DNA of 33,191 bases from Lysobacterales bacterium (GTDB lineage Bacteria > Pseudomonadota > Gammaproteobacteria > Xanthomonadales > SZUA-36): assembly GCA_029859645.1 (NCBI GenBank), contig JAOUCS010000028.1:1-33191 (forward strand), read 5' to 3'. Below the pieces are notes generated by a model that had not been told where the DNA came from, ran no database searches, and saw only the letters and a program-made list of their open reading frames with translations. Both the position numbers and the translations under genes were made by a program. How positions within the stretch are numbered: the first letter of the stretch is position 1; every line of letters starts with the position of its first letter. Below, piece after piece: positions 1 to 33,191 of the stretch.

Positions 1-1
1 T

Positions 2-118
2 ATCGTTGGCGCGACACTTTTTCCGCACAACATTGGACTCGGCGCTGCGAACGACCCCGACCTGATCTATGAAATTGGCCGCGTAACCGCCCTGGAAATG
101 CTGGCAACAGGTCTGGAT
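2..118 (+). pseudogene. GH3 beta-glucosidase / exo-beta-glucanase, 5' part, truncated
   Basis: The open frame entering from the left edge reads through a GH3 N-terminal domain stretch: [20 protein letters not shown], then [17 protein letters not shown]. In the GH3 glucan 1,3/1,4-beta-glucosidase (ExoP-like) subfamily this is followed by WTFAPT and the rest of the catalytic barrel. Here homology stops after codon GAT at 116-118 and the frame runs into unrelated sequence, ending at a TAA at 158-160. The gene is therefore cut early in its catalytic domain and cannot be functional. The next sequence is the end of an IS3-like element, which is the likely cause. The start and signal peptide lie outside the window. 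The fold assignment is from recognised family motifs, the cause is inference. Confidence 0.8.
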
Positions 119-270
119 GACCGGTGCGCATTAACTGGTCCAGTTGTTAAGTTAGTCTAAGCGGCCTTTTGGCCTGTTTCCACCTCTCGCATTCCTTCGT
201 TCGGCAACACGACTTCGGGTGCCGGTGGCCGATAGCCCAGCGCACTGTGTGGGCGCTTGGTGTTGTAGTG
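119..270 (-). mobile_element. IS3-family element remnant: transposase C-terminus plus terminal end
   Basis: On the minus strand, from about 270 down to 166, the frame reads HYNTKRPHSALGYRPPAPE followed by about 18 residues and a stop. This is the highly conserved C-terminal end of the IS3/IS481-type rve integrase domain (YNxxRPHSALGYxxPAPE). Everything upstream of HYNT is missing: the frame meets stops immediately, so only about 35 codons survive. The left-hand stretch 119-165 holds the non-coding end of the element. The TG at 124-125 would fit an IS3-type TG...CA terminus, and an imperfect 13-base palindrome (AACTGGTCCAGTT) lies at 131-143. The boundaries are approximate because no second end or target duplication is present. 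Confidence 0.78.
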
Positions 271-303
271 GGTGCGCCCCTACGAAGGCGACTACTACAA
301 CAC
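260..303. repeat. 10-bp perfect inverted repeat at the IS/GH43 junction
   Basis: GTGTTGTAGT at 260-269 is the exact reverse complement of ACTACAACAC at 294-303. The left arm encodes Y-N-T of the transposase on the minus strand. The right arm encodes Y-N-T of the GH43 fragment on the plus strand. The breakpoint between the two remnants lies inside or next to the 24-base loop. Confidence 0.75.
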
Positions 304-1027
304 GGGACGCGAGACGTTTCTTCTGCCAGTGCGTTGGGAAGACGGCTGGCCGGTGATGACTGATCATGGTGATGTAGTGCCTTACGTGCTGGATCGCCCA
401 AACCTTCCCAGGGCAGACACTTCAGCCATCCCGATGAGCGGGAATTTCGCTTTCCGCGAAGACTTCGATGATAGGGAACTCGACCTCTATTGGCTTTTTG
501 TGCGCGTGCCGCAGGAAAAATGGTATGACCTCGAGAGAGAGCCGGGGACGCTTGTCATCGAGCCACGCCCTGATTCCATAGGGGGCATCGCCCAGCCATC
601 CTTTATCGGAAGGCGTCAGCAGCATATGTATGCCTCGGCCTCGACCGCTATGCGCTACAGGCCAGAACAGTCTGGTGACATCGCAGGACTGGTTGCCTTC
701 CAGAGTGATGAATTCTATTACTTTCTGGGTCTTGGGCTGGACGTACACGGGGAAACGGTTGTGGAATTACGCATGCGGGCGGGGGCGGACGATCCTGCAA
801 ATGGTTTGGTGATCGCTTCGGCCCCGCTGCAAATCGAAAGCGGCGCGCCGGTTTACCTGAAAATCGATGCAAAGGGCGGCCTTTATGACTTTTCCTATGG
901 CACGGATGAAGGGGAATGGAGCATCCTGATCGGAAACGCAGACGGCAGAGTGCTCAGTACACGGACGGCGGGAGGCTTCGTTGGCGTGACTTTCGGCGTT
1001 TACGCCTATTCGGCCGGGACAGATTAG
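272..1027 (+). pseudogene. GH43 beta-xylosidase/arabinofuranosidase, C-terminal part only
   Basis: This frame can begin at a GTG at 272, but an in-frame TAG lies at 266-268 and the product starts in the middle of a known fold. YEGDYYNTGRETFLLPV and RWEDGWPV are the last strands of the GH43 five-bladed propeller. They are followed by a complete C-terminal beta-sandwich (about residues 55-251: DLYWLFVRVP, QPSFIGRRQQH, AGLVAFQS). Such GH43 enzymes normally have about 520-560 residues; the whole catalytic propeller (about 300 residues with its three acidic residues) is absent. The natural stop is kept. A second, intact GH43 with the same type of C-terminal domain lies at 4448-6097. The loss is best explained by a deletion that removed part of the adjoining IS and the 5' half of this gene. 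Confidence 0.85.
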
Positions 1028-1042
1028 TCCTTATCCGAAGCG

Positions 1043-3013
1043 TCAGTCCGGGGCGTTTTCGACGGGCAAACGGAAACTGCTGACCGGCAACCCCTCAGCC
1101 CCGTGCAAGTTGATAATCGGTGCGTTGGCCCAGGCATGACGTACCTCGACGGGCTCCGCTATATCGCTCGCATTCAGTAAAACTCGGTTCTGTTCCAGCC
1201 GGGCCTCCACGTAATGGCAAGCGCCGAGGTCGTCACAGAGTTCGAATGCCGCGGGCGTGGCAGCTCCGGATACGAACAGCGGCATTCCGGTATCGGCAAA
1301 ATGGACCGTCACTTCCTGGCCCATCCGCAGGGCGCGTAACGGGACGATACCGTCCGTCACCTCGTCGTTGCCCGGCACCAGCCCTCGTGCAACGGACGCT
1401 GCACGGACTCCGATGATGCGCTTGTTGGGTGGATGGATATCCGATGCATCAGCCGAACCGACGGTCACCACAAGTCCGCTCAGCGGATCGGCTGCCGCGA
1501 CGCGCTGCTGTGCATCGCGTATACGTGCCCAGCCCGAGTCGGTTGGAATGCCGGGCAAGGGGCCGAACTCCGGCAACTGGATAACGATGAAGGGAAGCAG
1601 TTCGCCAAGCGATTGACGCCAGTCGCTTATCATCAAGGCAAGCAAGTTCTCGTAGCTGTGTGCGCGACCGGTGTTGGATTCTCCCTGGTACCAAAGCACG
1701 CCGCTGAGCCCATATCCACTCAAGGGTGCGATCATCGCGTTGAACAGCCCGGTCACACCGGTGATTGAAGACCAGGGCGTCATTGGTGGTCTGCCAGTCG
1801 GATCGGTGACGCGTTGGACACGCCAGCCTTCGCCGAGAGGAACATGGCTGCCGTCTGGAAATACCAGCCGGATCTTGCCGGGTGGTCCAATCAGGCCACC
1901 TGCCGCCCAACTGTTGTAGGCATTGACTGCCAGCACATTGGTACCGGCTTTCAGCACACCTGGTTCAACTCGATAGTTCCGTGGGGTGTCCCATCCGAAC
2001 ATTGCGCCCACCGGTTTACCGTTTATCCAGGTGACATCCACTTCGTCGATAATGCTCAGCTCGAGCACGGCGCCCTGCTTAGCCTGCGCAGCATTCAGAT
2101 CGAAGGACTTCCTGTACCAGACCATGCCAGTGAAGCCTTTCGTACCCATGCCGGCCCATTTCCTCCAGTCGCCCAGTTGCGGGGGTGCTGCAGGCCAGTT
2201 GTTATCCTCGAAGTCAGCTTTCCAGGGTGCAGGCTCATCGTCACGGGCTGCTCTCCACCAGGCTTTCCAGTCATGGACATAGGCTTGCAGCGCTTTTCCG
2301 GTATCCCGCCCGTGAACTTCGTTGAGTTCGAGTGCGCGTTGGAATTCGTCAAGTGGCTTCAAGCCCCGGGCACTGATCCAGGCCTCTATGGAGGACCCGC
2401 CCCACGAGGCATCGATCAGGCCGAAGGGTATACGCCGGTCATTCTGCAAAGCGCGGGCAAACAGGTAACAGGCGGCTGAGAAAGAGGGCACCGTGTCGGC
2501 CGTGGCAATTTCCCAGCCTGACACTTCGGTGAATTCAGCGAGCGGTTTCGTGCTGCTGTCATGCTCCACCGTCAGCAGTCGAATGGAAGAATCGATTTTC
2601 GCGGTGTCACGCCACGGCTCGTTCAGATTCGCCATCGGGTATTCGGTGTTTGACTGGCCGGAACACAGCCAGACTTCGCCAATCAGAATATTCTCAAGCA
2701 CACGGACCAGGCCGTCCGTCCCTGCCAATTCCAGGCGGTGAGGACCGCCGGCCGGCAGGGCAGGGAACTCTGCGGACCAGTTTCCGGACTTATCAGCGCG
2801 CACGTTCTGCACGTGTTCGGCCAGCGAAACGCGCATTTCTGCGCCCGGTGTTGCCGAGCCCCACACGCTGATGGGTCGTTCACGCTGCAGCACCATGTGG
2901 CTGCTGAACAGGCTGGAAAAAGCGGGTTCCATGGCCGACGCCGTGCCGGACCAGAGAGCCGTAATGGTGACGAAAACCAGCAGTATGTGTAACAGCAGAT
3001 CCTTGTTCTTCAT
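1043..3013 (-). CDS. Secreted sialate O-acetylesterase-family (SASA/DUF303) carbohydrate esterase
   Basis: About 656 residues. From the ATG at 3013 the protein begins with a Sec signal peptide (MKNKDLLLHI..., cleavage predicted after TASA near residue 27). SGNH-esterase signatures are split by inserted beta domains: WLCSGQSN with nucleophile Ser121, the YQGESN block at about 442-447, and an Asp-x-His pair (SDIHPPNKR, Asp525/His527). Between them, at about 283-393, lies a GH2-like jelly-roll module (WYRKSFDL, INGKPVGAMFGWD, GTNVLAVNAYNSW). The family removes O-acetyl groups from sialic acids or, in hemicellulose loci, from acetylated xylan; with GH43 and a pentoside symporter next door, acetylxylan or xylo-oligosaccharide deacetylation in the periplasm is the likely role. 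In-frame starts further upstream (3028, 3037, TTG 3064) would place the LacI-type operator or the predicted -10 inside the gene, so 3013 is preferred although it lacks a clear Shine-Dalgarno. Confidence 0.9.
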   Translation of the reverse strand: MKNKDLLLHILLVFVTITALWSGTASAMEPAFSSLFSSHMVLQRERPISVWGSATPGAEMRVSLAEHVQNVRADKSGNWSAEFPALPAGGPHRLELAGTDGLVRVLENILIGEVWLCSGQSNTEYPMANLNEPWRDTAKIDSSIRLLTVEHDSSTKPLAEFTEVSGWEIATADTVPSFSAACYLFARALQNDRRIPFGLIDASWGGSSIEAWISARGLKPLDEFQRALELNEVHGRDTGKALQAYVHDWKAWWRAARDDEPAPWKADFEDNNWPAAPPQLGDWRKWAGMGTKGFTGMVWYRKSFDLNAAQAKQGAVLELSIIDEVDVTWINGKPVGAMFGWDTPRNYRVEPGVLKAGTNVLAVNAYNSWAAGGLIGPPGKIRLVFPDGSHVPLGEGWRVQRVTDPTGRPPMTPWSSITGVTGLFNAMIAPLSGYGLSGVLWYQGESNTGRAHSYENLLALMISDWRQSLGELLPFIVIQLPEFGPLPGIPTDSGWARIRDAQQRVAAADPLSGLVVTVGSADASDIHPPNKRIIGVRAASVARGLVPGNDEVTDGIVPLRALRMGQEVTVHFADTGMPLFVSGAATPAAFELCDDLGACHYVEARLEQNRVLLNASDIAEPVEVRHAWANAPIINLHGAEGLPVSSFRLPVENAPD

Positions 3014-3035
3014 GATTGGATAGTTCATGCCTGTC

Positions 3036-3064
3036 ATTTTGTAAACGTTTGCATTTCTGATCAA
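3036..3064 (-). promoter_or_regulatory. Predicted promoter of the esterase gene
   Basis: On the minus strand a TTGATC (3064-3059) and a CAAAAT (3041-3036) are separated by 17 bases. This resembles -35/-10 elements with moderate matches. The LacI-type operator lies in the spacer. The expected transcript start near 3028 supports translation from the ATG at 3013. Prediction by eye. Confidence 0.35.
3040..3053. promoter_or_regulatory. LacI-family operator between divergent xylan genes
   Basis: TGTAAACGTTTGCA is a 14-base near-perfect palindrome with a central CG. It departs from the TGTAAACGTTTACA form by one base, and it fits the operator type bound by LacI/GalR-family sugar repressors. It lies in the 125-base gap between the esterase (minus) and the symporter/xylosidase pair (plus), and it overlaps predicted promoter elements of both. 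No LacI-type regulator gene is present in the window, so the cognate protein is unknown. Confidence 0.7.
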
Positions 3065-3078
3065 GCGCTGTGTAGTAT
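3049..3078 (+). promoter_or_regulatory. Predicted promoter of the symporter-xylosidase operon
   Basis: TTGCAT at 3049-3054 and TAGTAT at 3073-3078 have an 18-base spacer, a plausible -35/-10 pair. The -35 overlaps the right half of the LacI-type operator, which fits repression by occlusion. Predicted by eye only. Confidence 0.35.
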
Positions 3079-3138
3079 CCCTGAGTTCCGGCTGAAGTCG
3101 GGGTGATGATTTTCCGCGAAATTGAGGCGATTCAACCT

Positions 3139-4455
3139 ATGCAAAGACTCTCTGTGACAGAGAAGTTCGGCTACGGCCTTGGAGACATGGCAAGCAATAT
3201 CGTCTTCCAGGTCGTCATCAATTTCATGTTGTATTTCTACACAGACGTTTTCGGCATTGGAGCCGCGGCAGTCGGCACGCTGATGCTTGTCGTGCGCCTT
3301 TTCGATGCCGTAACGGACCCGCTGATGGGTGGTCTCGCGGACCGCACCCACACGCGCTGGGGACGATACCGGCCCTACCTGGTCTGGATTGCAATTCCCT
3401 ACGGCATCCTCGCGGTAATAGCATTTACCACCCCGGATCTCTCCGACAGCGGCAAGCTGGTTTACGCGTATATCACCTATGCATTGCTGATGACTGCCTA
3501 CACCGCGATAAATATACCCTATTCCGCACTGGGTGGCGTGATCACCGCCGATTCCCAGGAACGCGCCTCGGTCCAGTCCTGGCGGTTCATGCTGGCCATG
3601 GCCGGCGGTGCATTGGTGACAGCGAGTACCCTGCCGCTGGTTGATTTTTTTGGTGACGGCGACCGTCAGAAGGGGTTCCAGATGGCCGTGGCGGTTCTTG
3701 CAATGATCGCCGTGATTGCATTTTTCGCCTGTTTCGCGATGACACGGGAGCGCGAGAGCCCGGTCGAGAAAGCGCAGAAGCAGAACATTTTTGGCGATTT
3801 TGTCTCGTTGCTGAAGAACGATCAGTGGGTGTTGATCGCCGGGATCACTTTTGTGCTGCTGGTCGCAGTGGCGATGCGCGGCGCGACCACGCCTTACTAC
3901 GTGGAGTACTACCAGGGCGGCGATTCGAAAATGATCACGGTATTCATGACCGCCGGCATGCTGGCGGGCATCGCCGGCGCCATGTTCGCCAACTGGCTCA
4001 GCGCACATACCTGCAAGGTCAGAGTGATGAAATGGGCGACCCTGGGGGTTATCGTCTTTCACCTGGCGGTGGTCTTCGTGCCGCGGGGACAGATGATGCT
4101 GGCGCTGGTCTTGATGTCGGTTGCCAACTTCTGTCACATGATCCTGATTCCATACCTGTTTTCAGCGGTTCCGGATACCGTGGATTACGGATTGCAGCGC
4201 TGGGGCAAGGGCGCGATGGCCATGAGTTTCTCCGGCCATCTGCTGGCTCTGAAAATTGGCATCGCCGTCGGCGGCGCTTTGACCGGCTGGATTCTCGCGA
4301 TGACAAACTACCAGCCCAACATCGAGCAGTCCGCCGAAGCGCTCAACGGCATCGTTTTTAACCTGGCTGTCACGCAGGTGATAGCCGGTATCCTGATCCT
4401 TGTCTGTCTGTATTTTTACAAACTGAACCGTGAATGGGCTACGCAAAATGGCTGA
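3139..4455 (+). CDS. GPH-family (MelB/XynP-like) sugar:cation symporter
   Basis: From the ATG at 3139 the protein has about 438 residues and about 12 membrane segments. It carries the glycoside-pentoside-hexuronide symporter signatures: an N-terminal EKFGYGLGDMASN followed by a first helix ending FMLYFYTDVFG, then LFDAVTDPLMGGLADRT with RWGRYRPYL, the cation/sugar-site region of MelB-like carriers. A C-terminal KGAMAMSFSGHLLALKIG block is also typical. The probable cargo is xylo-oligosaccharides or xylosides, inferred from the xylosidase whose start overlaps the 3' end by 8 bases (4448-4455). In-frame GTG/ATG starts at 3103/3106 would add 11-12 non-conserved residues; 3139 matches where the family begins, with a GAGG 11 bases upstream. 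Probably controlled through the LacI-type operator at 3040-3053. Confidence 0.9.
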   Translation: MQRLSVTEKFGYGLGDMASNIVFQVVINFMLYFYTDVFGIGAAAVGTLMLVVRLFDAVTDPLMGGLADRTHTRWGRYRPYLVWIAIPYGILAVIAFTTPDLSDSGKLVYAYITYALLMTAYTAINIPYSALGGVITADSQERASVQSWRFMLAMAGGALVTASTLPLVDFFGDGDRQKGFQMAVAVLAMIAVIAFFACFAMTRERESPVEKAQKQNIFGDFVSLLKNDQWVLIAGITFVLLVAVAMRGATTPYYVEYYQGGDSKMITVFMTAGMLAGIAGAMFANWLSAHTCKVRVMKWATLGVIVFHLAVVFVPRGQMMLALVLMSVANFCHMILIPYLFSAVPDTVDYGLQRWGKGAMAMSFSGHLLALKIGIAVGGALTGWILAMTNYQPNIEQSAEALNGIVFNLAVTQVIAGILILVCLYFYKLNREWATQNG

Positions 4456-6097
4456 TCCTCAGAATAAAAAAATGATCCGAAATCCTATTCTGCCGGGCTT
4501 TAACCCCGATCCTTCCATTGTCCGGGTCGGTGAAGACTTTTACATCGCCACGTCAACTTTTGAGTGGTATCCGGGCGTGCAGATTCACCACTCGCGCGAC
4601 CTGCGCCACTGGCGTCTGATTTCCAGGCCGCTGAACCGGGCTGCGTTGCTGGACATGCGCGGCAATCCCGATTCCTGCGGTGTGTGGGCGCCCTGCCTGA
4701 GCTGGCATGATGGCTTGTTCTACCTGGTCTATGCTGACGTCAAGCGTCTTGACGGAAATTTCAAGGACGCTCATAACTACCTGACAACTTGCTCGACGGT
4801 TGACGGCCATTGGAACGACCCGGTCTACCTCAACAGCAGTGGCTTCGACGCGTCATTGTTTCATGATGATGACGGCCGTAAGTGGCTGGTCAATATGGTC
4901 TGGGATCATCGACCATTGCGAAATCGTTTCGGCGGTATTTACCTGCAGGAATACAGCGTCGAGCAGGGCCGGCTGACAGGACCGGTAAAAAATATTTTCC
5001 TTGGTAGCGATCTTGGTTTCACCGAGGCGCCTCACCTCTACAAACGGGATGGCTGGTACTATCTGCTGACCGCTGAGGGCGGTACCGGCTACCAGCACGC
5101 GATGACCATGGCGCGGTCACGCAGTATTGAGGGCCCCTATGAGCTGGATCCGCAAGGCTACCTGCTGACAGCCAAGGACAACCGTAACCTGCCGCTGCAA
5201 CGGGCAGGTCACGGCGACCTGTTCGATACGCCGGACGGGCAGACCTACCTGGTGCACCTGTGCAGCCGGCCCCTGAAGGGTCTGCAGCGCAGCCCGATGG
5301 GTCGCGAAAGCGGTCTGCAGAAATTCGACTGGAGCGAGGATGGCTGGCCACGTATTGCCGGCGCCAGCGGTGACGGCTTGCCGGAGCTCAATGTGCCGGC
5401 CCCGGGCCTGGTGCCGCATCCCTGGCCGGAGGTACCGGTGCGGAGGGGTTTCGATTCACCTGAATTGCCAGCGGAATTTCAGTGGTTGCGTTCTCCTGAA
5501 CCCGAACGGTTCATGAGCCTGGCCGAACGGCCGGGATTTCTGCGATTAACCGGTAAAGAGGCTCTTGGCAGCTGGTTCGAGCAAGCGCTGGTTGCGCGTC
5601 GCCAGGAAGCGTTCTGCTTTACCGCTGAAACCTGCCTGGAATTCCAGCCGACGAATTTTCAGCAAATGGCCGGCCTGGTCAGTTATTACAATAAGCACAA
5701 GTACCACTACCTGTATGTTTCGGTGGATGAACAGGGTCGCAGGGTTATCGACATCATGAGTTGCGAGGCAGACTCAACGAATGTGAGTTCGTTTCCTCTC
5801 GCAGAGGGTTGTGCCAGGCAGTTCAAACTCGATAACCGTTTCCGCCTGCCGGACGAAGGTCCGGTCTGGCTGCGTGCCGAGGTCGATCACCAGGCGCTGC
5901 AATTTTCGTGGTCAACGGACGGCGAGAACTGGTCGAATACCCCTGGGGTGTTGAATCAGTCACTGATTTCCGATGAAGCGGGCGAGGGCGAAGGCGCCAG
6001 CTTTACCGGCGCGTTTATCGGTATGGCCTGCCAGGACATCTCGGGCCAGAATGCGCCGGCAGACTTCGCTTACTTCGAATACCGGGAGCAGCAGTAG
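4448..6097 (+). CDS. xynB: GH43 beta-xylosidase (GH43_11-like), cytoplasmic
   Basis: About 549 residues without a signal peptide, the usual length for two-domain GH43 xylosidases. The five-bladed propeller (about 10-320) shows the catalytic triad: Asp21 in GFNPDPSIVRVGEDFY (general base), Asp134 in FDASLFHDDDG (pKa modulator) and Glu193 in GFTEAPHLYKRDGWYYLL (general acid). The second half is the beta-sandwich that closes the active site (MAGLVSYYNKHKYHYLYVSV, then GAFIGMACQD near the end). These enzymes release xylose from the non-reducing end of xylo-oligosaccharides. The start overlaps the symporter gene by 8 bases, implying translational coupling, so imported oligomers would be hydrolysed in the cytoplasm. 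An ATG at 4475 is an alternative start. Side activity on arabinofuranosides is possible. Confidence 0.93.
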   Translation: MADPQNKKMIRNPILPGFNPDPSIVRVGEDFYIATSTFEWYPGVQIHHSRDLRHWRLISRPLNRAALLDMRGNPDSCGVWAPCLSWHDGLFYLVYADVKRLDGNFKDAHNYLTTCSTVDGHWNDPVYLNSSGFDASLFHDDDGRKWLVNMVWDHRPLRNRFGGIYLQEYSVEQGRLTGPVKNIFLGSDLGFTEAPHLYKRDGWYYLLTAEGGTGYQHAMTMARSRSIEGPYELDPQGYLLTAKDNRNLPLQRAGHGDLFDTPDGQTYLVHLCSRPLKGLQRSPMGRESGLQKFDWSEDGWPRIAGASGDGLPELNVPAPGLVPHPWPEVPVRRGFDSPELPAEFQWLRSPEPERFMSLAERPGFLRLTGKEALGSWFEQALVARRQEAFCFTAETCLEFQPTNFQQMAGLVSYYNKHKYHYLYVSVDEQGRRVIDIMSCEADSTNVSSFPLAEGCARQFKLDNRFRLPDEGPVWLRAEVDHQALQFSWSTDGENWSNTPGVLNQSLISDEAGEGEGASFTGAFIGMACQDISGQNAPADFAYFEYREQQ

Positions 6098-6111
6098 CCC
6101 GATCGTCCCGC

Positions 6112-6369
6112 TCAGTTCCGGTCGAGCGTTGCGGTCAACAACTTTGTGCCTGTCAATTGCTCGCCGCGGCTTCCCGGAGATACGCCGCCGACGTGAAACA
6201 GGTGCCGCCCTCCGGCGTTGACGGCGCTACCGTCTTCCTTGAACACGTGTAATTGTTCCGGCTGGACTCGAAAACTGATGACGCGGTTTTCACCCGGCTG
6301 AAGAGAGACAGTCTGAAATCCGATAAGGCTGGCCCGTGGTGTTTCGAAGGGCGCATCCTGAACGGTCAC
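6112..6369 (-). pseudogene. GH3 beta-xylosidase-like, C-terminal FnIII-like remnant
   Basis: The minus-strand frame gives about 85 residues that match only the last domain of GH3 xylosidase/glucosidase enzymes: TPRASLIGFQTVSLQPGE, then VISFRVQPEQLHVF, then a glycine-rich LFHVGGVSPGSR end. This is the fibronectin-III-like C-terminal module (consensus LkGFqrvxLxPGExxxVxF). The rest of the enzyme, more than 600 residues, is missing: the intact psiE gene begins immediately upstream and its stop lies 4 bases away. The fragment has no start of its own except an unlikely GTG. It is a different GH3 subfamily from the fragment at 2-118, because ExoP-like enzymes lack this FnIII module. It ends 15 bases from the converging xylosidase gene. 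Confidence 0.75.
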
Positions 6370-6373
6370 ACAC

Positions 6374-6790
6374 TTATTGGTCCTCTTCCACCTGAGGGTA
6401 AGGCAAACGGATATGGCCGAAGCGAATCACCAGGACGGTGATGGCCAGGATCAATGCAGCCACGGCTACGCCCACTACACGCCAGGTCTCCATTTCCTTC
6501 ATGTCAAGGATCAGGTAACGGGCCAGGGCGACAATTGAAATGTACAGCGGCATCCGCACCGGCAGTTTGCCGGAATCGAGGTAAATCGATACCATCGCCA
6601 GCACTTCGAGGTAGATGAACATCAGCAGCAGATCGGCCAGCGTAACGGTCATCGCTTCGATCATCACCCCGATCTCGATTCCAACCGCGACCACGGTTGC
6701 AATGGCAATGATCAACAGTCCGATATCCTGAACCCAAACCAGGGCTTTATGACCCACCCGATTGATTTTTTTCATGGCGATAGGCGTCAT
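6374..6790 (-). CDS. psiE: PsiE-family phosphate-starvation-inducible membrane protein
   Basis: About 138 residues with four hydrophobic segments (about 20-40, 48-70, 80-95, 103-123) and the PsiE-family layout: LADLLLMFIYLEVLAMVSIYL, where Glu in the second segment is conserved, then a short basic loop and PLYISIVALARYLIL. The family is named from E. coli psiE, which is induced by phosphate starvation; its biochemical role is not established. An in-frame ATG at 6775 (MKKINRVG) is the alternative start; neither start has a good Shine-Dalgarno. It sits alone between two decayed genes (GH3 tail downstream, M16 tail upstream), so its surroundings say nothing about function. Confidence 0.8.
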   Translation of the reverse strand: MTPIAMKKINRVGHKALVWVQDIGLLIIAIATVVAVGIEIGVMIEAMTVTLADLLLMFIYLEVLAMVSIYLDSGKLPVRMPLYISIVALARYLILDMKEMETWRVVGVAVAALILAITVLVIRFGHIRLPYPQVEEDQ

Positions 6791-6888
6791 TGAGTATCTG
6801 ATTCGGCTACGGTGACCCCGCTCTCAGGATCAGGCTATCGCAAGCGGCAATTTCCGGCAAGTGAATTGACCTGACCCCTTTCCTTTTG

Positions 6889-7095
6889 CTACTCAACGAT
6901 TTGGCCGTCGACGTCGATGATCTGGACTTCGCCCAGGCCGAGTTCGCGCAACTGGGTCTCGATCTGGGCGCGGTCGCCCACGATCAGCCAGGTCAAGCTT
7001 TCAGGGTGCAATACTTGTTCGGCTGCACCCTGGACGCCTTCGAGGCTGACCGCCTCGTACTGCCCCTTTAGCATCCAGGCGTATCTTGAGAGAGT
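6889..7095 (-). pseudogene. M16 (insulinase-type) zinc peptidase, C-terminal remnant
   Basis: The minus-strand frame ends ...AVSLEGVQGAAEQVLHPE, then LTWLIVGDRAQIETQLREL, then GLGEVQIIDVDG and a stop. This is the characteristic end of M16 peptidases (VxLxdVqaxAxkyLxPexLtWvvVGDxxxIexxlxxLGlGxVxxlDxdG). Upstream of about 7095 the frame stays open to 7236 but loses family similarity and is rich in Arg/Pro, as expected of chance reading. The HxxEH zinc site and almost all of both domains are absent. With the GH3 tail at 6112 this is the second 3'-end-only gene in 1 kb. Confidence 0.65.
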
Positions 7096-7120
7096 GCTCG
7101 TAATGCTGCAAGGTTTTGAG

Positions 7121-7249
7121 ACAAAATGACTGCGTCGAAAGTCATGGTGGGATTGAAATGGAATCCGGGCCGGACGGAGCGGTGTTTCTGCAGCGCGAAG
7201 GCGAGCAGGATAAAATGGTGAGCTTACCCGCTGCATCGAGTCATTTTGT
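7121..7249. repeat. 11-bp inverted repeats bracketing a 129-bp non-coding segment
   Basis: ACAAAATGACT at 7121-7131 is repeated in inverse orientation as AGTCATTTTGT at 7239-7249. The segment lies between the M16 remnant and the next gene and has no credible reading frame. It could be a small non-autonomous element or IS relic, but I see no clear flanking target duplication. Most of the 6791-7293 intergenic stretch otherwise shows nothing recognisable. Confidence 0.5.
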
Positions 7250-7293
7250 GATGGTGCTATAGACTGAGTCCATAATCGATGGGTTGCATCTGT

Positions 7294-7902
7294 ATGAGAT
7301 TTTTAGCTTTGCTCGCCATTATTTTCGGCATTTCGCAATCGGAGGTTCTGATGGGAAAGGGTCCTGCCGATAGATGTCCCGGAGTAATGCGGGCTGAATC
7401 CTTTCGTCAGATGAGCCGGGATGAGCTTGTCGCCCATCGAGAGCGGGTTGCGGAACAAACACCGGGCCCAGTGGTTGAAGCGTTCTGCGAAAGTACGGCA
7501 GCGATCACATTTTCTGGTTACCGCGACCAGCTTGAACGTGCCAGGCAGGAAAATCTGAAGGCGGGTGGTTCCGGCTTTGACCCGGCCGAGCTTTATTTCT
7601 TTCTGGAATGTGGTGACGATCAGGTCGAGCTGAGCCCGCTGGCCTATCATGCCTACAATCTGAATCGTGATGAACACGGATTCATGGGTGAATCGACCCT
7701 TGCGATCGTCTGGATGTCCATCGGTTACCTTGACGTCAAGGATCCTGACCATAACCGGTCTTTCATGGATGCCGTTAATCGAATCCTGGCCTATGCCAGG
7801 AAAAGCGATTCGCAAACAGAAGTCGAATTGTATGAGGACCTTCTGGTGCAGATCGAGGGCTTCAGGGAAGACTACGCGCTGGCAGTCGGTGAATGCCTTT
7901 AA
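7294..7902 (+). CDS. Hypothetical protein with possible Sec signal peptide
   Basis: I do not recognise this protein. From the ATG at 7294 it has about 202 residues, starting with a hydrophobic leader (MRFLALLAIIFGISQSEV) that resembles a signal peptide. The rest is soluble, acidic and helical-looking, with four scattered cysteines (in DRCPG, EAFCES, FLECGD and the terminal GECL) that could form two disulfides if exported. An ATG at 7279 would add five residues (MGCIC). However, the only good ribosome-binding site is GGAGG at 7341-7345, five bases before an ATG at 7351. That start would give a 183-residue cytoplasmic form without the leader. It stands alone, followed by the promoter of the efflux operon. 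Confidence 0.6.
   Translation: MRFLALLAIIFGISQSEVLMGKGPADRCPGVMRAESFRQMSRDELVAHRERVAEQTPGPVVEAFCESTAAITFSGYRDQLERARQENLKAGGSGFDPAELYFFLECGDDQVELSPLAYHAYNLNRDEHGFMGESTLAIVWMSIGYLDVKDPDHNRSFMDAVNRILAYARKSDSQTEVELYEDLLVQIEGFREDYALAVGECL
7341..7345 (+). promoter_or_regulatory. Strong internal Shine-Dalgarno (GGAGG) before ATG 7351
   Basis: GGAGG followed by five bases and ATG is the best ribosome-binding site in this gene. It lies at the end of the putative signal peptide. It either marks the true start at 7351 or allows a second, leaderless product. Confidence 0.5.
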
Positions 7903-7964
7903 GACTGGGCCGTAACCGCTGATGGAAATCAATGTTCTTGTGATTATCCACCCTTAAACTGGAG

Positions 7965-7993
7965 TTGATGTAAGGGGCTTGATATATTATATA
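7965..7993 (+). promoter_or_regulatory. Predicted promoter of the RND efflux operon
   Basis: TTGATG at 7965-7970 and TATATA at 7988-7993 are spaced by exactly 17 bases. The stretch is unusually AT-rich for this window. The transcript would start near 8000, within the adjacent palindrome, and leave a leader of about 74 bases before the adaptor gene. Confidence 0.5.
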
Positions 7994-7994
7994 T

Positions 7995-8009
7995 TGCTAA
8001 TATATAGCA
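7995..8009. promoter_or_regulatory. Palindromic operator candidate at the efflux promoter start site
   Basis: TGCTA-ATATA-TAGCA is a perfect 5-bp inverted repeat with a 5-base centre, placed over the predicted transcription start. Position and symmetry fit a repressor site such as those used by TetR or MarR regulators of efflux pumps. No regulator gene is adjacent, so the protein that binds it is unknown. Confidence 0.5.
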
Positions 8010-8073
8010 TCTGTCCCGGTATCGAGGACGGCCAGTAAACCGTGGTCATCCGGCGGGGCGCGGAGTTCCCATC

Positions 8074-9132
8074 ATGAAATCGAAACGCGCGCAAATGAAA
8101 CAGATATTACTGCTGGTTGCCAGCCTGGTTTTGGTGACGAGCCTCGATGCAAATCCGGAGTCTCAAGCACTGGAAACGGCTGCTGCAAGCTATGAATCCG
8201 CCTCGGTTGAGCGTGTTTTCGACGGGACGGTCGAGGCCGTGCACCAGGCCACGGTCTCGGCACAGACCGCCGGGCGCATCGCAGAAGTGGGCTACGATGT
8301 CGATGATTTCGTCGATGCGGGCTCGGTTTTAGTCCGCTTCACCGATGTGGAACAGCGCACGGCACTGCGCCAGGCCGAAGCACAATTAGCGGAAGCCCGG
8401 GCCCGACTTACCGAGGCTGAAGAGGATTATCGTCGGGCTCAGAATCTGCAGGAGCGCGGCCTGGGCTCACAACGCGATCTGGACAGCGCGCTGGCCAGCC
8501 GGAAATCGGCCAGTGCGCGGGTCGCCTCTGCCGAGTCCGCGGTGGAAGCTGCCCGCCAGCAACTGGCATATACCGTGGTGGAGGCGCCCTATCCGGGGAT
8601 CGTTACCGAGCGCCATGTGGAAGTGGGTGAGTCGGTTTCACCAGGGCAGCCGCTGATGTCCGGGCTGTCTCTGGAGCGGCTTCGGGTGGCGACTGACCTG
8701 CCGCAGTCTGTGGCCAGTGAAGTTCGCAAAAACCCGGTTGCTGCATTGATTACCGGGGAAGGGCGTGTCCAGGCTGCCGACATCACGTTGTTTCCGATTG
8801 CGGACCCTGTTACCAACACTTTCCGGGTGCGCATGGATTTGCCAGAGGGCCAGTTTGGGCTATACCCCGGCATGTTCGTTAAGGTCGCCTTCAGGATCGG
8901 TGAGGCAGAGCGCCTGCTGGTCCCCACCTCCTCGGTTTTGCATCGCAGCGAGGTGACCGCGGTCTACGTGGTGGGCCCGAACGGTGTGCGTCTGCGCCAG
9001 GTCCGGACCGGCCAGTCGTTTGGGGAACGGACGGAAGTACTGGCTGGCCTGGTGGCGGGTGAGACCGTGGCCCTTGACCCGGTTCGGGCCGGCATCCTGG
9101 CCAAATCCAGTCGGGAATCCGCCAGTGACTGA
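8074..9132 (+). CDS. RND efflux periplasmic adaptor (membrane fusion protein)
   Basis: 352 residues. The start at 8074 has a GGAG nine bases upstream and gives a basic N-terminus followed by a signal peptide (KQILLLVASLVLVTSL). The layout is that of the HlyD/AcrA family: a barrel-sandwich (lipoyl-like) half motif at about 48-85 (VEAVHQATVSAQTAGRIAEV), an alpha-hairpin coiled coil (about 88-165, rich in EAQLAEARARLTEAEEDY), the returning half motif (VVEAPYPGIVTERHVEVGES), a beta-barrel (residues about 200-270, ending LYPGMFVKVAFRIGEAERLLVP) and a membrane-proximal domain (SVLHRSEVTAVYVVG). It bridges the inner-membrane pump to an outer-membrane channel. The pump gene overlaps its 3' end by 8 bases. 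No TolC-type channel is encoded here, so one is presumably shared. No lipobox is seen. Confidence 0.92.
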   Translation: MKSKRAQMKQILLLVASLVLVTSLDANPESQALETAAASYESASVERVFDGTVEAVHQATVSAQTAGRIAEVGYDVDDFVDAGSVLVRFTDVEQRTALRQAEAQLAEARARLTEAEEDYRRAQNLQERGLGSQRDLDSALASRKSASARVASAESAVEAARQQLAYTVVEAPYPGIVTERHVEVGESVSPGQPLMSGLSLERLRVATDLPQSVASEVRKNPVAALITGEGRVQAADITLFPIADPVTNTFRVRMDLPEGQFGLYPGMFVKVAFRIGEAERLLVPTSSVLHRSEVTAVYVVGPNGVRLRQVRTGQSFGERTEVLAGLVAGETVALDPVRAGILAKSSRESASD

Positions 9133-12100
9133 GCGGCTGGGATTATCAGGGCGGATCGCACGCCAGTTTCAGGACAATGAGTTGACCCCGCTGTTGGCCC
9201 TGGCGGCCCTGCTGCTGGGCCTGTTTGCCGTATTGATCACGCCTCGTGAGGAAGAACCACAGATCGATGTGACCTTCGCAAATGTCTTCGTGCCGTTTCC
9301 CGGAGCGGGTTCGGTGGAAGTCGAAAACCTGGTTTCAATCCCAATGGAGCAGGTGCTGGCGGAGATTGAAAACGTGGAACATGTCTACTCGGTCTCCCGG
9401 CCCGGGATGGCGGTGTTGACGGTGCAGTTTGAAGTCGGCCAAGACCGCACCGTTTCGCTGGTCAAACTATACAATGCCATCTACTCAAACCAGGACTGGC
9501 GGCCGGCCAATCTGGGCATCGGTCCGCCGCTCGTCAAGCCGAAGGGTATTGACGATGTACCCATCGTTACCGCAACCCTGTGGACCGAAGATCAGGAGCG
9601 GGGCGGCCACGACCTGCTCAAAGTGGCCCACACGCTGGAAGCTGAGCTCAAGCGCGTTCCGGGCACCCGTGACGTGTTCACCATCGGCGGCGCCCAGGAT
9701 ATCGTGCACGTGGAACTGGACCCTGAGCGGATCGCAGGCTTCGGCTTGACGCTGGATGACCTGCGCATGGCCCTGAACGCTGGAAATACCGTTCGCCAGG
9801 CCGGCGCGATCGTTACCGGCGGAGAGGAAATTCCGGTCCAGAGTGGCACTTTCCTGTCCGGTCCGGGCGATGTGGCCAGCCTGGTAGTTGGCGTCTTCGA
9901 CAACCGCCCGGTTTTCCTCGACGACATTGCCACGATCAAGGCCGGGGGCGATCAGCCGGAACAGTACAGCTGGTTCGCCGCCGGTCCCGCGCACGAACAA
10001 GCCGGGCACACCCGGGTAGCGTGGGCGCCCGCCGTGACGCTGGCAATCGCCAAAAAGCCGGGCACAAATGCCACCCGCATCAGCAACGCCGTGATCGAAC
10101 GCCTGGAGCAACTGAGAGCCACGCACATTCCGGACGGTATAGAGACCACCATTACCAGGAACTATGGACAGACCGCCAATGACAAGGCTCTGAAACTCAT
10201 CAGCAAGCTGGCGTTTGCTACCGGCTCGGTCATTCTGCTGGTGCTGCTCACGCTGGGCTGGCGTGAGGCGATCATCGTCGGTGCCGCCGTGATCGTCACC
10301 CTGATGGTGACGCTATTCGCTTCCTGGGCCTGGGGATTCACGATCAACCGGGTGTCCCTGTTCGCCCTGATTTTTTCCATCGGCATCCTGGTGGATGACG
10401 CTATCGTGGTGGTTGAAAACATTCACCGCCACCGGGGCATGAAGGCCGGCCCGCTGAGCGGCCTGATCCCGGGCGCCGTGGATGAAGTCGGTGGCCCCAC
10501 GATACTCGCGACCTTCACGGTGATTGCGGCCCTGTTGCCGATGGCGTTCGTGACCGGACTGATGGGCCCTTACATGAGCCCGATTCCCATCAACGCCTCC
10601 ATCGGTATGCTGTTCTCACTGGCCATCGCGCTGGTGCTGACCCCCTGGATGAGCAACCGATTGCTGGCAGGCCAGACGGCGCATTCGGTCGGTGACGACA
10701 AAGGCGGTGCGCTGCACCCGTTTTTCAGGCGGCTGATGACACCGTTTCTGCGGCGATCAGCCGGGCGCCGGGCGCGCACCCTGCTGTATGCCAGTCTGCT
10801 TGCCCTGATTGGACTCGCGGTGGGACTGGTGATGATCCAGGCCGTGGTTCTGAAAATGCTGCCTTTCGACAACAAGTCAGAGTTCCAGGTTGTTGTGGAT
10901 ACGCCCGAGGGCACGCCGGTGGAGAATACGGCGGCGTTGCTGGATGAACTGGCCAGCATCATCGAAACGGTTCCCGAGGTCACCAACTACCAGGTTTATG
11001 CAGGCACTGCGGCACCCATCAATTTCAATGGCCTGGTACGCCAGTATTATCTGCGCAGCGACAGCAACATGGGTGATATCCAGGTGAACCTGCTGGACAG
11101 GCATGAGCGCGACCGTTCCAGTCATGAAATCGCCGCGGGGATTCGCGATGCGCTGGCCACCGCCGGGGAACGCTACGGTGCTTCGGTCAAGGTCGTCGAG
11201 GTGCCGCCCGGTCCGCCCGTGATGTCTCCTATCGTCGCTGAAATCTATGGTCCGGATTACGAGCAGCAGAAATTGCTGGCCAGGCAGGTTGAAGCGATAT
11301 ACCGGGAAACACCGGACATCGTCGATATCGACATCACCGTCGAAGCAGATGCCAGGCGCTACATCATCGAGGTCGACCGCCAACTGGCGGCTTTGCTTGG
11401 GGTTTCCCAGCAACAGGTCAGCACCGCGGTGGCCCTGGCACTGGGCGGAGAAGATGTGACTTACATTCACCAGGCCCGCGAAAAGGAACCGATCCCGGTG
11501 CGCCTGGAAGCACCTGTGGCCAACAAGGCATACCTGCAGAGCCTGCTGGCGCTGAAGGTGCGCAGTCGCGATGGCGTGCAGGTGCCCATATCCGAGTTCG
11601 CCCGCGTGACCGAAGCGCCCTGGGACGATGCCATTATTCACAAGGACCTGCTGCCGGTGGTATTCGTCAACGGCGACATGGCCGGCCAACTGGACAGCCC
11701 ACTTTATGGAATGTTTGAACTGTCCGGCCGGATCGATGAAATTGAGTATGCGGGCGAGGGCGTCGAACAGCGCTACATCAGCCAGCCCGGAAACCCATAT
11801 AATTTTTCGCTGAAATGGGACGGTGAATGGCAGATTACTTACGAGACCTTCCGTGACATGGGTATCGCGTACGCAGTAGGCCTGGTGCTGATTTTCCTGC
11901 TGGTGGTCGGCCAGTTCCGGTCTTACCTGTTGCCGCTGATCATCATGGCGCCGATACCGCTGACCGTGATCGGCGTAATGCCGGGCCACGCGCTGCTTGG
12001 CGCCCAGTTTACCGCGACGTCGATGATAGGCATGATCGCGCTGGCAGGAATCATCGTGCGCAACTCCATTTTGCTGGTCGACTTCATTCAACAGGAGCGC

Positions 12101-12361
12101 GCGGCAGGCGCCGCGCTGGAAGACGCGGTAGTCGCGGCGGCAGCGGTGCGCGCCAAGCCGATCATCCTGACTGCGCTGGCCGCCATGATGGGTGCTTTTT
12201 TCATTCTCGATGACCCGATCTTCAATGGCCTGGCTATCGCACTGATATTCGGCATCCTGGTCTCGACCCTGCTGACGCTTCTGGTCATTCCGGTGTTGCT
12301 TTACAGCTTCCGATATCAGAAACAGTCGCGCGTATCTGGCGAGACCTTGCCGGAAGCCTGA
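9125..12361 (+). CDS. RND efflux pump permease (AcrB/HAE-like)
   Basis: About 1078 residues from the GTG at 9125, which overlaps the adaptor stop (GTGACTGA); an upstream in-frame ATG at 8984 would start inside the adaptor gene. It shows the RND plan: a first membrane helix (LLALAALLLGLFAVLITP), a large periplasmic loop (PFPGAGSVEVENLVSIPMEQ is the porter-domain signature), helices 2-6 with the proton-relay Asp pair in SIGILVDDAIVVVENIHRHR near residue 424, a second periplasmic loop, and helices 8-12 (IGMIALAGIIVRNSILLVDF). It uses the proton gradient to export substrates through the adaptor. The substrate cannot be told from sequence; the family includes drug, solvent and lipid exporters. The following kinase-like gene overlaps its stop by one base. 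Confidence 0.93.
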   Translation: MTERLGLSGRIARQFQDNELTPLLALAALLLGLFAVLITPREEEPQIDVTFANVFVPFPGAGSVEVENLVSIPMEQVLAEIENVEHVYSVSRPGMAVLTVQFEVGQDRTVSLVKLYNAIYSNQDWRPANLGIGPPLVKPKGIDDVPIVTATLWTEDQERGGHDLLKVAHTLEAELKRVPGTRDVFTIGGAQDIVHVELDPERIAGFGLTLDDLRMALNAGNTVRQAGAIVTGGEEIPVQSGTFLSGPGDVASLVVGVFDNRPVFLDDIATIKAGGDQPEQYSWFAAGPAHEQAGHTRVAWAPAVTLAIAKKPGTNATRISNAVIERLEQLRATHIPDGIETTITRNYGQTANDKALKLISKLAFATGSVILLVLLTLGWREAIIVGAAVIVTLMVTLFASWAWGFTINRVSLFALIFSIGILVDDAIVVVENIHRHRGMKAGPLSGLIPGAVDEVGGPTILATFTVIAALLPMAFVTGLMGPYMSPIPINASIGMLFSLAIALVLTPWMSNRLLAGQTAHSVGDDKGGALHPFFRRLMTPFLRRSAGRRARTLLYASLLALIGLAVGLVMIQAVVLKMLPFDNKSEFQVVVDTPEGTPVENTAALLDELASIIETVPEVTNYQVYAGTAAPINFNGLVRQYYLRSDSNMGDIQVNLLDRHERDRSSHEIAAGIRDALATAGERYGASVKVVEVPPGPPVMSPIVAEIYGPDYEQQKLLARQVEAIYRETPDIVDIDITVEADARRYIIEVDRQLAALLGVSQQQVSTAVALALGGEDVTYIHQAREKEPIPVRLEAPVANKAYLQSLLALKVRSRDGVQVPISEFARVTEAPWDDAIIHKDLLPVVFVNGDMAGQLDSPLYGMFELSGRIDEIEYAGEGVEQRYISQPGNPYNFSLKWDGEWQITYETFRDMGIAYAVGLVLIFLLVVGQFRSYLLPLIIMAPIPLTVIGVMPGHALLGAQFTATSMIGMIALAGIIVRNSILLVDFIQQERAAGAALEDAVVAAAAVRAKPIILTALAAMMGAFFILDDPIFNGLAIALIFGILVSTLLTLLVIPVLLYSFRYQKQSRVSGETLPEA

Positions 12362-13974
12362 TGCAGGCCCGCTGCCCGGGCGCTGCCGCTAAACTGGAAA
12401 CGAGGAATGAAGCCCTGATCAATCCGTTAAAATTCGGTCGGCCATCCCTGATCCGCAACCTGATGAAGCCGGCCGCTTTTCCGCATCGGGTGGAAAAGAT
12501 TCGCCTGGTCGAAACGCATATTTCCTGGGTTCTGCTTACCGGCAGCGATGCCTACAAGATCAAGAAACCTGTCAACCTGGGATTTCTGGACTTCTCCTCG
12601 CTCGAGGACCGCAGGCATTTCTGCGAAGAGGAAGTCCGGATCAACCGGCGCACCGCTTCCGACCTCTATCTCGGGGTCGTGCCGATCGGCCAGACGCCGC
12701 ATGGGCCGCGTTTTGGAGCTGAGCCGCCAATCGAATTTGCGGTCCACATGCGACAATTTCCCCACGAGGCGAGATTGGACCGCTACCTGCAGGCCGGTCG
12801 CCTGGGTGCCGAGAGTACCAGGCAACTCGCGCAATCGATTGCGAGGTTCCACTTGACGTTGCCTCCCCGCCTTGACAGCGACCCCGATTTTGAGGTCGAG
12901 CGCGCTGTCCGGCCGGCACGCAACAATTTCAAACATCTCGATCCCCAGGCTTTCAGCGACGAGGCGCAACAGCGGCTGGCGGTGATCGAGGCATGGACCC
13001 TGGCCAGGTCCATTGCGCTGGCGCCGGCGTTCAGGACACGGGCACGATCCGGCGCCGTTCGTGAATGCCACGGTGATCTGCACCTTGAAAACCTGCTGTT
13101 GCTGGATAGGGGTTTTGTACCCTTCGACGCGATTGAGTTCAATCCCAACTTGCGCTGGATTGACATCGCAAACGATATTGCTTTCCTCGCCATGGATTTA
13201 CTGGCGCGCAGGCGCAGCGACCTCGCTTACTCACTGCTCAGTGCCTGGTTGGAGGCGAATGGTGATTACGCCAGTCTCGAGGTCATGCGGTTCTATCTGG
13301 TTTACCGCAGCATGGTACGTGCGGTGGTCTCGGCGATCCGTGCAAGCCAGGCTGTTGAGACAGCGGCAGATTCTGCACGGCCCGGTGCTGAACGATATGT
13401 AAAGATCGCCGCAGATCTGGTCGACACACCGACCCCCATCCTTATCCTGATGCATGGTTTTTCAGGATCGGGCAAGACCTGGTTCAGCAACCGGCTGGTG
13501 GCGAGTCTTCCTGCCTTAAGGGTCCGTAGTGACCTGGAACGCAAGCGTCCGAACGGCGATCGCGGCAGACAGCCTGAAAAGGGCGGGATCGGTGTCGGCA
13601 TGTATGGTTCAGAAGCGGTCGACCTGACTTATCGCCGCCTGGCCGATCACTGCCGGACCGGTCTGAGGGCCGGGTTCAACATGATCGCCGACGGGACTTT
13701 TTTGCAAAGGCGCCATCGGCTCTGGTTTGTCGATCTGGCCCGGTCCCTGGGCGTACGGTGCTACCTGCTGGACTGCACTGCACCCGAACAGGTTCTTCGC
13801 AACCGGATCCGAAGCCGCATGGAAACCCGCAAAGATGCCTCCGATGCGGACCAGGCCGTTCTGGATTTCCAGTTATCTCACCACGATCCGTTGTCGCAGG
13901 CAGAAGGCATGACCGTTATCACGCTCCCGCATGACAGTGACCCCAATCAGATCCTGCGGGAGCTATTCGATTGA
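12361..13974 (+). CDS. Fused APH-like kinase / P-loop ATPase (COG2187-COG0645 type)
   Basis: 537 residues in two domains. The N-terminal half (about 30-350) is aminoglycoside-phosphotransferase-like: LLTGSDAYKIKKPV holds the ATP-binding lysine region, ECHGDLHLENLLL is the catalytic loop (His237, Asp239), and FDAIEFNP with WIDIANDIAF supplies the metal-binding acid region. The C-terminal half (about 358-537) is a P-loop kinase-like domain with Walker A GFSGSGKT at 366-373 and a GTFLQRRHR segment. This fusion is a widespread family, usually annotated as bifunctional APH/ATP-binding protein, whose substrate is unknown; it is not evidence of antibiotic resistance. The ATG overlaps the pump stop in TGATG. 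A downstream ATG at 12463 (MKPAAFPHRVEK) is closer to where the family usually begins. Confidence 0.85.
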   Translation: MQARCPGAAAKLETRNEALINPLKFGRPSLIRNLMKPAAFPHRVEKIRLVETHISWVLLTGSDAYKIKKPVNLGFLDFSSLEDRRHFCEEEVRINRRTASDLYLGVVPIGQTPHGPRFGAEPPIEFAVHMRQFPHEARLDRYLQAGRLGAESTRQLAQSIARFHLTLPPRLDSDPDFEVERAVRPARNNFKHLDPQAFSDEAQQRLAVIEAWTLARSIALAPAFRTRARSGAVRECHGDLHLENLLLLDRGFVPFDAIEFNPNLRWIDIANDIAFLAMDLLARRRSDLAYSLLSAWLEANGDYASLEVMRFYLVYRSMVRAVVSAIRASQAVETAADSARPGAERYVKIAADLVDTPTPILILMHGFSGSGKTWFSNRLVASLPALRVRSDLERKRPNGDRGRQPEKGGIGVGMYGSEAVDLTYRRLADHCRTGLRAGFNMIADGTFLQRRHRLWFVDLARSLGVRCYLLDCTAPEQVLRNRIRSRMETRKDASDADQAVLDFQLSHHDPLSQAEGMTVITLPHDSDPNQILRELFD

Positions 13975-14072
13975 TGTGCATGTGTCTTTTGACCCATGCG
14001 GAGGCCCGCAAAAACCGTTAAATTTTATGTTAGCCGAAACTGCAGTCTTTCCATCGGATTCATGGAGCCTTG

Positions 14073-15251
14073 ATGAAAAAAACCGTTTATGTGTCCTCGG
14101 TTCTTACCTTTGGATTGCTTTTATTCTGCCTGACCTCGTTTGCCGCGGACCCGGCACCGTCCGATGTGTTGCAGCGCCATGATCCCTATTCCAGCCTGAC
14201 GATTGGATACGAGGATCTGGATACGCTGCTGCAGACCGTTGTTTTGGACACAGGCCCGTCAACCCGCGAAATTGCCAAGCCCACGAACACCAGCACCGGT
14301 ACCCGCATGAAGGTGAAGGTGAACAGGGCCACCATGAATGAAGGTAACCGGTTCTATTTTGAGATATTCAATGACAATGAAAAAAACCAGCAGATCATCA
14401 GTCACATTCGGAACCGGTTAGAAAATTTACCCACGGTGACACCGCTTGAGCGATTTTCCCGCAAGGAGCAACTGGCTTACTGGATCAACCTGTATAACGT
14501 CACGATCCTGGATGAAATCGTCAAAGTCTATCCAAAACGCAATCTCAAGGGACTGCTGGTCGGAAAGAACGCGATTCTGTCAAAAAAGATTCTCAATGTT
14601 GCAGGCGTTCCACTGAGTCTGAACGATATTCAGTTCACTATTCTGAGGCATAACTACGACAATAATCCGTTGATCATCTATGGCCTGTACCAGGGCATCA
14701 TTGGCGGGCCGAACATCCGAAAATATGCATATTCCGGCAGCAACATCTACGGTGAACTGGCCGATAACGCGGTCGAGTTCATCAATTCAAACCGGGGCAC
14801 GCAAGGAAAAGACGAGCGTGCGTTCCACGTATCCAGCCTGTACCAGCGCAACGAAGTATTCTTCGACGAATCCGGATCGGACCTGACCGACCATTTGCTG
14901 CGCTACCTGGAAGGTGAGGAGCGCGACGAGTTACAGGCATCAGCGAAAATCAAAATGGACATCAGCGACTGGACCATTACGGACCTTTACGGATCTTATC
15001 GTGAGGCCGTCGGCAGCCTGGCGAATAACAATGCCGCATTGCTTGGCTCCCTGCCGGGCTCCCAGTCGAATTATCTCACCAGCAAGGCGTCAAAGGGTCG
15101 CTATAATCCGGCCGTCACCCAGCAGCTGGGTGAGATCAACGAGAAACGCGAGACAAACGAGCCGGAAAGCATCGGTGTTGTGACCGTGGAGGAGTTGGAA
15201 ATCGTCGATGGCGGCTGTTTAGACGAACCGAGCGACTGTTCGTCGCAATGA
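14073..15251 (+). CDS. Secreted DUF547-domain protein
   Basis: 392 residues from the ATG at 14073, which has GGAG five bases upstream. A signal peptide (KKTVYVSSVLTFGLLLFCLT, cleavage near FAA) precedes a DUF547 domain recognised by EQLAYWINLYNVTILDEIV, then PLSLNDIQFTILR, then AYSGSNIYGELADNAVEFIN. The family is common in marine and soil Gram-negatives and plants; its function is not known. The last 60 residues are acidic and low in complexity, with a terminal pair of cysteines (GGCLDEPSDC). The 3' end overlaps the converging glycosyltransferase gene by 33 bases (15219-15251), so the two coding regions end inside each other. Confidence 0.85.
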   Translation: MKKTVYVSSVLTFGLLLFCLTSFAADPAPSDVLQRHDPYSSLTIGYEDLDTLLQTVVLDTGPSTREIAKPTNTSTGTRMKVKVNRATMNEGNRFYFEIFNDNEKNQQIISHIRNRLENLPTVTPLERFSRKEQLAYWINLYNVTILDEIVKVYPKRNLKGLLVGKNAILSKKILNVAGVPLSLNDIQFTILRHNYDNNPLIIYGLYQGIIGGPNIRKYAYSGSNIYGELADNAVEFINSNRGTQGKDERAFHVSSLYQRNEVFFDESGSDLTDHLLRYLEGEERDELQASAKIKMDISDWTITDLYGSYREAVGSLANNNAALLGSLPGSQSNYLTSKASKGRYNPAVTQQLGEINEKRETNEPESIGVVTVEELEIVDGGCLDEPSDCSSQ

Positions 15252-16397
15252 ATGCATGAATGCTTCTTCTGAAAACTGATGTGAGCGTGTGGCCAGGGCA
15301 CGCTTCAGTCTCGCTTGCTCTGGTGGGTCTTCCAGCAGGCAACAGATTTTCTCAACCGCGTCGGAATCCGACTGGTATCGCAAAAGCGGCTCCTCGCCGA
15401 CAATTTCCACCTGCCCACCGCAATCGGGAACGAATACAATGCAGCCGGCACGGAGCATTTCCGCCACGGCAATGCCGAAATGTTCATCCTGGGTGGCGTG
15501 AATGCCGAATTGGCAACGATTGACGATTTTTATCAGTTCTGGCCGTGCAACGCCGACGTGCAGATGGATCCAGTGATCAGCCGGGGTCGCCATCTGGAGA
15601 ATTTGCTCGCAATACCGCCTCTTCGCCGGCGGACCAGGGTCGCCTACGATGTGCAGGTTGACGCCGAACCCGCGATCGCGAACCTGTTGCAGGATTTCAA
15701 TGATTCGGTGCTGTCCTTTTTTGGGCGCGAATCGCCCCACTGCTACGAAAGACAATGGGTCTGGGTTTTCCCGCCCGGTTTCCTGTCCCCAACTGACGGG
15801 GGGGTAAATGACATCAGCGCTCGTGCCGTAGACCCGGGAGGCCAGGTCTGCAGTCCATTTTGAATTGGCAATCGTGATGTTATCGCAGAGCTTCGACGGT
15901 TTGATATTCGACAACAGCATCCAGGGACGGAACTTGCCCGTGATCAATCCTGCCAGGCGTTTTGCTGGCCCCAGGCCTTCCATTGCAGTCAATGCGGAAA
16001 GGTGTTCGGCAAGGTAGGGGAAATGGATGTACTGAATACCGGGGCATCCAAACTCCATCTCCTTATCGCAAGAGAGAACAACGTCGAATTCAGCCGCAAT
16101 TTTTTGGCACGCTCGGTTGAGTAAAGCCAGTGGCTGGATGCTTTGTGGATCTGGATCAAGCTCGCAAATCCAGCGATAAACAGCTGGCAGCAGGATGATC
16201 CGGAAGTCCGCCGCGTGCAGTGACGTTCCATAAATGGAGTTCAGAGCGTCGAAGTCGGGATTCTCGAGGCACAGAATCGTTACGTCCCAATCCGCTTTCA
16301 GCGCCTGAAGAGCCCAGGCAACAACGGAAATGTCTCCTCCGATGCGTCTCCACTGGGTCACCGGGAATAGAACGCTGCCTTTAATCTGGCCGGTCAT
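15219..16397 (-). CDS. Glycosyltransferase family 4 (GT-B) protein
   Basis: About 392 residues, last gene of the five-gene minus-strand operon. The N-terminal Rossmann half begins FPVTQWRRIGGDISVVAWAL, a typical GT4 acceptor-side GG loop. The C-terminal half has the GT4 motifs FVAVGRFAPKKGQHRIIEIL, a HIVGDPGP strand, and the donor-binding segment HATQDEHFGIAVAEMLRAGC (the E-x7-E region), followed by VPDCGGQVEIVG. It probably transfers a nucleotide-activated sugar to a surface glycan; donor and acceptor cannot be inferred. The ATG at 16397 lies 17 bases inside the upstream GT2 gene. Longer in-frame starts would lie deeper in that gene and add non-family residues. Its 3' end overlaps the DUF547 gene. 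Confidence 0.9.
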   Translation of the reverse strand: MTGQIKGSVLFPVTQWRRIGGDISVVAWALQALKADWDVTILCLENPDFDALNSIYGTSLHAADFRIILLPAVYRWICELDPDPQSIQPLALLNRACQKIAAEFDVVLSCDKEMEFGCPGIQYIHFPYLAEHLSALTAMEGLGPAKRLAGLITGKFRPWMLLSNIKPSKLCDNITIANSKWTADLASRVYGTSADVIYPPVSWGQETGRENPDPLSFVAVGRFAPKKGQHRIIEILQQVRDRGFGVNLHIVGDPGPPAKRRYCEQILQMATPADHWIHLHVGVARPELIKIVNRCQFGIHATQDEHFGIAVAEMLRAGCIVFVPDCGGQVEIVGEEPLLRYQSDSDAVEKICCLLEDPPEQARLKRALATRSHQFSEEAFMHSLRRTVARFV

Positions 16398-17280
16398 TCT
16401 TGACGAGCCGGTCCGCGGACCAGGCCCAGACCATGGCGCTGGAGTTGATGGCTTGAGACAGGGCCAGCAGCATCGACAGGTGAAGTGATTTGATACCGCC
16501 ATCTTTCAGCGGAGCAAGAATCAGGCTGCCGTAGAAAGCAAGCGGATGGGTGAAAAAGCGACGATCGGTGCGGGTGATGCGCCTCTTGCGGAAGTGGTAC
16601 GAGCCTATTCCGTAACGCCAGTGCGTTCTGAAAAATCCTGTCAATGAAAGTCGATGGTAATGCGTAACGCGGGCTTCCGGGCAATCATTCAACTTGACCC
16701 CGATGTCGGCAAGCCTTGAACAAAAATCCCGGTCTTCACCGGTAGACCAGTGGAATATAGGATCGAATCCTCCCACCTCGCGAAAACTGTCGATGGGTAC
16801 CAACATGTTGTTGGGCGTAAAGAACCGCAAATTGTCATTGACCGAAGGCCAATATTGGCAAATATGCTCGATCAGAAGGTGCGTAGCCTGGGTCAGCGCG
16901 CTATCCGGAAAGCCATTGTCGATGCCGCCACCCAAAACCGAATCTCCCGCATTGGCGGTGAATGCCTCAAGCCAGTCGGTTGAAACAATGCAGTCATCTC
17001 CTATGAAAGCCAGGAATCGTCCACGCGCTTTTTCCGCACCGGCATTTCTCGCCACACTGACACCTTCGTGTGGACGGACCAGGCAGCGGATGTTCAGATG
17101 ATCCGTGAATTCGTTCACCACGAGCTCCGGTGATTGTTCACTGCCATCATCGACGATGATCACCTCGAAAGTACCCGTCTTATCGTGCAGGTTCTTCAGC
17201 GCTTCAAGGCAAGGCCTCAAATTGGAAGCGCGTTGGTAAGTCGGGATGACTACCGAGATCAGCGGTGCAGATTCCGTCAC
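16381..17280 (-). CDS. Glycosyltransferase family 2 protein
   Basis: About 299 residues. The GT-A fold shows PLISVVIPTYQRASNL, then VIIVDDGSEQ (first Asp pair), HEGVSVARNAGAEKARGRFL, and AFIGDDCIV replacing the usual DxD. The acceptor side has STGEDRDFCSRL (ED motif) and HYHRLSLTGFF. Two hydrophobic C-terminal stretches (HPLAFYGSLILAPL and LHLSMLLALSQAI) may attach it to the membrane. I chose the GTG at 17280 because it forms a GTGA overlap with the stop of the preceding gene (17277-17279) and leaves a GGAG about ten bases upstream; a GTG at 17304 would add eight residues and a 28-base overlap. Likely role: sugar transfer in a surface polysaccharide or glycan. Confidence 0.9.
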   Translation of the reverse strand: MTESAPLISVVIPTYQRASNLRPCLEALKNLHDKTGTFEVIIVDDGSEQSPELVVNEFTDHLNIRCLVRPHEGVSVARNAGAEKARGRFLAFIGDDCIVSTDWLEAFTANAGDSVLGGGIDNGFPDSALTQATHLLIEHICQYWPSVNDNLRFFTPNNMLVPIDSFREVGGFDPIFHWSTGEDRDFCSRLADIGVKLNDCPEARVTHYHRLSLTGFFRTHWRYGIGSYHFRKRRITRTDRRFFTHPLAFYGSLILAPLKDGGIKSLHLSMLLALSQAINSSAMVWAWSADRLVKNDRPD

Positions 17281-18500
17281 CGCTGGCGCACTCCAAGCTG
17301 ACACAATTTACGGTAAATTTTCTGCACCAGGCTGGTTTGCATGGCTTTCCTCAAATGGCCCAGCTCTGCCTGCAATGCTACGCGGTCATCCAGTCGGAAT
17401 ACGGAATGCGCGGGGTGCAATTGGTCCATCGCAAGCAGATACTCCACCCTGGCGGGCTCGTTCATGACCTGTTCCAGCATCCGGGCAGGAAAACTCAGCG
17501 CTTTCCCGGCCAGGCGGGCCTGCCTGCCTGACTCGATCATGCCGCCCGCAAGAGCGAGCACGCGTGGCGTGGCCGGTCCCCGGCACTCGAGGGTATCGTG
17601 CAGTACCATTTCCTGGTAAAGCATCCGTTGTGGGGAAGGGTCGGCCAGCATGCGCAGGGTTGGGCCCAGCTGCTCCGCTGCAGTAATCGTCCAGGCTGCC
17701 GGTACAAAAGCCGGCCGGTTACCGAAGTCCAACAGGGCAACCGGTAAACCTGACATCATCGCGTCAACCTGCACGCTGGAAGGTGTGGAAATCACTGCAT
17801 CAACGACTTGCATTTGGTCCTGCAGAGGTACCCGGCCAAACGTATTTGCACCGCCGGCTACCTCGGCTACTTCGTCGGCGACACGCCAAATGGCTTCGAA
17901 CGGTGCTTGTTTTCCGCGAAGGTAAGATTTTAGATCGTTCAGGCTGCATCGGACCGATTCGATGTGATCTGGAGTGAACCCGGGACTTTGAGCGGTGGTT
18001 ATCAGCAGTTTCTTTTTCTTACCGGCAGGTGTTTCACAGAGTTCTTTTCGAACGATTGAATCGTAGCGCGGAGAACCTGTTACTTCGCATTTTTCAGCAT
18101 TACCGAGGGATGCGAGAACACGGGCCTGAGACCAGCCCATGCAGGCAATCTTGTCGGCCAGGATCGGCTGAAACAAGGGCATGCCCTCGTTGTCGGATGC
18201 CTGGCGGGGGTTCTCCCATGTATTCCTCCACTCAGCAATACCGTCTGCCAGATGCAGTGACGGAATGCTGCGACGATGCAATTCAGCCAGTCCTGCCGCA
18301 CAAAACGGCCAGGTTTCGTCGTTCACGATTACCAGGTCTGCTTTGAAATCAGGGTCGAGAAGACCGGGTGGCGAAACTGAACGGCAATCAGCGTCCATTT
18401 CAGCAAGCAGGGCGGATCTCAGCCGATCGAAGAAAGGCCCCTTCAGATGACCATCGACAAATGCAACAAGCGGTCTTGCAGAAGTCAAACTCGTAACCAC
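17277..18500 (-). CDS. GT-B-like protein, CDP-glycerol glycerophosphotransferase / capsule type
   Basis: 407 residues. I recognise the general pattern of GT-B proteins of the TagF/capsule-synthesis and polysialyltransferase-like groups: an N-terminal Rossmann half (VAFVDGHLKGPFFDRL, LVIVNDETWPFC), a linker ILADKIACMGWSQARVLASL followed by CEVTGSPRYD (the widespread VTGxPRxD turn), and a C-terminal half with VVDAVISTPSSVQVDAMMSG and LPVALLDFGNRP, equivalent to the donor-site SS motif. The exact family and substrate are uncertain; it might also be a glycan-processing protein without transferase activity. The GTG start at 18500 overlaps the oxygenase gene by 16 bases and its stop overlaps the GT2 start by 4, so it is translated as part of the operon. 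Confidence 0.65.
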   Translation of the reverse strand: MVTSLTSARPLVAFVDGHLKGPFFDRLRSALLAEMDADCRSVSPPGLLDPDFKADLVIVNDETWPFCAAGLAELHRRSIPSLHLADGIAEWRNTWENPRQASDNEGMPLFQPILADKIACMGWSQARVLASLGNAEKCEVTGSPRYDSIVRKELCETPAGKKKKLLITTAQSPGFTPDHIESVRCSLNDLKSYLRGKQAPFEAIWRVADEVAEVAGGANTFGRVPLQDQMQVVDAVISTPSSVQVDAMMSGLPVALLDFGNRPAFVPAAWTITAAEQLGPTLRMLADPSPQRMLYQEMVLHDTLECRGPATPRVLALAGGMIESGRQARLAGKALSFPARMLEQVMNEPARVEYLLAMDQLHPAHSVFRLDDRVALQAELGHLRKAMQTSLVQKIYRKLCQLGVRQR

Positions 18501-19360
18501 GAAAACAATTGGCGGGCATAATAGCGCAAGCGATACGGGTAATGCGCTACCTGGTATGGTGCGGAATCGAACAGGCCCTGCTCCATTTCGACCACGAGGT
18601 TCACGAACTTACGCGTAAACGGTGTGACTCCACGTGGTGTCACGGCATGCAGTGCATTAATGGAGTTCAGGAAAACCACGACTAGATTGTTCTGGTACGG
18701 AATGGTTTTCACCACTTCCCCATAGGAGGGTTCCACATCGTATCGCCAGAATGCTTTCCGGTCAGGATTCTTGTATCTGCACAGTTGTAATTCGCCACCC
18801 CGGGTGTCGGTATCGGCCTCGGGACGCAGGTAATAGAGCCCCGTAAAAAGCTTGGTAGGCAGATCGACATGCAACATGCGAACCGATGTGGGTATGGCGG
18901 CGACCGGGGTATTGATGGAAATTCCTGCGTCCAGCAGTATTTCCTTGTCATCGTAGGTATCCCGGAATCGTACGCCGCTGCGTACCCTTTCCAGCGATGG
19001 ACCGAATCGCTCGATCAAATCCGGATAGGTGTTTTCAATGGCAGGCTGGAACAGCCTCACCACGTGTTCAAGAAAACGGTGCGAGGATTGCTCTGCAATG
19101 AACGTTTTCCATAGCGGAGACACCTCTTCACTAACGGATACATCGTGGGCATAAATATCCAATCGCTTGTTCGATCCCAGAGGAGATTCCGGACTTGCTC
19201 GGGCCATAATTTCATCTGGCGGATATTCTTCGGTCAGTTGCCTGGCCAACTCCCCCGGCAAGGGATTCTTGATGACCAGGTGCGGGAACGGCTCCATTTC
19301 AACGCATTCAGGAGATAGGCCAGCGATCAGGTTGCAGTCCAGTGAGGTCCATTCTGTCAT
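18485..19360 (-). CDS. 2-oxoglutarate/Fe(II)-dependent oxygenase, active-site intact
   Basis: 291 residues with a double-stranded beta-helix oxygenase core of the prolyl-4-hydroxylase-like type. The metal triad is visible: His164-x-Asp166 in RMLHVDLPTK, followed at the usual spacing by YYLRPEADTDTRGGELQL, and the distal His238 in NALHAVTPRG. Arg250 in TPFTRKFVN is well placed to bind the 2-oxoglutarate carboxylate. The N-terminal third (residues 1-130) is shared with the next gene upstream and starts EPFPHLVIKN. Substrate is unknown; its place in front of three glycosyltransferase-type genes suggests hydroxylation of a sugar, glycolipid or glycan carrier. The ATG overlaps the stop of the paralogous gene in an ATGA. 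Confidence 0.8.
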   Translation of the reverse strand: MTEWTSLDCNLIAGLSPECVEMEPFPHLVIKNPLPGELARQLTEEYPPDEIMARASPESPLGSNKRLDIYAHDVSVSEEVSPLWKTFIAEQSSHRFLEHVVRLFQPAIENTYPDLIERFGPSLERVRSGVRFRDTYDDKEILLDAGISINTPVAAIPTSVRMLHVDLPTKLFTGLYYLRPEADTDTRGGELQLCRYKNPDRKAFWRYDVEPSYGEVVKTIPYQNNLVVVFLNSINALHAVTPRGVTPFTRKFVNLVVEMEQGLFDSAPYQVAHYPYRLRYYARQLFSWLRV

Positions 19361-20187
19361 GTGATCAGCCTGTCGTAGTATCCGCGCAGGTAGCGATGTG
19401 TAAGACCCCAGGGCGTGTAATCCAGGTCAAACAGCTTGTAGGGCGTGCGGACCGTGAAATTGCAGTACATCAGTGGATGCTGGCCAGGGCCCCTGGCTGT
19501 CAGGGCCTGGATGGCGCGTGGGTTGTTTATGACCATGACCAGGGTGTTTTTACCGTAGGGAATGGTTTTCTCCAGAATCAGTCTGTCCCGCCGCGTTTGT
19601 GCCCATTTGCCGAATCGAAGGGTTCCGCCAGGCTTTGCCGAGAAAAGTTCATAATCACCGCCTGGAGCGGTATCGTTATCAGGGCGCAAGTACAGGAAGC
19701 CTTCCAGGAATTTGTCGACATTCTTGACATGTGGCCGTCGCTCCAGCTTAAGTCCCGCGCTAACCGGAGTGTGTATTCCTATCAAAGCATTGATAAGCAC
19801 ATCATATTGCTCAAAACTGTCTTCGCCATCGATGCCCACGGTAAAGGATTCCAGCGGCTTGCTGAAGGTCGCTTCCAGATCAGGAAGTTCCTGCCGGATG
19901 GCTGGCCCAAAAACCTGTGCGATCTGGCGGTAAAAATCCGCTGTCAGGTGTTCTTGCAAGAAGGATTTCCAAACTTCGGCCACGCGCGGATCGTCGCATG
20001 CCTTGACAGCCGGGTAGTAAATTTTCGTGTTTTCACCCATGTCCCGACCGCCGGTAAAAACATCCAGCGAGGGAAAGCCGTCGATCAGTTCTCTGCGTAA
20101 ACCGGATTCCAGGGCGTTTTCCAGAACCAGATGTGGATAGGGTTCAAGGGTCACACTCTCGGGTTTCACGCCGTTTAGTAGGGTCAT
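19357..20187 (-). CDS. Degenerate 2-oxoglutarate oxygenase paralogue (predicted pseudoenzyme)
   Basis: 276 residues, clearly homologous over its length to the next gene (EPYPHLVLEN against EPFPHLVIKN; LEGFLYLRPDNDT against FTGLYYLRPEADT). Aligned without gaps in the core, His153 is kept, but the Asp of HxD is Lys155 (HVKN), the distal His is Gln227 (RAIQALTARG), and the expected 2-oxoglutarate Arg is Leu239. It therefore should not bind iron or co-substrate in the normal way. The reading frame is intact and translationally coupled to the active paralogue by a 4-base overlap, so it is more likely a partner or scaffold subunit than decay. It is the first gene of the glycan operon; a TATAGT -10 lies about 50 bases upstream. 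An altered triad using Asp158 is an alternative. Confidence 0.75.
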   Translation of the reverse strand: MTLLNGVKPESVTLEPYPHLVLENALESGLRRELIDGFPSLDVFTGGRDMGENTKIYYPAVKACDDPRVAEVWKSFLQEHLTADFYRQIAQVFGPAIRQELPDLEATFSKPLESFTVGIDGEDSFEQYDVLINALIGIHTPVSAGLKLERRPHVKNVDKFLEGFLYLRPDNDTAPGGDYELFSAKPGGTLRFGKWAQTRRDRLILEKTIPYGKNTLVMVINNPRAIQALTARGPGQHPLMYCNFTVRTPYKLFDLDYTPWGLTHRYLRGYYDRLIT

Positions 20188-20233
20188 GCTTTAAATTCAC
20201 AATCAGCGCGCTGTACAGGACGGTATGTCGCAT

Positions 20234-20239
20234 ACTATA
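20234..20239 (-). promoter_or_regulatory. Predicted -10 element of the glycan operon
   Basis: On the minus strand TATAGT (preceded by TTGC) lies 47 bases before the first start codon of the five-gene operon. No good -35 hexamer is visible 16-18 bases upstream, so an activator may be needed or the promoter may lie elsewhere. Confidence 0.3.
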
Positions 20240-20308
20240 GCAAGGCGCGCGGATCAGCATCCAGTGAGGCAGCCACGTCGCGCCAGCCGTCATTCGGAAC
20301 CTGATTAT

Positions 20309-21562
20309 TTACCAGCTAACCGGGTTCCGGTTCAGCGGCATGGTCATGCAGCGACAGCCGCCACCCCCCCGCGAGAGTTCTGAGCCTTGCATGGTTACCA
20401 GGGTTGGGCGCCCGGGTTCCAGTGAGAGCTCTTCGCTGATGAACCTGTCCGCCGATACAATCTCGAAACCGTTCTTCGCCAGTTCCTCAGCGGTTGCCTG
20501 GTTATGCTCGAATCCAAGAATATGGCCCGGTGCCAGGGCAAAGAAATTGGCCCCGGACGCCCACTGTTCACGTTCCTGGCGTAACTCGTTGTCGCCGCCG
20601 CAGGAGATGGGCTTGAGATCCAGTCCCTGGGTTCTCAATGCTTCCAGCACACCTGGATATTCCACGATCCGTTTGACCTGCCGCTGCTCGTAATGCACAT
20701 GGAAGGCCCTGCATTTGTGCAGACCGTTGATCAACGGCGAAAAGACCACGCAGCTGTCGCGGTCCACCATCGTGAATATCATGTCCAGGTGGATGGTGGC
20801 CCTGGACTTGGGTATCTCCACCACGACGAAGTTTTCCACCCCGCCTTTTTCGGCAATGGCCTGCATCAGGGTGTCGATACCGCGGGCAGTAGTACGCTCG
20901 CTGTATCCGATAATGATCAGGTCCTCGCGCAACACCAGCAGATCGCCACCCTCTATGGTGATTTTCTGGCTGGTGCTGGCCGTGCCGTCGAAGTAGAAGC
21001 CATCCGAACCTATCCTGCTGTGGTATTTGAAAATAGCTTTGAGCAGTAATGCTTCCGCGAACCGCGCCTTGAATGCCATCGAGCCGATAATCACGCTCTC
21101 GTTCACCGCCATGACAGCATCCCGTGTGAAGAACGCGTTTGGCAGTGGCGGGATCGCATGCCGGAGCGGGCTGAGGTATTTCTCCAGGCTGTCTTTGCGC
21201 ATCGGCGTACCCTGGAACAGCTGCGCCGCCAGCTCGGCGTCTGCAGTATCCTTGAGCTCCTGCGCCAGCTCTTCGCAATCGTACAGCGCCACCAGCTCAT
21301 CAACCAGCAAGCCCTTCATGCGCTCGTCGGCCAGGGCATCACACAGCAGGTCCTCGAATTCATAGACGTCGGCGACACGGCGCAATACACCGGTCAGCTG
21401 ATCGTGTTCTCTCAAGGCCAGTTGCAGGTTCAGGATGTCGTCATACAGAACCTCGGCTGCGCTGGCGGGGGTCATGTTCTCGATTTCCCTGCCCGGGCGG
21501 TGAACCATCACGGCATTGAGCGCGCCGATCTCCGAGTCGATGCTGATCTGGGTTTCTCGCAT
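20309..21562 (-). CDS. arcA: Arginine deiminase
   Basis: 417 residues, the normal size for EC 3.5.3.6, which converts arginine to citrulline and ammonia. Active-site features are all present: an N-terminal GALNAVMVHRPGREIENM, the first Asp in EGGDLLVL (guanidinium binding), His in ATIHLDMIFTMVD, a second Asp near SCGGDNELRQ, and the nucleophile Cys405 in the C-terminal GGGGCRCMTMPLN. The start at 21562 gives the family's N-terminus and has GGAAG five bases upstream; longer in-frame starts lack support. There is no ornithine carbamoyltransferase, carbamate kinase or antiporter next to it, so the usual arc operon is not assembled here. Ammonia production or acid/anaerobic stress roles are possible. 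Confidence 0.95.
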   Translation of the reverse strand: MRETQISIDSEIGALNAVMVHRPGREIENMTPASAAEVLYDDILNLQLALREHDQLTGVLRRVADVYEFEDLLCDALADERMKGLLVDELVALYDCEELAQELKDTADAELAAQLFQGTPMRKDSLEKYLSPLRHAIPPLPNAFFTRDAVMAVNESVIIGSMAFKARFAEALLLKAIFKYHSRIGSDGFYFDGTASTSQKITIEGGDLLVLREDLIIIGYSERTTARGIDTLMQAIAEKGGVENFVVVEIPKSRATIHLDMIFTMVDRDSCVVFSPLINGLHKCRAFHVHYEQRQVKRIVEYPGVLEALRTQGLDLKPISCGGDNELRQEREQWASGANFFALAPGHILGFEHNQATAEELAKNGFEIVSADRFISEELSLEPGRPTLVTMQGSELSRGGGGCRCMTMPLNRNPVSW

Positions 21563-21605
21563 GTTGCTTCCGTGTGTGACCGTTGGGTTTGTAGTGCAAT
21601 GGCTG

Positions 21606-21636
21606 ATTATCGCACAACGAGTGGAAATATTGTCCG
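21606..21636 (-). promoter_or_regulatory. Predicted arcA promoter
   Basis: On the minus strand GATAAT (21611-21606) carries a TGC extension directly upstream, an extended -10. CGGACA (21636-21631) is a weak -35 at a long 19-base spacing. A half-conserved FNR-like sequence, TTGAT-CTGC-AATAA, lies at 21663-21676, about 70 bases upstream of the expected start. Confidence 0.35.
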
Positions 21637-21720
21637 TCTTCGTGTTGTCCTTATACAAATTTTTGATCTGCAATAAACGCATTATGAACACTTCTTTTCT
21701 TATTGAAATCAAATAGTTTA

Positions 21721-21734
21721 TTGACCCTGATCAG
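21721..21734. promoter_or_regulatory. FNR/ANR-like binding site upstream of the redox cluster
   Basis: TTGAC-CCTG-ATCAG matches the FNR/ANR consensus TTGAT-N4-ATCAA at eight of ten positions, four in each half. Its centre is at 21727.5, exactly 41.5 bases before the transcript start predicted from the adjacent -10 element. That is the canonical position for oxygen-responsive class II activation. Confidence 0.5.
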
Positions 21735-21762
21735 TTGGTTCCAACTCCTGAAAAGAGATAAT
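21735..21762 (+). promoter_or_regulatory. Predicted promoter of the redox/signalling cluster
   Basis: TTGGTT at 21735-21740, a 16-base spacer and GATAAT at 21757-21762 form a weak -35 with a good -10, as expected of an activator-dependent promoter. Transcription would start near 21769 and leave a leader of about 100 bases before the first gene. Nothing else is recognised in the 307-base gap. Confidence 0.42.
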
Positions 21763-21869
21763 CAGCATGTCAAATTCCAGAAGGGGTTCACAGCCTCTTA
21801 TGTGGATGCCTGTTGCCTCTGGTTTCGTGATCTGTTTCACCTTGCCAACCGCATCCGGGGAGCAAAAAG

Positions 21870-23039
21870 ATGGTTGTCGCACTCATTGTTGTCACAACAG
21901 TCATTGTGTTTCTGGTGGTTGATATTCTGCTCCGCGTTTCCCTTAAAAGAATGCGTGAATCCCGGACCAGGAAGGAACGAGAGCAGGCGCTGGATATCGG
22001 GCTTAAACTTGATGTGAGCGAAGAAGCGCCCAGCCTGAAACGGGTAGAACTGGAGCAACCCGAAGCCCGTATTCTGGCGGTCGATGACGAAGAGATCATT
22101 CTTGACAGCTTCAGAAAAATTCTGGTTCTTGCAGGCTATAGCATCGACACGGTGGAAACCGGCCCCGAAGTACTCGGGCTGATCCGCCGGAATGACTACG
22201 ATTTCGTATTCACTGATCTGAAAATGCCCGGGATGGACGGGGTCGAGGTGACGAAAGCGGTCAAACACCTGCGCCCCGATATCGACGTGATCGTCATCAC
22301 CGGCTACGCATCGATTGAAACAGCAGTGGAAACCGTTAAATTCGGGGCGGCGGACTATGTAGAAAAACCATTTACCGAAGATGAGCTTCTCGAGTTTGTC
22401 AAAACGGCATTGATCAGGCGGCAGGATCGCCTGGAAAAACAGATGAGGCACAACATCCGCCTGATCAGGCCGGGTACCCGCGAATCCACGTCAAGATACG
22501 CATTGAATGTTCCTGCAGGCGTATTTGTCTCCCCGCAACACGCATGGGCGCAAATTGAAATGAACGGGACCGTCCGGGTCGGGTTGGATGACCTGATCAG
22601 AAAGCTGTTCGAAAAAGTCGACCACGTGGATTTACCGGAAACCGGGCAAAAAATCGAAAAAGGCAATCCCCTGTTTACGCTCAGATACGGCTCCTGGTTG
22701 TTGAAAGTACCTTCTCCATTCAGTGGCACAGTCACGTCTGTCAATACGGAACATGCCGATCATCCTGAATGGCTTTCCATCAAGCCATTCGAGCTGAGCT
22801 GGATGTGCGGAATTGAGCCGTCCAACCTGGCCGGGGAATTGCCGGGCCTGAAAATCGGGCGTGATTCGATCGATTGGTACCAGTCGGAAATCGACAGATT
22901 CAACAGGCTTTCATCGGAATATGCACAGGACGGTACCCGGCCCGGGCCCGAACAGCCTGAACAGGCCGGAAATGCAGACGAATTAAAGGTTCTGGTGGAT
23001 TTTGCAAAGCCGGTTCTCCAACCAGAGAGGTCTGATTAA
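21870..23039 (+). CDS. Membrane-anchored response regulator with GcvH-like output domain (1)
   Basis: 389 residues, start supported by GGGGAG seven bases upstream. The layout is: one N-terminal membrane helix (about 2-22), a charged linker (about 25-62), a receiver domain (about 66-182; Asp72/Asp73, phosphoacceptor Asp116 in FTDLKMPGMDG, Thr144 in ITGYAS, Lys166 in EKPFTEDE), and a domain with the fold pattern of glycine-cleavage H protein (about 215-320: AGVFVSPQHAWAQIEMNGTV, then RVGLDDLIRKL, then SPFSGTVTSVN). At the position of the lipoyl lysine (SVKA in GcvH) it has Ser, so it should not carry lipoate. There is no DNA-binding domain, so it must act by protein contact at the membrane. First gene of the cluster; close paralogue of 28584-29744. 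The acidic, proline-rich tail (350-389) is not conserved in the paralogue. Confidence 0.85.
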   Translation: MVVALIVVTTVIVFLVVDILLRVSLKRMRESRTRKEREQALDIGLKLDVSEEAPSLKRVELEQPEARILAVDDEEIILDSFRKILVLAGYSIDTVETGPEVLGLIRRNDYDFVFTDLKMPGMDGVEVTKAVKHLRPDIDVIVITGYASIETAVETVKFGAADYVEKPFTEDELLEFVKTALIRRQDRLEKQMRHNIRLIRPGTRESTSRYALNVPAGVFVSPQHAWAQIEMNGTVRVGLDDLIRKLFEKVDHVDLPETGQKIEKGNPLFTLRYGSWLLKVPSPFSGTVTSVNTEHADHPEWLSIKPFELSWMCGIEPSNLAGELPGLKIGRDSIDWYQSEIDRFNRLSSEYAQDGTRPGPEQPEQAGNADELKVLVDFAKPVLQPERSD

Positions 23040-23077
23040 GCCGCACTCTCTCCGGTTGCCAATTTGGTGAGGCATAC

Positions 23078-23584
23078 ATGCTCAAGATTCATGTTTCTAT
23101 CGGAGTAGTCATCCTTCTGACCGGTGCACTGCAGTGCTACGGGCAGGAAAGGAATGAGGCAGAAACAGCAGTGGACGAAAAATCGTCCGGTTCGCCGCCA
23201 GTGACGGTCAGGTTGCCGAAGGATATAACGCTTGAATCATCGGCGGGAGAAGTGGTTCTGCCGCACGACGTGCACGTCAGGGACAAGAAACTGAAGTGTG
23301 CCAGGTGCCACCACCAGATCCACGCCGAGGACCTGGATACTCCCCATGCGGAATACCTGGAGTCCTCGCTGGTCAATTGTCAGGTCTGCCACAACACAAA
23401 CCCGGAAAACAGCAATAAGTATTACAAGTGCTCACTTTGCCACCCTTCAGAACCGGCTGACATTTCCGATGAAACACTGAGTTCAAAAGTAGTCATCCAT
23501 AAAAGTTGCTGGGAATGCCACGATGCGGGCACGGGCGTCGAGGCAAGCCGGGGATGCAGCAATTGTCATACGAAGAACGAATGA
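23078..23584 (+). CDS. Periplasmic pentaheme c-type cytochrome
   Basis: 168 residues; GAGG lies five bases before the ATG. A signal peptide (LKIHVSIGVVILLTGAL) is followed by about 50 residues of low-complexity linker and a compact heme domain with five CxxCH motifs: CARCH (74-78), CQVCH (101-105), CSLCH (118-122), CWECH (144-148) and CSNCH (160-164). Extra histidines at 63, 66, 79, 82, 90 and 141 can serve as distal ligands, as in class III (c3/c7) cytochromes. It probably carries electrons between the iron-sulfur/NrfD membrane module encoded next and an unknown periplasmic partner. The gene is followed by a 10-base gap and the ferredoxin-type gene. Biogenesis needs the cytochrome c maturation system, not encoded here. 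Confidence 0.92.
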   Translation: MLKIHVSIGVVILLTGALQCYGQERNEAETAVDEKSSGSPPVTVRLPKDITLESSAGEVVLPHDVHVRDKKLKCARCHHQIHAEDLDTPHAEYLESSLVNCQVCHNTNPENSNKYYKCSLCHPSEPADISDETLSSKVVIHKSCWECHDAGTGVEASRGCSNCHTKNE

Positions 23585-23594
23585 GGAAGGCAGC

Positions 23595-24494
23595 ATGGAT
23601 AGAAGAGGTTTTTTAAAAACAACGCTTGTTGCCGGATCAGCCGCCCTGGCAGGCGGTGATCTGTGTGCCCAGGAGACTCGCGATCCGGAGGAATTTGTAG
23701 GAATCCTGGTTGATACCACCCGTTGTATCGGCTGCCGGGCCTGCGAGGTCGCCTGTGGCGAAACGCATGATCTTTTTGTCCCGGACGTGCTGAACGACGG
23801 GGCGCTCGAAGAAAACAGAAGCACCAGTGACAAGCAATGGATGGTCGTCAATAAATTCGAGACAGAGGCCGGTGAAGTATTTGTCAAAAGACAGTGCATG
23901 CACTGCTACCAGGCTGCCTGTGCCAGTGCCTGCCCCACCGAAGCGATGGAAAAGACCAAAAATGGCCCGGTCACCTGGCATGGAAACCGGTGCATCGGTT
24001 GTCGCTACTGCATGGCTTCGTGTCCCTTTGACATGCCCAAATTTGAATACGGCGAATGGAATCCTAAAATCCAGAAATGCACCCTGTGCTTCGAGCGCCT
24101 CGAAGCAGGGCAGAAGCCGGCCTGTGTCGCCGCATGTCCCACCGATGCCCTGATGTTTGGTACTCGGGTTAAAAATCTGGAAATTGCCAGGCATCGCATT
24201 TACAACCATCCGGATGATTATGTTCACCACATCTACGGCGAGCACGAAGTCGGTGGAACCGGGTACATCTACCTGTCAGCCGTGCCTTTCGAGCAGCTGG
24301 GTTTCAGGACCGATCTGGGCACCAGGCCGTATCCCGAATACACCAAGGAATTCCTCTACTCGGTACCGATGGTGCTGTTTGGCGTGCCGGCCTTCCTGCT
24401 GGGGCTCAATGCGTTGATTGGAGGTCCTCAACCGGGACAAGAGAAGACCTTTGAATTAGAAGCTGGCGATGATGGGGGTGGTGATGAACGCTAA
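23595..24494 (+). CDS. Tat-exported four-cluster ferredoxin subunit (HybA-like)
   Basis: 299 residues. The start at 23595 has AGGAAGG upstream and opens with a twin-arginine signal (MDRRGFLKTTLVAGSAALAG), so the folded protein is exported. Sixteen cysteines form four [4Fe-4S] groups: CIGCRACEVAC (44-54), CMHCYQAACASAC (101-113), CIGCRYCMASC (133-143) and CTLC with CVAAC (162-181), each with a following Pro where expected. A C-terminal hydrophobic segment (LYSVPMVLFGVPAFLLGLNA) anchors it in the membrane, the HybA arrangement. It would relay electrons between the quinone-site subunit NrfD/HybB (next gene, 11-base overlap) and the pentaheme cytochrome. No hydrogenase or molybdopterin catalytic subunit is present in the window. 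Confidence 0.93.
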   Translation: MDRRGFLKTTLVAGSAALAGGDLCAQETRDPEEFVGILVDTTRCIGCRACEVACGETHDLFVPDVLNDGALEENRSTSDKQWMVVNKFETEAGEVFVKRQCMHCYQAACASACPTEAMEKTKNGPVTWHGNRCIGCRYCMASCPFDMPKFEYGEWNPKIQKCTLCFERLEAGQKPACVAACPTDALMFGTRVKNLEIARHRIYNHPDDYVHHIYGEHEVGGTGYIYLSAVPFEQLGFRTDLGTRPYPEYTKEFLYSVPMVLFGVPAFLLGLNALIGGPQPGQEKTFELEAGDDGGGDER

Positions 24495-25683
24495 TACCGC
24501 TGTCAGCGGAGAGTTCAGCCGCTTCTTTCATTTTCTGATGCAGGAGATGAAGCCACGCGGTCCGTGGCTTACTCCGTTCAATGTGATCTCCATTCCCGTC
24601 ATTTTTACCGGGGTGGTCATTATCGTCATCCGCTTTATCTACGGCCTCGGTGCCGTCACCAATCTCTCGCAGGATTTTCCGTGGGGTTTCTGGCTCGGTT
24701 TCGACGTGATCACAGGCGTTGCGCTCGCCGCCGGTGCCTATGTCATCACCTTTGTCGTTTACGTCATGAAGGTGGAAAAATATCACTCCATTGTGCGCAT
24801 CACGGTGCTGAACGGCTTACTGGCCTATATTTTCTATGCTGGCGCATTGGTGTTCGATATCGGTCGGCCGTGGCAGGCCTACAATCCCTATATTGGCAAC
24901 AAATTCGGATTCAGTTCCGTCATGTTTCTGATCTGTTGGCATTTTTTTCTGTACATGGTGGCGGCATTCATCGAGTTCTCGCCCGTTGTCGCGGAATGGG
25001 CCGGCTGGGAGAAGGCACGAAAATTCCTCAAGAGCATCACGCTCGCCACGGTTATCCTGGGAATCACGCTGTCTATCCTGCATCAATCGGGCCTGGGCGC
25101 TCTGTTCCTGATGGCCAAACCGAAAATTCATCCGCTGTGGTGGTCAGAGTTCATCCCCGTGCTGTTTTTGGTTTCCAGCGTTTACGCCGGGCTGGCGATG
25201 ATTATCTTCGAGAGCACCATTAGTCACCGGGTGTTCCGGCATCTCATTCCCCATGACCCCAAACACTCCTTTGACGACATTCTCTTTGGCCTGGCCAAGG
25301 GCGCGGCCATTGTCATGTTTGTTTACTATTTTTTCAAAGCATTGCTGTTCATACACGGCAAGCAATGGAGCATGGTAAACGACGCCTGGGGCTACTGGTT
25401 CCTGGTGGAAGTGATCGGTTTTGTTTTGATTCCGGGATTCATGTTCGCCTTTGGCTACAGGAACAGAAGCCTGAATATCATCAAGATCGCATCCGTCATG
25501 GCCTTGCTGGGTATCGTGCTGAATCGTCTGAACGTATCCGTCATCAGTTTCAAATGGTATGCGGAGGTCCACTACTTCCCGTCCTGGCAGGAAATCGTCG
25601 TGACGCTGATGATCATTTTCACTGAGATCTGGATTCTGCGCTGGGTTGTCACGCGCATGCCGGTGTTCAAACCAGCCCATTAG
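24484..25683 (+). CDS. NrfD/HybB-family quinone-interacting membrane subunit
   Basis: About 399 residues with nine to ten membrane helices. Family features include SQDFPWGFWLGFDVITGVAL (the conserved helix pair near the quinone/proton region), a HQSGLGALFLM segment and SFKWYAEVHYFPSWQEIVVT near the C-terminus, as in HybB-like proteins. The ATG at 24484 follows GGGGGTGG; an in-frame ATG at 24469 is possible. It overlaps the ferredoxin gene by 11 bases, indicating a stoichiometric complex. In relatives this subunit exchanges electrons with (mena)quinone and may couple to proton movement. The last helix pair ends in a short tail (VTRMPVFKPAH). A 45-residue membrane peptide follows. Confidence 0.93.
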   Translation: MNANTAVSGEFSRFFHFLMQEMKPRGPWLTPFNVISIPVIFTGVVIIVIRFIYGLGAVTNLSQDFPWGFWLGFDVITGVALAAGAYVITFVVYVMKVEKYHSIVRITVLNGLLAYIFYAGALVFDIGRPWQAYNPYIGNKFGFSSVMFLICWHFFLYMVAAFIEFSPVVAEWAGWEKARKFLKSITLATVILGITLSILHQSGLGALFLMAKPKIHPLWWSEFIPVLFLVSSVYAGLAMIIFESTISHRVFRHLIPHDPKHSFDDILFGLAKGAAIVMFVYYFFKALLFIHGKQWSMVNDAWGYWFLVEVIGFVLIPGFMFAFGYRNRSLNIIKIASVMALLGIVLNRLNVSVISFKWYAEVHYFPSWQEIVVTLMIIFTEIWILRWVVTRMPVFKPAH

Positions 25684-25705
25684 AACAGGAGTTCAAAGAA
25701 CCGAA

Positions 25706-25843
25706 ATGGATTCATTTACCTATGTGAATATTTTTGAAACGAAAGGCCTGGAGTACCTGCTTTTGTTGTGCTTCTGGGTGCTGTTTGTTTATCTGATCCG
25801 ATACCTTTCGCCGCCGTCGAAAAATCGCAAGGACTGGCACTGA
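25706..25843 (+). CDS. 45-residue single-pass membrane peptide of the redox complex
   Basis: A very small protein with one membrane helix (about residues 15-34, GLEYLLLLCFWVLFVYLIRY), a short polar N-terminus containing NIFETKG and a basic tail ending KNRKDWH. AGGAG lies at 25686-25690, somewhat far from the ATG, and the gene is only 22 bases behind the NrfD gene. The pattern IFxTKGxEYLLxxxF resembles small peptides I recall next to NrfD and GcvH-like genes in other proteobacterial redox clusters, but I cannot verify this here. Position and type suggest a small stabilising or regulatory subunit of the complex. Its stop is followed at once by a terminator-like hairpin. Confidence 0.75.
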   Translation: MDSFTYVNIFETKGLEYLLLLCFWVLFVYLIRYLSPPSKNRKDWH

Positions 25844-25844
25844 A

Positions 25845-25873
25845 GAGCCCTCGGGCGAAGGCTCGTGGTTTTT
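25845..25873 (+). terminator. Hairpin with T-run between structural and signalling genes
   Basis: GAGCC-C-TC / GGGC / GA-A-GGCTC (25845-25864) can fold into a stem of seven pairs with one mismatch, followed after GTGG by five T. It begins one base after the stop of the 45-residue gene and ends before the kinase gene's ribosome-binding site. It may be a partial terminator that lowers expression of the signalling genes relative to the electron-transfer subunits. Confidence 0.45.
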
Positions 25874-25886
25874 CCGTAACAGGTGG

Positions 25887-27755
25887 ATGATGCTCAACAG
25901 CAAAATTGGCTTCAAACTGACTTTCGGCGTCGTGCTGACGGTTCTTTTCGCGATCGGGATTTTCGCTTACTTCAACATTCAGTCCGAAAGAAAAAGCCTG
26001 CTGGGCGAAATTGAACGGCACGCGAATCAACTCAGCGAAGCGGTCAAGTCGGATACCGAATACGATATGATGCGAAACGATCGGGACCGAATCCATGAAA
26101 GCATCCGTCGTATTGGCCAGCAGAAAAGCATCGACCGCGTCCGTGTATTCAACAAGTCGGGAGAAATCATCTACTCCTCGGACAGCGCCGAAATCGGCAA
26201 GATGGTCGACAAAAAAGCGGAAAGTTGCTATCGCTGCCATTTAGCAGGAGAGCCCCTGGAACACCTGGAGACGCCTGATCGCACACGGGTCTTTAGCCCC
26301 GGCGAAGAGGCGCCGCGGCTCCTGGGCATCATCAATCCCATTTATAATGCGCCAAACTGCTGGACTGCAAGCTGCCATGCGCACCCCAGGTCGCAAACGG
26401 TGCTGGGCGTGCTGGATGTCACCATTCCCCTGACCGAACTTGACCGGACCATCCGCCGCAGCCAGGCGGCGGTCGTGGCGCTGGCCGTCGGCGTCATCCT
26501 GATTTTGAGCCTGATCGTCGGTTTCATGGTCCGGTGGTTGATCGACAGACCGGTGCAGGAACTCCTGACAGCAACCAGGCATGTTGCCGGCGGCGACCTG
26601 GGGTACCGGGTCGATGCCGATAGCGACGATGAACTCGGCATGCTGGCCAGGTCCTTTAACAATATGAGCGATAAGCTGGCGGAAGCCCGGTTACAGCTTT
26701 TCCAGTCCGACAAACTTGCCTCACTGGGACGGTTGGCCGCCGGGGTTGCGCACGAAATAAACAACCCGCTGACAGCAGTGCTTACCAACAGCAGTTACCT
26801 GCTGAAGCGGGCGGAGGGGCAGGATGACACACGTGAGGATCTGAAGGTCATCGTGTCTGAAACCATCCGTTGCCGCGAGATCGTCAAGAGCCTGCTGGAT
26901 TTTGCCCGGCAGACCGTCCCGAAAAAACGCCAGGCCGCCATCAATGAGATTATCCAACGCGCCGTGGTGGTGATCGAAAATCAACTCTCGCTGGGAAGAG
27001 TAGAACTGGTAATGGACCTGGATGACGCGCTGCCCAGAGTGACGGTCGACGCGAACCAGATTCAGCAGGTTTTTATCAACCTGCTGGTCAACTCGCTGGA
27101 CGCCATTGGCGAACAAAGCGGCTCCATAAAAGTGACCAGCAGGGCGGTCAGCGTTCACCCTGCCGGGATGCTCCAGATCAAGCGAGCCCAGTGTCCGAAA
27201 CGGCATGACCTGATTGACAGAAAAGTTCAGATCGACGGTAAACCGGCCATTGGGATACGTTACCGAAAGCAGGATGAAACCGGCCTCATTTACCTCGACT
27301 CCATCTACGGATCGCAGCAGCATCGCCTGGACGACATGCCAGATCTCAGGGATGGTGTCGAACTCCTGTGCCCGGAATGTTCAAGGTCGCTCATCGCCGA
27401 GGGCGAGGCCTGCCCGAAGTGCGGCGCACCGATCTATGCGTTTGAAGTTCCGCTGAAAGGCATGGTCCAGGGTTGTTTGCAGGATGGATGCGGATGGCAT
27501 CGCTGGGAGCAGGTTGATTCCTCCTGGAACGACAAATTTGTGGAAGTCCGGGTGGCAGATGACGGTTGTGGCATTCCCAAAAGTCAGATCCCGAAACTGT
27601 TCGAGCCGTTTGCAACGACCAAGGGCCAGAAGGGCACAGGATTGGGGCTGGCCGTTACCTGGGGGATTGTAGACAATCATAATGGCACCATTTCGGTGGA
27701 AAGCGAGGTCGGCGTTGGCACGACCTTTATCATCCGGATTCCGGTGGAATCATGA
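25887..27755 (+). CDS. Heme-binding sensor histidine kinase with zinc-ribbon insertion in its ATPase domain
   Basis: 622 residues. Membrane helices at about 8-29 and 194-216 enclose a periplasmic sensor with two c-heme attachment motifs, CYRCH (114-118) and the longer CWTASCH (158-164). A HAMP segment (about 217-268), a dimerisation/phosphotransfer helix with His289 in GVAHEINNPLT, and a HATPase follow. The ATPase N box (Asn398/Asn402, FINLLVNSLDA) and the G boxes (ADDGCGIP 557-564, GTGLGLAV 583-590) are separated by an insert of about 130 residues (421-550). The insert carries CPKRH (436-440), CPEC (495-498), CPKC (509-512) and C-x4-CGWH (530-538), a zinc-ribbon-like cysteine pattern. F box: LFEPFATTK. 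The stop overlaps the next regulator gene in ATGA. It likely senses redox state both outside, through heme, and inside, through thiols or metal. Confidence 0.88.
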   Translation: MMLNSKIGFKLTFGVVLTVLFAIGIFAYFNIQSERKSLLGEIERHANQLSEAVKSDTEYDMMRNDRDRIHESIRRIGQQKSIDRVRVFNKSGEIIYSSDSAEIGKMVDKKAESCYRCHLAGEPLEHLETPDRTRVFSPGEEAPRLLGIINPIYNAPNCWTASCHAHPRSQTVLGVLDVTIPLTELDRTIRRSQAAVVALAVGVILILSLIVGFMVRWLIDRPVQELLTATRHVAGGDLGYRVDADSDDELGMLARSFNNMSDKLAEARLQLFQSDKLASLGRLAAGVAHEINNPLTAVLTNSSYLLKRAEGQDDTREDLKVIVSETIRCREIVKSLLDFARQTVPKKRQAAINEIIQRAVVVIENQLSLGRVELVMDLDDALPRVTVDANQIQQVFINLLVNSLDAIGEQSGSIKVTSRAVSVHPAGMLQIKRAQCPKRHDLIDRKVQIDGKPAIGIRYRKQDETGLIYLDSIYGSQQHRLDDMPDLRDGVELLCPECSRSLIAEGEACPKCGAPIYAFEVPLKGMVQGCLQDGCGWHRWEQVDSSWNDKFVEVRVADDGCGIPKSQIPKLFEPFATTKGQKGTGLGLAVTWGIVDNHNGTISVESEVGVGTTFIIRIPVES

Positions 27756-28540
27756 ATACGGCGCGGGACATTCTGGTAATCGACGATGAACTGACGGTCA
27801 CTCAGGCTGTGGTCAAAGTGTGCAGCGCAGAAGGAATGACGGTCGCTGCAGCGGACAGCGCGAGCGACGCGCTCCGCTACCTGGAGGATGGCGAGTTTTG
27901 CCTGGTCCTTTGCGACATCATGATGAGCGGTCTCGACGGTTTTCAATTCCTCGAAGAACTCGACCGCAGAGGCATCCAGACCCCCGTGGTGATGATGACA
28001 GGCTACTCCACTGTTGAAAATGCAGTCAGGAGCCTGACTTCGACCGGCGCCGTTGACTATATTCCCAAGCCGTTCACGGCCGATGAATTGCTCGCAGTTG
28101 TCCGGCGCAGCCTGCGATGCGCCCAGCTGCTTGAAGAAGCTGAGTCGGCCAGTCTCGAGCACCCCGGTTGCATGAGTTACGTGCCTTGCCCGGCCAACTA
28201 TTACCGGCTCGGATATGTCAGCTGGGCTGTGCTGGAGGACGAAGGGACAGCCAGAATTGGGGTCAGTGACCTGTTCCTGAAGGCGGCGGAAGGTATCGCC
28301 GAGCTGGAATTGTCATTAACCGGCGAAGACTTACTGCAGGGTATTCCCTGTGCGGTCGCAATTTCGCAGGACGGATCCCGGCATGAAATCATCTGCCCTA
28401 TGGACGGGACCATACTCGAGGTCAATTCGGAAACGCAATCGAATCCCTCCCTGGTCGAGAAAGACCCTTATTTCAGAGGGTGGCTTTACCGGATACTGCC
28501 ACCTAACCCGGAGAACAACCTGCAGTGGCTGAGTTTATGA
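27752..28540 (+). CDS. Soluble response regulator with GcvH-like output domain (2)
   Basis: 262 residues. A receiver domain (about 5-125) with Asp11/Asp12, phosphoacceptor Asp55 in LVLCDIMMSGLDG, Thr83 in MMTGYS and Lys106 in PKPFTADEL is followed by a GcvH-like domain (about 150-250: GYVSWAVLEDEGTARIGVSD, then IICPMDGTILEVN, then DPYFRGWLYRI). The lipoyl-lysine position is Gly, so no lipoylation is expected. Unlike the other two regulators it has no membrane helix, and it has extra cysteines (140, 146, 200, 215). Its start overlaps the kinase stop by 4 bases, which makes it the most probable direct partner of that kinase. No DNA-binding domain is present. Confidence 0.85.
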   Translation: MNTARDILVIDDELTVTQAVVKVCSAEGMTVAAADSASDALRYLEDGEFCLVLCDIMMSGLDGFQFLEELDRRGIQTPVVMMTGYSTVENAVRSLTSTGAVDYIPKPFTADELLAVVRRSLRCAQLLEEAESASLEHPGCMSYVPCPANYYRLGYVSWAVLEDEGTARIGVSDLFLKAAEGIAELELSLTGEDLLQGIPCAVAISQDGSRHEIICPMDGTILEVNSETQSNPSLVEKDPYFRGWLYRILPPNPENNLQWLSL

Positions 28541-28583
28541 ACATTCGAACCGGGCGCTGCCGCATAAAAGAAAGGAGATTCCA

Positions 28584-29744
28584 ATGAAGGCCATTCTGCT
28601 AACAGTCGTATTGCCGACCCTGATTCTGTTCTTTTTTTTGAACCTGGCTGCAAGGGAGTGGTTTTCGAGAATCCAGGAGAAAAGACGGCGGGCTGAACGC
28701 GAAGAGGCGCTGACTGAAAGTCTCAGGCTTGATTTCACGCGTGAATCCAAAACTCTGAAACGGGTCGAAGTTGAAGACCCGAAGGCCCGTATTCTTTGTG
28801 TTGATGATGAAGAGGTGATTCTTGATAGCCTGCGTAAAATCCTGGTTTTGGACGGCTATAACGTGGATACCGTCGAGACAGGACAGGAGGCTCTGGGACT
28901 GGTCCAGATCAACAGCTACGATTTCGTTTTCACCGACCTTAAAATGCCGGCCATGTCGGGAACCGATGTGGCCAAATCCGTCAAGCACCTGCGACCGGAT
29001 ATCGATGTTGTCATCATCACGGGCTACGCAAGCGTGGAATCTGCCGTGGAGTGCATGAAACACGGAGTGCTGGATTATATTGAGAAGCCATTTACTGAAG
29101 ACGAGTTGAGACTGTTCGTCAAACGGGCCATGTTCAAACGGCAGGACCGGATCGAAAAGCAGCTGAAACCAAGGGTTCACGTGATGGGTCCGGCAGAATC
29201 GGAACAGGTCTTCGGCAACGAGTTCACGGTGCCGGGCGGTGTGTTGGTTTCACCTGGCCATTGTTGGGTCAGGCTGGCGCAAGATGGCACTGCAAAGGTC
29301 GGACTCGATGACTTCGCCAGGAAGCTGCTGGGTTCCATCGACTCGATTAATTTCCCCAATATCGGCATGAACGTAAAGGCAGGGGAAGCCCTGTTCAGCG
29401 TCAACCAGGGCCATCGCACGGCAAGTTTTCATGCGCCACTGAGCGGTAAAGTTGTGCAGATCAATGACCGTCTCGGAACAGACAGCTCACTGCTCTCAGA
29501 GATGCCGTACGGTGAGAACTGGGTTTGCATCATCGACGGTGAGGATTTGGATACCGAGTTACCCGATTTGAAAATTGGAAAGTCGGCCGTGGTTCTGTTC
29601 CAGGAGGACATAGACCGGTTCCAGGATGCCGTTCAAAAAGCGACAGATGATGACTCACCTGAAACGGCGCTCTTCATAGGTGTCATTGAAAAGATGGACG
29701 ATGCTCGCTGGCAGCACATGGTTGATCTGTTTTTCAAGGCTTGA
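28584..29744 (+). CDS. Membrane-anchored response regulator with GcvH-like output domain (3)
   Basis: 386 residues; AGGAG seven bases before the ATG. It has the same plan as the first gene of the cluster: membrane helix (about 3-22), charged linker, receiver domain (about 68-184; Asp74/Asp75, phosphoacceptor Asp118 in FTDLKMPAMSG, Thr146, Lys168) and GcvH-like domain (about 217-325: GGVLVSPGHCWVRLAQDGTA, then KVGLDDFARKLLG, then FHAPLSGKVVQIN). His replaces the lipoyl lysine. The receiver domains of the two anchored regulators are nearly collinear (VDDEEVILDSLRKILVL against VDDEEIILDSFRKILVL; VKHLRPDID and EKPFTEDEL are identical), pointing to a duplication. A C-terminal extension (about 330-386) is helical and acidic. 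Last gene of the redox/signalling set. Confidence 0.85.
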   Translation: MKAILLTVVLPTLILFFFLNLAAREWFSRIQEKRRRAEREEALTESLRLDFTRESKTLKRVEVEDPKARILCVDDEEVILDSLRKILVLDGYNVDTVETGQEALGLVQINSYDFVFTDLKMPAMSGTDVAKSVKHLRPDIDVVIITGYASVESAVECMKHGVLDYIEKPFTEDELRLFVKRAMFKRQDRIEKQLKPRVHVMGPAESEQVFGNEFTVPGGVLVSPGHCWVRLAQDGTAKVGLDDFARKLLGSIDSINFPNIGMNVKAGEALFSVNQGHRTASFHAPLSGKVVQINDRLGTDSSLLSEMPYGENWVCIIDGEDLDTELPDLKIGKSAVVLFQEDIDRFQDAVQKATDDDSPETALFIGVIEKMDDARWQHMVDLFFKA

Positions 29745-29758
29745 GGAGTTAAGTGCGC

Positions 29759-30535
29759 ATGCCGGATCTCAAGGGTCTGATTTTTGATGTAGACGGCACC
29801 CTGGCCGAGAACGAGCAAAATGGCCACCGGGTGGCATTCAACCGGGCTTTTGCCGATGCCGGGCTGGATTGGTACTGGGACGAAGAAACCTATGATCGCC
29901 TGCTGCGGGTTTTCGGCGGTAAGGAGCGGATGCGTTACTACATCGACGACTTCCTGGGTGGCCTCGAGGGCGTCGACGATCTCGATGGTTTCATTCGCGA
30001 GGTGCATGCGAGCAAGACGGAGCATTACGGCAGATTGCTGAGAACCGGCGCAATTCCGCTGCGGCCCGGGATTGGGCGATTGATCCGGGAGGCGCACGAG
30101 GCAGGTCTGAAGCTGGCGATCGCAAGCACCACGACATTGACGAATGCGACCACTTTGCTGGCCCAATCGCTCGGTGATGAGAGTGTTACCTGGTTCGATG
30201 TATTTGCCTGCGGCGACGTGGTGGCGAACAAAAAGCCGGCACCGGATATTTTTCTTCATGCCCTGGTGGAACTGGGCCTGGAAGCTTCGGAATGCCTCGC
30301 CGTGGAGGACTCGCACAGCGGCCTCGCATCGGCCAGGGCGGCCGGGCTGCGAACCCTGGTCACGGTCAGCACCTCGACGCTCGGCCAGGATTTCACCGGC
30401 GCCGCGCTGGTATTGGACGGTCTTGGCGAGCCGGGGGCGCCCTTCATGGTGCTCGGCGGCGACGCCGAAGGTGCGCGATGGGTCGATGTCGACTTTTTGC
30501 GTCGCCTGCATGCCCATAATAAGCCTGGCGCCTGA
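29759..30535 (+). CDS. HAD-superfamily phosphatase, CbbY-like
   Basis: About 258 residues. HAD motifs are complete: LIFDVDGTLAE (Asp10 nucleophile, Asp12 acid), a helical cap typical of subfamily IA phosphatases (YDRLLRVFGGKERMRYYI), LAIASTTT (motif II), the motif III lysine in VVANKKPAPDIFL, and AVEDSHSGLASARAAG (motif IV). CbbY-type enzymes remove phosphate from sugar phosphates such as xylulose-1,5-bisphosphate; the true substrate here is unknown and no RuBisCO genes are near. AGGAG at 29744-29748 is ten bases before the ATG at 29759; a GTG at 29753 is the alternative start. It follows the last regulator by 14 bases and could be read through, but has no evident functional tie to that cluster. 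Confidence 0.85.
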   Translation: MPDLKGLIFDVDGTLAENEQNGHRVAFNRAFADAGLDWYWDEETYDRLLRVFGGKERMRYYIDDFLGGLEGVDDLDGFIREVHASKTEHYGRLLRTGAIPLRPGIGRLIREAHEAGLKLAIASTTTLTNATTLLAQSLGDESVTWFDVFACGDVVANKKPAPDIFLHALVELGLEASECLAVEDSHSGLASARAAGLRTLVTVSTSTLGQDFTGAALVLDGLGEPGAPFMVLGGDAEGARWVDVDFLRRLHAHNKPGA

Positions 30536-30588
30536 CCGCGGCTAATGGTTTATCATTCCCATCTCTGAACCAGATGGAATCCACCACC

Positions 30589-33191
30589 ATGCCAAGAATT
30601 TTCACGTTTTTTCTGACGCTTGCTGTTTATTTCTTTCTCGATGTCGCGCTGGCCGCAGAAACAGCTGATGACAAAAAGTGGGATGTGAGCAACATTCCTG
30701 GCGAAGCGAAAACGATCAAAATCGATACCCGCAGCGGTACCTGGATGAGCCTGGATGTCAGCCCTGATGGCAAGACCATCGCGTTTGATCTGCTGGGGGA
30801 CATCTACCTGCTGCCGATGAGCGGCGGCAAAGCGAAGGCCATCAACAGTGGGCTGGCCTGGTCCATGCAGCCGCGCTTTTCGCCCGATGGCTCGGAAATC
30901 GCTTTTATCAGCGATGCAGGTGGCGGCGATAATATCTGGATCATGCAGGCCGACGGCGGTGACGCGAAGCAGTTAACCAAAGAAGAGTTTCGTCTTTTGA
31001 ACAATCCGTACTGGTCACCCGACGGACAGTACCTGGCCGCACGCAAGCACTACACCACGACACGTTCCCTCGGCACCGGAGAAATCTGGCTGTATCACCG
31101 TGGTGGAGGTGAAGGAATTCCGGTGGTGGAAAAGCCCAGCGAAAAACACCAGAAAGAACTGGGTGAGCCGGCCTTCTCACCGGATGGCCGTTACATCTAC
31201 TTCAGCCTGGACAAAACACCTGGCGGCACGTTTATCTATGCGCAGGACTCCAACGGAGAGGTGTTCGAGATCCGCCGACACGATCTGGAGACCGGGAAAA
31301 CCAGGAGTTTCGTCAGCGGGGCGGGCGGTTCAGTGCGGCCGACCCCGTCGCCTGATGGCAAGTCACTGGCGTTCGTGCGGCGGATCCGGGGCGAAAGCGC
31401 TTTATTTGTGAAAGACCTGGTCAGTGGAGTTGAAACCCCTGTTTTCGCCGAACTTGACCAGGACCTGCAGGAAGTCTGGGCAGTGCACGGCACTTATCCC
31501 AACATGGACTGGACGCCCGATTCGAAAAGCATCGTGTTTTGGGCCGGTGGCAAGATCAAACGCGTCGAGATTGCCTCAGGGCAGGTCGCCGACATCGAGT
31601 TTCACGTCAAGGACAGCCGCACGGTTTATGCTCCACCACGTCCGGCAGTTGATGTCGCTCCCGCAAGCTTTGACACGCGGATGGCCCGCAACGCTGCTGT
31701 TGCCCCGGACGGGTCAGCCATCGTTTTCGAATCGGCCGGCCGTTTGTACACGCGGGATCTTCCGGACGGACGTCCGGTCAGGCTGACCGGCGACGAAGGC
31801 ACGCACTTTGAATACGACCCTGCATGGTCGCGCGATGGCAAGAACATCGTTTTCGTCACCTGGAGCGACGACAGGCTGGGGCAGGTGCACAGCGTTCGCG
31901 CGCGCGGCGGCGTCAGCAAGCAGTTGACCCGGAATCCCGGCCATTACCATGGGCCACGCTACTCGCCAGACGGCCGGTCAATCGTGTTTGAAGTGACCGA
32001 CGGTGGATGGCTGACTGCGCCGGACTGGTCCATCGACACCGGGGTGTTCCTGATTCCGTCCGGGGGGTTGGGCAGCGGTGAGCGGGCGCAACAGGTCACC
32101 GACAACGGCAGTAACCCGCATTATGGTGCGGCAAAAGACCGTCTGTTCGTGACTCGCAAAGCTGAGTCCGGGGATGGCCGGGCTCTGGTCAGCATCAATC
32201 TCGATGGTGAGGCGGCCAGAACTCATGCCAACGGCGAATACGTCAGGCTGTTCGAAGTGTCACCTGATGGCCGGTACCTGGCATTCCGGGAAAACTACAA
32301 CGTGTATGCCCTGCCGCTACCGCCGGGCGGGAATCCGTTGAAATTGTCGACCAGCGTGAAAAGCATGCCGATGGTCAAGGCCAGTGGCGATGGTGGGAAT
32401 TTTCCTGGCTGGTCGGAAAATGGTCGTCGATTGAACTGGACGCTCGGATCGAATGCTTTCAGCGCCGGCGTGGACGAACTGTTTGTCAACGCCGATGACG
32501 ACCACAACGGCGGTTACACGCCACCCAAAGAGGGTCACTCGTTATCGCTTCGACTGAGGTCGGACCAACCGGCAGGAAAAGTCGCGCTGACCGGTGCACG
32601 CCTGGTCACGATGGCCAGCGAGGATGGCGGCGTCATTGAGAATGGCGTGGTGGTAGTTGAGGGCAATCGCATCACTGCAGTGGGCGATGAAAACACCAAC
32701 ATCCCTGCCGACGCCAAAGTAGTGGACGTCAGCGGCAAGACGATTATTCCCGGAATCATCGACGCTCATGCCCATGGTTCAGCCGGCGTTGGGTTCATCC
32801 CGCAACAGAACTGGATGGCCTACGCCACGCTGGCAATGGGTGTGACCACGGTTCACGATCCGTCCAATGATGCGCGGGAGATTTTCGCAGCGGCCGAAAT
32901 GCAGCGCACCGGTCAGATTCTTGCCCCGCGTATATTTTCCACGGGGGATATCGTGTACGGCGCCAGGTCCTCTTACTTTGCCGAGATCAATTCACTGGAC
33001 GATGCCCGCCGTCATGTACGGCGCCTGAAAGCGCAGGGTGCCGGCAGTATCAAGAACTACAACCAGCCACGCCGGGAGCAGCGCCAGATGGTCACCACTG
33101 CCGCCCGGGAAGAAAGCATGCTGGTAGTTTCCGAGGGAGGCTCGTTGTTTCACATGGACCTGTCAATGGTGGCCGACGGAAACAGTACGAT
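30589..33191 (+). CDS. Secreted TolB-like beta-propeller / amidohydrolase fusion, 3' end outside window
   Basis: Open from the ATG at 30589 to the right edge: 867 codons without a stop. A signal peptide (MPRIFTFFLTLAVYFFLDVA, cleavage near LAA) is followed by about 600 residues of PD40/WD40-like repeats, seen as recurring SPDG turns (VSPDGKTIAFD, FSPDGSEIAFI, YSPDGRSIVFE, VSPDGRYLAFR). From about 662 an amidohydrolase begins (ALTGARLVTM, a short barrel, IIPGIIDAHAHG with metal ligands His727/His729, and the expected carboxylated lysine Lys822 in IKNYNQPRR). The remaining metal ligands lie beyond the edge. Such fusions are common secreted or periplasmic hydrolases of marine proteobacteria and Bacteroidetes, with cyclic imide, peptide-like or lactam-type substrates; the actual substrate is unknown. 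Confidence 0.9.
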   Translation, partial: MPRIFTFFLTLAVYFFLDVALAAETADDKKWDVSNIPGEAKTIKIDTRSGTWMSLDVSPDGKTIAFDLLGDIYLLPMSGGKAKAINSGLAWSMQPRFSPDGSEIAFISDAGGGDNIWIMQADGGDAKQLTKEEFRLLNNPYWSPDGQYLAARKHYTTTRSLGTGEIWLYHRGGGEGIPVVEKPSEKHQKELGEPAFSPDGRYIYFSLDKTPGGTFIYAQDSNGEVFEIRRHDLETGKTRSFVSGAGGSVRPTPSPDGKSLAFVRRIRGESALFVKDLVSGVETPVFAELDQDLQEVWAVHGTYPNMDWTPDSKSIVFWAGGKIKRVEIASGQVADIEFHVKDSRTVYAPPRPAVDVAPASFDTRMARNAAVAPDGSAIVFESAGRLYTRDLPDGRPVRLTGDEGTHFEYDPAWSRDGKNIVFVTWSDDRLGQVHSVRARGGVSKQLTRNPGHYHGPRYSPDGRSIVFEVTDGGWLTAPDWSIDTGVFLIPSGGLGSGERAQQVTDNGSNPHYGAAKDRLFVTRKAESGDGRALVSINLDGEAARTHANGEYVRLFEVSPDGRYLAFRENYNVYALPLPPGGNPLKLSTSVKSMPMVKASGDGGNFPGWSENGRRLNWTLGSNAFSAGVDELFVNADDDHNGGYTPPKEGHSLSLRLRSDQPAGKVALTGARLVTMASEDGGVIENGVVVVEGNRITAVGDENTNIPADAKVVDVSGKTIIPGIIDAHAHGSAGVGFIPQQNWMAYATLAMGVTTVHDPSNDAREIFAAAEMQRTGQILAPRIFSTGDIVYGARSSYFAEINSLDDARRHVRRLKAQGAGSIKNYNQPRREQRQMVTTAAREESMLVVSEGGSLFHMDLSMVADGNST

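Follow-up and report, generated by a model that had tools for sequence, protein, structure and literature searches.

A predicted Fe(II)/2-oxoglutarate oxygenase and a homologue without its catalytic residues, encoded by overlapping genes ahead of glycosyltransferase genes

In one uncultured bacterium, two adjacent, intact frames on the minus strand encode homologous proteins of the Fe(II)/2-oxoglutarate (2OG) oxygenase fold. The downstream protein (DOWN) has a complete active site, and the upstream one (UP) has lost most of it. The best explanation, in which we place roughly even confidence, is that DOWN works as a 2OG oxygenase together with UP, a partner without catalytic activity, in the oxidation probably of a glycan, a sugar nucleotide or a glycolipid. 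The features on which this reading is built lie in the window, the whole stretch of 33,191 nucleotides that was analysed, and are as follows.

19357..20187, minus strand: UP, 276 amino acids, ATG start; 2OG-Fe(II) oxygenase homologue, predicted non-catalytic
18485..19360, minus strand: DOWN, 291 amino acids, ATG start; predicted active 2OG-Fe(II) oxygenase
19357..19360, minus strand: ATGA, in which DOWN's start codon overlaps UP's stop codon; putative translational coupling
19723..19731, minus strand: UP codons 153-155, His-Val-Lys (His-x-Asp in relatives), from alignment
19507..19509, minus strand: UP codon 227, Gln (second ligand His in all 39 other aligned sequences), from alignment
19471..19473, minus strand: UP codon 239, Leu (Arg of the 2OG-binding type in all 39 other aligned sequences), from alignment
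17277..18500, minus strand: frame of 407 amino acids with no Pfam family above cut-off; putative glycosyltransferase role
16381..17304, minus strand: GT2 glycosyltransferase (PF00535, E 9.8e-25)
15219..16502, minus strand: GT4-type glycosyltransferase (PF00534, E 4.2e-18)

Gene overlap and active-site residues

Bases 19360-19357 read ATGA and place the start codon of DOWN over the stop codon of UP, the 4-base overlap between intact frames that the preliminary description had reported. From this arrangement we infer that translation of the two genes is coupled. After DOWN, on the same strand and overlapping, come the 407-residue frame, the GT2 gene and the GT4 gene, which bears out the placement of the oxygenase pair at the head of a glycosyltransferase operon. 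A relative of the 407-residue frame (35-37% identical, from the same GTDB family) is located in a Wzm/Wzt-type polysaccharide cluster. The true start of the GT4 gene may be internal to this frame, whose first start gives a 122-base overlap with the GT2 gene. A consensus scan of positions 15000-20500 for a promoter before UP found none, against 3.4 expected by chance.

UP and DOWN align end to end with 31% identity (BLASTP E 2e-39). DOWN carries the HxD...H metal triad and the C-terminal 2OG arginine of a functional Fe(II)/2OG oxygenase (H164-x-D166...H238...R250). UP does not, having H153-x-K155...Q227...L239 at the aligned positions, a loss of three of the four catalytic residues; both sets of residues agree with the preliminary description. 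The change from Asp to Lys takes at least two base changes, and one sequencing error is therefore no explanation for K155. Charge changes fall at positions conserved in the family: Asp144, Asp166 and Glu258 of DOWN correspond to Asn133, Lys155 and Arg247 of UP. His139 is peculiar to UP, in a column that holds Asn in 33 of the 39 other sequences.

A first alignment of the family has His, Asp, His and Arg at these positions in 69 of 72 sequences, the other three being UP, a fragment without residues there (L054) and a distant viral sequence that reads HEHK (L056). They are also kept in 15 of 15 sequences of a second set, where L094 and L098 repeat genes already counted, and in 39 of 40 of a third, where the fortieth is UP; the three sets overlap one another. 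The loss of catalytic residues is peculiar to UP; the family as a whole does not show it.

Fold, family and relatives

Sequence-based naming gave little. DOWN, entered without its first residue, matched PF13640 (2OG-FeII_Oxy_3) at E 6.3e-5 with 24.3 bits, below the cut-off of 27, and scored 25.3 bits in the genome search; it is therefore filed by fold and motif and not as a PF13640 member. UP had no Pfam match at E up to 1. Neither protein had a match in NCBIfam or PHROGs, or a usable match in the PDB by sequence, also with a profile. The fold was therefore assigned through structure models, which the preliminary description had proposed for each protein. The AlphaFold models are confident for both UP (pLDDT 92.0, pTM 0.88) and DOWN (pLDDT 91.8, pTM 0.89); the confidence of the UP model leans on an alignment made of active relatives. 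Both models contain the double-stranded beta-helix of the Fe(II)/2OG oxygenase superfamily and find their PDB relatives in the same ranking. PolD comes first (9blq_B for UP, Z 17.7, rmsd 2.8, 186 residues aligned; 9blq_A for DOWN, Z 17.6, rmsd 2.9, 193 aligned), followed by PasI (9ei6, 9ei7; Z 16.9 for UP, 17.3 for DOWN) and the OGFOD1/Tpa1 group (4nhx, Z 16.2 with rmsd 5.1 for UP and Z 16.6 for DOWN; 3kt7, Z 15.6 and 16.5). DOWN is predicted to be a working Fe(II)/2OG oxygenase, and its family, rare in bacteria, has a prolyl-hydroxylase-like barrel.

The family is thinly spread. Within the phylum, profile searches detected it in 9 of 398 genomes, including two with weak matches (E ~5e-7), and further searches in 14 of 289, 2 of 369, 1 of 198, 2 of 111 and 4 of 160 genomes (one of the last four cut by a contig end). 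Adjacent copies occurred in these genome-wide profile searches only in the window's own genome. The 20 genomes behind the named loci gave a single match in 17 cases, a weak second match in two (E 2.5e-6 and 3.2e-6) and two full-length copies in one (G1061), where the copies lie on separate contigs and both have the full site. A second adjacent oxygenase pair, which the preliminary description had suggested seeking in other genomes, was not found among 78 loci, and all relatives of DOWN that we saw lack an adjacent UP and so, if active, work without one. Searches for a UP orthologue matched 29 stretches of genome contigs and 12 of viral contigs, none of them a relative. In its own GTDB family UP was found in 1 of 39 genomes, its own, and in the class in 2 of 369, the second match being a sequence with the full site. 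Relatives whose first protein keeps the triad had been named as a finding that would count against a retained inactive partner. Relatives with the triad do occur, but none is a UP orthologue in a pair; they place the loss in the lineage of UP itself and leave the idea standing.

Neither free tree places UP and DOWN as sisters, and they need not, therefore, share a homodimer interface. An AU test of UP as a recent duplicate of DOWN gave p values of 0.137 and 0.126, which neither favour nor reject that origin. UP forms the longest end branch in both trees, at 1.83 and 1.96 changes per column.

Constraint on UP and alternative readings

Several signs indicate that UP is constrained as a protein. 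Its hydrophobic core is kept at 54 of 57 positions, compared with 55 of 57 in DOWN. Its leave-one-out profile score of 209.6 bits lies within the range of sequences with the full site (199.3-332.7), as the second lowest of 40. Losses are concentrated in the active site, with three of four catalytic positions changed against 2 of 19 other positions that are at least 95% conserved (one-sided Fisher test, p 0.021); the same test at three other cut-offs gave p values of 0.028, 0.058 and 0.067. When drift of DOWN's gene was simulated with substitutions only, applied uniformly along the gene, at least three catalytic losses without a stop arose in at most 0.19% of runs. Codon usage in UP fits the other genes of the window, with a score of 0.099 where the operon mates score 0.024-0.057 and UP read out of frame scores -0.053 and -0.259. 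UP does not have the marks of a pseudogene, as the frame of 276 amino acids is unbroken and codon usage and core are retained. Because UP is constrained as a protein, its retention for some function, which the preliminary description took to be that of a partner, is the better reading than decay. If the loss was recent, less constraint would be visible.

We consider it very unlikely that UP has only begun to decay, its active site lost by chance while the frame was still unbroken. Its presence in one genome only, its position as the fastest-evolving sequence and the failure to find an orthologue for dN/dS would fit such a gene, but the simulated drift, the preserved core and profile score, and the intact codon usage all argue against it. 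Still less probable, in our estimate, is that UP remains an oxygenase that holds iron through His153 alone or through replacement ligands, for example His139 or Asp158. Human AspH (with two His) is reported to be active with a single His ligand (PMC10947486), and His139 is unique to UP; against this, Lys155 would occupy the place of the acid ligand and the Arg of the 2OG position is gone too. The shifted site at His153/Asp158 named in the preliminary description is unlikely because the Asp158 column already holds Asn (19) or Asp (7) in 26 of 39 relatives, in which the true Asp ligand is present as well.

Two further alternatives carry more weight, though we regard each as improbable. UP could be an independent binding protein or another enzyme and not a subunit of DOWN, with a putative basic pocket that might accommodate an anion, for example a sugar or lipid phosphate. 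We give this a minor but real chance: the acidic-to-basic changes at conserved positions, the long branch and the separate placement in the trees speak for it, but joint work is the simpler explanation of an ATGA overlap with a homologue, and the single pocket shared by the changed residues is itself putative. A slightly stronger minority possibility is that the pair is real and its substrate is not a glycan. It could instead be proteinaceous, like the substrates of prolyl hydroxylases (a protein or a peptide), or else an inositol lipid or some small natural product. OGFOD1/Tpa1, which hydroxylate prolyl residues of a ribosomal protein, are among the next best fold relatives, and other family members adjoin genes for CDP-alcohol phosphatidyltransferases (L018, L139 and L142, the last also beside inositol-1-phosphate synthase), ATP-grasp ligases (L068), and GNAT and tail-fibre proteins (L005, L006). 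Against this stand the glycosyltransferases as the next genes in the window, and PasI, one of the best fold relatives, whose PDB entries are titled as iron-bound, like those of PolD, and also as holding a nucleoside-sugar phosphate. The glycan setting first proposed for the pair holds in part. It is supported by the two glycosyltransferases of the operon and, in DOWN's clade, by glycan genes beside three of the five relatives examined (L064, L017, L145), but not family-wide, where glycan genes adjoin the oxygenase in only 5 of 21 loci examined. Judged from gene context, the UP/DOWN pair probably acts on a glycan, a sugar nucleotide or a glycolipid.

Known systems and proposed function

The closest precedent is TlxI/TlxJ, which with TlxA/TlxC are nonheme oxygenase heterodimers of a fungal meroterpenoid pathway, established by experiment and crystal structure (PMC12141560). 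There, homologous subunits are encoded in one cluster, one subunit lacks the 2OG arginine and is catalytically incompetent, and the full activity of the other depends on it: kcat/Km of TlxJ is 0.02 alone and 1.63 as the heterodimer. UP likewise lacks the 2OG Arg beside a homologous DOWN with an intact site. UP and DOWN differ in being bacterial, in that their heterodimer is a prediction, and in that UP lacks iron ligands as well as the Arg, the comparison with TlxI covering the Arg only. In OGFOD1/Tpa1, a catalytic and a metal-free barrel also act jointly (PMC4396695), and both UP and DOWN match the catalytic domain among their top fold relatives. Those enzymes are eukaryotic single polypeptides with a ribosomal-protein substrate (the OGFOD1 domains are 12% identical), whereas UP and DOWN are separate frames divided by a stop codon. 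PolD and PasI, the top fold matches, are 12-20% identical in the fold alignments and belong to natural-product nucleoside pathways. We know of no dead partner for either. For an oxygenase role on a surface glycan, the pair can be likened, by description only, to KdoO, the Kdo 3-hydroxylase of LPS, an Fe/2OG/O2 enzyme that modifies a surface glycan of bacteria at a step between glycosyltransferases; KdoO is a single enzyme, and the passages of PMC8533242 on it describe no dead partner. Among the top open-access literature matches listed, none showed a live/dead pair of this fold in a bacterium.

We hypothesize that UP is a diverged homologue that lost the usual means of holding iron and 2-oxoglutarate and was kept as a folded protein, and that the start/stop overlap would let it be made in step with DOWN. 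By analogy with TlxI, UP may bind DOWN, shaping or covering its active site or holding the substrate, and may thereby stimulate it. With the glycosyltransferases, the pair would then carry out a hydroxylation, or an oxidation of another sort, on a sugar nucleotide, a lipid-linked sugar or a surface glycan. A more specific version, which we think unlikely, is a surface-glycan oxygenase of two separate homologous barrels, a split bacterial counterpart of OGFOD1/Tpa1 and TlxI/TlxJ, in which the basic pocket of UP holds a sugar nucleotide or a lipid-linked sugar by its phosphate and presents it to DOWN, and the product is a hydroxylated sugar not yet described.

Pairs of live and dead enzymes bear on how a protein loses its chemistry yet keeps a job. 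The printed 2OG-oxygenase examples that we found come from a fungal pathway and from fused eukaryotic ribosomal hydroxylases (PMC12141560, PMC4396695). UP and DOWN are a known kind of pair in bacterial form, in one genome only. If the proposal is true, a bacterial pair of overlapping genes, in a family whose members are otherwise single and have the full site, would offer a small test system for what a dead partner does, and the pair would point to an unassigned oxidation step in surface-sugar assembly.

Active sites and predicted folds

The window is an entire contig of its assembly (255 contigs, 3.84 Mb, 95.7% complete). The genes at issue are:

19357-20187, minus strand: UP, predicted non-catalytic 2OG-Fe(II) oxygenase homologue, 276 aa
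18485-19360, minus strand: DOWN, predicted active 2OG-Fe(II) oxygenase, 291 aa
20309-21712, minus strand: arginine-deiminase-like gene, ending 121 bases ahead of UP

The UP and DOWN frames share an ATGA overlap, and DOWN is followed by three overlapping frames: a 407-aa frame with no Pfam family above cut-off in a Pfam scan, then GT2, then GT4. The arginine-deiminase-like gene has a strong Pfam ADI match and an NCBIfam arcA score of 293.7 bits, below the cut-off of 489.1. Elsewhere on the plus strand are a 537-aa protein in which an APH-like stretch scoring below cut-off precedes an AAA_33 kinase domain (12361-13974) and three response-regulator receiver / glycine-cleavage-H-like domain fusions (21870-23039, 27752-28540, 28584-29744); the stretch holding the fusions also encodes a four-cluster-type ferredoxin with a TAT-like signal, an NrfD-like membrane protein, a HAMP histidine kinase and a HAD hydrolase.

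UP and DOWN are 31% identical across their length (E 2e-39). H164, D166, H238 and R250 of DOWN align with H153, K155, Q227 and L239 of UP, confirming the preliminary description's observation that active-site residues kept in DOWN are gone in UP. Relatives were drawn from plasmids (3 records), genome contigs (26 loci), viral contigs (41 loci, L023-L063, one relative on each; 35 different proteins in the motif table) and further genomes. With identical proteins left out, H, D, H, R are present in 69 of 72 rows, the other three being a fragment, UP itself and a distant viral row that has H, E, H, K. The same residues occur in all 15 later rows (two are repeats) and in 39/40 of an overlapping choice of rows, where UP is the exception; one partial frame, L138, stops ahead of the motif. 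UP is almost certainly not a canonical oxygenase.

It could be argued that UP is still active, since AspH variants with one His keep activity (PMC10947486); however, UP has also lost the arginine. The preliminary description had raised a shifted iron site through Asp158. That column is N in 19/39 and D in 7/39 relatives, all retaining the ligand Asp, and Asp158 is therefore an ordinary family residue; His139 is peculiar to UP. In the alignment, conserved acidic positions, which may line a single pocket, have become neutral or basic in UP (D144 to N133, D166 to K155, E258 to R247).

AlphaFold2 models were built from 45-row alignments for UP (pLDDT 92.0, pTM 0.88) and DOWN (pLDDT 91.8, pTM 0.89), and Foldseek was also run on both. 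The top solved structures are common to the two models, with matches less than 1 Z apart treated as tied: PolD (Z 17.7 for UP, 17.6 for DOWN), PasI (16.9, 17.3), OGFOD1 (16.2, 16.6) and Tpa1 (15.6, 16.5), after which HIF prolyl hydroxylases rank for both (Z near 13-14). The UP model leans on its relatives' sequences, and this likeness of fold is no evidence of function.

Probable retention and ancestry of UP

Dropping nine distant or fragmentary rows reduced the conservation set from 72 to 63. The 62 rows other than UP have 23 positions with conservation of 95% or more; at these, UP lacks three of four catalytic residues and two of 19 others (Fisher p 0.021). The value is 0.058 at a 90% cut-off and 0.067 at 100%; with the viral-contig rows taken out, leaving 33, it is 0.028 at 95%. 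At these numbers the concentration of losses on catalytic positions is suggestive. UP keeps 54/57 hydrophobic-core columns. Its score against a profile from which it was left out is 209.6 bits; of the 40 rows only one scores lower (199.3), and that row has the complete active site. When substitution of the DOWN gene was simulated (substitutions only, evenly spread), at least three catalytic losses with no stop peaked at 0.19% of runs, at 100 changes (8,000 runs). UP's codon usage fits the window, and its third-position GC is 0.603 vs 0.586 for DOWN. No UP orthologue was found in the genome contigs, viral contigs, or genomes searched from its own GTDB family or class. Retention of UP as a protein is, in our judgement, very likely.

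A 49-row tree paired DOWN with a protein from Saprospirales (97/91); the longest end branch (1.83) was that of UP, which stood apart. With same-order relatives added, a 40-row tree gave a six-row group of DOWN, the Saprospirales protein, L017, L069, L136 and L137 (87/86, not starred), and left UP unplaced, again on the longest end branch (1.96). Constraining UP and DOWN together was not rejected in either tree (p 0.137 and 0.126, respectively). The family has one member at each of 78 loci; a second adjacent pair, which the preliminary description proposed seeking, did not appear in the genome searches, two adjacent copies occurring only in the window's genome. A search with UP found no family member in the other 38 genomes of its own GTDB family, and the operon therefore looks acquired.

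Neighbouring genes and candidate substrates

We scanned one to eight neighbouring frames, which are long open frames and not curated genes, at each of 21 relatives' loci with Pfam. Glycan genes adjoin the oxygenase at 5/21:

L064: sugar-nucleotide enzymes, GT2, sulfotransferases
L021: GT2, flippase-type Polysacc_synt, sulfotransferase
L017: polysialyltransferase family
L145: GT2 immediately upstream
L147: GT2 immediately upstream, plus a PMT-like gene

A CDP-alcohol phosphatidyltransferase adjoins it at 3/21:

L018, 8195-9487 (one genus with L139)
L139, 5198-6490
L142, 6444-8419, where inositol-1-phosphate synthase also lies beside the relative

The remaining 13 have neither. In DOWN's six-row group, glycan neighbours occur in three of the five other members (L064, L017, L145); L146 has a histidine kinase neighbour, and Pfam found nothing in the two frames scanned at L069. 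On Azospirillum plasmids (L005, 4843-7471; L006, 6950-11774) the genes annotated next to the family member are GNAT and tail-fibre genes; FkbM methyltransferase and glycosyltransferase genes lie a few kilobases away.

Besides itself, the 407-aa frame has one relative among the 39 genomes of the window's own GTDB family. This relative is part of a Wzm/Wzt-type cluster that also has ABC2_membrane, ABC_tran plus Wzt_C, sulfotransferase, methyltransferase and Bac_transf genes and two GT4 genes; this ties the operon to exported polysaccharide. The phosphatidyltransferase and inositol-1-phosphate synthase neighbours hint at oxidised inositol lipids. The alternative of a non-glycan substrate is independent of the rival readings of UP. 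A glycan or glycan precursor is a reasonably probable substrate. KdoO is an established example of an Fe/2OG enzyme acting between glycosyltransferases in bacterial glycan assembly (PMC8533242).

A possible partnership

Its motif and fold predict that DOWN would bind iron and 2OG and oxidise a substrate; UP would be made beside DOWN and, we think, bind it. TlxI serves as the model for this role. PMC12141560 describes TlxI as catalytically incompetent, without the 2OG arginine, and contributing a loop to the substrate site, with TlxJ kcat/Km rising from 0.02 to 1.63 with TlxI. We lean slightly towards UP being a partner of DOWN. The earlier interpretation of a retained non-catalytic partner is partly supported, as to UP's retention. 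UP and DOWN represent a bacterial variant, met in a single case, of an arrangement already known.
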